In this document: positions 1-64,000 of the stretch, in pieces
How positions within the stretch are numbered: position 1 is the stretch's first letter
How the letters are laid out: each line of letters opens with the position of its first letter
NCBI GenBank assembly: GCA_007751255.1
Contig: CP036296.1
Span: 620,001 to 684,000, forward strand
From: Engelhardtia mirabilis
GTDB lineage: Bacteria; Planctomycetota; UBA1135; GCA-002686595
Length of the DNA: 64,000 nt
Direction of reading: 5' to 3'
Position numbers and translations under genes: made by a program
The notes under the pieces: model-generated
What the model was told of the DNA's origin: nothing
The model's input: the letters and a program-made list of their open reading frames with translations, nothing else
Databases searched by the model: none

Positions 1-744
1 CTGAACCCAGCCGACGAGAAGTTGCTCGGAGAGATCCTCACGGGCCTGCGCCGGGAGGACGAACCCGAGGTGGCCCGCCGGCTCGCGGCCTCGCCCGAGC
101 TGGCGGCCGAGTTGGCCGAGCTGCGATCGATGCAGGCGGGCCTCGACGAGCTGGGGGACGAGGTCCACCTGGCCCTGGCGGCAGCGTCCGAATCCGCGGA
201 CGACGCCCGTGAAGCCGAACTGGTGGCCCGCACCCTCGGCGGACTGCCCCTGCCGATTCGCGCTGCGGCGGGGGGGAGGCACGAAGACGACGGTGCGGAC
301 CTCCCGCGCCTCGCCGATCAACGCGGGGGAGTCCGGCCCTCGCCCCCGCGCACCCTGCGGCTGCTGGCGGCCCTGGCGGCCGCGGCGATCGTGCTGTGGT
401 TCGGCGCGGGCCTGATGCTCGGGGGCGACGAGCGCCCGGCGGACGTGATGCTCGGTGGGGAGTTCGAGATCGAGGCCATCTTCGCCGAGGAGCACGCGGT
501 GAACCCGATCGGGTTCGAGTGGGAATCCGTCGCAGGAGCCGCTGGCAGCTACGACGTCGCGATCTATCCTCGGGACGGCACCGAACCCGTCCTGCGGGCG
601 ATGCTGACCGAGCCGCAATGGATCCTCGAGCCCGATCAGTTGAGCCGCCTGCCGGAGGACTTCAGGCTCGAAGTCCACGGGCTGAGCGTCGGAGGAGGAG
701 CCAGTCTGGCCGGCTGGCTCGAGTTCCGCTCGTCGTCGCGCTGA
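1..744 (+). CDS. Membrane-anchored anti-sigma-type regulator (5' end uncertain)
   Basis: The frame is open from the first base of the window, so the true start may lie upstream; an in-frame TTG at 22 is the first plausible internal start. The first ~100 residues are acidic and rich in Glu, Ala and Leu, as in the cytoplasmic part of anti-sigma factors. I see no zinc-binding HxxxCxxC. One clear transmembrane segment follows (about residues 115-135 counted from the TTG, in TLRLLAALAAAAIVLWFG). The C-terminal ~100 residues would be extracytoplasmic and contain FEWESVAGAAGSYDVAIY, which resembles a small beta-sandwich found in planctomycete anti-sigma-like proteins. The stop overlaps the start region of the CHAT gene, so the two are probably co-transcribed and coupled. 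The usual arrangement would put an ECF sigma gene just upstream, outside the window. The function is inferred from architecture and context only. Confidence 0.55.
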   Translation: MNPADEKLLGEILTGLRREDEPEVARRLAASPELAAELAELRSMQAGLDELGDEVHLALAAASESADDAREAELVARTLGGLPLPIRAAAGGRHEDDGADLPRLADQRGGVRPSPPRTLRLLAALAAAAIVLWFGAGLMLGGDERPADVMLGGEFEIEAIFAEEHAVNPIGFEWESVAGAAGSYDVAIYPRDGTEPVLRAMLTEPQWILEPDQLSRLPEDFRLEVHGLSVGGGASLAGWLEFRSSSR

Positions 745-3440
745 TCCTGATCCTCGCGGCCGTGCCCCGGGCCCTGCCGGCAGCTCCCAGGCAGGACTCG
801 GCCTCCGCCGAGACCCAGCCCTTCGGCGATCCGATCGCGGCGCTCGAAGCCTACGACTTCGGCTCGCCGCCACCACCCCAGCGTCAGCTCCAGTTGGTGA
901 TCGAGGTCGATCGGGCCTTGGCCGAGGGCGCGACGCTCCTCACCGAGGCCTACGAGAGCTACGCCTACCTCGTCTACGTCTGTGACACGGGGAAGCTCGA
1001 CTACCCCGAGGATTGGCTCGGGCTGATCGAGCGCGCCACTCTCGCCTACGCGCGCCACGGCAACGGGACCTACCGGCGCTACTTGGAGTCGCTGCTCTTC
1101 GGGAAGGAGGGGCGGAGCTACGAGCTGCGCCGCTTGATCGCAATGAGCGACGCCCTGATCGAGGCCTACGGCGCGACCGACCCCTTGGCGTTGAAGTTGG
1201 CTTGCAAGGCCGCAGACCACGCGCGCGCAGTCGGCGATGTCGAGGATGCGCTGAGCCGAATCGACGCGGTGTTGGCCCTCGATCCGGGAGCGGCCATCCT
1301 GGCCGACGCGTACTCCCTGCGGGGCCAGACCCTGCTGGGGATCGGGCTCCCGGACGTCGCCGCTCTGGACGTGGCGAGGGCCTTCGAGCAGGCCGAGTCA
1401 GCCCTCGAACAGTCGATCGAGGCGGGGGCGCCCGACGACCAGGCGCTGGGCACCGTGTTGTTCCGCGCCGCGGACTTCTACGTGCTGATCCAGCGCTACG
1501 ACGAAGCCCTCGCGGCCGTGGAGCGACTCGAGGGCCTGAAGAGTTCGGATGGCACTCGGATCGCCCTGGCCAACCTGCAGCGGGGCATTGCGATCCTGGA
1601 GCGCAATCGACGAGCGTTGGCGCGAGGCGAAGCGCGTCCGGCCGATGAGCTGGAATGGGCCCGAACTGCGTTGGAGCTCGCGTCGCGGATGGCGGAGGCC
1701 TACCCCACCACGGGAGTGCTCGCGTCCATCCTGCTGGGTGACATCGCGCTCCTGCGCGGCGACCTGGACCTCTGTCGCCGCTCGCTGGACCGCGCGCGGG
1801 TGCTCCTCGGCCGTCGGTTCGACGCCGACAGCGGCAACGGCAATCGCGCCCGACTGATCGGCTTGCTCGAGGTTGGAGAGGCTCAACTGGCCCTCGAGTC
1901 GGGCGACCCGACCAAAGTGAGCCAGGCCCTGGTTCGATTGGAGCAGGCGTACGACCAACTCCTCGCCAGCTGGGCCTCGACGCCCTTGCGGCCAGGGGGG
2001 GTGGGGTTCCTGCACGAGCGTTCGAGGCGGGTCGTTCTTACGACTCTCTGTCGCCTCGAGATCGCGGTGCATGGTGACCAGGGGGCCGGACGAGCGTTCG
2101 ATGCTCTGCTGCGTGCCCAGTCCTTGAGCACCCTCGCTCGCCAACGCGGCGCGCCCTCGGTCGACCTCAGTGGATTGCGCTCCATCCTGGGCGCGGGGGA
2201 GGGCGTCGTGGCCTTCGTGCCGTCAGTCGGGTCCAGCTGGGTCTTCGCGGTCGACCGCGATCGATTGGAGGCCGAGGAAGTCGTCAGCGGAGAGCTCCTG
2301 CGCGACGAGATCGCGTTCGTCAACCAGTCCCTGCGGATCGCACCCCGGGGAGTCGTCGGTGAAATCGACGAGGTCCAACGCAGGTGCGCGGGCCTGAGGG
2401 AGAAGCTGCTGCCGTCGCGCGTCGGTGAGCTCGTGGATGGTTGGGCGTCGATCGCGTTCCTGGGTTGCGAACTCCTGGGGGACGTACCGGTCGAGTTCCT
2501 CACTGCGAATCCAGCCGAGTCCCAGCCTGCTGTCAGCCGCTGGCCCTCGGCCGCGTTGATCGCGCAGATGCGCGGCGTGGACCTAGCCGCGACCGCGCGA
2601 CCGCTGGCCGTTGTCAGCTCACCCAGCACGTCGCTGGATCAGGCCAGCCGTTGGCCGTCATTGGCTCCACTGCCCCCACCCGGCGCCGAACCCGACGAGC
2701 TGGCCCGTCGCCTCGGTTTGACCGGGGATGCTTGCCGCAGCGGCGACCAGGCCCGTCTCGCGGCACTGGAAGCGGCCGGCACCGACGCGGCGGTCACAGC
2801 CCTTCTGGTCCACGGCTTGTACGACGGCTCCAGGGAGCGTCCCGCGGGACTTCTGCTGGCCGACGACCACGATCAGCGCCTCGGGGCCGTGTACTGCGCG
2901 GACTTGGACGGTCTACCGACCTCGCCGGTGGTGTTGCTGTTGACCTGCGGCGCCGCCCGCGGTCCCGGTCGGTTCGGCGACGACGGCGCGACGCATCTGG
3001 GTGGCGCCTTCATCGGCAATGGCACCCACGCGGTGGTGTTGGCCGCGGCGGAGGTGAGCCACGCCGCCAGTCTGGTCTTCGGCGAGGCACTGATCCGTGA
3101 ACTGGCGGCGGGCGCCAGCGTGGCCGAGGCAGCCGCGCACGCACGCGAGAGGGTCCGCGCCACCGAAGGCTTCGCCCACCCATTCCACTGGGCGGCGTTC
3201 AGGGTGGTGGGAGACGGTGCGTTGCGCCCCTTCGCGGGCAGTGACGCGATGGCGGCCGTGCTCGGCTCACTCCCCGCTGGCGGTATCTCGGTTCAGACCT
3301 ACACGATCGGGGCACTGTTCCTGCTGACGGCGGTGGTCAGCGCCATCGCGCTGAGCCGTCGTCGCAGTGCCGCCGGGGTGCCGCCGGGGTGCCAGCACCC
3401 GAGTGAACCAGTCGGTGCCGCTCGATGCGGCACCGACTGA
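714..3440 (+). CDS. Secreted/membrane TPR-CHAT domain protein (caspase-like)
   Basis: The open frame runs from 396, but the part before ~714 overlaps the upstream gene and reads as shadow. A hydrophobic signal segment (VPLVVALILILAAVPRALPA) begins at ~723, so I place the start at the CTG at 714; this is uncertain. The middle is a run of alpha-helical TPR-like repeats with alternating Ala/Leu pairs. The C-terminal ~300 residues are a CHAT domain, a clan CD caspase-like peptidase fold. Both catalytic positions are present: His in LLVHGLYDG (~2810) and Cys in LLLTCGAARG (~2945). A C-terminal membrane segment (IGALFLLTAVVSAIAL) follows, so the enzyme is anchored by its tail. It sits directly behind an anti-sigma-like gene. 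CHAT proteases in other systems (for example gRAMP-linked Csx29) cleave specific protein partners. Here the substrate is unknown; the neighbouring membrane regulator is a candidate by guilt of association only. Confidence 0.75.
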   Translation: MARVPLVVALILILAAVPRALPAAPRQDSASAETQPFGDPIAALEAYDFGSPPPPQRQLQLVIEVDRALAEGATLLTEAYESYAYLVYVCDTGKLDYPEDWLGLIERATLAYARHGNGTYRRYLESLLFGKEGRSYELRRLIAMSDALIEAYGATDPLALKLACKAADHARAVGDVEDALSRIDAVLALDPGAAILADAYSLRGQTLLGIGLPDVAALDVARAFEQAESALEQSIEAGAPDDQALGTVLFRAADFYVLIQRYDEALAAVERLEGLKSSDGTRIALANLQRGIAILERNRRALARGEARPADELEWARTALELASRMAEAYPTTGVLASILLGDIALLRGDLDLCRRSLDRARVLLGRRFDADSGNGNRARLIGLLEVGEAQLALESGDPTKVSQALVRLEQAYDQLLASWASTPLRPGGVGFLHERSRRVVLTTLCRLEIAVHGDQGAGRAFDALLRAQSLSTLARQRGAPSVDLSGLRSILGAGEGVVAFVPSVGSSWVFAVDRDRLEAEEVVSGELLRDEIAFVNQSLRIAPRGVVGEIDEVQRRCAGLREKLLPSRVGELVDGWASIAFLGCELLGDVPVEFLTANPAESQPAVSRWPSAALIAQMRGVDLAATARPLAVVSSPSTSLDQASRWPSLAPLPPPGAEPDELARRLGLTGDACRSGDQARLAALEAAGTDAAVTALLVHGLYDGSRERPAGLLLADDHDQRLGAVYCADLDGLPTSPVVLLLTCGAARGPGRFGDDGATHLGGAFIGNGTHAVVLAAAEVSHAASLVFGEALIRELAAGASVAEAAAHARERVRATEGFAHPFHWAAFRVVGDGALRPFAGSDAMAAVLGSLPAGGISVQTYTIGALFLLTAVVSAIALSRRRSAAGVPPGCQHPSEPVGAARCGTD
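3411..3437. terminator. Hairpin terminator between convergent genes
   Basis: A perfect 11-bp inverted repeat (gtcggtgccgc / gcggcaccgac) with a 5-nt loop. It overlaps the last codons of the CHAT gene and lies 10 bp before the stop of the convergent gene. It has no U-tract on either side. It is well placed to end transcription from both directions. Confidence 0.5.
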
Positions 3441-3447
3441 GCGAGAG

Positions 3448-5340
3448 TCAGGGGGTGACGACGGTGATGGTGCCGGGGCGCGGAATCGGCGGCAGGTCGC
3501 TGCGGCTGCCGGGCGCGATCTCGCCGCCCAAGGTGCCGCCAAGGCAACTGCTGATGTCGATGTTCACGTCGATGCCGAGGGGCCAGAAGTCGTCATCGAA
3601 CCAAGAGTAGTCCTCCGCATCGCCGCCGCGATTCCAGACCACGACCTCGGTCCGGCCGACGGCCGTGATGTCGGTGCCGTCGAACTCCACCGGCCGCCAC
3701 TCGATGTAGTAGACCTCGTCCCACGCGCAACTGCTGGTCAGTGTCCAGGAGGCCGGGTCGACCGGCACCGAGATGAGCGCGCGGGTGTGCTCGTCCATGG
3801 CTACGACTGTGCTGCCATCGCAGGGAGTGCCCGTCGAGACCGGGAAGTCGGTGGGGTCGATGACGTAGTGGAGCACTCCGAAGTTGGAGGCCTGGACGTT
3901 CTCGCTCGCGGCCTCCCACAGGACGAGCTCGACATGGGTGGTGTCGGTCACGCCGTCGGTGAGAGTGTCCGGAACGTCGATAGCGAAGGTCAGAACGCCG
4001 CTGGTGCCCGAGGCGCCGCCGGCCATGTCTTCCACGAACTGGATGCAGTCGTTGTCGGGCACCAGGCCGACATTCTCGTAGTTCGTGCTGATGGTGCTCG
4101 AATCGACCCGCGGGCCGTCGACACCGTCGATGTAGATCAGTTGCCCGAAGGGCTGGCCGGCGAAGACGATGTCGTCCACCTTGTCCCCATCGAAGTCGGC
4201 GACCACGACCTCGGATGCAATCGTCGAGGGCGACTGAGGTCCATCGGCGTACTCCAGGGCCGAATGTGCCGCGGTTGAGGAGGTGTCCGTCAGGTCGAGA
4301 ATGAAGCTGTGGTGGTTGACGTCGGTCGTGTCATTGCCCCCCTGGTTGTGGAGGACGAAGAGCGTGAACTCACCGTTGGAGTTGAAGTAGAGGTTCCGCA
4401 GGCCGTCCGACCGACGCTGTCCCCCGGCCATGTGGACGGCACTCATGCCAGTGGTGACGACCGGGTACTCGCGAAAACCCTGGCCGACGATGACCAGGAG
4501 CTGCGAACCGTTCCCGGGGTGCGTCGTAAGCCACGCGAACGCGTCGGAGACCGCGGCTCCGCCGGAGTCGACCTTCTGGTTCGGCAAGACCACGAGTTGG
4601 TCTCCAGTGCTGAGGTTGAACTCCGAATGGAGCAGCGTCCCCGAGAGGTCGTAGATCTGCAGGCCTTGGTCGGTCGCGACGGCGATCTCCGCATCGCCGG
4701 ATCCGTCCCACTGGCCGGCGGCGATCGCGTCTGCCGGATCCGAGAGGGCGAAGTCGTCGAAGGTGAAGCTGCCCGCTCCATCGTCGAAGGCGAGCAGGAT
4801 CGTGTAGCCGCCGTCGGCAATCGCGGCGATGTCCCAGCCGTCGCTGGAATCGAGGGGGTGGGTCACCATCTCGGTCGCGGTGGTCCAGTCACTGTCCTCG
4901 TGCAGGGTCGTGATCGGGACCAGGAAACCGTTCAGCGCGCCGGTCGAAGTGGCGTCGTGCTCGACGGTGACCAGTCCCTGTGGTCCGACGATGGCCAAGT
5001 GATCGAGGGCCGGCGCCGTGTACGGCAGCGATCCCAGATCGTCTCCGGCAAGGGCGAACTCCGCCGTGCCGCTGTAGGCGCCGATCTGCACGGCCAGGCC
5101 GACGGAACCGCCGCGGACTTGGGCCAGGTCACGGCGCTCGGTGCTCGTGAAGTGTCCCGATGCGGCGTCCGTGAAGGTGCCCGCGCCGACGGAGCTGCTC
5201 CAAGGGATGCTGCCGAGCAGGCCATTGACCGACGACGAACCCGGAGGCGGGTTGGAGCCGGTCTGGAATGCCGTAGCGGAGAGGGAGAGAACGAGCAGCG
5301 CCGCACAAGGTGCGGCCGCAATCGAGAGTCGATGGACCAT
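3448..5340 (-). CDS. Secreted FG-GAP/VCBS-repeat protein, unknown function
   Basis: The frame is open further upstream to 5496, but the ATG at 5340 is followed at once by a signal peptide (MVHRLSIAAAPCAALLVLSL...ATA), so that start is preferred (630 aa). Two stretches read as beta-propeller FG-GAP/VCBS blades: one around AVATDQGLQIYDLSG, and a clearer one with the calcium-binding pattern DFDGDKVDDIVFAG. The rest is rich in Ser, Thr, Gly and Asp with few Lys, typical of exported beta-rich proteins. The C-terminal third (DVPDTLTDGVTDTTHVEL onward) has no recognisable family. The gene converges with the CHAT gene across a shared hairpin. I cannot name a function; adhesion or surface binding is the usual guess for FG-GAP proteins. 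Confidence 0.7.
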   Translation of the reverse strand: MVHRLSIAAAPCAALLVLSLSATAFQTGSNPPPGSSSVNGLLGSIPWSSSVGAGTFTDAASGHFTSTERRDLAQVRGGSVGLAVQIGAYSGTAEFALAGDDLGSLPYTAPALDHLAIVGPQGLVTVEHDATSTGALNGFLVPITTLHEDSDWTTATEMVTHPLDSSDGWDIAAIADGGYTILLAFDDGAGSFTFDDFALSDPADAIAAGQWDGSGDAEIAVATDQGLQIYDLSGTLLHSEFNLSTGDQLVVLPNQKVDSGGAAVSDAFAWLTTHPGNGSQLLVIVGQGFREYPVVTTGMSAVHMAGGQRRSDGLRNLYFNSNGEFTLFVLHNQGGNDTTDVNHHSFILDLTDTSSTAAHSALEYADGPQSPSTIASEVVVADFDGDKVDDIVFAGQPFGQLIYIDGVDGPRVDSSTISTNYENVGLVPDNDCIQFVEDMAGGASGTSGVLTFAIDVPDTLTDGVTDTTHVELVLWEAASENVQASNFGVLHYVIDPTDFPVSTGTPCDGSTVVAMDEHTRALISVPVDPASWTLTSSCAWDEVYYIEWRPVEFDGTDITAVGRTEVVVWNRGGDAEDYSWFDDDFWPLGIDVNIDISSCLGGTLGGEIAPGSRSDLPPIPRPGTITVVTP

Positions 5341-5717
5341 GGGAATCGAAGGGGATCTCTGTGAACCCGGTCCGGGGGACGAACGGGTTCGATGACTGTG
5401 AACGAGGGACCGGGACGGATCAGGTGCGAGATCCCAGGGGAGAGGAAGAGGACGACGTTCCCGGCCGGTCGTTGCGAGCCCGCGGACTTGGGGCAACGAA
5501 ATGGCAATTCATGCCGCGGAGTACCCGGCCGGGAACGTCGATCGAGGGACCTCTCCCCCGAGACCTCGTTCCGGTCGGCTCGCTAGCGTCAGGAGTGGTG
5601 CCCGAGTTTCAGGCGTTTCGAGAAAGTCGGGACGATTACGGTCTTGTGCCCCGAGGCCCCGATTTCGGCTCCTGGAGGGCCTTGGCGTCGGCTTCTCAGC
5701 CTGCGGGGCGCCGGACT
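5341..5717. other. Intergenic, no gene seen
   Basis: About 377 bp between two minus-strand genes. Frames that cross it are continuations or shadows of the flanking genes. I saw no repeat, RNA gene or clear promoter. It should hold the promoter of the FG-GAP gene. Confidence 0.4.
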
Positions 5718-6833
5718 TCAAGGGTGCCCGAGGTGCAGGAAGTCGGCTTCTTCCTGGGTGTCGACGTCCTCGGCCAGGCTGAGCACGTCGACGATCGGGC
5801 TGCGCAGGCCGCGGGCCGTGCCAGCGTCGCCGCGGCGGTCGTCGGTCAGGAAGGCCCGCGCCAGGCGCAGCTCGGCCTGTTCGAGACTCACCTTTCCCGA
5901 GCGGAGGGCGCGGGCGAGCCAGAAGCCACAACCGAGCACTCGCCAGGTCAGCGCCGGAGGGCGCCCGCGAGCCAGCCGCGCCAAGTCCGCGCGCAGGAGC
6001 AGCGACAGGACCCCGAGCGCCATTCGTCGACTGCGGGGTCCGACCGGGGTGTTGCGGGTGGTGTAGGCCACGTCCATCACGCCCAGGACGAGATCGAGTT
6101 GCAGGGCTGCGGGCTCCAGGACGGTGAGGTGACCGGGCAGCACGTGGATCGGCTGCGCCTCGCCGCGCACCTGGAGGTCGTAGCGCGGCTTCCACGCGAA
6201 TGAGCCCAGGCGCGAATCGTCTTCAGGCCGACGGACGAGGGGGATCCAGCAGGCGCAGGGCCCACCGGCGGCGTGCAGTGCGGCGAGGTCGCGGAGTTCC
6301 TCGGCGGTCGGCAGCACATCGCAGGCCATGATGGCCACCTGACGGTGTTCGCGCTCCGCGTGGTGGCGCAGAGCCGCGCGTAGGTTCTCGGCCACGCTGG
6401 AGTCGGTGTCGATCAGGTCGGCGTCCAGCTCGAGTCGCGCGTGGATCGACGCTGGGCCGGCGATCGAGATCGGCCCGAAGCCGCCGCTGGCTCGCAACCG
6501 ATCGACCAGCTCGGCCACCAGCGGTCGGTCGGCGACGCTCAGCTCGACTCCCTTGTAGGCGGCCAGCGGGTGGAGCTGTGCTTCGCCCTCGGGCATGCGG
6601 CCGGCGCGATGGTCGCTGCCAGCCAGGATCGTGATCGGAATGGACGTCGTGTCGAGCCCCCGTTGGCCTTGCCCCGCTGCATTGTCCTTGCCGCCATTCG
6701 GCAGACGCGCGCCCGGCGTCGACCGGGCGTCGCTCTTGGTTTCGCACGTCGCGCCATCGCCGGCAAGTCGCGAGCGAAGCCCCGGTCGCCGATGGGCACC
6801 TGGAAGGCCGCAGGCGCTCGCGAGCGCGCCCAC
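5718..6833 (-). CDS. MobA-like nucleotidyltransferase-fold protein
   Basis: The frame opens with GTG at 6833, but the first ~50 residues are low-complexity and probably not conserved; I could not find a better start. From about residue 66 the protein reads as a GT-A/NTP-transferase fold: PITILAGSDHRAGRMP (nucleotide-binding loop region), then LAAYKGVELSVADRPLVAEL, then GPISIAGP, then DTDSSVAENLRAAL, then VAIMACDVLPT. The ACDVLPT segment fits the metal-binding Asp motif seen in MobA and other MobA-like (NTP_transf_3) transferases. The second half (~150 residues) is helical with a mildly hydrophobic centre. Such enzymes transfer a nucleotide onto a sugar, cofactor or phosphonate; the acceptor cannot be read from the sequence, and there is no pathway gene next to it. 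The family call is by motif only. Confidence 0.55.
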   Translation of the reverse strand: MGALASACGLPGAHRRPGLRSRLAGDGATCETKSDARSTPGARLPNGGKDNAAGQGQRGLDTTSIPITILAGSDHRAGRMPEGEAQLHPLAAYKGVELSVADRPLVAELVDRLRASGGFGPISIAGPASIHARLELDADLIDTDSSVAENLRAALRHHAEREHRQVAIMACDVLPTAEELRDLAALHAAGGPCACWIPLVRRPEDDSRLGSFAWKPRYDLQVRGEAQPIHVLPGHLTVLEPAALQLDLVLGVMDVAYTTRNTPVGPRSRRMALGVLSLLLRADLARLARGRPPALTWRVLGCGFWLARALRSGKVSLEQAELRLARAFLTDDRRGDAGTARGLRSPIVDVLSLAEDVDTQEEADFLHLGHP

Positions 6834-7198
6834 GGCCGCCGCCGAGCTCCGGGGCGCCGACGAAAGTTCGTCGTCCGGACGCTACCCTCGCCCCCCCCCG
6901 TCGCCGAGCGCGACCCCGAACGGCAGATGCGAGCCTTCACGGTCGCGAGACTGCAGCTCGACGCGCTTCGGGCGATTGGGCGATTGGGGTGTAACCCCCG
7001 GGCTCGATCGACGGTCCACCAGGGTGGAAGGGCGGGGGTTGGTGGGCCAGGGCGCAGCTCGGGCGCCGATCGCCTTCGAGGGCCGAACCGCCCTTGACAG
7101 CTCGCTCAGCCGCGCGCGGGGCCCTCGTTCAACGGGGCTCCTTCGGCTGGGCCGTTGGCCCCCAAGGGCCGCGGATCCTCGTCACCGATGGTGCCTGG
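6834..7198. other. Intergenic, no gene seen
   Basis: About 365 bp between the nucleotidyltransferase-like gene and the MITE-like element. It is GC-rich and frames crossing it look non-coding. I saw nothing specific in it. Confidence 0.35.
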
Positions 7199-7357
7199 TG
7201 TCCTGGATCAGAAATTCGGCGTCACTGTCCGGAGGTCCGATCGATGCTGGCTAGGCGCGCCGACGACGCGTATCCGCTGCGATACTCGGAGGAGGCGCTG
7301 GCGACGCCAGCGGCGATCGGAGCCCGGGAAGTGACGCCGAATTTCTGATCCAGGACA
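7199..7357. mobile_element. MITE-like element with 27-bp perfect terminal inverted repeats
   Basis: Positions 7199-7225 (starting TGTCCTGGATCAG) are the exact reverse complement of 7331-7357 (ending CTGATCCAGGACA). That gives 27-bp perfect terminal repeats on a 159-bp element with no coding capacity. The similarity continues imperfectly inward, and a central hairpin (gtatc-cgctgc-gatac) lies near 7270, so most of the element can fold on itself. It is flanked by CTGG on the left (7195-7198) and CTAG on the right (7358-7361), a probable 4-bp target duplication with one change. CTAG/YTAR duplications are typical of IS5-family transposases, so an IS5-type element could be the mobilising partner; that part is inference. 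No transposase is present in the window. Confidence 0.7.
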
Positions 7358-8143
7358 CTAGGCCGGGCGATCCCCGTCGTCGTCCTCGTCCAGCGGGAAG
7401 AACTTCGTCTTGGCGAGGGCGTCGATGTTCGAGCTGGATTCATGCCGCGAGACGCCGTCGTTCGGATCGTCCGACTCGCCCATCAGTTCGCCCATCCGCT
7501 TGGCAGCGCCCTTCGCCGCAGACCCGCGTGCGTTGAGCAGGCTGGGCAGCAGGCCGCGGATCTCGTCGAGCTTGTCTCCCTGCAGGCGCACTCGGTCTTC
7601 CAGGATGCGGCGCTCGCGTCCGACGCGTCGCAGCTCGTGCCAGCGCTCGGCGGCCACGCGGTGCCGCTCGGCAACCTTCTCGCGCGCGGTCTCCAAGCGC
7701 TGGTGCAGCTTCTCGTAGCGTTGGCGCTCCTTCTCGAGGCTCTGCTCGAGACGTTCGACCCGCTTGGTGAGGGCGGCCACGGTCAGCGCCTCCTCAGGGT
7801 CGAGGTCCGCGCCGGGTGCGGCCAGCTGGCTCTCGAGTTCGCGCACCCGCGCCTCGGCCGCCAGGCGGGCTTGCTGGGTGTCGGCCAGGGTGTCGGCCAC
7901 CGTCCGCATCTTGGTCAGGTTCGACCGCAGCTCGCCAATCTGGGCGTCCTTGAGCCGCAGGGTCGCATCCTCGTCGGCGTCGGTGGCGCCGATGCTCTCG
8001 AGGAAGTCGGCGAACTCGTCGGTCTCGGGGTCGAGCTCCACCAGTCCCTCGGGAAGGGGCTCGAGCTCCTCGCCCGATTGAGCGTGGGATTGGCCCGCCA
8101 GGCTCTTGGCCAGGCGAGCAAGGACGTCGCGGAGGGGGCTCAT
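7358..8143 (-). CDS. Coiled-coil protein, unknown function
   Basis: ATG at 8143 (MSPLRDVLARLAKSLAG) is preferred over the open extension to 8230, whose 29 residues are Pro/Thr-rich and unlikely to be translated; the result is 261 aa. An acidic segment (residues ~25-60) is followed by a long, highly charged coiled coil (about 60-200, rich in Glu, Arg, Leu and Ala heptads such as RVERLEQSLEKERQRYEKL). The tail is acidic (FFPLDEDDDGDRPA). There is no signal peptide or membrane segment, so it is probably cytoplasmic, perhaps a scaffold. The TAG stop lies inside the CTAG flank of the adjacent MITE-like element, so insertion may have set or altered the C-terminus. I recognise no family. Confidence 0.7.
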   Translation of the reverse strand: MSPLRDVLARLAKSLAGQSHAQSGEELEPLPEGLVELDPETDEFADFLESIGATDADEDATLRLKDAQIGELRSNLTKMRTVADTLADTQQARLAAEARVRELESQLAAPGADLDPEEALTVAALTKRVERLEQSLEKERQRYEKLHQRLETAREKVAERHRVAAERWHELRRVGRERRILEDRVRLQGDKLDEIRGLLPSLLNARGSAAKGAAKRMGELMGESDDPNDGVSRHESSSNIDALAKTKFFPLDEDDDGDRPA

Positions 8144-8473
8144 GGCATTTGGTCGGCCTGGGACTCGGTGCGGCGTTGGATCCGGGGCCGCGGTCCACGT
8201 GGCGGGCACCTGGGGGGCTATCGGAATCACCCCCGGCCGTCCGGGAGTCGATTTGGCAGAACCGACCCCGGTCGGCGACTCAGCCGCGATCGTCGCGATC
8301 CAGGCCGGGCAAGTCCGACCGGCGGCGGTCCTCCGACCCCGGCGACGGCCCGAGAGGCGAGTTGCCCCTGCCGGTGCGCTTGCTCCATCGGGGACGGCGA
8401 GATGGTGCCGTCAGCGAACGAGTGGGCGTGTTGGCCCCGCGCCCTCGCGAGCCGAGGTAGCTAGGATTCGTAC
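8144..8473. other. Divergent intergenic region, no gene seen
   Basis: About 330 bp between two divergently transcribed genes, so it should carry promoters for both. I saw no convincing operator, repeat or small gene. Confidence 0.35.
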
Positions 8474-8830
8474 ATGGACTTCCTGGGCGTCGACCACGTG
8501 CAACTGGCCATGCCGCGTGGCGAGGAGCAGCGCGCGCGCGATTTCTTCGGCGGCGTGCTCGGCATGGAAGAGCTGGCCAAGCCCGGATCGAGCGGCGGTT
8601 GTTGGTTTCGCAAGGGCCCGGTGGAGCTACACCTGGGAGTGCTCGAGCCCTTCGCGCCGGCGACCAAGGCCCATCCCGGGATCGTGGTCACGGACCTGGA
8701 CGCGCTCGCGGCGCGCCTTGCCGCTGCTGGGTTCGAGATCGCCGAAGGCAAGCCCCTGGCGGGACGACGCCGGAGGTTCTCGAGCGATTGCTTCGGCAAC
8801 AAGCTGGAGTGGATCCAGCTCGAGGACTAA
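8474..8830 (+). CDS. VOC (glyoxalase/bleomycin-resistance fold) protein
   Basis: A 118-aa single-domain protein beginning MDFLGVDHVQLAMPRG. The first metal position of the vicinal-oxygen-chelate fold (H in DHVQLAMP) and the second-half Glu (NKLEWIQLED) are both present, with VELHLGVLEPF in the middle. Length and layout are normal for a single VOC half-module that dimerises. The family includes glyoxalases, dioxygenases and drug-binding proteins, and the substrate cannot be told from the sequence. Its TAA overlaps the stop of the convergent serine hydrolase gene. Confidence 0.85.
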   Translation: MDFLGVDHVQLAMPRGEEQRARDFFGGVLGMEELAKPGSSGGCWFRKGPVELHLGVLEPFAPATKAHPGIVVTDLDALAARLAAAGFEIAEGKPLAGRRRRFSSDCFGNKLEWIQLED

Positions 8831-10167
8831 CCCGCATCGGGCACCAGCACCCGCGGCGCGCGCGGGACGGGGGATGGCACGCTCCCGGCTGCCTGGAGCG
8901 GCCAATCCGAGCCCGGCGCGCTCGCGTCGGCTGCGAGCCCTTCGATCACGATCGAGGCCAGGCGCGTGCAGAGGTCGAGGCCCGATTCGCCCAGGCCGCG
9001 CCCGTCGTCGGTGTTGATCTGTACGGTCACGGCCAAGTCGAATTCGGCGAAGTACTCGGTGAAGGTCAGGTAGCCGGGCATGAAGCCGGAGTGGCCGCGA
9101 ACCGGGCCGAGGTCGCCGTCGCTGAGGATCACTCCCAGGCCGTAGCGGGTGCCGATGCCGAGCGGCGGTGAGTCGACGCCGTCCAGTAGGTCGGGCAGGT
9201 AGTCGGCGTCGATGGCGCGACCGCTCATCAGTGAGCGCGTCCAGAGCGCCAGATCGACCGGCCGCGTGGCGTAGCCGCCTCCGCACCACTCGAACTGAGG
9301 GCTGACCTGGAAGACGCCGTCCTTCAAGGAGCGGTCGGCGCCGACCATGTCGCGCGCCATGACCACATGACCCTGGGCCATGTGGGGCAGGTCCCTGCGA
9401 TTCGAGGGGACGATGCCGGGGGGGCCGTCGCTGGAGCCGTCGGGTGCACCGCCGAGGCCGAGGGGGCGCAGCAGCTCCTCCTCGACGTAGTCGTAGAACC
9501 CAGTGCCGCCGGCGCGTTCGATCAAGAGGCCCACGAGCAGGTAGTTCGTGTCGGCGTAGGCCCAGCCCTGGCCGGCCTCGAACAAGGGCTCGTGGTCGAA
9601 GACGTAGGCGATGCGTTCCGGAGCGACCCACACGTGGTCGGGATCGGCCACGAGGGCTGCGCTGAAAGCCGGATCGAAGACGTAGCGCGGGATCCCGCTC
9701 TGGTGGCGCAGGAGCTGGCGCAGGGTGATGGCATCGTGGTTGGGGACGCGGGCGAACCAGGTTTGGTCGCCGAGTCGATCGGCGGCCCGCTGGTCGAGGT
9801 CGAGCTGGCCACGGGCCAGGAGCAGTTGAGCGGCGGCCGTCACGAAGAGCTTGCCGGCGCTGCCGGCGAGCAGCAGGTGCTCCGGGGTCAGCGCTTCACC
9901 GCTGTCGGCGTCGGCGAGGCCGGCTGCCAGTCCGAGCGCGGATCCATCGGGCAGGGCCAAGCCGAGGGAGATGCCGGGCAAGGCCTCGTTGGACACGAGC
10001 GAGTCGAGCACCGCCTGGCAGCGTCGGATGATTCGGTGCTGGGCCTCGTCGGGCGGGGCGGTCGCGGCGCGGTCGTTGGCATCTTCGATCGATGCCGTGC
10101 AGCCGCTGGCCACGACGGCGGCCGCGAGCCACCGAGGTCGTGGGGGGCGTAGGGGACCGATGGACAC
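8827..10167 (-). CDS. Serine beta-lactamase/DD-peptidase-family lipoprotein
   Basis: The frame continues upstream through the 33-bp tandem repeat to 10356, but the repeat is not plausible coding. GTG at 10167 begins a lipoprotein-like leader (PRWLAAAVVASGC), giving 446 aa. The class C beta-lactamase/AmpH-like signature is complete: SxxK in AGSAGKLFVT (catalytic Ser and Lys), the Tyr motif in WAYADTNYLLVG, and the third motif as HSG in VRGHSGFMPGYL. These proteins act on D-Ala-D-Ala peptides or small esters. The exact substrate is open, and the name does not imply drug resistance. Export with lipid anchoring fits a cell-wall or periplasmic esterase role. It converges with the VOC gene. Confidence 0.85.
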   Translation of the reverse strand: MSIGPLRPPRPRWLAAAVVASGCTASIEDANDRAATAPPDEAQHRIIRRCQAVLDSLVSNEALPGISLGLALPDGSALGLAAGLADADSGEALTPEHLLLAGSAGKLFVTAAAQLLLARGQLDLDQRAADRLGDQTWFARVPNHDAITLRQLLRHQSGIPRYVFDPAFSAALVADPDHVWVAPERIAYVFDHEPLFEAGQGWAYADTNYLLVGLLIERAGGTGFYDYVEEELLRPLGLGGAPDGSSDGPPGIVPSNRRDLPHMAQGHVVMARDMVGADRSLKDGVFQVSPQFEWCGGGYATRPVDLALWTRSLMSGRAIDADYLPDLLDGVDSPPLGIGTRYGLGVILSDGDLGPVRGHSGFMPGYLTFTEYFAEFDLAVTVQINTDDGRGLGESGLDLCTRLASIVIEGLAADASAPGSDWPLQAAGSVPSPVPRAPRVLVPDAG

Positions 10168-10273
10168 GGTCCTGGCTACGGACGCGGGACGGCGCAATTT
10201 CCGCGACGGCCAACTGGCTCGATCCAGAGCCCGGATTCGATTGCGCGAAACGCGATCGAGTTCGGCGGCCACC

Positions 10274-10405
10274 CATCGTCCGGGGCGCAAGCCCGGGCGA
10301 CTTCGCCATCGTCCGGGGCGCAAGCCCGGGCGACTTCGCCATCGTCCGGGGCGCAAGCCCGGGCGACTTCGCCATCGTCCGGGGCGAAAGCCCGGGCGAC
10401 TTCGC
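10274..10405. repeat. 33-bp tandem repeat, four copies
   Basis: Four contiguous 33-bp units start at 10274, 10307, 10340 and 10373. The first three are identical and the fourth has a changed base in the centre (gcgaaag for gcgcaag) and a divergent end. Each unit contains an interrupted hairpin, CGGGGC-GCAA-GCCCGG, with a GNRA-type tetraloop. There are no spacers, so this is not a CRISPR array. It lies upstream of the serine hydrolase start and downstream of the small membrane protein gene. Confidence 0.9.
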
Positions 10406-10529
10406 GGTCGCCAGCCGGGTCCCGTCCCGCGTCGCGCCCGGCCGGGTGTGCGTCGCGATCGGGCCCCGGCCGCCCCGCTTCAGCGTTCGGGTGAGTCTGT
10501 CGAAGCCCGTTGGGCGCCCGGCTTCGTAA

Positions 10530-10886
10530 TCAGACGCTGCCCATGAAGGGCCGGTAGTAGACGCAGAAGACGGCCACGGCGATCAGGATCACGGCGATCG
10601 TGCCCCACAGGCGGCCGGCCTCGGGGCGGCGGAAGATCAGGCCGGTCATCCCGGCGAGCAGGAGCCAGCAGCCGATCTTCACGAAGACCCAGGTCTGCCA
10701 CTCTCCTCCGAGGGCCTTGGAGACCAGACCGAAGCCGCCGACCAACGCGATCACGCCCAGGAGCCCCGACAGCATCAGCGCCTTCTTGCGGCGCTCCGGC
10801 GCGGGGTTGGCGATCGCGGCGAAGGTCACGCCCGCGAGGAGCAGCAGCGAGGTGACGTGGATGAAGTGGTAGAAGGTGGCGGGCAC
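10530..10886 (-). CDS. Small integral membrane protein, unknown function
   Basis: GTG at 10886 (VPATFYHFIHVTSLLLLAG) is preferred because the 35 residues upstream in frame are Pro/Arg-rich and precede a natural N-terminus. The 118-aa product has about four transmembrane helices (LLLLAGVTFAAIA; LMLSGLLGVIALVGGFGLV; VFVKIGCWLLLAGMTGLIF; TIAVILIAVAVFCVYY) with short charged loops. The HFIHV motif in helix 1 and the size recall the SirB2-like group, but the match is weak. It lies divergently from the Rieske operon. Confidence 0.65.
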   Translation of the reverse strand: MPATFYHFIHVTSLLLLAGVTFAAIANPAPERRKKALMLSGLLGVIALVGGFGLVSKALGGEWQTWVFVKIGCWLLLAGMTGLIFRRPEAGRLWGTIAVILIAVAVFCVYYRPFMGSV

Positions 10887-11190
10887 GTTGGCGGGGGCTC
10901 GAGGTGGCGGCGAGTGCGAAGGCGGATCTATCGCATGGCGGAGCCTGCATTGGAAGGGCTGTGCGACGATCCCGGCCCCCAGGGCGGTCACCTTGGACGT
11001 GATGGTCCGTAGGGCGCCCCGAGCACGCAGCGCGAGCCGCCCCGAGTCCCTCCGCGCTGTCGCCCCGGTCGGCGCCCCCCGATCGATCGTCGCGGCCGCC
11101 GACTGTCGCGGCGGAGCGCCGGATTTGTTCCGATCCGGGCGGTGCCTGCCGCTCGCGTTCGCCTTGATCGCTCCCCCGCCTCGAGATCAC
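10887..11190. other. Divergent promoter region of the Rieske operon
   Basis: About 304 bp between a minus-strand membrane protein and the first gene of the plus-strand Rieske operon. It should contain both promoters. I could not identify a clear -10/-35 pair or operator by eye. Confidence 0.35.
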
Positions 11191-12813
11191 ATGTCGAAGA
11201 CCTCCGTCGCCCGCCTGGACCATCTCGCCGATCGCGAACCCGCCCACGCGCTGGTGGCCGGTGTCGACCTCGTGATCGTCCGCTACGACGACAGGGTCAG
11301 TGTGCTCTACGGGCGCTGCCTGCACCGCGGTGCGCTGCTCGCCGACGGGCATGTGCGCGGCGACGACCTGATCTGCGGCCTACACGACTGGGACTATCGA
11401 CTCGACACCGGCATCTCGGCCTACAACAACGATGAGGCCCTGCCCCGTTTCGAGTCCTGGGTCGACGAGGGGCAGGTTTGGGTCAACGAAGACGAGGTCG
11501 CCGCCTTCGCCAAGGCCCACCCCCAGCCCTTCGATCGAGATGCCTACCAGGGCGCCTACCAGGACGTGCACGGTGCGGACGAAGAGCCCTATGTCTCGCT
11601 GATCAGCGAGCTGGCCGAGAACGGACTCGAGCAGACCGGCCACCACGGTCGGGTCTCGGCGATGGGCGTGCCGCGATCGGAGTTGCCCCAGTGGGAGGAC
11701 CTCCAGCTGCTCACGGCGCAACTGGCGAAGCTGCCCAAGCTCGAGGACGAGTCGGTGGGCACCGACGTCGTGATCGGCCCGCGGTCGAAGAAGCCGCTGC
11801 GGCTCGAGATCCCGTTGTTCGTCTCCGACATGAGCTTCGGCGCGCTCAGTGAGGAGGCCAAGGTGGCCCTGGCGAAGGGCGCGCAGTACGCGGGCACCGG
11901 AATCTGTTCGGGCGAGGGCGGGATGCTCCCCGACGAGCAGCAGGCCAACACGCGCTACTTCTACGAGTTGGCCTCGGCTCGCTTCGGCTTCCGTGAAGAG
12001 CTTCTGACCAAGGTCCAGGCCTTCCACTTCAAGGGTGGGCAGGGGGCCAAGACCGGCACCGGCGGGCATCTCCCCGGACACAAGGTGGTGGGCAAGATTG
12101 CCCGAGTGCGGGGGCTGGAGGAAGGCCAAGCGGCGGTCTCGCCGCCGCGCTTTCCAGATTGGACGGAGCTTTCGCAATACCGCGACTTCGCGAACCACGT
12201 GCGCGAGCTGACCGGGGGGATTCCGATCGGCTACAAGCTTTCGGCACAGCACATCGAGCGGGATCTCGACGCGGCTCTCGAGGTCGGCGTCGACTACGTG
12301 ATCCTCGACGGACGTGGTGGTGGCACGGGTGCGGCTCCGTTGATCTTCCGCAACAACATCTCGGTGCCCACGATTCCCGCTCTGGCACGGGCACGCCGGC
12401 ACTTGGATCGCAGTGACGCGGCGGATGTCACGCTCGTGATCACCGGCGGCCTGCGAACCTCGTCCGACTACGCCAAGGCCATGGCCCTGGGCGCCGATGC
12501 GATCGCCCTGTCCAACGCCGCCTTGCAGGCCATCGGTTGCCTCGGCATGCGAGCCTGCCACACGAACAACTGCCCCGTCGGCATCGCGACCCAGAAGGAG
12601 CACCTGCGAGCACGGCTCGAGATCGAGGTCGCCGCGCGACGGCTGGAGCGCTACTTCCGAGCTTCGGTCGAGCTGATGCAGGTCTTGGCCCGAGCCTGTG
12701 GGCATGGGCACCTGCGCGAGTTCAGTCGAGACGACCTGACGACCTGGAAACGAGAGATGGCCGACCTTTCAGGGGTCGCGTACGCCGGGGTCGGCGAGGA
12801 ATCGAATCGATGA
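11191..12813 (+). CDS. Rieske-FMN glutamate-synthase-type (GltB2-like) fusion
   Basis: ATG at 11191 gives MSKTSVARLDHLADRE and 540 aa; the frame upstream is low-complexity. Residues ~1-105 are a Rieske [2Fe-2S] domain with CLH and CGLHDW ligands. Residues ~150-530 are the FMN-binding glutamate synthase central domain: SDMSFGALSEEAK, KGGQGAKTGTGGHLPG, DGRGGGTGAAP and the [3Fe-4S] ligand pattern C-x5-C-x4-C in CLGMRACHTNNCPVGI. The glutamine amidotransferase domain of GltB is absent, as in archaeal-type and GltB2/GlxD proteins. It could take electrons through the Rieske centre rather than from NADPH; that is inference. It overlaps the next gene by ATGA and opens a six-gene operon. Whether it really makes glutamate is unknown. 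Confidence 0.85.
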   Translation: MSKTSVARLDHLADREPAHALVAGVDLVIVRYDDRVSVLYGRCLHRGALLADGHVRGDDLICGLHDWDYRLDTGISAYNNDEALPRFESWVDEGQVWVNEDEVAAFAKAHPQPFDRDAYQGAYQDVHGADEEPYVSLISELAENGLEQTGHHGRVSAMGVPRSELPQWEDLQLLTAQLAKLPKLEDESVGTDVVIGPRSKKPLRLEIPLFVSDMSFGALSEEAKVALAKGAQYAGTGICSGEGGMLPDEQQANTRYFYELASARFGFREELLTKVQAFHFKGGQGAKTGTGGHLPGHKVVGKIARVRGLEEGQAAVSPPRFPDWTELSQYRDFANHVRELTGGIPIGYKLSAQHIERDLDAALEVGVDYVILDGRGGGTGAAPLIFRNNISVPTIPALARARRHLDRSDAADVTLVITGGLRTSSDYAKAMALGADAIALSNAALQAIGCLGMRACHTNNCPVGIATQKEHLRARLEIEVAARRLERYFRASVELMQVLARACGHGHLREFSRDDLTTWKREMADLSGVAYAGVGEESNR

Positions 12814-14888
12814 GTCAGCAGCGCACAGAACTGGTTTGGCACCGCGTCGCCGATCGGGACGAACTGCCGGAGGGCCGCGTGAAGACGGTCACGGCGGGGC
12901 ACAAGTCCCTCTGCCTGACCCACTTCGAGGGGCGTCATGCCGCGCTCGACAACCGCTGCCCGCACCAGGGTGGTCCTCTGGGCGAAGGCTCGATCGAGAA
13001 GGGCTTGCTGCGCTGCCCCTGGCACGGTTGGGACTACCACCCCTGCACGGGCAAGGCGCCGGGCTTCGACGATGGCGTCGAGACCTTCCAGCTCGAGGAG
13101 CGCGAGGATGGCATCTTCGTCGGCCTTCCCGCCGAGGCGTCCCACACGGCGACGGTCACGGACGTCATGGCCCAGACCATGACGGCTTGGGGCATCGACG
13201 CGGTGTTCGGAATGGTCGGGCACTCGAACCTGGGCCTGGCCGATGCCTTGCGGTTGGAGGAAGAAGCCGGGAACCTGCGATTCTTCGGTGTGCGCCACGA
13301 GGGTGCTGCGGCCTTCGCCTGCTCCGGCTACGCGAAGTTGACCGGACGCCCAGCAGCCTGTCTGACGATTGCGGGTCCTGGCGCTACCAATCTGCTGACG
13401 GGCCTGTGGGACGCCAAGGTCGACCGCGCCCCGGTCCTGGCGCTGACCGGCCAGGTGGACACGCAAGTGCTCGGCCCCGGAGCCTTCCAGGAGGTCGACC
13501 TGGCCAGCGCCTTCAGCGCTGTCACGGCCTTCAGTCAGACCGTGCTGCACGATTCGAAACACGCGGAGCTCGTGGCCCTGGCTCTGAAGACCGCCATCGT
13601 CCAGCGCGACGTGGCTCACCTGATCTTCCCCGACGAAGTCCAGACCCTGCCCGCGCCCGAGGGCGCCGAGCCCTCGGAACCGAGGGGACGAATCGCGAAC
13701 GCCTCGATCGCTCCGCCCCTGGAAAGCCTCGACGCGGCCCTGGAGTTGCTCCGCGGAGCAAAGCGCCCAACGATCGTGGTCGGCCACGGCGCCCGCTTCT
13801 CGATGGACTCCGTGATCGAGCTGGCCGAGATGCTCGACGCGCCCGTACTGACGACCTTCAAGGCCAAGGGCATCATCCCCGACGACCATCCCCTGGCCTG
13901 CGGGGTCCTGGGTCGCAGCGGTACTTCCATCGCGAGCTACTTCATGAACGAGGCCGACGTGCTGCTGGTCTTCGGCGCGTCCTTCTCGAACCACACGGGC
14001 ATCACGCCCAAGATCCCGACGATCCAGGTCGACTTCGATCGCATGGCCCTGGGCAAGTTCCACGCAATCGAGGTCCCGGTCTGGGGCGACATCGACGTCA
14101 CCGCCCAGGCTCTGTTGACCGAGTTGGTGGACGCCGACGCTGCGAACGTCGAAGGCGCCGATGGCGGGCCATCCGGTGATAGCGAGCGCGAGGTGGAAGG
14201 TTCCGGGCACGGATCTCCCGCTGCCCCATCGGCGAGCGGAGCTCCCCTGGCGCACGGAGCCTCGTCGAAGGTCAACCCTCGCGGTGAGATCGCCGAGCGC
14301 TGGGCCATCTGGCGCGACGAGAAGGCGCGCCGGCGCGAGGACGACCGCGGACGGGGCCTGAACTCCGCCACGGTCTTCGAAGCCCTCTCCATCGCCGTGG
14401 ATGAAGATGCGGTCATTGCCGTGGACGTGGGCAACAACACCTACTCGTTCGGCCGCTACTTCGAGTGCCGCAACCAATCGGTGCTGATGTCCGGCTACCT
14501 CGGATCGATCGGGTTCGGCTTCCCCGCCGCCATGGGGGCTTGGGCCGCCGAGGGTGACCGCCGCCAGATCGTCTCCGTGTCGGGTGACGGAGGATTCGGT
14601 CAGTACATGGGCGAGATCACGACCGCCGTGAAGTACGGAATGGACATCACCCACGTCCTGCTGAACAACTCCGAGCTCGGCAAGATCAGCAAGGAACAGC
14701 GCGCGGGCCAGTGGGATGTGTGGCAGACCTCCTTGCAGAACCCGAACTTCGCGGAGTTCGCCAGTGGTTGCGGTGCCCTGGGTATCCGAGTGACCAGCCC
14801 GGACGAACTCGACGGCGCCCTGCGTCAGGCGCTAGACCACGAGGGCCCGGCCCTGGTGGAGATCATCACTGACGTCGAGCTGATCTGA
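12810..14888 (+). CDS. Rieske-thiamine diphosphate enzyme fusion (acetolactate synthase/pyruvate oxidase-like)
   Basis: ATG at 12810 overlaps the previous stop (ATGA); 692 aa. Residues ~1-110 are a Rieske domain (CPHQGGPL and CPWHGWDY). The rest is a full ThDP-dependent enzyme. The PYR domain carries the activating Glu in FGVRHEGAAAFACSGYAKL; the central domain follows; the PP domain has the ThDP motif SGDGGFGQYMGEI...LLNNSE. Close relatives are acetolactate synthase, pyruvate oxidase and sulfoacetaldehyde acetyltransferase. An insertion rich in Gly, Ser and Ala (about residues 449-490, EGADGGPSGDSE onward) breaks the link between the central and PP domains. The fusion to a Rieske centre implies that carbanion electrons leave one at a time, as in pyruvate oxidases or ferredoxin-linked enzymes. 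The substrate is not readable. Confidence 0.85.
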   Translation: MSQQRTELVWHRVADRDELPEGRVKTVTAGHKSLCLTHFEGRHAALDNRCPHQGGPLGEGSIEKGLLRCPWHGWDYHPCTGKAPGFDDGVETFQLEEREDGIFVGLPAEASHTATVTDVMAQTMTAWGIDAVFGMVGHSNLGLADALRLEEEAGNLRFFGVRHEGAAAFACSGYAKLTGRPAACLTIAGPGATNLLTGLWDAKVDRAPVLALTGQVDTQVLGPGAFQEVDLASAFSAVTAFSQTVLHDSKHAELVALALKTAIVQRDVAHLIFPDEVQTLPAPEGAEPSEPRGRIANASIAPPLESLDAALELLRGAKRPTIVVGHGARFSMDSVIELAEMLDAPVLTTFKAKGIIPDDHPLACGVLGRSGTSIASYFMNEADVLLVFGASFSNHTGITPKIPTIQVDFDRMALGKFHAIEVPVWGDIDVTAQALLTELVDADAANVEGADGGPSGDSEREVEGSGHGSPAAPSASGAPLAHGASSKVNPRGEIAERWAIWRDEKARRREDDRGRGLNSATVFEALSIAVDEDAVIAVDVGNNTYSFGRYFECRNQSVLMSGYLGSIGFGFPAAMGAWAAEGDRRQIVSVSGDGGFGQYMGEITTAVKYGMDITHVLLNNSELGKISKEQRAGQWDVWQTSLQNPNFAEFASGCGALGIRVTSPDELDGALRQALDHEGPALVEIITDVELI

Positions 14889-14898
14889 GGCGAAGCCA

Positions 14899-15162
14899 AT
14901 GCTCGTCACGATAGTCGAGGGGGGATTGGTAGCCCTGGGCGTCTATCTCGCCGCGGGAGTGCTGTTCGCCGTGCCTTTCCTGCTGAACGGAGCAGGGCGC
15001 ATCGACCAAGATGCGGCCGGCGGAAGCAGGGGCTTCAAGCTGCTCGTGTTCCCCGGAGTTGTCGCGCTATGGCCTCTGCTCGTCGGCCCCTGGCGGCGCT
15101 CGCGGCAACGGACGGAGCGATCACCCCATCGCGACGCAGCGATAGCCGGAGACCGGCGATGA
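14899..15162 (+). CDS. Small membrane protein of the Rieske operon
   Basis: An 87-aa protein, start ATG 14899, 10 bp after the preceding gene. It has two predicted membrane helices (VEGGLVALGVYLAAGVLFAV and LLVFPGVVALWPLLVG) and a basic tail. Its stop overlaps the next ATG (ATGA), so it is translated as part of the operon. I recognise no family; it could anchor or recruit the Rieske enzymes to the membrane, by context only. Confidence 0.7.
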   Translation: MLVTIVEGGLVALGVYLAAGVLFAVPFLLNGAGRIDQDAAGGSRGFKLLVFPGVVALWPLLVGPWRRSRQRTERSPHRDAAIAGDRR

Positions 15163-15737
15163 TCGCACCTCTCCGATCGAGGCACCGCAGGCTGACCCTG
15201 CTGCTAGCCGTGACCGCCCCAGTGGTGTTCGTGAGCGCCCTGGCTTCGCGGTCCCCCGTTCCTCCGATGGAAGGCAATGAACTCGCCGACCTTCAGAATC
15301 GACTCACTGCCGACGCGATCCCCGTGACGACCTACGTGCTGCCCGAGCACCTCGAGTTCGCCCGTTCCTGGTGGCCCGCTGATTCGATCAGGACCACGGG
15401 CAGCGGCACGGGCATGGGAATGGGCATGGTCGAGTGGAGGTGGGACGGGCGCTTCGTCGGTCTGCGATTGACGTTGTCGACTTCTGCCCCGGACCTGTTG
15501 GTCTACTTCGTTCCGCCGGCGGGCACGGGGGACGAGCCACGCGGTGGCGCCGAGTTACTCGCGGACGACGCCGTGCTTCTGGGATCGTTCGACGGCGTGG
15601 AGGCACAATTCTTCGAGCTACCCGCTCTCCCTGTGATGGATGGCTCCCGCGCGGTGCTCTACAGCCTGGCCCACGGCCGCATCGTCTCCAGCTGGAGTTT
15701 CGGTGGCATGGCAACGGTTGAATCGAGGGGGGACTGA
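15159..15737 (+). CDS. Secreted or anchored protein of the Rieske operon, unknown
   Basis: ATG at 15159 overlaps the preceding stop. The 192-aa product starts with basic residues and a signal/anchor segment (LTLLLAVTAPVVFVSAL), so the bulk is outside the cytoplasm. A Met/Gly run (GTGMGMGMVEW) lies near the centre and could bind a soft metal such as copper, but this is a guess. No domain is recognised. The position inside a tightly overlapping operon is the main clue that it works with the redox proteins. Confidence 0.65.
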   Translation: MIAPLRSRHRRLTLLLAVTAPVVFVSALASRSPVPPMEGNELADLQNRLTADAIPVTTYVLPEHLEFARSWWPADSIRTTGSGTGMGMGMVEWRWDGRFVGLRLTLSTSAPDLLVYFVPPAGTGDEPRGGAELLADDAVLLGSFDGVEAQFFELPALPVMDGSRAVLYSLAHGRIVSSWSFGGMATVESRGD

Positions 15738-15739
15738 CC

Positions 15740-16852
15740 GTGGGGCACTCATACCGAGCCGTCGGCTGGAACCGACAGAAGCGCGTCTACGACCTGGCCC
15801 TGATCGCCGGGATCGTGCTGTATCTCGCCACCTTCGTCGGCGTCGGCTTCACTCTGCATCCCGGAGCAACAGCCGAGACGATGTTGATTCGAGCCCTCGG
15901 CACGGGAGCCTTCCTGCTTCTGCACCTGGTGCTTGCAATCGGCCCGCTGTGTCGAGTCGACAGTCGATTCCTGCCGCTGCTCTACAACCGTCGGCACCTG
16001 GGCGTGGCGACATTCGTCCTGGGCCTCCTGCACGGTGGCTTCGCCCTGGTGCAGTTCCACGCCCTCGGGGACCTGAATCCCTTGGTCAGCGTGTTCGTCA
16101 GCAACCCCAGGGTCGACAGTGTTGCCCAGTTTCCCTTCCAGCCCCTGGGAGTGATCGCCTTGGTGATCCTCTTCCTGATGGCTGCGACCAGCCACGACTT
16201 CTGGCTCGCGAACCTCACGGCACCCGTCTGGAAGTCCCTCCACATGCTCGTCTACCTGGCCTACCTGCTCCTGGTCGGCCACGTGTCCCTCGGCGTCCTT
16301 CAAGCCGAGACGAGCCCGGTTCTCGCGGGCGCAGTCGGGATCGGGATGGCCGGCCTGCTGGCACTCCACCTTCTCGCCGGCGCCAGTGAAGTCGCGGTCG
16401 ATCGTGGCCGCGACGCTGCAACTGGCGCCGCTGGCTCGGCTGCCGGACACTCGAGCCTTGGCCTCTCGAGCCTCCGCGAAGAGGACTCCGCCTTCGTCGA
16501 CGTCTGCGCCGTGAGCGAGATCGACGAGAAGCGCGCGCGGCTGGTGAGCGTGGCCGGAGATCGTGTCGCCGTCTTCCGCTACGACGGCAAGTTCTCCGCC
16601 GTTTCCAACGCTTGCCAGCACCAGAACGGCCCCCTCGGCGAGGGCTGCGTGATCGATGGCCTGATCACCTGCCCCTGGCACGGCTATCAGTACCGCCCCC
16701 TCGATGGGGCTTCGCCAGAACCGTTCACCGAGAAGGTCCCTACCTTTCGGGTGCAGATACGTTCTGGTCGAGTCCTGATCGATCCGACGCCCCTGCCCGC
16801 GGGGACGCCGGTCGAGCCTGCCCTGATTGGAGAAGGAGCGAGCGATGGGTGA
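15740..16852 (+). CDS. Ferric-reductase-like membrane protein fused to a Rieske domain
   Basis: GTG at 15740, 2 bp after the preceding gene; 370 aa. Residues ~15-215 form about six membrane helices of the ferric reductase/MsrQ-like type. Paired histidines suited to heme b ligation lie in LLLHLVLAIG, LGLLHGGFAL, SLHMLVYL and LLVGHVSLG. Residues ~255-355 are a Rieske domain (CQHQNGPL and CPWHGYQY). A Gly/Ala/Ser linker joins the two. This is the only member of the operon that could move electrons across the membrane, so it may link the quinone pool or periplasm to the two soluble Rieske enzymes. The stop overlaps the next start. Confidence 0.85.
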   Translation: MGHSYRAVGWNRQKRVYDLALIAGIVLYLATFVGVGFTLHPGATAETMLIRALGTGAFLLLHLVLAIGPLCRVDSRFLPLLYNRRHLGVATFVLGLLHGGFALVQFHALGDLNPLVSVFVSNPRVDSVAQFPFQPLGVIALVILFLMAATSHDFWLANLTAPVWKSLHMLVYLAYLLLVGHVSLGVLQAETSPVLAGAVGIGMAGLLALHLLAGASEVAVDRGRDAATGAAGSAAGHSSLGLSSLREEDSAFVDVCAVSEIDEKRARLVSVAGDRVAVFRYDGKFSAVSNACQHQNGPLGEGCVIDGLITCPWHGYQYRPLDGASPEPFTEKVPTFRVQIRSGRVLIDPTPLPAGTPVEPALIGEGASDG

Positions 16853-17663
16853 GCCGGAGTTCTATGTCGGCTACCTGCCGCGCGCGCCGCGAAGGCTGGC
16901 GCGCTTTGTACGAGCCCTGGTGATCGCGCTGGTCGCGACCAGCGTCGTCTTCGCGGCCCTCATGGCGGGTTCGCAAGGAGCGTTCTCGAATGGGGCCTTC
17001 GAGTTCGGCGTGGAACGCGACTTCACTGGTTGGATCGAGACCGAGCCCTATCCGATGCTCGTGGTCGAGCGCCCCGGGGGGGGCTGGTCGACCTACTTGC
17101 TCTCGGGTGTAGGCAAGCACGGCGCGGAGTCCGAAGTCGGAAGTGGGAGTGGCTACTGGGCGAGTCTGCGCGGCTCGCTGATCTATCGAGATGGTCAGAC
17201 GATGATTGAGGTCTCGCGGGGGTCGGTCGTGCCCCAGGTCGGGCCCGACAGCGGATCCTTCGGCGAGCCCGCTGGCGATGCCGGGAGCGGGTCAGCCAGC
17301 GGCGCGAAGCCGCAACCCGACCTTTCGCGAATCGAGGGCGTCGGCGGCGAGCGCACCTTTGTGGGTGAGATTGTCGACAGTAAATGTTTCCTTGGTGTCA
17401 TGAAGCCAGGAGCCACGAAGCCCCACCGGGCCTGCGCGACACGCTGTATCAGCGGCGGCGTCCCTCCGGTTCTCTTGGTGCGTGATGGCGACGGCGTCGC
17501 CACCTATCTCCTGCTGGTCGACGAGACGGGTGCCTCCGTCGGTCGCCAGCTGGTGGACCGTGCTCTGATCGCCGAACCCGTTCGAGTCCACGGGAAACTC
17601 GATCAGCTAGGAGACCGATGGGTCCTGCGTGCGGATCCGAGTCGGATCGAGCGGATCGAGTAG
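16845..17663 (+). CDS. Anchored protein with SKCFLG/CATRCISGG cysteine motif
   Basis: ATG at 16845 has a good ribosome binding site (gagaaggag, 7-15 bp upstream) inside the previous gene, whose stop it overlaps. The 272-aa product has one N-terminal membrane anchor (ALVIALVATSVVFAALMAG) and an outside domain. The conserved-looking core is VDSKCFLGVMKPG, then PHRACATRCISGGVPPVLL: three cysteines in C...C-x3-C spacing plus His, suited to metal or heme binding or a disulfide. It is followed by a small OB-like beta region (VRVHGKLDQLGDRWVL). I have seen this Cys pattern in unnamed proteins but can give no name. It ends the operon and is probably the extracytoplasmic partner of the membrane Rieske protein. 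Confidence 0.75.
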   Translation: MGEPEFYVGYLPRAPRRLARFVRALVIALVATSVVFAALMAGSQGAFSNGAFEFGVERDFTGWIETEPYPMLVVERPGGGWSTYLLSGVGKHGAESEVGSGSGYWASLRGSLIYRDGQTMIEVSRGSVVPQVGPDSGSFGEPAGDAGSGSASGAKPQPDLSRIEGVGGERTFVGEIVDSKCFLGVMKPGATKPHRACATRCISGGVPPVLLVRDGDGVATYLLLVDETGASVGRQLVDRALIAEPVRVHGKLDQLGDRWVLRADPSRIERIE

Positions 17664-17664
17664 A

Positions 17665-17715
17665 TGCATCGTGCATTCAAGTGCATCGTGCATTGAAGTG
17701 CATCGTGCATTGAAG
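17665..17715. repeat. 17-bp tandem repeat, three copies
   Basis: Three direct copies of tgcatcgtgcattgaag (the first has one change) start right after the stop of the last Rieske-operon gene; a fourth, degenerate copy follows to ~17732. Each unit holds the near-palindrome TGCATCGTGCA. Slightly downstream (17754-17795) a second, unrelated 14-bp unit (tttggacttcgttg) is repeated about three times. Confidence 0.85.
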
Positions 17716-18337
17716 TGCGTCGTGCCTGGAGAGCGATCGTTCGCGCGCTGTGATTTGGACTTCGTTGTTTGGACTTCGTTGTTTGGGCTTCGTCATCTGG
17801 GCACCGGGAATCGGCTCGAGTCAGTCGGATTCCTGAGGATCGCGCTCGAATCTCCGCCGCATTGGATTCCAGGGCGATGGAGTGCTCTGGTCCGTCGGAG
17901 TTGATCTTGCGATCGTGAGTCCACATCGGACACCGCGCGTGCAAGAGAGACGGCCGGATCCGGATAGGGTTGCACCTGATCTCGGAATTTCGCCGACGAG
18001 CTTCAGCTCTTGCGCCTTGCGAGCCGCTGGACTGCGATACAGAGCTTCGAGTGATGAGGGCTCATCACCGATGCAAAGGCAGGGGCGCAGCGGACCTGGG
18101 GGTCGGCCGTGGCAGCCTCGGCTCGGGTGTTCGGCGCTGCGGCTGCATGATCCGTCGGGATTCGAGATTCGAGGTGTAACCGGCGCCGCCCCCGTTCGTC
18201 CGTCGGGCAGCGACCGAGACGTGTGTCGATCGACGTCGGACGCCGAGTGGCGTTCACGGCCGGTCGTGGCGATGGAGCTGTAGGCCCTGTCGCGCGCTCC
18301 GCGCACGGACGATCGCGAACCCGGGGGGCATCTAGCC
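17716..18337. other. Intergenic, short repeats only
   Basis: About 620 bp without a convincing gene. Overlapping frames on both strands have atypical composition with many Ser, Arg and Pro. It holds the 14-bp direct repeat at 17754-17795 and presumably the promoter for the FG-GAP gene. No RNA gene was recognised. Confidence 0.4.
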
Positions 18338-20191
18338 TTGTTCGAGATTCATGGATCGAGGAGTGTCTGCGTAGCCTTGGCGAGTGGCGTGGCGATGGCT
18401 GTGCTCCCGGCGTCGGTCGTCGCTGCCGCTACGCCTGCGGTCTCCAACGCGATGCTGACTTCAGTGCCGACAGCGGTGCCGACAGCGGTGCCGACAGCGG
18501 TGCCGACAGCGGTGCCGACAGCGGTGCCGACCGTGGCGGTTGCGACGGTGTACGCGTCGGGCTGCCAAGGGGGAGAGTTCGGTCAACAGCAGTTGATGAC
18601 CTTCGAGGGAGCCATGCCTGGCTGGCACTTTGGAGGGACACTTGCTGCCCTGGGGGACATCGACCACGATGGTCACGCCGACCTGGCAGTGGGCGCGCCT
18701 CAGGCCGACGTCGATGGGCCGGCCTCGGGTCTGGTGCAGTTGATCTCGGGAGCGACAGGGGAGTTCCTCTACCAATGGACCGGTGGTGCGCCGTTCCAGC
18801 AGTTCGGTTTCGCCTTGGCCGGTGGCGAGGTCGATCCGAACGGATGGGTCGAGGTCCTGGTCGGTGTGCCCAGTGGTGAGGGAGGGCTGGGGAGGGTCGA
18901 CATTCGTCGAACCGACGATGGAAGCCTTCTGCAGAGTTGGATCGGGAGCGAGGTTGGGGCCCGCTTTGGCCATGCCCTGGTGGTCATCGCGGACATCGAT
19001 GACGACGGATCGAACGACGTGGCCGTGGGCAGTCCGCAGTCGGACGCCGTAGCGACCAACGCGGGGTTGATCGAGTTGCGCTCAGGACGAGATGGCACCG
19101 TGCTCTGGTCCCACTCCGGTTCGGCATTCGATCAGGTGGGTGCTGCCGTCGCTCGCGTGGACGACCTGGATGGCGACGGCCTCGCCGAGGTGGTGGTCGG
19201 GGTTCCGTTCGCCGACGGAGACCCTGCCTCGGGCGGAGCCTTCAACGGTGGCGCCGTGCGGGTCTACTCCAGTGTCGACGGCGCTACACTCTGGATCACC
19301 GAGGGAACCGGGGTCGGCGATCAGCTCGGATTCGACGTGCGGGGGATCGGTGACGTGGACGGGGACGGCCTGGCCGACGTGATCGCGGCGATGCCTGGCG
19401 CGGATCTGGCGGGGATCGACTCGGGCGGTGCCTGGGTGCTGTCCGGGGCGGACGGAGCGCTCTTGCTCGAGATCCCCGGTGGGGGGGAGTCGGAGTACAT
19501 GAGCGCAGTCGATGGTGCCGGCGACGTGGACGGCGACGGCCATTGTGATCTGGTGGTCGGTGCATCCAGCGCGGGGCGGGGCGAGGCTGGTCAGGTGCGT
19601 CTGATCAGCGGCGCGACGGGGGCAGTGCTGTGCGTCTTCGACGGTCCGCAACCGAACGACTGGTTCGGAGCTCGCGTGAGCACCCTCGGTGATGCCAACG
19701 GCGACGGGGTCGTCGACCTTGCCGTGGGCGCCCCCGGGTTCGAAGACGATGCCCTGTTGCCGGGGAGAGTCCACGTCATCTCGACGCTCCCGATGCCCTT
19801 GGCAGCGGATGGACACGAGATCGATGCGAGCGACGGGGGCAGTCGCGCTTTCTCCCTCGATGCCGGGCGCGGGTTCGCTGGCGCGATCTACCTCCTGCTG
19901 GGAACCTTGGGTGGGACGGACCCGCCCTTGGTGGTCGATGGTGTGCAGATCCCGCTCGCACCCGACACGGTCTACTTCCCATTGACCTTGGGCAGTCCAG
20001 GCAGCGGTCCGGTCACGGGAGCTCTCGGTATCCTCGACGGTCACGGTTCCGGCGCTGCGACGCTAGCCGTGCCTGCGGGGAGTGATCCTGCGCTGACTGG
20101 CCTCGTGACCCACCACGCGTACGTGGTCCTTGGCGCCCTGGGTTCGGTGGAGTTCGCGAGCAACGCGGTGCCCGTCACCCTGGTGCCCTAG
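18338..20191 (+). CDS. Secreted integrin-like FG-GAP beta-propeller protein
   Basis: TTG at 18338 is the first start before the signal sequence (VCVALASGVAMAVLP...VVAAATPA); internal TTG 18377 and GTG 18389 are alternatives. After the signal comes a linker of six VPTA-type tetrapeptides, then at least six FG-GAP repeats with Ca-binding loops: GDIDHDGHADLAVGAP, ADIDDDGSNDVAVGSP, DDLDGDGLAEVVVGVP, GDVDGDGLADVIAAMP, GDVDGDGHCDLVVGAS and GDANGDGVVDLAVGAP. That is enough for a closed six- or seven-bladed beta-propeller as in integrin alpha chains. The C-terminal ~130 residues form a separate beta domain. It is probably a surface or secreted adhesin; ligand unknown. It converges with the sulfotransferase-like gene. 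Confidence 0.85.
   Translation: MFEIHGSRSVCVALASGVAMAVLPASVVAAATPAVSNAMLTSVPTAVPTAVPTAVPTAVPTAVPTVAVATVYASGCQGGEFGQQQLMTFEGAMPGWHFGGTLAALGDIDHDGHADLAVGAPQADVDGPASGLVQLISGATGEFLYQWTGGAPFQQFGFALAGGEVDPNGWVEVLVGVPSGEGGLGRVDIRRTDDGSLLQSWIGSEVGARFGHALVVIADIDDDGSNDVAVGSPQSDAVATNAGLIELRSGRDGTVLWSHSGSAFDQVGAAVARVDDLDGDGLAEVVVGVPFADGDPASGGAFNGGAVRVYSSVDGATLWITEGTGVGDQLGFDVRGIGDVDGDGLADVIAAMPGADLAGIDSGGAWVLSGADGALLLEIPGGGESEYMSAVDGAGDVDGDGHCDLVVGASSAGRGEAGQVRLISGATGAVLCVFDGPQPNDWFGARVSTLGDANGDGVVDLAVGAPGFEDDALLPGRVHVISTLPMPLAADGHEIDASDGGSRAFSLDAGRGFAGAIYLLLGTLGGTDPPLVVDGVQIPLAPDTVYFPLTLGSPGSGPVTGALGILDGHGSGAATLAVPAGSDPALTGLVTHHAYVVLGALGSVEFASNAVPVTLVP
18464..18535 (+). repeat. 12-bp coding repeat encoding VPTA linker
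   Basis: Five perfect copies of gtgccgacagcg (18464-18523) and a sixth variant copy encode Val-Pro-Thr-Ala units between signal peptide and propeller. The frame stays open for any number of 12-bp units, so linker length could vary by slippage without a frameshift. Confidence 0.9.
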
Positions 20192-20270
20192 AAGCACGCA
20201 TCAGAGTTTTCCGTTGCCTGGCAATCGGTTCTTGGAGTCGTCGGGCTCGCCGGGCAAGACGCCTGCAACG

Positions 20271-20295
20271 GCCCTGGCGCGCAGCGCGCCAGGGC
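20271..20295. terminator. Hairpin between convergent genes
   Basis: Twelve-base arms (gccctggcgcgc and gcgcgccagggc) separated by one base form a perfect inverted repeat, in practice a ~10-bp stem with a 5-nt loop. It lies between the FG-GAP gene and the convergent sulfotransferase-like gene. There is no long U-tract. It could stop transcription from both sides. Confidence 0.5.
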
Positions 20296-20352
20296 GACCC
20301 AGCATCTCGCCCAGTTCGAGCCAATGCCGCGGGCAGGCCGACGCCGAGCGGT

Positions 20353-22014
20353 CTACTGGTCTTGGCCGTCGCGCAACACCCGCTGAACGCCCGGATGGTC
20401 CAAGGGGTAGCGGGTGGTGCGGAAGATCGCCTGGGCCGGTGCCTTGCCCGCGTGGTCCGGGGGCACGACGTCCCCGCCCAGATCGCCGTAGTAGTCCCAG
20501 ACGACCCTTCCTGCCGCCGTGACCTCGAACAGCCGTCCCGCTGCACCGCTGCAGACAAGGGTGTTTCCGCTCGGCAGCCGCTGGGCTCCCGAGATGAACG
20601 ACGAATAGAAGTTGCCCGGGTCACGATAGGACCAGGCCAGTTCTGCGGGGCCGTAGGGGGCGTCGGGTGGAAGGTTGAATCCTCGTTCCCGGTCGAAGGG
20701 GATCACCAACTCCTCGACAGAGGAGAATTGCACGTCGCCATCGCCGTGCGCGCGGTTGTTGAAGACCAGCAATCGCAGCTCATCGGGCTCGTCCGAGGCG
20801 AGCCAAGTTGGATTGTGCTGATAGAACAGATGCTGGTCCTCTTCACCACCCCGGCCGTAGCGGCGGGGATTGCCCCATCGCCACAGGATCTCACCACCGT
20901 GGCCGAACCGGCCTCCGGAGTCGCTGGCGGCCTCTTCGGTGGTGGTGGAGTGGTCGAGGATCCACAGTTCGCCGAACTCGGGCGTGCTGAGCACGATCAG
21001 GTCGTGCTCGGGCAGGTAGGCCACGGCATTGGTGTGCAGCATGTCGCCCGACTCGTCGAGAAAGCTGCGGTCGGGGGTCGCGCCGTCGTCGGCGACGGGT
21101 GCGCCTGCGACGTAGCCCAGTGCCGCGAGTTGCTCGAACTGAATGCGCTCTTGCTCTCGCTCGGCTTCGGTCAGCGGTCGATCGCGCCGGTGGTCGCCGT
21201 TGATGTCGATGCGTCCCGGGTATGCCGGGACGTCGCCGTAGCCCTCGGCCTGGGGGTTGTGGTCCTGAATCAAGTGGTCCCAGGCGTGCCACTCCCACAC
21301 GACCGCTGCGCCCTCCGGGAGGGTCGGCTCGAGCTCGAAGATCGCGTCCGGCCAAAGACCTGCCGCCCCCACCGCCTTGGGGTCCCGCCCGCGCGCAATG
21401 GCCTCGGCGGCGGATTTGCGTTCCCAGACGATCACCAGCAAGTTGCCGTTCGGCAGGGGCTCGATGTCGTGGTGGGAGTGCCGGTTCTCGTTCGCGATGC
21501 GGTGGGTCCAGCGCACCGTCCCGTCCGGGGCCAGCAGCTGGAGCCGGCCGCCGATTCCGCCGCCCCGAAAGTGCGGGTCGTCGTCCTCGCGGGCGCTACG
21601 AAGGAGCAGCCCGTCGTCGAGCAGATAGCACCACTCCCCCGGCGCGTGGTCGGTCTCCCATGTGTGGACGATCTCGCCGTCCAGGTCGACCAGGTGCAGG
21701 GAGCGGGAGTTGATTGGCGCGACGATCGTCAGGCCCGGGGTTGCGCCGGACTCGTGGGTGACCAGTCCGGAGCCCATCTGCCGGAACTCGGTCGGGGAGA
21801 GGTAGCCCGGAGGTTCCTCGGGAGCCTTGGCCCCTCGGCCGTCGACCGGCGCGGGGCCAGCGCCAGCCCCACTCGGGTCGGGTTGCTGGATCTGGCACCG
21901 AGCGCCGGGTTCTGCGGCGGAAGCGGAGGCGCCGGCCACCAAGAGGGCGAGCAAGATCGTCCGGGAGCGGTCGGCAATGCCTGCGACTCGGCCGGTTGTG
22001 GAGATCGAGAGCAT
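20353..22014 (-). CDS. Arylsulfotransferase (ASST)-like secreted protein
   Basis: ATG at 22014; a signal peptide follows (TILLALLVAGASASAAEPG). The 553-aa product reads as an ASST-type beta-propeller: INSRSLHLVDLDGEIVHTWE, then NRHSHHDIEPLPNGNLLVI, then LHTNAVAYLPEHDLIVLST, LWILDH and later HNPTWLAS plus ALRLPSG-like NTLVCSGAAGRLFEV. The repeated pattern of His followed by LPNGN or LPEHD-like strand pairs is typical of the family. In characterised members a His carries the sulfate between phenols. Without alignment I cannot confirm that the catalytic His is kept, so this could be a catalytically different propeller. The mature protein would be periplasmic or extracellular. Confidence 0.7.
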   Translation of the reverse strand: MLSISTTGRVAGIADRSRTILLALLVAGASASAAEPGARCQIQQPDPSGAGAGPAPVDGRGAKAPEEPPGYLSPTEFRQMGSGLVTHESGATPGLTIVAPINSRSLHLVDLDGEIVHTWETDHAPGEWCYLLDDGLLLRSAREDDDPHFRGGGIGGRLQLLAPDGTVRWTHRIANENRHSHHDIEPLPNGNLLVIVWERKSAAEAIARGRDPKAVGAAGLWPDAIFELEPTLPEGAAVVWEWHAWDHLIQDHNPQAEGYGDVPAYPGRIDINGDHRRDRPLTEAEREQERIQFEQLAALGYVAGAPVADDGATPDRSFLDESGDMLHTNAVAYLPEHDLIVLSTPEFGELWILDHSTTTEEAASDSGGRFGHGGEILWRWGNPRRYGRGGEEDQHLFYQHNPTWLASDEPDELRLLVFNNRAHGDGDVQFSSVEELVIPFDRERGFNLPPDAPYGPAELAWSYRDPGNFYSSFISGAQRLPSGNTLVCSGAAGRLFEVTAAGRVVWDYYGDLGGDVVPPDHAGKAPAQAIFRTTRYPLDHPGVQRVLRDGQDQ

Positions 22015-22167
22015 GGGGGCAGTCTGGCCGGAATGAATCCCGACTTCATGGGGAACTCGCGGGCCACGCGTGACGTCGCAGCCGCCTCGCTCACCAGGCC
22101 GAGGTTCCGCAACCGGGACAAGGACCCGAAGGTGAAGGTTCCTGCCATCTTCGGTCCTTCCTACCCT

Positions 22168-23286
22168 ATGCCAGTGCGCCCGATATCAATTTCCGACCTC
22201 CTAGCAGGGGTTCGAGGCTTCCTCGATCCCGTTCTCCGAAGCCCCCGCCCCGATCCTGGTCTCGCCCGTGAGGTCCGCGCTCTGTCCCAGTGGCTGAGCG
22301 CGGTCGCCAGCGAACTCGAGTCCGGTTCCCAGAGTCGATCGCCGTTCTCCCCCGGCGCCGGCACTGGTGATCGTGGTCGCGTGACTTCTCCCCACACGTC
22401 CACAGCGAGTACATCCACCACTGGCTCCGATGCCACCCAACCTCCCCGTAGGCCGGCCGAGATCACGATCGACTGGCCCGCGCGCCTTCGAATCACCGTC
22501 CAGCGATCGGCTCTGAAGTCGAGAGCCTGTGCCCTGGCCAAGGCTCGCCTCGAAGCGGGCGAAGACGTGGCTGGGAGTGACGAGGCTGACGCCCTCCTTT
22601 CGGCCGCCTCGGAGTTGCCGCGCTGCAACCTCTGGGCCTTCGATCGGCGTCGAGCGACGCCGACGGCCGAAGCCCTGGAGCTCTGCGCGCAGGCCTACGC
22701 GAACCTCTCCAAGGCCGTGGAGGTCGTGCGTTCCGTGGATCGCTGGATGGAGGGCCTCGACGCTCCGCCGGAGAAGCTCCTCTTCCTGGCGGCTGAAGCC
22801 CAGTCCTCCCTCTGGGCGGCTCTGGGGGTCGCCGGGGTCGAGAGCGATCCCGATCAACTCGACCTCTTCATCTGGGTTCGCGAGATCGGTGCCGCGCACC
22901 GGATCTTCGTCGCACGCCACATGCGGATGGAGGACCCGGCCGATCCCACCAAGTGGGCGGAGTTGGCCGAGAAGCTCGATGCATTCGGTGAGCGCATCAC
23001 CTCCGAGGAGAAGCAACGCAAGGATCACGACAAGCTGCTCGGCAAGCTCGAATACGAGCTCGGCCGGCTCGAGCGCGCCCATGACGACCCCAGCAAGGTC
23101 GTGGCCTGGGACGGCGTGGTGCGGGCCCTGACCGACTGGGTCAGTGGCGGTCGACCGGCGAACAGCCGCGAGATCTGCGACCTCCTGCGCGAGCATGTGG
23201 AAGCGATGCCCGAGGGTGTCGAGCTGACCCCTGAGGCGAAGCAAGTGTTGGAGGCCGTCGAAGGCTTGGCCGGAGCCGAGGGCTAG
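22168..23286 (+). CDS. Hypothetical protein, helical C-terminal domain
   Basis: The frame is open from far upstream, but that part is antisense to the sulfotransferase-like gene. ATG at 22168 (MPVRPISISDLLAGVRG) gives 372 aa. Residues ~45-95 are a Ser/Thr/Pro-rich low-complexity stretch. From ~residue 95 to the end the protein is helical and charged with no signal or membrane segment, for example RKDHDKLLGKLEYELGRLE and DLLREHVEAMPEGVELTPEA. No family recognised. It is probably cytoplasmic. It is divergent from the sulfotransferase-like gene and followed by a short tandem repeat and a strong terminator. Confidence 0.65.
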   Translation: MPVRPISISDLLAGVRGFLDPVLRSPRPDPGLAREVRALSQWLSAVASELESGSQSRSPFSPGAGTGDRGRVTSPHTSTASTSTTGSDATQPPRRPAEITIDWPARLRITVQRSALKSRACALAKARLEAGEDVAGSDEADALLSAASELPRCNLWAFDRRRATPTAEALELCAQAYANLSKAVEVVRSVDRWMEGLDAPPEKLLFLAAEAQSSLWAALGVAGVESDPDQLDLFIWVREIGAAHRIFVARHMRMEDPADPTKWAELAEKLDAFGERITSEEKQRKDHDKLLGKLEYELGRLERAHDDPSKVVAWDGVVRALTDWVSGGRPANSREICDLLREHVEAMPEGVELTPEAKQVLEAVEGLAGAEG

Positions 23287-23298
23287 AGCCCCGGCTGC

Positions 23299-23337
23299 GC
23301 GGCGATCCCACGCGGCGATCCCACGCGGCGATCCCAC
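23299..23337. repeat. 13-bp tandem repeat, three copies
   Basis: Three perfect copies of gcggcgatcccac (from 23299, 23312 and 23325) with a degenerate fourth after them, just downstream of the preceding stop codon and before the terminator hairpin. Confidence 0.85.
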
Positions 23338-23387
23338 GCGGCGAGAGCACACCCCTTTCCACCGCGGCAAGAGCCCGCGGAACTCCC

Positions 23388-23430
23388 GGACGGTCCCCGC
23401 TGCGCCTACCTGGCGCAGCGGGGACCGTCC
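23388..23430 (+). terminator. Strong 19-bp stem terminator
   Basis: Perfect 19-bp inverted repeat (starts ggacggtccccgctg, returns cagcggggaccgtcc) with a 5-nt loop tacct, downstream of the 22168-23286 gene. The tail after it is tcgttcgg, with only a weak U-run. The GC stem is strong enough to be a terminator. Confidence 0.7.
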
Positions 23431-23590
23431 TCGTTCGGCACGAACTGCGGCGGGCTCACCCCATCGATGCCACCGCCTGCCCGGATCCGCGACCGGCGCC
23501 TGCGAGCCCCGTGGAGAATTCCGCCATTCCCCCGTGCACCCCCTCCGGGTCCGTCGCTGGGAGCGCATCACCCCTCACCCGGAGATCAAC

Positions 23591-24847
23591 GTGCTGCTCA
23601 CCAACCGACTTCAGACCCGACTGACTGCTCCCCTCACGGCCCTGGTCGCCCTCGTTGGGCTCGCCTCGAGCGCCAGCGCCCAGGGGAGCACCTGTTTCCT
23701 CCCCGACCAACTGGACGGCGCGCCCTGCTGCACGCCGGTGGACGCCAACGTGCCCCTGGTTCCGCCCGGCTCGATGCAGGGCACCGGCTTGTGCTGGGAC
23801 GCCTGCGGCCTGGTCGCGCAGAGCTGCGTGCGCGTCGAGTGGGATGCCTTCATGTTCACGCCCCAGTGCAGCCACTACGAGACCAAGCTGCGGGTCTTCG
23901 ACTGCGCCGGCGTGACCTTGATGGAGGGCCTGCTCAACCTCGACTACACCCGCACCTGGCAGGAGTCGACCATTGCAGGCGCCATCGACACCCAGGTCTG
24001 GCGCTACGTGGCCAAGATCGACTTCTTCGCCAGCTCGGTCGCCACCTCCGCGTGCCCCGTGCCCCCGGACTTCGCCTTCTACCCGACTTCGTTCTGGTAC
24101 GGCTACTTCGACTTCACGCGGAACTGCGTCACCGGCATCTCCGAGAACGCCCTCGTGCTGTTCCACAACTGTGACGCCTTCATCCACCAGCAGCCGATCT
24201 CGTCGCAGCCGGGCACGATCCACCCGACCTCGACCTACGCCATCGTCGCTCCGGATACGGCGGCCAACCCCTTCGTCCCGGTCTCCAGCCCGCTCGCGGC
24301 CGGCATCGTCATGGGTGAGGCCATCCGCAGCACCGCCAGCCCGATCCCCGGTGCCTGCCTCGCTGAAGAGCCGATCCTGCAGGGCGCGTTCCTGCCCCTC
24401 GGCTTCGGCTGCCTCTGCCCCCTGATGCTCGGCGTCGCCACCAACACCGCGTCGACCTTCTCCGGCGCGGGCGCCTGCGGCGGCGGCTTCCAGAGCCTCA
24501 ACTTCTGGCCGGTCGCCCCCTGGCTGGACTTCACCACGACCTCCATCGGCCGCTGGACCACCGGCGCCACCTACCCCGGCCCCGAGCAGGTGCACGTGGG
24601 GGAAGGCCTGTTCCTGTACCGCGAGCCCTGCGATCCGACCGGGATCGTCACCAACTCGATCGACGTCTTCTACGGCGGCATCACCGAGGGCGGCTACCCG
24701 GTCTTCGGAGGCTCCCCGATCTTCGCCTTCACCAACCGCCTGATCGACCTGGCCTCGAACTACTCCTCGAACCTGCCCGGCCCGGTGGCCCTGCCGATGG
24801 TCGGCACGGTCAAGCCCACCGAGCACCTGATCTACGTCAACTTCTGA
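23591..24847 (+). CDS. Cysteine-rich secreted protein, copy 1 of a tandem pair
   Basis: GTG at 23591 is chosen over the ATG-frame extension because it is preceded by cggagatcaac (GGAG) and leads straight into a signal peptide (TALVALVGLASSASAQ). The 418-aa product is rich in Cys pairs (DGAPCCTPV, GLCWDACGL, ACGGGF) and in Trp/Tyr motifs (FYPTSFWYGYFDF). It has no lysine-rich or enzymatic motif. It ends in GTVKPTEHLIYVNF. The next gene is a full-length paralog of the same length with the same landmarks in order. The disulfide-rich design suits an envelope or extracellular matrix protein. Function unknown; I recognise no named family. Confidence 0.8.
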   Translation: MLLTNRLQTRLTAPLTALVALVGLASSASAQGSTCFLPDQLDGAPCCTPVDANVPLVPPGSMQGTGLCWDACGLVAQSCVRVEWDAFMFTPQCSHYETKLRVFDCAGVTLMEGLLNLDYTRTWQESTIAGAIDTQVWRYVAKIDFFASSVATSACPVPPDFAFYPTSFWYGYFDFTRNCVTGISENALVLFHNCDAFIHQQPISSQPGTIHPTSTYAIVAPDTAANPFVPVSSPLAAGIVMGEAIRSTASPIPGACLAEEPILQGAFLPLGFGCLCPLMLGVATNTASTFSGAGACGGGFQSLNFWPVAPWLDFTTTSIGRWTTGATYPGPEQVHVGEGLFLYREPCDPTGIVTNSIDVFYGGITEGGYPVFGGSPIFAFTNRLIDLASNYSSNLPGPVALPMVGTVKPTEHLIYVNF

Positions 24848-24929
24848 TCCTGGACGACGGACCTCGATCGAACCGGCTTCGATCGAACGGGGGCCCGCGC
24901 TCCGGGAAGAGCGACGGCCCAGGGAGAGA

Positions 24930-24965
24930 GAGCGGGGCGGTTGGCGCGAGCCAGCCGCCCCGCTC
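24930..24965 (+). terminator. Terminator hairpin between paralogs
   Basis: Fifteen-base arms (gagcggggcggttgg and ccagccgccccgctc) pair with one G-U, with a 6-nt loop. The tail is ttcgttcg. It ends transcription of the first paralog, so the two copies are likely separate units. Confidence 0.65.
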
Positions 24966-25117
24966 TTCGTTCGCGAGGTGCGGGCAGACCCCGACCGCCG
25001 AAGTGCGCGGAAGCCCGCCACGCGCGGGGGAATTGGCCACTCGGATTCCGAGATTCCCGTACAGGTGGTGACGGACCGTCGCTGGCACGCACGACCCCTT
25101 CCAATCGGAGGCTTCCC

Positions 25118-26374
25118 ATGAAGCTCGTCTCGAACCTCGCCCCGCGCACCGTCGCAACCATGGGGCTGTTGATCCTCTCCACCGCCCTCACCCCGTCGGC
25201 CGAAGCGCAGAGCCCCTGCTTCCTCTTCGATCAACTGGAGTCGGCACCCTGCTGCGCGCCGGTCAACCTCAGCGTCCCGGCGTTCGGTCCCGGCGCCATG
25301 CCGGCCACCGGCCTGTGCTGGAACGCCTGCGGCCTGGCGGGCCAGAACTGCATCTCGGTCGACTGGGATCCGATCGCGCCGACTCCCCTGTGTGGCCACT
25401 ACGTCACCAAGCTGCGTGTGACCGACTGTTCCGGCATCGTGCTCATGAGCGGTGCCCTCGAGCTCGACTACACCCGCACCTGGGAGGAGACCGCGGTCCC
25501 CGGCACGGTCGGCACCCAGGTCTGGCGCTTCGCCGCCAAGATCGACTTCGGCGGGAGCTTCACCGCGACCCCCGTCTGCCCCGTGCCGCCCGATCTGGGC
25601 CCCTACCCGACGTCCTTCTGGTACGGCTACTTCGACGTAGCGGAGGACTGCTTCGCGGGGACCGTGGAGAACGCCCTGGTGCTGTTCCACAACTGCGATG
25701 CGTTCACGCACCACCCGACCCTCTCCTCGCAGCCCGGCACCTTCCACCCGACGAGCACCTACGCCATCGTCGCGCCCGACACACCCGGCAACCCCTTCCT
25801 GCCGACCTCGGCCCCCCTGCCCGGTGGGCCCATCGTGGCCGAGGCCATGCGTCGCCTTGACCCGTCCCTGCCCCCCGGCGTGTGCCTCGCCGAAGAGCCC
25901 GTGCTCCAGGGTGGCCTGATCCCGATCGGCTCCGGTTGCCTGTGCCCCCTCTCGCTCGCGCCGGCCCAGAACACGGCCTCGACCCTCTTCGGCAACGGCG
26001 TCTGTGGCGGCAGCTTCCTGTCCCTGAACTTCTGGCCCGTGGCTCCCTGGCTCGATTTCACCACGGCGTCGATCGGCACCTGGACGACCACCGCCAGCTA
26101 CCCGGGCCCCGAGCGCGTCAGCGCCGCGGAGGGCGTCTTCCTGTACCGCGACGTGTGTGACCCCACGGGCGTGCTCGCCCAGTCGATCGACGTCTTCTAC
26201 GGCGCCGTGACCCAGGGCGGCTACCTGGTCCTTCCGACCTCGCCGATCGCGCCGACCACCGATCGCTTCATCGACCTGGCCTCGAACTACTCCCACACCC
26301 TCCCGGCCCCGGTGACCTTCCCGGTGTTCGGCACCGTCAAGCCGACGAAGCACCTGATCTACGTCAACTTCTGA
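25118..26374 (+). CDS. Cysteine-rich secreted protein, copy 2 of a tandem pair
   Basis: ATG at 25118 with a purine-rich site (cggagg) just upstream, followed by a signal peptide (GLLILSTALTPSAEAQ). It is 418 aa, identical in length to the preceding gene and collinear with it: SAPCCAPV, GLCWNACGL, YPTSFWYGYFD, ENALVLFHNCDAF, and the C-terminal KPTKHLIYVNF. The two have diverged in many surface-like positions, so the duplication is not recent. It has its own terminator. Function unknown; probably secreted. Confidence 0.8.
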   Translation: MKLVSNLAPRTVATMGLLILSTALTPSAEAQSPCFLFDQLESAPCCAPVNLSVPAFGPGAMPATGLCWNACGLAGQNCISVDWDPIAPTPLCGHYVTKLRVTDCSGIVLMSGALELDYTRTWEETAVPGTVGTQVWRFAAKIDFGGSFTATPVCPVPPDLGPYPTSFWYGYFDVAEDCFAGTVENALVLFHNCDAFTHHPTLSSQPGTFHPTSTYAIVAPDTPGNPFLPTSAPLPGGPIVAEAMRRLDPSLPPGVCLAEEPVLQGGLIPIGSGCLCPLSLAPAQNTASTLFGNGVCGGSFLSLNFWPVAPWLDFTTASIGTWTTTASYPGPERVSAAEGVFLYRDVCDPTGVLAQSIDVFYGAVTQGGYLVLPTSPIAPTTDRFIDLASNYSHTLPAPVTFPVFGTVKPTKHLIYVNF

Positions 26375-26381
26375 GCCCCGC

Positions 26382-26415
26382 GGGCCCGCGGCGCGACGAT
26401 CGTCGCCGCGGGCCC
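26382..26415 (+). terminator. 12-bp stem terminator
   Basis: Arms gggcccgcggcg and cgccgcgggccc pair perfectly around a 10-nt loop that is itself nearly palindromic (cgacgatcgt), 7 bp after the stop of the second paralog. There is no U-tract. Confidence 0.65.
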
Positions 26416-26485
26416 TGGCTTGCGGCCAGTGGCCGCTCACGATCGAACGTGGCGAGTAGGATCGGGTGGACCGCTCCCGACCCCG

Positions 26486-27103
26486 ATGGACCAACCCCCC
26501 CCCGGCCACGAGACCCTCGACCTCCTGCACCAAGCCCAGGGGGGCGACCGCGCCGCCCTCGAGCAGGCGCTGGCGCGCTGCTACCCCCACGTGCGGCGCA
26601 TCGTGCACGAGCGGCTGGGACCGGGTCTGCGGCGCTACGCCGAGTCCGGCGACGTGGTGCAGGAAGCCATGGGGGCCGTGGTCCGCGGCTACGACCGCTT
26701 CGAAGCCCGCGACGACGACGCCCTCGTGCGCTGGATCGCGCGGCTGGTGGAGAACCGCATCCGCGACCTGGCCAAGCACCACGGCCGGGCCAAGCGCAAC
26801 GCGGGTCCCCTGGTCGCTCTGGATGGCGGCGACGGCTCCGACTCGGCACCGGGCTTCGACCCCGCGCGCTCGTCGCTGACGCCCTTGGAGAAGGTCGCGG
26901 AGGCCGAGTCCGCCGCGCGCGTGCAGCTCGCGATCACCGCGCTCGAGCCGCGCCACCGGGACGTGATCCGCGCCCGCAACGAAGGACGCACCTGGGCGGA
27001 AGTCGCCGAGCACCTGCAACTGGCCAGCGAGGGCGCGGCGCGCATGCTCCACGCCCGCGCCATGGTGGCGTTGATGGAACGCGTCGGTCACGACGACGAG
27101 TAG
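26486..27103 (+). CDS. ECF-type RNA polymerase sigma factor
   Basis: ATG at 26486 (MDQPPPGHETLDLLHQ), 205 aa; the frame extends upstream to 26420 without a better start. Region 2 reads SGDVVQEAMGAVVRGYDRFE followed by VRWIARLVENRIRD. Region 4 is LEPRHRDVIRARNEGRTWAEVAEHL and a short helix-turn-helix (LASEGAARMLHARAM). This layout, including the HETLDLLH-type N-terminus, is typical of planctomycete ECF factors that pair with Ser/Thr kinases. The kinase gene starts 5 bp after the stop. The usual model is that kinase phosphorylation, rather than an anti-sigma factor, controls sigma activity; that is family knowledge, not shown here. Confidence 0.85.
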   Translation: MDQPPPGHETLDLLHQAQGGDRAALEQALARCYPHVRRIVHERLGPGLRRYAESGDVVQEAMGAVVRGYDRFEARDDDALVRWIARLVENRIRDLAKHHGRAKRNAGPLVALDGGDGSDSAPGFDPARSSLTPLEKVAEAESAARVQLAITALEPRHRDVIRARNEGRTWAEVAEHLQLASEGAARMLHARAMVALMERVGHDDE

Positions 27104-27108
27104 TGACC

Positions 27109-29619
27109 ATGGGCATTACCCAAGACGACGGCGGTGCGATCTCGGCCGCGGAGATCTTCGCCGGCTACCTGGCCCAGCGCGAAGACGACGACGCGCCCGA
27201 GTTCGAAGCACTGATCGGCGAGCACCCCGAGCTCGACAGCGAGCTGCGCCGCATGCACGACCTGTGGTCGCGGGTCGAGCCCCACGTGGGCCGGCTGATC
27301 GGGGACCGCCCAGTGCTGCCCAGCAGCGCCGGCACACCGCCGCCGCGCGAGCGCTACGAGATCGAGGGCGAGCTCGGTCGCGGCGGCATGGGCGTCGTGC
27401 TGCGCGTGCACGACGGCGCCCTGCGCCGCGAGCTGGCGCTCAAGGTCGCGCGGCCCGACAACGGCCCCCTGGGCGACCGCCGTCGTCGGCGTTTCCTGCG
27501 CGAGGCGCGCATCACGGCCAGGCTGGCCCATCCCGGCATCCTCCCGGTGCACGAGATCCACGTGGATGACACCGGTCGGGCCGCCTACTCCATGCCGGTG
27601 GTGGGGGGCGATACCCTCGAGGTGATCCTGCGCCGCGTCGCCGAGGGCGATCCCGAGTGGTCGCGGGAGCGCGTCCTCGGCGTGCTCCAACGGGTTTGCG
27701 AAGCCTTGGCCCACGCCCACGAGCGCGGCATCGTGCACCGCGACCTGAAGCCCGCGAACATCATGGTCGGGGCCTTCGGCGAGACCTACGTGGTCGACTG
27801 GGGCCTGGCGCGCTCCGACCGCGACGGCGACTCCGCCGACGGCACCGCCCTGGATTGGACGCCCGCGCTCGACCCCGACGCGGCGCCGGGGCTGACCTCC
27901 GACGGCGACGTGGTCGGCACGCCCGCCTACATGGCGCCCGAGCAGGCCGACGGTCGCATGGACGACGTGGGCCCGGCGTCGGACACCTACGCGGTGGGGT
28001 CCATGCTCTACGAGCTGCTCGCCGGGCGGCCGCCCTACCGCGGCGGCGGCGCGCGCGAGATCGTGGACCGCGTGCGCGCCGGGCCGCCGCAGCCCCTGGA
28101 GCGCTTCGACCCTACGCCGCCGGCGGAGCTGGTGGCCATCTGCGAGCGGGCCATGGCGCGTGAGCCGCGCGAGCGCTACGCGTCGATCGGCGCCCTGGCG
28201 GACGACCTGCGCGCACACCTGGAGGGCCGCGTCGTGAGCGCCTACGCCACCGGTGGCTGGGCCGAGCTGACCAAGTGGATCCAGCGCAACCGCGGCCTGG
28301 CCGCGGCCCTGGGCACGGTGGTCCTGGTGACCCTGATCGGCCTGCTCGTGATCCTGCACCTGCAGCGCCAGCGCGCGCGCGAGGGCCTGCTCGCGGCGGA
28401 TGGCTACAGACTGCGCGGCTACGTGGCCGAGGCCCAGGAGCTGTGGCCCGCGGTGCCCGCCACCATCCCCGCCATGGAGGCCTGGCTCGAGCGGGCGCGG
28501 GTCCTGGCCGGTCGTCGCGACGAACATCGCGCGCGCCTGGCCCGGACCAGCGGCGAGGGGCGCGACGAGCTGGTCGAGCTCCTGGCGGCCTTCGATGGAC
28601 TCGCGGGACCCCAGCCCGACAGTGATGGCGGCCTGATCGCCGACGTCGAGCGACGCGTGGCCTTCGCACGGACTCTGGTCGAGCGCACCCTGACGCCCGT
28701 CGCCGACGGCGGGACCACCTGGGCCGACGTCCGCGCCGCCGTCGCCGCCGACCCACGCTTCGACGGTCTCGACCTCGCGCCGCAGTTGGGCCTGGTGCCG
28801 ATCGGCCCGGACCCGCGCACGGGCCTGCATGAGTTCGCCCACCTCGCGAGCGGCTTGCCGCCGGTCCGCGATCGATCGGGTCAGTTGGTGCTCGAGCCCG
28901 CCTCGTCGATCGTGCTGGTGCTGATCCCCGGCGGCGAAGCGACCATGGGCGCCTGGCAACCGAGCGACGAGCACCCCGAGGGCAGCCCGCACGTGGACGC
29001 CGCGGCCAGTCCTTCCGAGTCGCCGGTGCACACGGTCTCGCTCGAGCCCTTCCTGATCGCCAAGTACGAGCTGACCCGCGCCCAGTGGCTCCGGATCACC
29101 GGCGAGCTGCCGATCCTGGACTGGGAGCGTTCCCCCGACATGCAGCTCCCGGTCTGCGGCCTCACTTGGCGCATGGCCATGGACGCGGCCAAGCGCATCG
29201 ACCTGACCCTGCCCACCGAAGCCCAGTGGGAGTACGCGGCCCGCGGCGGCAATCCCGGCCGCTGGTGGGGCGACGGCGGCGACACGCCCCTGGCCGAAGC
29301 CGAGTGGTTCGGCCCCGACGGCCCCGCGCCCGTGGGCACGCACCTGCCGAACCCCTTCGGCCTGCACGACACCATGGGCAACAACTTCGAGTGGGCCCGC
29401 GAGCGGCGCGGCGACTACACCGATCCCGTGGAGCCCGGCGACGGCGCCCGCGCGCGGCCCCGGCCCAGCGTCTACCGCCTGGTGCGCGGCGGCTCCTGGG
29501 GCATTCCCGCCCACCTGGCCCGCGTGTCGATGCGAATGGTCGACGGCCCCGACTCGGCCCGCGCCGTCAACGGCGCCCGGCTGGCGCGCGCCATCCGCGC
29601 CGAACACCTGGGATCTTGA
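27109..29619 (+). CDS. Membrane Ser/Thr protein kinase with FGE-sulfatase-like sensor domain
   Basis: ATG at 27109 follows tag-tga-cc; 836 aa. Residues ~1-80 are an acidic N-terminal domain. The kinase domain starts at ~84: Gly loop GELGRGGMGVV, Lys in LALKVARP, catalytic HRDLKPANIM (~209) and the DFG position read as VVDWGLARS (DWG variant), then GTPAYMAPEQ. One transmembrane helix (~397-418, GTVVLVTLIGLLVILHL). The outside part (~600-836) is a formylglycine-generating-enzyme/SUMF1-like domain: IPGGEATMGAW, ...LPTEAQWEYAARGG, GLHDTMGNNFEWA, VRGGSWG. In kinases this domain is usually a binding module rather than the sulfatase-activating enzyme. It forms an operon with the ECF sigma gene. Confidence 0.9.
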   Translation: MGITQDDGGAISAAEIFAGYLAQREDDDAPEFEALIGEHPELDSELRRMHDLWSRVEPHVGRLIGDRPVLPSSAGTPPPRERYEIEGELGRGGMGVVLRVHDGALRRELALKVARPDNGPLGDRRRRRFLREARITARLAHPGILPVHEIHVDDTGRAAYSMPVVGGDTLEVILRRVAEGDPEWSRERVLGVLQRVCEALAHAHERGIVHRDLKPANIMVGAFGETYVVDWGLARSDRDGDSADGTALDWTPALDPDAAPGLTSDGDVVGTPAYMAPEQADGRMDDVGPASDTYAVGSMLYELLAGRPPYRGGGAREIVDRVRAGPPQPLERFDPTPPAELVAICERAMAREPRERYASIGALADDLRAHLEGRVVSAYATGGWAELTKWIQRNRGLAAALGTVVLVTLIGLLVILHLQRQRAREGLLAADGYRLRGYVAEAQELWPAVPATIPAMEAWLERARVLAGRRDEHRARLARTSGEGRDELVELLAAFDGLAGPQPDSDGGLIADVERRVAFARTLVERTLTPVADGGTTWADVRAAVAADPRFDGLDLAPQLGLVPIGPDPRTGLHEFAHLASGLPPVRDRSGQLVLEPASSIVLVLIPGGEATMGAWQPSDEHPEGSPHVDAAASPSESPVHTVSLEPFLIAKYELTRAQWLRITGELPILDWERSPDMQLPVCGLTWRMAMDAAKRIDLTLPTEAQWEYAARGGNPGRWWGDGGDTPLAEAEWFGPDGPAPVGTHLPNPFGLHDTMGNNFEWARERRGDYTDPVEPGDGARARPRPSVYRLVRGGSWGIPAHLARVSMRMVDGPDSARAVNGARLARAIRAEHLGS

Positions 29620-29719
29620 GCCGCCGGCTCGCACGGTTGCTCGGCCCCCGTCCGCGCCCGAATGCCCGCGGCGAGCGCCTGACCACCGCGAAGCTCTGGC
29701 TGACGCGAACGCACATTCG

Positions 29720-29751
29720 CCGCGACCGACTGCCCGCCGCGACCGACTGCC
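29720..29751. repeat. 17-bp-period direct repeats downstream of the kinase
   Basis: Two copies of ccgcgaccgactgcc at 29720-29734 and 29737-29751, with further degenerate copies to ~29815 (for example ccgcgaccgac). They fill the ~200-bp gap between convergent genes. Function unknown. Confidence 0.7.
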
Positions 29752-29823
29752 TGATGGGAACGCTCGTCCGCCGTGATCGATCGCCCGTCGCGACGGACAA
29801 CCCGCCGCGACCGACGCGCGCCC

Positions 29824-31392
29824 TCAGCGAATCATGATGTCGGACTTGGGCCCATTCGGCTGGGCCAGGCCCGAGCCGGGGCCGAGGAACAGCACGCGGT
29901 CGGCGTTCTCGAGGCCGACCATCGCCGCGCCCATCTGGTCCTGGTTCAGGGTGCCGACCAGGGACCAGGACGCGAGGTTCGAGTCGATGCTGTAGACGTT
30001 CTTCTGGTAGACGGCCGTGCCGGTGGCCAGGTCCAGGGAGGTCAGCCCGTTGCCGAGGATGTAGTACACCCCGCCCATGCCGTCGTCGACGCAGATCAAG
30101 TGTCCGCAGCGGATCAGCGCCGGGATCGACGGCAGGCCCGACCACAGCTCGGTCAGCGCGTCGAACTTGAAGGCGTCGTTGAAGACCGTCGTCGACTGGG
30201 TGGAGAAGTCGATCGTGGTGCCGCCGGCGATCATGCCGTCGCCGTTGGCCATGCGGACGTTGCCGGTGTGGAGGCGTCCGCGGGGCAGGAAGTCGGTGGG
30301 GGCGATCTGGTCGGTCGAAGGGTCGAACAGGTAGCACTCGCCGGTCGACTGGGCGACTTGACCCGCCGCGCCGCCCTTGACGCCGCCGATGATCAGCACC
30401 TTGCCCGAGCCCAAGAGGATCGCGTCGGGCATGGTCAATGGAGCGGGCAGGAGCGGGCCCGCTGACCAAGTGCGCGTCAGCGGGCTCCAGATCTCGGTCG
30501 TGGCCTGGGGCGAGGCGACGCTCGCCGGCCAACCGATCGGGTGGGTGGTGGTGAAGTTCGAGCTGCCGCCGACCACGAGCACGCGCCCGTCGTTCAGCTT
30601 CGTCATCGTGTGCATCACCCGCGCCTGAGCCATGGGCGCGATGTTCGCGACCGTGCCGCTGGCGACGTCCACCAGGGTGACCTCAGCCGTCACGCCGCCG
30701 ACGCCGATGCCGCCGCTGAGCAGAATGCGCCCGTCGTCCAGGGTCACCGCGCGGTGGCGGAAGCGCGCCGTGGGCAGGTCGAGGCCCGCGGGGCTGAAGC
30801 TCTGGGTCTGCGGGTCGAAGAACGACGAGCGCGCGGTCGGCGTGCCGACCACCAGGGGATCGACCAACACCCCGCCGAGGGCCAGCACGCGACCGTCCTT
30901 GAGCGTCGACGCCGAATGCCACGCGCGCCGGGCCACATCGGCCGTGAGGGTCGGGAACACGTCGCCGGATCCGCCCAGCACGAACGACGTGCGGTTGGAG
31001 ACCTGGTCGACCAATGTCAGCAGTCCGGGCAAGCTCACGGCCTGGGCGAAGAGCGGCAGGCCGGCGAGGACTGGGCTCGCCGGCAGGCCGTAGCTGGCGC
31101 CAGCCTTGCCCGTGCCGTCGAGTCCGCCGACCGTCGCGATCGTGAAGAGGTCGAGGCCGACGCCGAGCAGGCGCGGGTCCAGGGGGTCCAGCAGGGACAG
31201 GGGCGTGGGCCCGACCTGGAACGAGGGCAGGATCACGTAGGCCGCGCCCGGCGCGCCGCCCTCGAGGGCGAAGTCGACGGCAGAGCCGAGCACGCCGTCC
31301 GAGAAGCTCAACTGGAGCTGGGCGGCGGCGGGGCTGGCGCAAAGGGCGGCGGCGGTGAGGGCGGCGAGCGGTCGCAGGGGCAGACGACCCAT
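29824..31392 (-). CDS. Secreted Kelch-repeat protein
   Basis: ATG at 31392 (MGRLPLRPLAALTAAALCASPAAAQ) is preceded by an AGGAGG-type site within cttccggagg tcctcc; the frame upstream to 32313 is antisense to the transporter gene and is ignored. 522 aa. After the signal, Kelch-type strands repeat: HSASTLKDGRVLALGG, HRAVTLDDGRILLSGG, HTMTKLNDGRVLVVGG, and a later IILG-type GKVLIIGG. These DGRVLxxGG pairs form a beta-propeller like galactose oxidase repeats. It lacks the copper-radical Cys/Tyr pattern I would expect of the oxidase. It is probably a secreted binding protein; substrate unknown. Confidence 0.8.
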   Translation of the reverse strand: MGRLPLRPLAALTAAALCASPAAAQLQLSFSDGVLGSAVDFALEGGAPGAAYVILPSFQVGPTPLSLLDPLDPRLLGVGLDLFTIATVGGLDGTGKAGASYGLPASPVLAGLPLFAQAVSLPGLLTLVDQVSNRTSFVLGGSGDVFPTLTADVARRAWHSASTLKDGRVLALGGVLVDPLVVGTPTARSSFFDPQTQSFSPAGLDLPTARFRHRAVTLDDGRILLSGGIGVGGVTAEVTLVDVASGTVANIAPMAQARVMHTMTKLNDGRVLVVGGSSNFTTTHPIGWPASVASPQATTEIWSPLTRTWSAGPLLPAPLTMPDAILLGSGKVLIIGGVKGGAAGQVAQSTGECYLFDPSTDQIAPTDFLPRGRLHTGNVRMANGDGMIAGGTTIDFSTQSTTVFNDAFKFDALTELWSGLPSIPALIRCGHLICVDDGMGGVYYILGNGLTSLDLATGTAVYQKNVYSIDSNLASWSLVGTLNQDQMGAAMVGLENADRVLFLGPGSGLAQPNGPKSDIMIR

Positions 31393-31529
31393 GGAGGACC
31401 TCCGGGAAGGGGCCACGGCGGACCTCCTGGAAGGGGGCAGGGGGGGGCGGAACGAAGTCGCCCCTAGAAGACGGGCGGGACCGCGCCCGGGTGCCTTTCG
31501 ATTCTGCTTCGAGGGCGCAGTTGGCGGGG

Positions 31530-32390
31530 CTACCGAGTCGCTTCTGTCTTCGGAGGCGCGAGGATCACGGCCGCGACGCCCCCGAGGGTCAGGACCCCGG
31601 CCGCCAAGAGGCGCGGCGTGGTGGCCTCCCCGAGCAGGACCACGCCCCCCGCCGCTGCCACGACCGGCACCGCCAACTGCACCACCGCGGCCCGGGTGCG
31701 GGTCAGGCCGCGCAGCGCCGCGTACCAGATCACGTAGCCGACACCGGAGGTCAGGGCGCCCGAGAGGCAGGCGAGAACCAGGCCCTCGCCGTCGATGCGG
31801 CCGCTGCCGAGGGCGAACAGGCCGACACCGGGGACGCCGGCCAGGACAAAGTTGCGGGCGGTGGCGCGCACCGGCGAGGCGACCCCGCGCCCGAGCAGCG
31901 AGTAGCCGCCCCAGGCGACCCCGGCGACGACCATCAGGGCCGCGCTGACCGGAGCCGGGGCGCTGGCGCCGGGCGCCAAGAGCCAGGCCAGGCCCCCGAT
32001 CGCCGCCAGGATCCCGACCGCCTGCGCGGCGCCGAGGCGCTCGCCGGCGTCGAGGCCCGCGCCGATCATCGTGATCTGGACCGACCCGAACAGCAGCAGC
32101 GCTCCGATCCCCGCGTCGAGGCCGACGTAGGCCAGGGAGAACGCCGTCGCGTAGACCAACAGGGCCACGGACGCGCCGAAGGGCCACGGGGCGCGCGGCC
32201 GCTCCCGGTCGCCGACGAAAGCCAGGGGCAGCAGCACCAGCGCGCCGCTCGCCAGGCGCAGGCCGGTGAATGCCAGGGGATCCATGGCGCCCCCGCGCAG
32301 GGCCGCGCGGCACAGGAGCGAGTTGCCGGCGAAGGCGACCAGGGTCAGGACCGTGAGCAGGATCGTCGTGGTCGGCCGCGGCTTGGGCAT
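31530..32390 (-). CDS. EamA/DMT-family transporter
   Basis: ATG at 32390 (MPKPRPTTTILLTVLTLVAF), 286 aa. About ten hydrophobic helices in two EamA repeats: N-terminal ...FAGNSLLCRAAL...LAFTGLRLASGALVL, second half ...GYVIWYAALRGLTRTRAAVVQL. It matches RhaT/EamA metabolite exporters in length and layout. The substrate is not evident. It stands alone between two secreted-protein genes, divergent from the downstream one. Confidence 0.85.
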   Translation of the reverse strand: MPKPRPTTTILLTVLTLVAFAGNSLLCRAALRGGAMDPLAFTGLRLASGALVLLPLAFVGDRERPRAPWPFGASVALLVYATAFSLAYVGLDAGIGALLLFGSVQITMIGAGLDAGERLGAAQAVGILAAIGGLAWLLAPGASAPAPVSAALMVVAGVAWGGYSLLGRGVASPVRATARNFVLAGVPGVGLFALGSGRIDGEGLVLACLSGALTSGVGYVIWYAALRGLTRTRAAVVQLAVPVVAAAGGVVLLGEATTPRLLAAGVLTLGGVAAVILAPPKTEATR

Positions 32391-32525
32391 GGCGGCAGGT
32401 TAGCGGCTGGCCCGCACGGATCCGTGGGCCAGCGCTCGCCGCCCGGTCGCCGGGGGCGCCCTTGCGGATCCGGCGATGGGCGCGGAGGATCCAGCCTTCA
32501 CCCCCGCCGTGTCCATCGACCTCCC

Positions 32526-33653
32526 ATGAACTCCATCGCCCGCTGCGTGCTCCCCGGTCTCGCCTCCCCCGTCCTCGGCCTGCTGCTCCTGGCCTCGGGC
32601 GCCGCCGCCCAGAACTGTGGCACGGCCACGCTGCTCAAGAACGACAGCCTGCCCAACGTGCCCGCCGGCCAGGTCACGGTCTCGATCGTGCCCGGCCTGT
32701 GCGAGAACGAGGCGGCCGCGGCGGTCCTGACCCTGCCCAACCCGGGCACCTCCTACGACGTCGGTCGCGTCTCCGTCGGCTTCGGCAACCAGTTCGGCAT
32801 CAACGGCAACACCGCCGTGGCCAACATCGAGATCTACGACGGGGTCAACTTCGTCGGCGCCAACGCGATCCTCGGTCCCAAGGTCTTCGACTTCGCGAGC
32901 GACGTCGGCGGCAACGTGCAGCTGACCAGCACGGGCCTCAACGAGTTCGACCTCTCGCCCTACGGCGTCACTGTGGGCGCTTCCGGCAACGCACAGATCG
33001 TGGTCGCCTGCCGCATGCTGATCAATCCCAATGGCAACTGCGCCTCGGGCTTCAGCACCAACTTCTTCACCGACAACTCCCAGGGCGGCTTCTTCGGTTG
33101 CGACCCGCTGATCACGCCCCAGGGCAAGAACCTGATCGACATCCTCGGACAGGGTTGGGTCGATCCGGCCCTGGCGACGGTCACCGGCCTGCCCCTGTGC
33201 CCGCTGTACTACTCGGGCAACTGGGCCATCCGCGCCTGCGTGACGCCGAACTCGCCCACCAACCCGCTGCAGGTGCAGGTCTCCGGCAGCCCCGCGGTCC
33301 CCGGCGGCTTCATCAACCTGACCTTCGACGCGCCCGGCTACGCCGGCGTGCCCTACGCCGCAGCGGCGTCCTTCGGCACCTTCCCGGGCATCCCGATCAG
33401 CTCGGGCGTCCCGCCGGTTCCGAACGTGGTGCCGCTCAACCCCGACGGCCTGTTCAACCTGAGCCTGACCGCGTCCGGCACCTTCGTGAACTTCTTCGGC
33501 CTGATCGGAGCCGGCGGTAGCGCACCCGGCATCGTGATCGTGCCGCCCGACCCGACCCTCAGCGGCCTGTCGTTCTACGTGGCCTTCGTGACCATCGCGA
33601 CCTCGCCCGCGCCCTGGGGCGTCTCGGCTCCGGCGACCTTGGCGATCCAGTAG
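32526..33653 (+). CDS. Secreted Cys-containing protein, unknown function
   Basis: ATG at 32526 (MNSIARCVLPGLASPVLGLLLLASGAAAQ); the open frame before it is antisense to the transporter. 375 aa. After the signal, NCGTATLLKNDSLPN. The protein is rich in Gly, Asn, Pro and aromatic residues. It has a C-terminal beta domain (GGFINLTFDAPGYAGVPYAAAASFG and TLSGLSFYVAFVTI). The C-terminal part is the kind seen in many secreted proteins of the Poly30/Engelhardtia-type planctomycetes, as I remember them. No enzyme motif. It is probably extracellular. Confidence 0.75.
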   Translation: MNSIARCVLPGLASPVLGLLLLASGAAAQNCGTATLLKNDSLPNVPAGQVTVSIVPGLCENEAAAAVLTLPNPGTSYDVGRVSVGFGNQFGINGNTAVANIEIYDGVNFVGANAILGPKVFDFASDVGGNVQLTSTGLNEFDLSPYGVTVGASGNAQIVVACRMLINPNGNCASGFSTNFFTDNSQGGFFGCDPLITPQGKNLIDILGQGWVDPALATVTGLPLCPLYYSGNWAIRACVTPNSPTNPLQVQVSGSPAVPGGFINLTFDAPGYAGVPYAAAASFGTFPGIPISSGVPPVPNVVPLNPDGLFNLSLTASGTFVNFFGLIGAGGSAPGIVIVPPDPTLSGLSFYVAFVTIATSPAPWGVSAPATLAIQ

Positions 33654-33725
33654 GCGGGGCTTCCCGGTAGACCGGGCTCCGATCCGCAGCGCGCGACGCG
33701 CTCGGGCAGCCGCTATCCTCGCGGC

Positions 33726-34517
33726 GTGCTCGAGCGCGTCGTGCATTCCAGCGGGCTGGTCGGCTACCGCTCCGCGGTCCTGGCGGGCCACGGTGTCCCG
33801 CACCTGTTCACCACCCGCGTCGGAGTGGGGGGCGACGAGCTCTGCGTGGGCAGCCTGTCCGATCGCGATCACCGCGCCCTGCGCGAGCTCGCCGGCGCGG
33901 ACCCCGGGGTCGGCCTGGATTGGCTGCGCCAGGTCCACGGGGCGCGGGTGCAGCGGGTCGACGAGCCCGACCCCGCCGGCGACGACGCCGGCGACGCGCT
34001 GATCTCTGCGCGCCCCGAGCGCATGGTCCTGGTCTACACCGCCGACTGCGTGCCGATCCTGATCGCCTCCGACGGCGGCGCGCGGGTTGCGGCCGTGCAC
34101 GCCGGTTGGCGCGGGCTGGTGGCCGGGGTCATCCCGGCGGCCCTCGATGCCTTGGGCGGCAGCGAGCCCGTGGCCGCCATCGGCCCCTGCCTCGGCGGTG
34201 CGCGGGCCGAGATGGGGCCCGAGGTGCTCGAGCAGTTCGAGCGCGCAGACCTGGGCGCGGCGCTGATCGGCGGCGAGGCGCTCCCCGCCGGGCGCGGTCG
34301 GGTGGAGCTGCGGCTGGCCGCGGAGCTGCAACTGCGCCGGGCCGGCGTGGCTTCGATCGACGTGAGCGACCGCTGCACCTGGACCCACGCGGACGAGCTG
34401 CACTCCCACCGCCGCGACGTGACCCACGGGCAGCGTCCCCGCGCCGGAAGGCTCGGCGCCATGGTGGCGCCCACGCCCAGAGGCGGCGCTCGGCCCGTGG
34501 CGGCGACCCTGGGCTGA
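33726..34517 (+). CDS. pgeF: Laccase-domain (YfiH/PgeF) protein
   Basis: GTG at 33726 (VLERVVHSSGLVGYRS), 263 aa, normal length. Conserved metal/active-site motifs are present: LRQVHGARVQ (His), YTADCVPILI (Cys), AVHAGWRGLV (His) and IGPCLGGARAE. Characterised members (YlmD, LACC1/FAMIN) act on purine nucleosides as adenosine deaminase/phosphorylase. The Escherichia coli YfiH protein (PgeF) removes L-Ala errors from peptidoglycan precursors. Which applies here is unknown. It is 51 bp upstream of the AAA+ gene, probably in one operon. Confidence 0.9.
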   Translation: MLERVVHSSGLVGYRSAVLAGHGVPHLFTTRVGVGGDELCVGSLSDRDHRALRELAGADPGVGLDWLRQVHGARVQRVDEPDPAGDDAGDALISARPERMVLVYTADCVPILIASDGGARVAAVHAGWRGLVAGVIPAALDALGGSEPVAAIGPCLGGARAEMGPEVLEQFERADLGAALIGGEALPAGRGRVELRLAAELQLRRAGVASIDVSDRCTWTHADELHSHRRDVTHGQRPRAGRLGAMVAPTPRGGARPVAATLG

Positions 34518-34568
34518 CGCTCGCCCTATCATCGGCGCCCCGGCGACGACCAGGCCGGACCCCCGACG

Positions 34569-37403
<2,835 letters not shown>

Positions 37404-37415
37404 GCCTGCGCGGCC

Positions 37416-39155
37416 TCAGTCGCCCTTGCCGTTGGGGTGGCAGGAGTAGCAGGCCGCGGAGTTGTAGGAATAGCCCGGAACCTCGTCGGGCTTGTGCTTC
37501 TTCTGCGTGTCGACGGCGTTGTGTTCGTGGCAGTCGATGCACGAGAACACCGCGTAGGTGGCCGGGTTCGTGTGGCACTGGGTGCAACTGAAGTTCTTGT
37601 GTGCCCCGGTCTTGATCGGGAAGTCGTGGTTGAAGACCGCGTCGTCCCAGTCCGACGTGTTGTGGCAGGCCTGACAGGTCGTGGGGTAGCCGGCCGCGAT
37701 GTGATTGGGGTCGTTGGCGCCGGTGTAGTCGGAGGCGTGGCACGAGAAGCAGTCCGACGAGAGTCCCGTGAAGGTCCCCGGGCTGTGGCAGGCGGTGCAA
37801 CTCGACAGGTTGTGACCGGCGGTCAGGGGGAAGAACGAGTGGTCGATGTTCGCGTCGCCCCAGTCCGAGGTGTTGTGGCACTCCTCGCAGGAGGTCGAGA
37901 AGCCCGCCGTGACGTGGTTGGGGTCGCTGGCGCCGGTGTAGTCGGAGGCGTGGCACGAGAAACAGTCGGACGACAGGCCCATGAAGGTCCCCGGGCTGTG
38001 GCAGGCCGTGCAACTGGCCAGGTTGTGCCCGGCGGTCAGCGGGAAGAACGAGTGGTCGACGTTGGCGCCCTCCCAGGTCGATGTGTTGTGGCACTCGTCG
38101 CAGGCGGTCGAGAATCCGGCCGTGACGTGGTTGGGGTCCATCGCCCCGGCGTAGTCGGAGGCGTGGCACGAGAAGCAGTCGGTCGACAGGCCGGCGAAGG
38201 TCCCCGACCCGTGGCACGCCGAGCAGTCGCTGATGCTGTGCCCCGCGGTCAGGGGGAAGAAGGCGTGGTTGAACGCAGCTCCCTCCCAGCTCTGGATGTT
38301 GTGGCACTCGTCGCAGGAGGTCGAGAAGCCCGCGGCCACGTGGTCGGGGTCGTCGGTGCCCGTGAAGTCGTCGGCGTGGCAGGAGAAGCAGTTCGTCGAC
38401 AGGCCCGAGAAGACCCCGCCGGTGTGGCAGGCCGAGCAGTCGCTCAAGGCGTGTCCGCCGGTCAGCGGGAAGAAGTTGTGTACGAAAGTCCCGCCGCCCC
38501 ATTGGGTCGGCTGGTGGCACTGCTCGCAGGAGGTCAGGTTGCCCGAGGCCACGTGGTCGAAGCTCTGCGCGCCCAGGGCGTCCTCGAGGTGACAGGACTC
38601 GCAACGGGTGCTGACGCCGGTGAACTGTCCCGCCTCGGCGGCCGGGTGGCAGCTGGCGCAGGCCGTGGCCAGGTGCGCGCCCTCGAGGGGGAAGCGCGTC
38701 GACTGGTGGTCGGCCAGGATGCCGCTCGGGAACCAGTCGAAGGTGTCGTGGCACTCGGTGCAGGTCGCGCCCAAGCGCCCCAGGTGCGGATCCTGGTGGC
38801 AACCGCTGCAGCCCTTGGCCGCGTACCACTGCACCGGGCCGCGGTCGTTGTGGCAGCGCAGGCACTGGGCGCCGTCGTGGGCGCCGTCGAGCTCCACGCC
38901 GGTCTCCGCCAGGTGGTCGAACTGGAAGTCGGCGCGGATCGTGCTCCAACCCTTGCCCACGTGGCACAGGGAGCAATCGGCCGGGAAGGTGTCGTGGGGC
39001 ACCACGGGCCCGCGCTCGTCCCACCACCCCTGGCGCGGTCCGTCGGGCCCGCGCAGTTGCAGCCCACAGGCGACGAGCAACGCGACCAACAGGCCCGCGA
39101 AGGCCTTGGGGTGAGCGATGCGGCGGGTTGAGCTGGGAGTGTTCGAAGGATCCAT
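37416..39155 (-). CDS. Lipoprotein multiheme cytochrome c, 22 CxxCH motifs
   Basis: ATG at 39155; 579 aa. A lipobox-type leader (LLVALLVACGLQ) suggests an outer-membrane or surface lipoprotein. I count 22 CxxCH motifs from CSLCH (near residue 61) to CYSCH (near the end). The middle is built of repeats of ~68 residues, each with CDECHNTS, FFPLTAGHN, CTACHSPGTF and CFSCHASDYT in order, so heme number grew by internal duplication. Extra His in DHSFFPLTAGH sites could be distal heme ligands. It is last in a four-gene operon with the barrel 24 bp upstream, which places it as the likely outer-face or terminal cytochrome of a porin-cytochrome conduit. Confidence 0.85.
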   Translation of the reverse strand: MDPSNTPSSTRRIAHPKAFAGLLVALLVACGLQLRGPDGPRQGWWDERGPVVPHDTFPADCSLCHVGKGWSTIRADFQFDHLAETGVELDGAHDGAQCLRCHNDRGPVQWYAAKGCSGCHQDPHLGRLGATCTECHDTFDWFPSGILADHQSTRFPLEGAHLATACASCHPAAEAGQFTGVSTRCESCHLEDALGAQSFDHVASGNLTSCEQCHQPTQWGGGTFVHNFFPLTGGHALSDCSACHTGGVFSGLSTNCFSCHADDFTGTDDPDHVAAGFSTSCDECHNIQSWEGAAFNHAFFPLTAGHSISDCSACHGSGTFAGLSTDCFSCHASDYAGAMDPNHVTAGFSTACDECHNTSTWEGANVDHSFFPLTAGHNLASCTACHSPGTFMGLSSDCFSCHASDYTGASDPNHVTAGFSTSCEECHNTSDWGDANIDHSFFPLTAGHNLSSCTACHSPGTFTGLSSDCFSCHASDYTGANDPNHIAAGYPTTCQACHNTSDWDDAVFNHDFPIKTGAHKNFSCTQCHTNPATYAVFSCIDCHEHNAVDTQKKHKPDEVPGYSYNSAACYSCHPNGKGD

Positions 39156-39179
39156 GGCGGGCCGTGGGTGCTGCGGATG

Positions 39180-40952
39180 TCAGAAGCGCAGGGAGGCCGT
39201 GAGGCCGACGACCATCGCGTCGGTGTCGGTATCGAACACGCGATCCACGTTGGCGGACAGGCTCCAGTCGTCACCGATGCGGGTGTCGAAGCCCATTCGC
39301 ACGGAGTGCTGGTCGTGGGTCTCGAGGGCCGCCTGCAGGCCCGTGGGCTCGAAGCGCAGGAAGGAATAGCCCGCGCTCAAGTTGCTGCGCTCGAAGACCG
39401 GCCAGTGGGCGTCGAGGCCCACGCCGATCTGGTCGTTGTAGCGCGTCTCGTTGGTGCGCGCCGAGATCGACAGGCCCGTGTGCCAAGCGTCCAGGTTGTT
39501 GCCGTTCGCGCGCAGGGTGTAGCCGCCGCCGGTGTCTTCCGAGTCCTGGAAGCGCTGCACCCCAGCCTCGAGGCGCCAGTGGCTCGTCGCCCGCCACCAG
39601 ACGCGCCCGCCGAAACGATCGACGGGGCCCTGGCCGAGGACCAGTTGCGGGTCGCCGTACAGCTCGTTCTTCTTCAGATCGGCCAGGGAGAAGCGCGTGG
39701 CGAAGACGCCCAGGCCCACGCTCTGGCCCAGGGGGCGGTCCACGTTCAGGTAGTACTCGGTCAGGTCGAAGCCCGCCGGCGTCGAGGCCGTGGACGAGGC
39801 GTAGTAGTCGATCAGGGCGCCGCCGCGGATCATCCAACCCGCGGGGCGCGCGTCGAGCCCGACCACGATCAGGTTGCGGTCCGAGCTGCCCTGGAACCAC
39901 GTCTTCTGCAGGCCGAGGGTCACGCTGCCCAGGCTGCGGTCGCCCAGGGGTTGGTCCACCGACACGGCGACCTGGGCCTCGTCCGCCTCGAACGGGGTGG
40001 CGCTGGTGTTCAGGTCCGGGATCAGACCGATCGACGCGCCCCAGCGCCGATCGCCCCCGTCGCGGTGGCTCAACTCGACGCCGTCCAATCGCCCCAGGCG
40101 CGAGAGGCCGCGCTGGGAGAAGCGCCCGACGGTCAGGGACGTGGGCCGCTCACGGTCGCCGCCGATGCTGTAGGCCAGCTCGTCCACGCGCCCGATCAGG
40201 TCGCTGTCGTCCTCCACGTCGGCGGAGTAGGCGCGCCACAGGGTCTCGGCGTCCAGGGTCAGCTCGCCGCCCTGGCCGAAGGGGTTGGTCGCGGTCAGGT
40301 CGGCCCCGAACACCAGGCGCGAGCTGTCGACGTCGGTGCCGTCGCTGGTCGCGGTCACCGCGCGCAGGCGCAGGCGGCCGGAGACCATGGGCTCGCGCTC
40401 GGCGGGCTTGGAGCCCTCGGGCTGGGCCAGGAGCGGCGCCGCCGGATCGCGCGTGCCCTCGCCTTCGGTGGCCGCCCAAGGCGGGTGGGGGACCGCCTGC
40501 ACGATCGGCTGCAGCGGCGGCGCGTCGCCGTCCGAGTGCGTGCCCGCCCGTGGATCGACGACCTTCGCCTGGGGCTCGGCGCTGAAGCGCTCGCCGGGCA
40601 CGAAGACCTCGCCCAGGGTGTCGCGCGGCGGCGGCTCGCCCGGGGCGAGCACGCGCGCCCGGCAGCTCGAGGCGGAGACCATCTCGATCTCGGCCTCCAC
40701 CGGCGCCGCGCCAGCGGGCGAGAGGCGCACGGTGTCACCGACGCGCAGGCCGTCGTTGCGACCGGCGTTGAGGTAGACGCTCTCGGCGATGGAGTCGGTC
40801 ACGCGCACCTCGACGCGGCGCTCCTCCATGCGCTCGACCGCGGGCGCTGTGCTGCCCGCCTCCGCCCCGCCCTCTGCGGCAACGGCAGGCTCGAGCCCGA
40901 AGAGGCCCAGCGCCGCGGCGACCAGCAGCCCTTGTCCCGTCATGGCCCTCAT
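39180..40952 (-). CDS. Outer-membrane beta-barrel (porin-cytochrome porin)
   Basis: ATG at 40952 overlaps the previous stop (ATGA); 590 aa. Signal peptide (MRAMTGQGLLVAAALGLFG...AVAAE). An N-terminal SH3-like region (NAGRNDGLRVGDTVRL, as in FlgT-C) and a Pro-rich linker come first. The following ~380 residues show alternating hydrophobic/polar beta strands ending in a C-terminal Phe (GLTASLRF), the classic outer-membrane barrel signature. Position between two multiheme cytochromes matches MtrB/OmbB-type porins that insulate a heme wire. It is the likely channel; whether it really binds the cytochromes is inferred. Confidence 0.8.
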   Translation of the reverse strand: MRAMTGQGLLVAAALGLFGLEPAVAAEGGAEAGSTAPAVERMEERRVEVRVTDSIAESVYLNAGRNDGLRVGDTVRLSPAGAAPVEAEIEMVSASSCRARVLAPGEPPPRDTLGEVFVPGERFSAEPQAKVVDPRAGTHSDGDAPPLQPIVQAVPHPPWAATEGEGTRDPAAPLLAQPEGSKPAEREPMVSGRLRLRAVTATSDGTDVDSSRLVFGADLTATNPFGQGGELTLDAETLWRAYSADVEDDSDLIGRVDELAYSIGGDRERPTSLTVGRFSQRGLSRLGRLDGVELSHRDGGDRRWGASIGLIPDLNTSATPFEADEAQVAVSVDQPLGDRSLGSVTLGLQKTWFQGSSDRNLIVVGLDARPAGWMIRGGALIDYYASSTASTPAGFDLTEYYLNVDRPLGQSVGLGVFATRFSLADLKKNELYGDPQLVLGQGPVDRFGGRVWWRATSHWRLEAGVQRFQDSEDTGGGYTLRANGNNLDAWHTGLSISARTNETRYNDQIGVGLDAHWPVFERSNLSAGYSFLRFEPTGLQAALETHDQHSVRMGFDTRIGDDWSLSANVDRVFDTDTDAMVVGLTASLRF

Positions 40953-43300
40953 CGATCACCCACCGTCCCGTGGCAATCGGCACAACTGTGTGCGATTGGC
41001 TTGTAGCGAACGGCGCTGCCGCCGCCCTCGAGGGGCCAGGCGTCGTGACAACTGGCGCAGGCCAGGTCGCGGTGGTTGGCGTCGAGGGCGAAGCGCGCGT
41101 CCTCGGCGTGGTCGAAGGTCAAGCGCGCGTCGCCATCGTGGCAGCGCAGGCAGCTGTCGCCGCGAACGTCGCCGAACTGCGCCACGTGGGGGTCGGCGTG
41201 GCAGTCGTAGCAGCGGCTGCCGCGCACCAGACCCAGGTTGCGTGGGCCGTGGGCGCTGACGGCGGGTCGCTCGTGGCAGCCCGCGCACTCGAGGCCCGCG
41301 TGCCCGCCCTCGAGCCCGATCCCGGTCCAGCGACCGTGGTCGAAGTCAATCGTCGCGGGGGCGAAGGCCTCCGAGCCGTGGCAGGCGGAGCAGTCGGCGA
41401 CGGCGCCACCGACCGGCAGCAGCGCGCCGCCGTGGGCGTCGGCGTGGCAGTCGTCGCAGCGCGTCATCGAGGCGCCGAAGAGGTCCGAGGCGCGGCCGAA
41501 GCGGCGCAGGTCGGCGTCCGCCGTCTTGGCGGGGCGGTGGCACGTCTCGCACTGGGCCTGCGCGTGGGCGCCGACGAGCGCGAAGCCGGTGCGCCCGTGA
41601 TCGAAGGCGGCGCGGTCCACCTCGCTGAAGGTCGTGGCGCCGTGGCACTCGGCGCAGTCGGTCGGCGCGGCCTGGGCGTTCGAGGGGCTGGCCAGGGCCA
41701 CCGCGGCCTGGGCCAGGAGCCCGTCGTGCACGTCCGTGTGGCAGGCCGCGCAGTCGTCCTGCAACCCCGCAAAGCGCAGCGGGCCGCTGTCCAGGCGCTC
41801 GGTGTGGCAGGCCGCGCAACCCACCGCGCCGTGGGCGCCGTCCAGGGCGAAGCCGGTCAGCCCGTGCTGGTCGAGTCCGAAGTGCGCCGGTCGGAAGGCG
41901 GTGTCCGAGTGGCATTCGGAGCAGCTCGCGCTCGCGAAGGGACCCCGGTCGAACTCGCCCCCGTGGGCGTCGTCGTGGCAGTCCGCGCAGCTCGTGCCCA
42001 CGGCGTCGAAGCGCAGCGCCTGCTGGGGCGCGCTCGGCTCGTGGCACGCGGCGCACGCGAGGTCGGTGTGGGCGCCGTGCAGGGGGAAGTCGGTGCCTCG
42101 GTGCTCGGCCAGGCCGAAGCTGGAGGGCGCGAACTCCGAGGTGGCGTGGCAGGTGGCGCAGGCCAGGGGCCCGCGGTCCTCGAACTCGCCCCCGTGGGGG
42201 TCGGTGTGGCAGGCGGCGCAGTCCTCGCGCTCGCGGCCGGGGAAGCGCTGGCTGAAGTCGTGGGCGACGTCCGCGGCGGCGCCGTGGCAGTCGGCACAGC
42301 CCAGCTCGGTGTGGGCGCCGTCCAGCTCGAAGCCGGCCCGGGCGTGGAGCTCGGGCGTGACCCGCGCGGCCACGGGCCCGGGCGGCGCGGGCGCGAGGCG
42401 CTCCTGGGTCAGCTCACCCAAGGAGAAGCCCCCGTCGCGCGGATCGTGGCAGCCCCTGCACGAGGTCGCCGGCTCGGCCGAGAAGAAGAAGGCCGCGGCG
42501 GCGAGCAGGACGTCGGTGTGGGGCTGGTCGTGGCAGGCGTCGCAGCGCTCGGCGCGGCCCGGACCCTCGCGGTCGAAGGAACGCTCGATGCTCCAGTCGC
42601 TGCCCGGCTCGTGACAGGTGGCGCACTCGAGGCCGGCGTGGTCGCCGCCGTCGTCGAAGCTCGCGTGGGCGAAGCTCGGGGGCGGACCGAAGCTCTGGGT
42701 CTGCACGTGGCAGTCGGCGCAGGAGTTGCCCAGCTCGCCCCCGTGCACGTCCTCGTGGCAGCTCGCGCAGGAGGCGTCGAGGCCACCGAAGCGCCGGGTG
42801 CCGTGGGCGAGGACCAGCACTTCGGAGGCGGCGTGGCACTCGGAGCAGGCGATCTCGGTGTGCTTGCCGGCGAGGTCGAGGCCGACCAGCGCGTGGTCGA
42901 AGGCCATCACGTCCGCGACGCCAGCGGCGGCGAAGGCGGTGTCCGAGACCAGGCGGAACTCCGCGCCGTGGTGCTCGCTGTGGCAGGTACCGCAGGCCTG
43001 GGCGCTGGCGGGGTCGAGGGTCCCGTGCAGGCCGCGGCGCAGGTCGAGGTCGCTCTCGATCGCCTCGTGGCAGGTGAGACACGCCCCCGCGAGGCTTTCG
43101 CCGAAGCCGCCGTGGCAGCGTTTGCACGAGCCGGCGCCGTCGAGCTCGTCGAGGCTCGCGTGCACCGCGCTCAGGGGACCCGGCGAGGTCTGCTCGAGGT
43201 CGCGCGAGAAGAGCACGACCACGAAGCCGGCCGCGGCCAGGGCCAGCCAGAGCTCCGGGCGCTTCCACAGGGGCGCCCGTTTGCGTTTCGAGACCGCCAT
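40949..43300 (-). CDS. Membrane-anchored multiheme cytochrome c, 26 CxxCH motifs
   Basis: ATG at 43300; 783 aa. A single N-terminal membrane segment (LWLALAAAGFVVVLFS) without a clear cleavage site anchors it. I count 26 CxxCH motifs from CKRCH (~59) to CADCH (near the end), with repeated modules such as DDCAACHTDPHGGEF, CADCHDDAHGGEF and LDGAHTELGCADC. Many have a following His suited for bis-His ligation. It starts 3 bp after the flavin/ferredoxin gene and overlaps the barrel gene. It probably bridges the inner-membrane dehydrogenase to the barrel. Confidence 0.85.
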   Translation of the reverse strand: MAVSKRKRAPLWKRPELWLALAAAGFVVVLFSRDLEQTSPGPLSAVHASLDELDGAGSCKRCHGGFGESLAGACLTCHEAIESDLDLRRGLHGTLDPASAQACGTCHSEHHGAEFRLVSDTAFAAAGVADVMAFDHALVGLDLAGKHTEIACSECHAASEVLVLAHGTRRFGGLDASCASCHEDVHGGELGNSCADCHVQTQSFGPPPSFAHASFDDGGDHAGLECATCHEPGSDWSIERSFDREGPGRAERCDACHDQPHTDVLLAAAAFFFSAEPATSCRGCHDPRDGGFSLGELTQERLAPAPPGPVAARVTPELHARAGFELDGAHTELGCADCHGAAADVAHDFSQRFPGREREDCAACHTDPHGGEFEDRGPLACATCHATSEFAPSSFGLAEHRGTDFPLHGAHTDLACAACHEPSAPQQALRFDAVGTSCADCHDDAHGGEFDRGPFASASCSECHSDTAFRPAHFGLDQHGLTGFALDGAHGAVGCAACHTERLDSGPLRFAGLQDDCAACHTDVHDGLLAQAAVALASPSNAQAAPTDCAECHGATTFSEVDRAAFDHGRTGFALVGAHAQAQCETCHRPAKTADADLRRFGRASDLFGASMTRCDDCHADAHGGALLPVGGAVADCSACHGSEAFAPATIDFDHGRWTGIGLEGGHAGLECAGCHERPAVSAHGPRNLGLVRGSRCYDCHADPHVAQFGDVRGDSCLRCHDGDARLTFDHAEDARFALDANHRDLACASCHDAWPLEGGGSAVRYKPIAHSCADCHGTVGDR

Positions 43301-43303
43301 CGA

Positions 43304-45523
43304 TCAGCCGCCGAACCGGGTGAAACGCAGGGCCACGACGATGTGCGCGATGACAGCGAGGACGCAGAACAGGGCCGCCCAGCGGTGCAGGAAGCGCCAG
43401 GACACCATCAGCCCGCGCAGGTCCTCGAAGCTGGCGGCGGAGGCGGCCGCGCGCCGCGCGCGGGCGGCGAGCTCGGTCACGCGCCGAATCTGCTCCGCGT
43501 GCAGACCCGCGTCGCGGGCCTTCAGCGTGAGGTCCTGCTCGAGCTGGCGCACTGCCCGGCGGCTGCGCAGCACCGCGGCCAGGCGCGTGAGGAAGTTGCG
43601 CCCCCCGCGGCTCTCGCGGATCGAGCGCTCGACCGCCTCCAGGACCGAGTCCCCGAAGCCGCGGTGGGTGCGGTCGAGCTCGCCGGAGAGCTGCGCCAAC
43701 TCGCCGCGCACCTCGTCGAGGAGCAACTCGCGACCGTTCGCCGCCCGCGGCACGAACGAATAGAAGTAGCGACCGATCGCGCCCGTGGCCGCCAGGGCCA
43801 AGAGCGCCAGGAACGAATGCCCCCCGAGGGTGTCGCGCGGAGCCAGGGCCGCGTGCATCAGCACGAGCAGCGGCACCGAGAGCCCCGTGGCCACGTGCAC
43901 CGTCATCCAAGCGCGCAGGGAGCCCCAGCGCACCGGCACCAGGGTGCTGCGGCGCAGGAGGTAGCCGAGGTTCGCCGCCATGGCCGCGAAGGCCGCGATG
44001 CCCAGGGTCAGTCCGACGGCACCGGCCGGCCGCAGCGTGGCGTGCCACGGGTGGTGGGGGCGCTCCGCCAGGGGCAGGTCGTAGTAATCGCGCAGGCCAA
44101 AGGTGGCGCCCGCGAAGACCAGGGCCAGCACGAGCACCGCGCCCAGGGAGCGGATCAAACCAGTCGAGCTGCCCTCGTCCGCCGTCGCCACCGGCCGGTC
44201 CGCCGGGTCGAAGGAGATGCCCGAGGCCTTGAGCGGCTCGATCGGTGCCTCACCGCCGGCGAAGACGAAGACCTCGTCCACGTCGAGCATCAGCTTCTCG
44301 CCGTCGCAGGCGCCCAGGCGCACGAGGTCGACCGTGTCCGTGCCGATGGCGGTGACCTGGGTCTCGAGCAGCAGCTCGACGCTGCCGTCCAGCCGCGCTT
44401 GGTCGAGGCGCTCGCGGTTGCGACTGCGCAGGCGCGAGAACTCCGCGCGCCGGTAGGACAGGCGCACGACGTTGCCCGGCTGGTCGGCCAGGCCGAGGGC
44501 CGCCTCCACCGCGCTGTCGCCGCCGCCGACCACCAGGATGCGGCGATCGGTGTAGCTCTCCGCGTCCATCAGCGAGTAGGCCACGTGGGTCGCCTCCTCG
44601 CCCGGCACCCCCAGACGACGCGGCGACCCGCGCCGGCCCAGGGCCAGGCTCACGAAGCGCGCCACCACCGGCTCGCCGTCGGTCTGGACCTCGAGCAGCC
44701 CGTCGGCGCGCTGCACCACGCGCTTGAACTTGACCGGCGTGCGGATCGGCAGTTCGAGGCCGCCGATGATGTCGGTCCACAGCTCCATCAGCTCCTCCTT
44801 GGCGTAGGAGCTGCGACCGAGGCGCCCGTGCAGGGGCAGGTCGACCGGCTGGGTCATGACCAACTTGCGGCGCGGGTAGCTGGCGACGGTGCCGCCCACC
44901 GAACCCTGCTCGAGCGTCACGAAGTCGATCCCGTGCAGCTTGGCGGCCAGGGAGCACGACAGCCCCGCCGGCCCCGCACCCACCACGCACAGCTCCAACG
45001 CGCCCTCGGGAAGGTCGCGCGGGTCGTCCTTCAGGCGCCGCGCGATCTCCTCCGCCACCGCGTTGCCGTGGGTGACGGCGGTGCGGATCAGGGCGTAGCC
45101 AGTCACTTCCCCGGCCAGGAACAGGCCGGGCACGGTGGTCGATTCCAGGTTGTCGGACAGCACGGGGATGTCCTCGCGCTGCTCGATGTCCCCCAGGGCG
45201 ATCGAGATGGCCCCCGTCGGGCACTCCTCCGCGCAGCGCCCGTGCCCGACGCAGCGCGCCCCGTGGACGACCAGGGCCTGGCCGTGGATCAGGCCGAGCA
45301 CCCCGTCCTCCGGACAGGCCGCCACGCAGGTCCCGCAGCCCAGGCAACGGTCCAGATCCACGTGGGGATACTGCAACCGCGCCCGATGGGACCCGGATTG
45401 CCGCGCCTCCTCCCGCTCATCCAGAGCCGCGCCCAGGCCATGCAGGCTCTGCCGCCGCTGGATCAGCGCGACGAGCAACCCGGCACAGGCCAGGGCGGGC
45501 AGTAGGAAGGTCCACCAGGTCAT
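43304..45523 (-). CDS. Ferredoxin-flavin-cytochrome b-like membrane oxidoreductase
   Basis: ATG at 45523; 739 aa; first gene of the operon. An N-terminal TM (TWWTFLLPALACAGLLVAL), then a bacterial-type ferredoxin with CLGCGTCVAACP. The second cluster reads CVGHGRCAEECP: the second Cys of the usual CxxCxxCxxxCP is His. Then a thioredoxin-reductase-like FAD/NAD(P) domain (VVGAGPAGLSCSLAA ~200; VVGGGDSAVEAALGL) without the redox CxxC. The last ~270 residues are several helices with His (VLMHAALAP, FLHRWAALF, VIAHIVVAL), suited for b hemes. It could take electrons from NAD(P)H or a quinol and pass them to the 26-heme protein, or the reverse. Direction unknown. Confidence 0.85.
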   Translation of the reverse strand: MTWWTFLLPALACAGLLVALIQRRQSLHGLGAALDEREEARQSGSHRARLQYPHVDLDRCLGCGTCVAACPEDGVLGLIHGQALVVHGARCVGHGRCAEECPTGAISIALGDIEQREDIPVLSDNLESTTVPGLFLAGEVTGYALIRTAVTHGNAVAEEIARRLKDDPRDLPEGALELCVVGAGPAGLSCSLAAKLHGIDFVTLEQGSVGGTVASYPRRKLVMTQPVDLPLHGRLGRSSYAKEELMELWTDIIGGLELPIRTPVKFKRVVQRADGLLEVQTDGEPVVARFVSLALGRRGSPRRLGVPGEEATHVAYSLMDAESYTDRRILVVGGGDSAVEAALGLADQPGNVVRLSYRRAEFSRLRSRNRERLDQARLDGSVELLLETQVTAIGTDTVDLVRLGACDGEKLMLDVDEVFVFAGGEAPIEPLKASGISFDPADRPVATADEGSSTGLIRSLGAVLVLALVFAGATFGLRDYYDLPLAERPHHPWHATLRPAGAVGLTLGIAAFAAMAANLGYLLRRSTLVPVRWGSLRAWMTVHVATGLSVPLLVLMHAALAPRDTLGGHSFLALLALAATGAIGRYFYSFVPRAANGRELLLDEVRGELAQLSGELDRTHRGFGDSVLEAVERSIRESRGGRNFLTRLAAVLRSRRAVRQLEQDLTLKARDAGLHAEQIRRVTELAARARRAAASAASFEDLRGLMVSWRFLHRWAALFCVLAVIAHIVVALRFTRFGG

Positions 45524-46155
45524 GGAGTTCGAGGAACGGTGCGGGCCAGGTCGAATCGGTCAGGAGGAAGGGCGGTGCGTGCGCCCGACTCGCCACCGGG
45601 GGAGCCCCGGGAACCGACCGTCCAAGGAGCGGCGGTCCACCCCTTTCGGACGACTCGATCCCCAGAAACGCCGACCGCCGCGCGAGCCCCCCAGCCCACC
45701 CGACAGACGCTCCAAGCGCGGGAGCCGCCAGCCGACGCGGACTAGTTCCACCCTCGATCGCCCTATCAATCGACCCGCATGAACATTCGTTCAGGTCTGC
45801 ACGGGCTGTGTGAGGCCACGCTCTTCGACGCGCCCAGGTCCCACAGCAAGGACCGCGCCAACGTAAGAGGCGGTACCTGATGCCCCGGGGTGGGCTCCGG
45901 CGAGTCCAGCGAGAAGACCGGGGTCCAGGGTTTGGACTCGAACCTGGCGCCGGAAGGCCCGGCGCGCCGGGCCGGGGCGGGCGCCGCCCGCGGCCGCCTG
46001 CCCGTGGACCTGTGGACTCAGCAGCCGCTCAGCGAAGTGACCCGTCAATTCTCCGGCCGACTCGGGTCACCCTTCGTTTCCTCCCACGACCCCGGGGCTA
46101 CCCTGCTCGGCGCCGACCCATGGCCGGCCTGCGCCAGCCGGACCCCTCGTCCGTG
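45524..46155. other. Divergent intergenic region, promoter side of the cytochrome operon
   Basis: About 630 bp between divergent genes. It must carry the promoter of the porin-cytochrome operon. A short inverted repeat TGAAC-ATTC-GTTCA is at 45780-45793. A T-loop-like ggttcgagtcc exists on the minus strand (~45934) but has no cloverleaf. No gene seen. Confidence 0.4.
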
Positions 46156-48219
46156 ATGCGTTCACCAGCTTCCACCAGTCAGCTCGAGTGGGGACTCGTA
46201 GCCGCGGGGGTCGCCGCTCTATGCCTGGTGATCCTCTCCTCGCCCAACGGAACGGGCGATGCTCCCCGGGCGTTGGCCGGGGCCGGGATGACTTCGACGC
46301 GCCTTGCCCGAGACCACGTCGATGGGAGCACGGCCGCCCAGCCATTGAGTGTTTCCCCGCCAACAAGAGGGAGGCCCCCTCGCGTCCGCGCCGATTCCGG
46401 GCTGAGGGAGGAATCGACCGAGGCATTTATCGAGTTTCGCGTGGCGTCTGAGTCCGGGCTACCGCTTCAGGATCTGACTGTGCGCGGGTCCACAGGGGCA
46501 ATCTCGTTCACTCGCGCCGACGCGTCGGACCATATCGCGATCGACGTCGGATCGTCGCCGGTCAACGCGACTCTGACCATCCGCGCGCGTGGGCACGTGC
46601 CCCACGAGTGCAGCCTGGTCGAGGTGCGTGGGAACGCCGCGCGCGGAGAAGCCGTCAACCTCTCGCCCGACCTGTGGCTCTCCGTTCGGCCGCGTGCGCT
46701 TTGCGATCAGATCCTCGGAGTCGAACCGGACGTGCGCTTGACAGGCTCGGACCGCGAGACGGCGCTGCAGGCCACCTCGAGTGGAGTCGTAGATGGCGCG
46801 TTGGAGGTCGTGCTCTCCGTAGCTCAACTGCGGTCCATCGGCCTCGATGAGCTCGAGGTCGGATTCGTGCTCCGTGGGATCGGGAGCTTCGTCTACCCGA
46901 CCGAGCTCTCGAGCGGCCACCGCCAAGTCGTCGATCTGGAGCAGATCGCCGGTCCGCTCGGATTGCCGAAGGGCAGCATCCGCGTCCTGCTCGCAACGGA
47001 AGGTGGCAAACAGATCGAATCGAGTGTGGCTGGATGGAGGGTCGAGGCGCGACTCGCGGAGGGCTTGGCCTACGAGCCTGGCGCCGGCCAGCTGCAGTCC
47101 TTGCAGGTCCTGCCTGCCAGTCGAGTAGGGCGCGGATTCGAATTCCAGAACTTGATCGCTGGGATGCGATACCTGATCACGGCGTGTCGTGAAGGCGAGG
47201 GCAGGGTCGGCTATTGCCATGCGATCGCTGCAGAAGACGGGGCCCCCTGTCGGCTCGTGACGAACCTGGGCGCAGAAGTCTCTCTGGAATTCGACTTGGG
47301 TGAGGACCAGCTGTCCGAGGCTCAGTCCGTCTCGATCGAATGGAGCTTGAGTGCGCGAGGTGACGAAGGCGGGCACTTAGGAGGTGGTGCCGAAAGCATG
47401 GTGCTGGCTAGATCGGGCGGTGCGAAGATCGAGGTGGCTCCTGACCTGACACCACTCGTGGTGGAGCGACTCGAGCGGCTCGGCACGGGTGCGACACTCG
47501 GCCTCACCATCAGTCTCGATGGACGAGAAGTCGAGAGGCGTGAGTTGGACGTCGACTTGCTCGCAGTCGAGAGCTTCACCGTTGTCGACCCCATCGTGAT
47601 CGAGCGGCTCGACGAAGGGCTCGTGGTTCGCAACTGGATTCCACTGGTCGAGAGGGCGCCTTCGCGGGCCCTGCTCTGTGGAGCGTTCGTCGAAGGGCCA
47701 TACGGGACCTCGCCCGCCAGGATCGCTGCCCGCGTCGAGTTGGTCGAGGACGCAGGGGAACTACGAGTTCGCCCCGAAGTCGGGGAGAGGCGAGGCGACG
47801 GCGATGCGACCTACTCCACGATGAAGTCGAACGTCGAGATCTCCGCTTCAGCCCTGCTCCGAAGCCCGGTTCTGCTCGTGATGATCGACGAGGCCGGTGA
47901 GCCGCTCGAGCTAGCCGGATTGATGCCGGACAGCTCGGGCAGTTGGGCGTCGGCACGCCGCCAGCAGTACGACGTGGAGCTGTCGACGAGCCCCGAGTTC
48001 TCGGGTGTCTACCGCGTGAACCTGACCTGGCACGGCATCCGATACTCGATCGCGCGAGTCGTTGCCAGTGAGGTTCCATCGACCCTGACCGTCGTCGCGC
48101 CATCCGGGTCGACGCTCGACCTGACGCCCGCCGGGCCCCGGCAGGCAGGCGGACAAGAACGGCCCGTCACAAGTGTGAGCCTGGTTGGCAGTCAATCGAT
48201 CGCGGTACGCATCCGCTGA
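46156..48219 (+). CDS. Anchored or exported protein of unknown function
   Basis: Start chosen at ATG 46156 (preceded by gt) because it gives the shortest N-terminus before a membrane segment (WGLVAAGVAALCLVILSS); an ATG at 46120 is an alternative. 687 aa. The rest is beta-rich and acidic with Ser, Glu and Val, no Cys motif and no enzyme signature. SESGLPLQDLTVRG near the start resembles a carboxypeptidase-regulatory-like beta sandwich. It converges with the NRPS gene (45 bp between stops). It is not obviously part of the biosynthetic cluster. Confidence 0.65.
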   Translation: MRSPASTSQLEWGLVAAGVAALCLVILSSPNGTGDAPRALAGAGMTSTRLARDHVDGSTAAQPLSVSPPTRGRPPRVRADSGLREESTEAFIEFRVASESGLPLQDLTVRGSTGAISFTRADASDHIAIDVGSSPVNATLTIRARGHVPHECSLVEVRGNAARGEAVNLSPDLWLSVRPRALCDQILGVEPDVRLTGSDRETALQATSSGVVDGALEVVLSVAQLRSIGLDELEVGFVLRGIGSFVYPTELSSGHRQVVDLEQIAGPLGLPKGSIRVLLATEGGKQIESSVAGWRVEARLAEGLAYEPGAGQLQSLQVLPASRVGRGFEFQNLIAGMRYLITACREGEGRVGYCHAIAAEDGAPCRLVTNLGAEVSLEFDLGEDQLSEAQSVSIEWSLSARGDEGGHLGGGAESMVLARSGGAKIEVAPDLTPLVVERLERLGTGATLGLTISLDGREVERRELDVDLLAVESFTVVDPIVIERLDEGLVVRNWIPLVERAPSRALLCGAFVEGPYGTSPARIAARVELVEDAGELRVRPEVGERRGDGDATYSTMKSNVEISASALLRSPVLLVMIDEAGEPLELAGLMPDSSGSWASARRQQYDVELSTSPEFSGVYRVNLTWHGIRYSIARVVASEVPSTLTVVAPSGSTLDLTPAGPRQAGGQERPVTSVSLVGSQSIAVRIR

Positions 48220-48264
48220 GGGCTCCCCCGCGAGCGGTGTCGTACGCGTCACGGTGTTCCAATC

Positions 48265-51200
48265 CTAGTGCGGCACCTCCTTGCCCGATCGATCCGCAAT
48301 GTGTGCGACACCGCGACGAAAGTGCTCCGCCCACCGGTCGAGGACTCGATTGTCAACCAAGGGCCAAGGCTCATCTAGGCGGGCCAAGTCGCGCTCGGCG
48401 TTCGAGCGATCCAAAAGTGGTAGGTCCCGATCGGGCACCAGATCCCTGTCGTCGCCGGCTTCGGTGGCGGCGCGCAGTCGGGTGAGCAGGGGGAAGAGGG
48501 GGTGGCTACGGTTGCCGTTGGCGGCGGTGATGGCGGCGGCGCGCCATGTCCGCTGGTCCACTAGGCGTATTGTCAGACCGCGCTCGATGGCTCGGCGGTA
48601 GAGGGCGTCGAAAGGGGTCGGGGTCGGGTGCAGCAGGTGGTAGGTGGCGCCATCGGGACGGCGGCACCGGACCAGGTGGGCGATGGCTCGGGCCAGGACG
48701 TCGACGGGGGTCACGTCGACGGGGAGGTCGATGGCCGGAGCCAGGCCGAGGGCGAAGGAGCCGCGGATGGCGCGGGCGGCGAGGTCGTCGGGGCTCCAGA
48801 TGCCGGTGGTGGCGCTGCCGGCGACGCGGCCGGGGCGGTGGATCGCGACAGGGAGGCCGCGACGGCCGGCCTCGCGCACCAGGGCCTCGGCGACCCACTT
48901 GGACTGCTCGTAGCCCTCGGTGTGGCCGATGAGCTGCTCGAGGTCGCCGTCTTCGAACACCGTCGCGTCGGGGCCGAGGTTCGGGGGGGCGGCGACGCCG
49001 ATGGTCGAGATGAAGTGCACGGCGGCGCCGGTGCGGCAGGCCAGGCGCAGGACCTCGAGGGTCCCGCCGACGTTGATCGGTGCCAGGGCGTCGTAGCCGC
49101 GCACGAAGTCCACCGCTGCGCCGCAGTGGACGATGGCGTCGATGGAGTCCAGGTCGGTGGAGTCGGGAAGGCGATCGGGACTGACTTGGCCGGTGTTGTC
49201 GGCGGGGCCTGTGGAACGCGAGGTCTCGGGCGACCTGGCGGCGTCGGCAGCACCGCCGCGACCGGCGCGCTCGATCCCGAGCCCCCGCGCGGCGAGGTCG
49301 CCGGCGAGGGGGTGCAGGGCGCGGTCGACCTCGGCGCTGCGCAGGCGATAGCGCTCGAGGTTGGCCTCGAGGCGACGGCGAGCGTCCGACGGACTCGAAG
49401 CCCGCACCAGGCAGTCGACGCGCTCGACCCCCGCATCGACGAGGGCCCGCAGCAGGTGGGCGCCGAGGAAGCCCGTCGCGCCGGTCAGGAGGACCCGGCG
49501 CGGGGGATGGGGCCGCAGCCCTCCCTCGGCAGGCCGCACCTCCTCGGGCAGCCGGGCCTCGGCGCGCAACCGCGCGGGGCCGACTGGTTCGCTCGCGGCG
49601 CTCTCGCCGCCGTCGACCAGGCGCGCCGCGCTCTCGATCGTCGGTGTCGCCATGAAGTCCGGCAGGGGCAGCTCCACGCCCAGCTCGTCGCGCAGCCGCA
49701 CGGCCAGGTCGATGGCGGACAGGGAGCTGCCGCCCAGGTCGAAGAAGTCGGCGGTCACCCCGGGGGCCTCGACGCCGAGGACTTGGGCGAACAGCGCGGC
49801 GATGCGGCGCTCCAGGTCATTGCGCGGGGCGACCTGGGCCTCGCTCGGCACCTGGCCTTCGCGCCGGGCGAGGGCCACCAGATCGAGCTTGCCGCTGACC
49901 AGGCGCGGCAGGCGTTCGACGAGGTCCCAGCGGGCGGGGATCCACGCCTCGGGCAGGCGTCTCGCGACTTCGGCGCGCAGCCGGTCGACCTCCAGGCCCG
50001 CCCCGGCCAGGTGGGCCACCAGTTGGATCGCGCTGCCCGCCCGCCGCGCGGTCACCGCCGCCTCGCGCACGCCGGGGAGCTCGCCGAGGGCCGCCTCGAT
50101 CGCCCCCGGCTCCACCCGGCGGCCGCGGACCTTCACCTCGCGATCCGCGCGCCCCACGAATTCGAGCGAGCCGTCGGCGCGCCAGCGGGCCAGGTCGCCG
50201 GTGCGGTAGCGCCGCGCTCCGCCGTCGCCGAACGGGTCGACCTCGAAGCGCTGGGCAGTCAACTCATCGCTGCCGAGATAACCGAGGCCGACGCCGCGTC
50301 CGCCCACGACCAACTCACCGACCACGCCGCGTGGAACCAACGCGCCCCTCGCGTCGATGATCGCCAGGTGCGCGCCGGGGAAGGGGCGCCCGAGGGGCGG
50401 CGGGCCGCTCTCGCTCGCTTCGCAGCGATGGAACGCCGCGTCGATGCAGCACTCCGCGGGCCCGTAGAGGTTGAACAGTTCGATCGGCCGGCCGAGCTCC
50501 GCCACGCGCCGCGGCAGCTCCGCCAGCATGGCCTCGCCGCCGCACAGGATCCGCCGCAGTCCGTCCAACTGTGCGATGCGCCCGCGATCGGCGACCAGCG
50601 CCCCGATCCAAGCCGGCACGCCGACCAGGAGCGTCACGCCGACCTGCGCCGCGCGCCGCAGGTAGGCCGCGGGGTCCGACCGCTCGGCCTCGTCCGCCAG
50701 GTGCAGCTCCGCTCCGGCGGCCAGGGGCGTGAACCACTCGAGCAGCGCCGCATCGAACACGGCTGGGATCCGGTGCAGAACCCGATCCCCCGCGCCGATC
50801 CCGTGGAGCTGCGCCGCGGCCCGCGCGTGGTGCGCGAGGGCGCGGTGGGGGATCACGGCCAACTTCGGCTCGCCGGTGGTGCCCGAGGTCGCAATCACGT
50901 AGGCCGGCGCTTCGGGGGAGCCGCGGTCGAGGTCGGCTTCGGGCGCGGGGCCCGCTGCGAGCGCGTCGACGCCCAACGAATCCAGGCGCAGGCGCACGCC
51001 CGCGCGCTCGGCCAGGCGGGCGCGGTGGGGCTCCGGATCGGCCGGGTCGAGCACCAACCAGGCGGCTCCGCACAGCCAGACGCCGAGGAAGGCCGCGATG
51101 CGCGCCGGTGTCGCCCCGCACTCGAGGGTCACGATCGCGCCCGGCCCGACCCCTCGCGCCGCGAGGCTTGCCGCGCAGCGCCGGGCGCGCTGCTCCAGCT

Positions 51201-54200
51201 CGGCCAGGCTCCAGGCGCCCCCGGACCAGACCACCGCGCGGGGCCGCGCCTGGCCGCCGAAGACCAAGCGATGGGCGCAGGTCTCCTCGCCCGCGGGCGC
51301 GGCGGCGCCGCGGCCCAGCTCGACCAGCTCGCGCCGCTGCGATTCGTCGAGCAACTTCAACTCGCCGATCCCCCGCTCCGGCGCCGCCAAGCCCTGCGCC
51401 AAGAGCCGCGCGAAGTGCGACCACAGGCGCTCGACCGTCGCGCGGTCGAAGACGTCGGTGGCGAACTCGATCCGCGCGGCGAGGTCCTCGCCCCGCTCGT
51501 CGATGGCGATCGCCAGGTCGAGCTTCGCGCGGGTCCCCGGGAACTCGAGCTCCGTCGCCCGCACCGATCCGAAGTCGAGCTCCACCGCCGCGGTGCCGAG
51601 GGTGTCGAAGGAGATCTGGAACAGCGGAGCGCGGGACGGATCGCGCGCCGGCGCCAGCTCCTCGACGAGCTGCTCGAACGGTAGCTCGGCGCGGGCCAGG
51701 CCGCGGCGCAGGGCGGCGGTCGCTCCGTCGACGACTCCCGCGAGCCCCTGGTCACCCCCGGCCGACAGTCGCAGGGGCACCGCGTTGACGAACAACCCCA
51801 ACAGGTGCTCGGCGCCCGGCGCGTTGCGATTGGCCACCGCGGTGCCGACCACGAAGTCCCCCTCCCCGATCATGCGGTGCAGCAGCGCCGCGAAGCTACC
51901 CAACAGCACCGCGAAGGGCGTGGTCCGTCGCGCGCGCGCAAAGGCTCGCACGGCCGACGACAACTGGGCCTCGAAGCGGAACTCCAGGCTCTCGCCCCGG
52001 TGATCGCGGCGCGCCGGACGCGGACGATCGGTGGGCAGGGCCACCGTCTCCGGAGCCCCGTCCAACTCCTCGTGCGCGGCACGCAACAGGGCCCCGCGCC
52101 GTTCCTCGGTCAGCGCCCGTCGCTGGCGCGCCGCAAGCTCGCCATAGGTCGTCTGCAACGTGGGCAGACTCGAGCTCTCGCCGCCGATCGCAGCGCGGTA
52201 GTGCTCGCCCAGCTCCCGGGCCAGGATCCCGAGCGACGCCCCGTCGGTGATCGCATGGTGCTGATTCAGCACGAGCCAGTGCTGATCCGCTCCCAACGTC
52301 CACAGCTGCGCGCGCACCAGGGGGCCAGCGGCGAGATCGAACCGGTGCCGCGCCTCTGCCTCTGCGAGCGCGTGCGCCGCGGAACGGGGGTCGTACGATC
52401 CGCGCAGGTCCTCGCGGGCGACGACCAACTCGACATCACCAGCGACCACTTGAACCGGGCGCCCATCGCGCTCGACCAGGCTCGTGCGCCAGACCGAGTG
52501 GCGCGCTTGAACCGCGCGCAGCGCGGCCTGCAGGGCGACGGAGTCCACCGGCCCCTCCAGCCGCAGGCCGCCGAGCACGTTGTAGTGGGTGGAACCAGGC
52601 TCGAGCCGGTCGAGGATCCACAGGCGCTCCTGGGCGAAGGAGAGGGGCGGATCGCCGGCGAGGGGCTCATTCGGTGTCTCGGTGGTCCCGGCGGCCCCGC
52701 ACTCGATCGTCCGCGCCAGCCACGACACGGTCGGCCGCTCGAAGAACGCCAAGAGGTCGACGTCGACGCCGGTCTCGTCGCGCAGGCGCGCGGCGAGCTG
52801 CGCGGCGAGCAGGGACTGACCGCCGAGGCCGAAGAAGTCGTCGTCGCGGCCGACGGCGTCGACCTCGAGCAGCTCGCCGACGAGGGTGGCGATGCGGCGC
52901 TCCAGGTCTCCGCGGGGCGGCTCGCTCGGCGCAGTCGCGGTCACCTCGATCTCCGGCAGGGCCCGCCTATCGAGCTTCTCACTCGGCGCCAGGGGCATGG
53001 CATTCACCGTGCCGATCGCCGCGGGGCACATGTGTCGCGGCAGGCGCGCCGCGAGGTAGGCCTGCAGCTCCAGCGGCAAGGTCTCCGCACCATCGGCCTG
53101 CGCCGGAATCACCCAGGCCAGCAGCCGCAGCAGCCCGCCCGGCCCCGGCCGCGCGTCGACCGCGGCCTCGCGAACTCCCGGATGCTGGGCCAGCACCGCC
53201 TCGATCTCGCCCAGCTCGATGCGCTGCCCGGCGATCTTCACCTGCTGGTCCACGCGCCCGAGGAACTCCAGCTCGCCGCCCTCGAGCCGCCGCACCAGGT
53301 CGCCGGTGCGGTACATGCGTCCGCTCCCCAGGGGATCGTCCAGGAAGCGCTCGGCCGTTCGCAGCGGGTCGCCGAGGTAGCCCCGCGCGAGCCCGGCGCC
53401 GCCGACGAGCAGCTCGCCCGACATCCCGATCGGCAGCGGCTGCATCGAACCGTCGACGACATGGGCCTCGACGTTGTGGAGTGGCCTGCCGATCGGCACC
53501 GACCCGCGCCCGCGCCGATCCCCCGGCGCGCAGGTGAACCAGGTCGCGTCGATGCAGGCCTCGGAGGGACCGTAGAGGTTGTGGAGGGCGGCGCCGGGTG
53601 GCGCGACCTCGAAGAAGCGCTCGGCCAGGTCGTGCGAGAGTCGCTCGCCGGCGCAGATCAGGTGGCGCAGGGCGGTGCAGCGCGAGAGGCCGTCGCCCTC
53701 GAGCCAGGAGCGCAGCATCGACGGCACCGCCTGCAGCACCGTGATCCCGCAGTCAGCCACGAGCTGTAGCAGGCGCCGCGGATCGCGGTGCACGCCCGGC
53801 GGCGCGACCACCAGCTCGGCGCCGCTCGTGAGCGGATGCACGATCTCCCACAGGGACGCGTCGAACGTGAACGGCGTCCGCAGCAGGAAGCGATCGTCCG
53901 TACCGAAGGCGAAGTTGACCGCCCCCGAGGCCAGGTGGTTGGCCAGGGCGCGGTGGGGCACGGCCACGCCCTTGGGTCGGCCGGTGGAGCCCGAGGTGTA
54001 GATCACGTAGGCGATCGAGGTCGGCTCGAGCTCGACCTCCAAGGGCCCATCAGGACGCGCCGCGAGCTCCGCGAGGGTGGCGTCGTCGTCGAGGACCACC
54101 CCCACGGCAGACGTTGCCGGCAGGGCCGCGCGCAGGTCGGCGTGGGTCAAGACCAGCCGCGCGTCGGCGTCCGCCAGCAAGAGGGCCGTGCGTTGGACCG

Positions 54201-55936
54201 GATCCTCGGGGTCCAGGGGCAGGTAGGCGCCGCCCGCCTTCCAGATCGCGAGCACGGCGACGATCGCGTCGATCGAGCGCGGCAGGAAGGTCGCCACGGG
54301 CACGTCGGCTTCGACACCCGCCGCGACCAGGTGCCCGGCGAGGCGATCGGACTGTGCGTCGAGCTCCGCGTAGGTCACCACGCGAGACCCCTCCCGCAGG
54401 GCCGTCGCGGTCGGGGCTCGGCGCGCACGCTCGCCGAACCGGCGGTGGACGGTCGCTCGCAAGTCGACGTCGAGTCGGGGGCCGCGCCCGGCTTCGAGCA
54501 GGACGCGGCGATCGGAGGCGGAGACGAGCGGCAGTTCCTCGAGGGGGCGCCTCGGCTCGCGAACCGCAGCGGCGAGCAGCTCGAGCCACGCGCGACCGAT
54601 GCGCTCGATGGTCGCCCCCTCGAACAACGCCGTCCTGAAGTCGAAGCGTCCGGCCAAGCCACCCTCGCCCAGGTCCTCGACCCCGAGCGACAGGTCGAAC
54701 AGGGCCAGACCGGTCTCGACGGGCACCTCGGTCGCGCGCAGCCCGTGCCACGGCGGAGTGGGCCGCGGCACACCCATGTCGAAGAAGACGTCGAACAGCG
54801 GCGTGCGCCCTGGGTCGCGCGGGGGCGACAGCTCGGCGACGAGCTGCTCGAAGGGCAGCTCTGCCACGGCCACGGCGTCGCGGAAGACGGCCTTGGTGCG
54901 CGCCAGATGGGCGCTGAAGCCCTCTCGCGCCACATGCCGTGATCGCAAGGGCAGGGTGTTCACGAAGGCGCCGACCACGCCCTCGATCTCGCGTCGATCG
55001 CGGCCCGCCCAGGGCGTGCCGACGATCAGGTCCTCCTGGCGGCAGATGCGATGCAGCAACACTTGGAAGCTCGAAAGGAGTACGACGAAGAGCGTCGTTC
55101 CCTCGGCGCGGGCGAGGCCACGCAGGCCATCGGCGACGCCGGGCGTGACCGACACCCGCCGATGGTCGCCCTCGCGCGCGACCAGGGCCGGTCGCGGGCG
55201 ATCGAGCGGCAACTCCGCGCCCGTCGTCGCATCGGCCAGGGCGTGCCGCCAGTCCTGGGCGAGGGCGCGCAGGCGCAGGAGCTCGGACTCCCGCCGTTGC
55301 CAGGCGGCGTAGTCCACGTAGGTCACCGGCAGGGGCGGCGGGCCCTCGCCGCCGACCAGGGCCCGCGCGTAGAGCTGGGCCAACTCGCGCACGATGATCC
55401 GCACCGACCAACCGTCGGTGGCGATGTGGTGCATGGCCGCGGCCACCAGGTGCTCGGTCGGCGACAGCTCCAGGTGCAGGGCGCGCAGGAGCGGCGGGCG
55501 TTCGAGGTCGAAGGGTTCGAGGGCGAACCCACGCAGCCGCGCAGCGGTCCAGGCTCCCTCCGCACCGTGTGCCGTCTCGCTGACGAGCGCCACGCTGGCA
55601 TCCGGCGCGACCACCTGACGCGGCACGCCCCCCTCGGCTGGGAAGCCCGTGCGCAGGGCCGCGTGGCGCGCGAGCAGCCCGTCGAAGGCCGCGCGCAGGG
55701 CGCCGCGGTCCAGCTCGCCCTCGAGGCGGACCGCGCCCGCGACGTTGTACTCGGCCGATTCGGGCTCCAGTCGCTGCAGGAACCAGAAGCGCTCCTGGGC
55801 GAAGGAGAGGGGCGCGGGACCCGCCGGTGCCTTGGGGATCGTCGCCGCCGCCTGGGCCTCTCGCTCCGCCGCGGCGCGGCGGCGGCGCAAGAGCTCCAGC
55901 CGCGCGGCGTCGAGCTGCGGACGTTCTGCGCCGTCC

Positions 55937-55944
<8 letters not shown>
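48265..55944 (-). CDS. Dimodular NRPS with C-terminal thioester reductase (C-A-T-C-A-T-R)
   Basis: ATG at 55944 inside the PKS end, with a GGAGG site ~9 bp upstream; 2559 aa. C1 ~43 (PLSFAQERFWFLQRLEP), active site MHHIATDG ~170. A1 ~496-1000 (YTSGSTGRPKG ~651). T1 Ser in GLGGQSLLAA ~1042. C2 ~1100, QHHAITDG ~1231. A2 ~1545-2010 (ATSGTTGEPK ~1684). T2 Ser in LGGSSLSA ~2073. R domain from ~2150: TGATGFLGAH (NADPH site), YEQSKWVAE (Tyr-x3-Lys). Product release as aldehyde or alcohol is expected. By eye the specificity lines read D-A-W-Q-I-A-L-I-D-K (A1; nearest to Gln codes I recall) and D-A-L-V-L-G-L-I-D-K (A2; unassigned). Both need computation. The same C-A-T-C-A-T-R type occurs in mycobacterial isonitrile clusters (Nrp). 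Confidence 0.9.
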
Positions 55945-62752
<6,808 letters not shown>

Positions 62753-62762
62753 GTTCCGCTAC

Positions 62763-63344
62763 CTAGCTATGGGAGACGTCCGGTGCGGCCGCGGCCCGGC
62801 GCTCCCGAGAGGCCGTGCCCGCGGCGCGGTCGACGATCGCCAGCGACACGTCCCCGTGGGAGTGGCCGCCCGCATCGTCGCGGAAGGAGCAGCGCGTGTG
62901 CACGAGCAGGAAGCGGCTGCGCTGCACCGCGTCGACGATCTCGACCGTGCCCTCGAAGTCGCCCGTGGCCATGGGGCGGTGGAACTTGCTCGAGAAGTCG
63001 TGGATCAACACGTCGGGCAGTTGCCGCGCGAGGTACTCGTCCAGGGTCCACGACTCGAAGGCCGGCAGCAGCCCGCCGACGACCACCTGGGCCATCAGGG
63101 CGTAGACCAGTTGGTTGTAGCAGAGGTTGAACTCCACCGAGTTGAAGTGGCCGGTGTCCTGGATGTAGCAGGACTCGCCGATGGCGAGGCGCCCGTAGAT
63201 CACCGCCTGGGGATCGCCAGCGCGGGCGTGGCCGGGCAGTTCGACCACCGCCGACTTCAGATAGCGACAGTTGTCCCTGTAGGGCGTGAGCACCCTGGCC
63301 AGGAGCTCGTCGGTGACCCCGATCGATCGCGGCCCGGCGCTCAC
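62763..63344 (-). CDS. FcoT-family thioesterase (ScoD/Rv0098-like)
   Basis: GTG at 63344 overlaps the TGA of the TauD gene by 4 bp (GTGA); the in-frame region to 63743 is antisense to nothing but overlaps the TauD gene and is ignored. 193 aa. Residues 12-30 (ELLARVLTPYRDNCRYL) and the core IGESCYIQDTGHFNSVEFN followed by NQLVYALMAQVVVG match the FcoT family as I remember Rv0098 (hot-dog fold). In the actinobacterial isonitrile lipopeptide pathway the ScoD-type member catalyses addition of glycine to an enoyl-ACP and release of the beta-(carboxymethylamino) acid. It precedes the PKS directly (10 bp). Family: confident; reaction: inferred from family plus neighbours. Confidence 0.85.
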   Translation of the reverse strand: MSAGPRSIGVTDELLARVLTPYRDNCRYLKSAVVELPGHARAGDPQAVIYGRLAIGESCYIQDTGHFNSVEFNLCYNQLVYALMAQVVVGGLLPAFESWTLDEYLARQLPDVLIHDFSSKFHRPMATGDFEGTVEIVDAVQRSRFLLVHTRCSFRDDAGGHSHGDVSLAIVDRAAGTASRERRAAAAPDVSHS

Positions 63345-64000
63345 ACGAGCCTCCCGCGCGGCTCGTCGGCGTAGAAGGGCCTGCCGTCGTAGACGCCGAT
63401 GCGGTAGCTGACGCTGGCCTCGCCGCTCGCGCCCCCGCCGGCGCGGTGGATCACCTGGCGGTTGTCCCACAGGAGCAGGTCGCCCTTGGTCCACAGGTGG
63501 GTGTGCACCAGGTCGGCGCGTTCCACGTGCTCGAGGATCGCGTCCAGGCGCTGGCGCCCGGCCTCGATCGACAGGCCCTCGAAGCCCACCGTGAAGCCGC
63601 GGCTGACGTAGAGGCACCTGCGGCCGTTTACCGGATGGGTGATGACCGCCGGATGGCTGACCGTGGGCGTCTCCGCGCCGAATTCCTCCAGGATCTGCGT
63701 TATCGACTTGTCGACGTCGCTGGGCTGGATCTTGTAGCGCCACTTGGCCTCGTGGATCGCCCGCGCGCCGAGCACGAACTCGCGCAGGTCCGGCGGCAGC
63801 TCCTCCAGGGCGCGCTGCATGTCGACGTAGGACGTGCCGCGACTGCCCGAGGGGATCTCGATCGGCCGCACCATGGTCATCGGCAGCGGCTCGGGGAAGA
63901 ACTGGTAGTCGGTGTGCCAGTAGGCCCCGGTGTTGGCCACGCCGACCTTGCGGCCGTCCATGGGCACGTTGGAGGAGACGAAGATCTCCGGGTGCCGCGG
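63341..64000 (-). CDS. TauD-family Fe(II)/2-oxoglutarate oxygenase, ScoE/Rv0097-like (5' truncated by window)
   Basis: The frame is open to the window edge (PRHPEIFVSSN before the first in-window GTG at 63967), so the start lies beyond 64000. At least 219 residues are here. The facial-triad His and Asp are in YWHTDYQFF, and the distal His in RQVIHRAGGG; an Arg in SYRIGVYD would hold 2-oxoglutarate. The segment AKWRYKIQPSD lies between them. ScoE/Rv0097-type oxidases convert the beta-(carboxymethylamino) acid to an isonitrile with loss of CO2. Coupling to an FcoT-family gene by a 4-bp overlap is the diagnostic pairing of these clusters. Ordinary TauD dioxygenases are the alternative. Confidence 0.85.
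   Translation of the reverse strand, partial: PRHPEIFVSSNVPMDGRKVGVANTGAYWHTDYQFFPEPLPMTMVRPIEIPSGSRGTSYVDMQRALEELPPDLREFVLGARAIHEAKWRYKIQPSDVDKSITQILEEFGAETPTVSHPAVITHPVNGRRCLYVSRGFTVGFEGLSIEAGRQRLDAILEHVERADLVHTHLWTKGDLLLWDNRQVIHRAGGGASGEASVSYRIGVYDGRPFYADEPRGRLV

What the first reader, a model, noticed from the sequence alone, without database searches (positions are those of the whole stretch)
48265..64000. Candidate isonitrile polyketide-peptide cluster in a planctomycete
Seen: TauD-family oxygenase overlapping an FcoT-family thioesterase by 4 bp, then a reducing PKS and a C-A-T-C-A-T-R NRPS, all co-directional. Known: ScoE plus ScoD (Rv0097 plus Rv0098) install the isonitrile of actinobacterial isonitrile lipopeptides, beside an acyl ligase, ACP and reductase-terminated NRPS. 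Inferred: this cluster makes a beta-isocyano acyl starter, extends it once, adds two amino acids and releases it reductively. A planctomycete cluster of this design with a PKS is not one I know.
Basis: partly seen in the sequence, partly recalled or inferred. Interest (0 to 1): 0.92.

Follow-up and report, generated by a model that had tools for sequence, protein, structure and literature searches.

The report
Planctomycete isonitrile polyketide-peptide gene cluster
A planctomycete carries a gene set that probably puts a reactive isonitrile group on a small fatty acid, lengthens it and joins it to two amino acids, with a key enzyme that differs at two positions needed by its best-studied relative.

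Summary
In detail: a ScoE-type Fe/alpha-ketoglutarate oxygenase, an FcoT/ScoD-type thioesterase (4-bp overlap), a fully reducing PKS and a C-A-T-C-A-T-R NRPS lie in a row on the minus strand. Past the window end an acyl ligase lies divergently, and an ACP is fused to the N terminus of the PKS. The oxygenase is ScoE-type, not taurine-type (PDB E 1e-68 against 5e-27 for the next family; NCBIfam ScoE 285 bits against 109 for taurine dioxygenase). It keeps Y96, Y101, R157, K193, R310 and the iron triad, but stays below the curated ScoE cut-off and lacks R195 and H299, whose substitution abolished ScoE activity. All 22 aligned rows from Planctomycetota, Cyanobacteriota and one myxobacterium share this, all beside FcoT; four of six cyanobacterial A domains read have Lys- or Orn-type codes, as in diisonitrile makers. 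The planctomycete gene order recurs. Best reading: an isonitrile PKS-NRPS pathway with a second ScoE-type group of oxygenases. No chemistry is shown; a beta-amino acid route is the main rival. New variant of a known kind.

The parts
63341..64000 (-). ScoE-type Fe(II)/alpha-ketoglutarate oxygenase, 3' part; the gene goes on past the window end to about C1:684297
   Evidence: PF02668; PDB ScoE E 1.4e-68; NCBIfam NF049937 284.8 bits, cut-off 400
62763..63344 (-). FcoT/ScoD-type thioesterase
   Evidence: PF10862 E 4e-56; NF049938 163.1 bits, cut-off 250; PDB 5wsx/5wsy and 2pfc
55937..62752 (-). PKS ACP-KS-AT-DH-ER-KR-ACP
62438..62692 (-). N-terminal ACP of the PKS (ACP1), proposed carrier for the starter acid
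   Evidence: second PP-binding stretch, LGFDSL motif at residue 59; bounds approximate; role inferred from position
48265..55944 (-). NRPS C-A-T-C-A-T-R
   Evidence: codes
48322..49497 (-). terminal thioester reductase domain of the NRPS
   Evidence: PF07993; TIGR01746 258.5 bits, cut-off 213.35; LTGATGFLG and YxxxK motifs; bounds approximate

Best explanation
The locus, with a divergent acyl ligase just outside the window (C1 about 684436-686043, +), is a biosynthetic cluster for an isonitrile-bearing polyketide-peptide. Proposed steps, all inferred from homology and order: the ligase loads an alpha,beta-unsaturated acid on the ACP at the N terminus of the PKS; the FcoT/ScoD enzyme adds glycine at the beta carbon and frees the acid; the ScoE-type oxygenase oxidises and decarboxylates the N-carboxymethyl-3-amino acid to a 3-isocyano acid; the ligase reloads it on the same ACP; the PKS extends it by one malonyl unit with full reduction; the NRPS adds a Gln/Glu-like residue and a second residue; the reductase domain releases an aldehyde or alcohol. 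The oxygenase belongs to a non-actinobacterial ScoE-type group that keeps the substrate clamp (Y96, K193, R310) and the mobile alpha-ketoglutarate arginine (R157) but does without H299 and R195. Shown: gene content, order, homology, residue pattern, recurrence. Not shown: any chemistry. I put isonitrile formation in any order at about 0.75; the stated confidence is for the whole scheme.
For: Homology. Residues: Y96, R157 and K193 in 28 of 28 ScoE-type rows and 0 of 7 TauD rows; the TauD-type arginine at ScoE position 306 in 7 of 7 TauD rows and 0 of 28. Tree: 28 rows split from 7 TauD rows at 100/100. Context: FcoT beside the oxygenase in 19 of 19 loci found by oxygenase, and the oxygenase beside FcoT in 14 of 15 loci found by FcoT (annotation of the plasmids). 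ScoE/FcoT pairwise identities correlate over 25 loci (r 0.82, 0 of 5000 permutations; shared ancestry alone could give this). Cyanobacterial members with the same residue pattern sit with Lys/Orn-type A domains. Ligase 50% identical to the ligase of the Streptomyces cluster. Same architecture in G124 and, with an extra module, G020.
Against: R195 and H299 are absent although each is reported essential in ScoE. Both key proteins miss the curated equivalog cut-offs. A1 is not Lys/Orn-type. By BLAST the Streptomyces free ACP is closer to ACP2 than to ACP1. The ligase matches general acyl ligase models, not a pathway-specific one. G076:C139 has ligase, FcoT and ACP-PKS without the oxygenase. No copper or TonB gene among the planctomycete flanking ORFs scanned.
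Confidence: 0.55

Rival explanations
1. Isonitrile, but in another order: the PKS first builds the unsaturated acyl chain, FcoT takes it off the PKS with glycine added, the oxygenase makes the free 3-isocyano acid, and this is loaded for the NRPS without further extension. The isonitrile stays at the beta position.
For: FcoT/ScoD-type enzymes act on enoyl thioesters and release free acids (PMC11284099 passages), and KR and DH of this PKS would make an enoyl thioester (motifs intact). In cremimycin a PKS makes the enoyl substrate of CmiS1.
Against: The PKS carries an intact-looking ER, which this order leaves idle, and a loading-type ACP in front of KS; PKS and NRPS genes overlap by 8 bp, which fits hand-over from PKS to NRPS (inference).
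Confidence: 0.2
2. Beta-amino acid starter: as in cremimycin, FcoT adds glycine and the oxygenase then removes the two-carbon piece, but by one Fe/alpha-ketoglutarate hydroxylation and collapse to glyoxylate, where CmiS2 uses FAD. The PKS is primed with a beta-amino acid and no isonitrile is made.
For: FcoT is 48.7% identical to 5wsx (SAV606 by recall) and 37.5% to Rv0098 (2pfc); CmiS1/SAV606-type enzymes feed both pathways; R195 and H299 are missing; a PKS follows.
Against: All substrate-clamp residues of ScoE are kept; the same residue pattern occurs in cyanobacterial loci with Lys/Orn-type NRPSs; no CmiS2-like (DAO-type) gene among the 11 flanking ORFs scanned; there the job would fall to the oxygenase alone.
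Confidence: 0.16
3. An ordinary TauD-type dioxygenase that hydroxylates the finished or bound product, with FcoT as a proof-reading thioesterase.
For: Pfam gives only the broad TauD family and the ScoE cut-off is not reached.
Against: Searches place it with ScoE; it lacks the TauD-type alpha-ketoglutarate arginine; it is paired with FcoT through a 4-bp overlap and in 14 of 15 FcoT loci.
Confidence: 0.04

Closest known systems
Actinobacterial isonitrile lipopeptide clusters: sco (S. coeruleorubidus), the SF2768 cluster (S. thioluteus), mycobacterial Rv0097-Rv0101 (nrp)
   Same: Oxygenase, FcoT thioesterase, acyl ligase, ACP and an NRPS; the tuberculosis NRPS is described as bimodular with seven domains (PMC6211224 passages), matching C-A-T-C-A-T-R in number; reductive release (recalled).
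   Different: Here a reducing PKS module stands between ACP and NRPS, the ACP is fused to it, the ligase is divergent, A1 is Gln/Glu-like and not Lys/Orn-type, and the oxygenase lacks R195 and H299.
Streptomyces plasmid clusters L042 (sp. NBC_01201) and L043 (S. clavifer)
   Same: Oxygenase-FcoT-ligase-ACP-NRPS, oxygenase/FcoT overlap of 4 bp.
   Different: Free ACP, one Lys-type A domain (L042), no PKS, metal P-type ATPase, PCu(A)C and ABC transporter genes nearby; oxygenase has R195 and H299 and passes the ScoE cut-off (L042).
Cyanobacterial and myxobacterial oxygenase-FcoT loci (L025-L032, L034-L036, L066-L071)
   Same: FcoT next to the oxygenase in each; same residue pattern in the 11 rows L025-L032 and L034-L036 and by eye in L066-L068; L070 and L071 also have a reducing PKS and a ligase.
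   Different: Many cyanobacterial loci have a separate ACP and an NRPS; L070 and L071 show no NRPS hit in 20 kb; L069 has R195 without H299.
Cremimycin beta-amino acid pathway (CmiS1, CmiS2, PKS)
   Same: FcoT-family enzyme adding glycine, and a PKS (PMC11284099 passages).
   Different: FAD-dependent CmiS2 in place of an Fe/alpha-ketoglutarate oxygenase; macrolactam PKS in place of PKS-NRPS.

Membership tests
ScoE (isonitrile-forming oxygenase) | iron triad H132, D134, H295 | tested here: met
ScoE (isonitrile-forming oxygenase) | substrate contacts Y96, K193, R310, and Y101 of the water network | tested here: met
   roles from PMC7949033
ScoE (isonitrile-forming oxygenase) | mobile alpha-ketoglutarate arginine R157 | tested here: met
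   role
ScoE (isonitrile-forming oxygenase) | H299 | tested here: not met
   G in the window protein; not His in 22 of 22 non-actinobacterial rows; His in 5 of 6 actinobacterial-type rows, Tyr in Halotia
ScoE (isonitrile-forming oxygenase) | R195 of the hydrogen-bond network | tested here: not met
   Q in the window protein; Q or T in 22 of 22 non-actinobacterial rows; R in 6 of 6 actinobacterial-type rows; R in myxobacterial L069
ScoE (isonitrile-forming oxygenase) | NCBIfam NF049937 equivalog cut-off 400 bits | tested here: not met
   284.8 bits; controls L042 515.7 and L044 437.2 pass, L025, L028, L034 and L021 at 253-295 do not, TauD L045 139.5
ScoE (isonitrile-forming oxygenase) | forms isonitrile from an N-carboxymethyl-3-amino acid | not testable with these tools
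   needs enzyme assay
ScoD (enoyl-ACP glycyltransferase/thioesterase) | FcoT fold family PF10862 | tested here: met
   189.3 bits, cut-off 27
ScoD (enoyl-ACP glycyltransferase/thioesterase) | NCBIfam NF049938 equivalog cut-off 250 bits | tested here: not met
   163.1 bits; L042 292.4 passes, L044 218.5 and L034 163.4 do not
Isonitrile lipopeptide cluster | oxygenase, FcoT, acyl ligase, ACP and NRPS together | tested here: met
   the ACP is a PKS domain, the ligase divergent
Isonitrile lipopeptide cluster | A domain for a diamino acid (Lys/Orn) that takes two isonitrile acyl groups | tested here: not met
   A1 DAWQIALID is Gln/Glu-like, A2 DALVLGLID unassigned
Isonitrile lipopeptide cluster | terminal reductase domain | tested here: met
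Cremimycin-type beta-amino acid pathway | FAD-dependent CmiS2-type enzyme beside the thioesterase | tested here: not met
   none among 11 flanking ORFs given to Pfam; other ORFs and the rest of the genome not searched for it
Taurine-type TauD dioxygenase | alpha-ketoglutarate arginine of TauD (R266, ScoE position 306) and best match to taurine dioxygenase | tested here: not met
   S at 306; 109.3 bits for NF007104 against 284.8 for ScoE

The most novel reading that the evidence does not exclude
Planctomycetota, Cyanobacteriota and Myxococcota share a second kind of isonitrile-forming oxygenase that holds its cosubstrate without His299 and mostly runs its proton network without Arg195. In planctomycetes it primes a PKS, which extends an isonitrile-bearing starter and moves the isonitrile away from the carboxylate, and the NRPS releases an isonitrile peptide aldehyde or alcohol with one isonitrile instead of two.
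Probability: 0.42. Interest if true: 0.8.

Novelty: new variant of a known kind. Interest (0 to 1): 0.62.

Why it matters
The papers I could read describe this isonitrile route from actinobacteria. Here it is coupled to polyketide extension in several planctomycetes. The natural variation at R195 and H299 across many intact-looking operons makes a mechanistic claim directly testable, namely that His299 builds the inducible alpha-ketoglutarate site of ScoE. A recent mining study of peptide metallophores counts 1 of 1034 Planctomycetota genomes as positive, and a word search of its main text found no mention of isonitriles (PMC12971057, one passage seen), so clusters like this may be passed over.

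Tried and rejected
Taurine-type or generic TauD identity: rejected.

ACP1 as the sequence relative of the Streptomyces free ACP: BLAST favoured ACP2 (33% over 81 residues, E 7e-6) over ACP1 (8 residues, E 0.7), so sequence does not support it; I keep ACP1 as the starter carrier on position alone.

One clade for the non-actinobacterial group: not resolved. Forks joining the planctomycete, cyanobacterial/myxobacterial and actinobacterial-type rows are open, and long branches are flagged, so the His299 form could have arisen from within. 'Group' here is not a proven clade.

Copper or siderophore genes beside planctomycete clusters: none among the 11 flanking ORFs of the window genome and 9 of G124, G020 and G014 that I scanned; G124 has a TolC-type outer membrane efflux protein about 4 kb from the ligase. 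Not all flanking ORFs were scanned.

A2 specificity: no known code recognised. Structure prediction was not run, since no coordinates come back with which to inspect the cosubstrate pocket.

Rows and counts. In one search the L024 row was read in a wrong frame; corrected. In one search the printed counts 'of 23' put L044 (Halotia: R195, Y299) with the non-actinobacterial rows; my 22 leaves it out (21 distinct, since L041 equals L023). L066-L069 were read by eye and are not in the 22. G656 was dropped (below cut-off, stops inside). L033 is left out of the ligase count because its contig begins at the oxygenase. Names: that 8kht is Rv0097 and 5wsx/5wsy is SAV606 is recalled; the tool calls them 'Oxidoreductase' and 'Uncharacterized protein'. 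The last letter K of the A-domain codes was added by my script and not read from the sequences.
Full report
What is there. The window is C1:620001-684000 of a 6.95-Mb genome in two contigs. It is a planctomycete: G014, G020 and G030, placed in its family, lie on contigs whose lengths equal those of named Planctomycetota records. On the minus strand lie, in order of transcription, a TauD-family oxygenase cut by the window edge, an FcoT thioesterase, a PKS and an NRPS. The joints are tight: a 4-bp GTGA overlap, a 10-bp gap, an 8-bp overlap. The PKS reads ACP-KS-AT-DH-ER-KR-ACP and the NRPS C-A-T-C-A-T-R. Motif patterns hit all catalytic sites tried except T1 and A10 of A1, which are visible by eye. 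About 138 bp from the oxygenase start a divergent AMP-binding acyl ligase begins (L003:2437-4044; both starts inferred). One TauD-family match, one FcoT match and two PPTase-family matches were found in the genome.

Oxygenase identity. Ten distinct PDB sequences (ScoE, the chains named as 3-[(carboxymethyl)amino]fatty acid oxygenase/decarboxylase, and near relatives under other names) match at E 1.4e-68 to 3.4e-53; next come phenoxypropionate and taurine dioxygenases at 5e-27 and weaker. NCBIfam's ScoE model gives 284.8 bits against 109.3 for taurine dioxygenase, but its cut-off is 400. Controls: Streptomyces L042 515.7 and Halotia L044 437.2 pass; Brasilonema 268.6, Nostoc 265.7, Hyalangium 294.9 and planctomycete L021 253.5 do not; a Burkholderia TauD gives 139.5 for ScoE and 236.5 for taurine dioxygenase. 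A tree of 35 rows splits 28 ScoE-type rows from 7 TauD rows at 100/100 and joins the actinobacterial rows and Halotia at 100/99; the window protein lies among seven planctomycete rows at 80/87, an open fork.

Active site. Residue roles are from PMC7949033 (first part of the introduction, results and discussion read). The window protein keeps Y96, Y101, H132, D134, R157, K193, D198, E209, H295 and R310; Y97 is F, R195 is Q, R201 is K, R298 and H299 are G. [quoted passage not shown] All 22 non-actinobacterial rows keep Y96, Y101, H132, D134, R157, K193, D198, H295 and R310 and lack R195 and H299; all 6 actinobacterial-type rows have R195 and 5 have H299 (Tyr in Halotia). Myxobacterial L066-L068 fit the non-actinobacterial pattern; L069 has R195 without H299 (by eye). 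Because the change is shared by many intact-looking operons in three phyla, decay is unlikely, and another way of holding the cosubstrate is the simpler reading (inference). The alternative, a changed reaction, is the beta-amino acid rival.

Thioesterase. PF10862 at 189.3 bits; NCBIfam ScoD 163.1 bits, under its cut-off of 250. Identity is 48.7% to 5wsx and 37.5% to Rv0098 (2pfc) over the printed stretches. That 5wsx is SAV606, the glycine-adding thioesterase, is recalled. PMC11284099 (passages) says that CmiS1/SAV606-type enzymes serve both the beta-amino acid and the isonitrile pathways.

Recurrence. One scan of genome contigs with the oxygenase gave 21 loci: 8 planctomycete, 10 cyanobacterial, 1 Hyalangium, and 2 alphaproteobacterial loci with ordinary TauD (32-34% identity). 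All 19 of the first three kinds have an FcoT hit next after the oxygenase (cut by the contig end in L027, in two pieces in L029). FcoT-family searches over cut-off: 5 of 61 relatives (own included; 5 of 37 of the family, 0 of 24 of the rest of the order), 3 of 392 drawn from the phylum (own included), 1 of 292 from the phylum of Brasilonema (the centre itself), 5 of 193 from the phylum of Hyalangium (centre included), and, by tblastn, 3 of 72,556 plasmid records. Leaving out the two centres, which were chosen by oxygenase, these give 15 FcoT loci, of which 14 have the oxygenase adjacent; the exception is G076:C139. Among plasmids 122 records match the oxygenase at E 1e-20 or better, and the 3 with FcoT are the records of H1, H2 and H7.

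Architecture elsewhere. Of 10 distinct planctomycete oxygenase loci, 9 have ACP-KS right after FcoT. The ligase is divergent in 9 of 9 loci that reach far enough. An NRPS follows the PKS in 5 (window, G014, G020, G124, L024), a further PKS module and then NRPS hits in G027; the contig ends within the PKS in G030 and L019; L033 shows no NRPS hit in its last 2.3 kb; G076:C39 shows no PKS hit in 20 kb. The terminal reductase is seen in 3 of 3 NRPSs held to their end (window, G020, G124). G124 (DHS20C15), of another family, has the same order with a 2333-aa PKS and a 2615-aa NRPS. Myxobacterial L070 and L071 have oxygenase, FcoT, an ACP outside the PKS ORF, a reducing PKS and a ligase on one strand and no NRPS hit in 20 kb. 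The ligase of the window genome is 50% identical to that of the Streptomyces cluster and 48% to that of Halotia.

Peptide part. A-domain codes were read from an alignment with anchors recalled from GrsA numbering (the final K was added, not read). Domains of the first type in planctomycetes read DAWQIALID (window, G124, L022), DAWQVGLID and DAWQVGVID (G020) and DAWQIGHID (L024); the nearest printed code is DAWQFGLIDK for Gln (PMC2866473, one passage). Last domains read DALVLGLID, DALLFGLVN and DALLVGLID and are unassigned. Of six cyanobacterial domains read, Scytonematopsis A1 is DVGEIGSID, the printed ornithine code (PMC3992020, one passage), Brasilonema A2 and Westiellopsis A1 are DVGEVGSID, Nostoc A1 is DTEDIGTVV (Lys-type, recalled, like the Streptomyces control DTEDVGTVV), and Brasilonema A1 and Scytonematopsis A2 are of other types. 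So cyanobacterial loci that have the window oxygenase's residue pattern look like diisonitrile makers, the best contextual support that this pattern still makes isonitriles. The planctomycete product, without a diamino acid at A1, would carry one isonitrile (inference).

Role. The two Streptomyces loci carry a metal P-type ATPase, a PCu(A)C chaperone and an iron-type ABC transporter near the cluster, Halotia a TonB-dependent receptor. Diisonitriles act in copper acquisition in mycobacteria (PMC9600254 passages). No such gene was among the planctomycete flanking ORFs scanned, so a copper role is only possible here; a peptide aldehyde could as well be an inhibitor.

In print. Searches of the held library (listings seen unless a paper is cited): 'isonitrile lipopeptide' 24 papers; planctomycete with isonitrile 4; isonitrile with ScoE 9; isocyanide, PKS and glycine terms 10; isonitrile, cyanobacteria, nonheme iron 5; chalkophore/isonitrile mining 86, 20 listed; FcoT with gene cluster 1; planctomycete gene clusters 48, 15 listed; isonitrile, myxobacteria, dioxygenase 0. 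No title or abstract shown reports a planctomycete or cyanobacterial ScoE cluster. The 2017 PNAS paper on these clusters is not held and most subscription papers are missing, so absence from print is not established.

Verdict. Observation confirmed.

Noticed in passing
window 37416-45523 (-): Four co-directional genes: two multihaem cytochromes with MtrC/MtrF-like matches, a 590-aa protein without Pfam match between them, and a pyridine-nucleotide oxidoreductase with ferredoxin domains: an electron-transfer set just beyond the NRPS end. G020 has a weak cytochrome c7 match beside its ligase.
   Followed up: no
window 12537-14888 (+): One 783-aa ORF joins a Rieske [2Fe-2S] domain to a full thiamine-pyrophosphate enzyme, an unusual fusion as far as I recall.
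   Followed up: no
L054 7975-20000 (G076:C139) and L055 1819-5175 (G076:C39): One genome has two split sets: ligase, FcoT and ACP-PKS without the oxygenase on one contig, and ligase, oxygenase and FcoT without PKS on another. They may work together, or the first may make a beta-amino acid.
   Followed up: partly
L070 7179-17279, L071 7273-17372: Myxobacterial sets of oxygenase, FcoT, ACP, fully reducing PKS and ligase with no NRPS hit in 20 kb: possibly isocyano fatty acids.
   Followed up: partly
L042, L043, L044: ScoE/FcoT/NRPS clusters on large plasmids of two Streptomyces and one cyanobacterium, beside metal transport or TonB receptor genes.
   Followed up: partly
L033 1566-6890: The PKS after FcoT gives KS, DH, ER, KR and ACP hits but no AT hit, so it may depend on a separate acyltransferase.
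   Followed up: no
L003 6502-9798 (-): A 1098-aa ORF with sigma-70 regions 2 and 4 at the N terminus followed by carboxypeptidase regulatory-like repeats.
   Followed up: no
window 23534-24847 and 24941-26374 (+): Neighbouring ORFs end almost alike (VKPTEHLIYVNF and VKPTKHLIYVNF); the second has no Pfam match, the first was not scanned.
   Followed up: no
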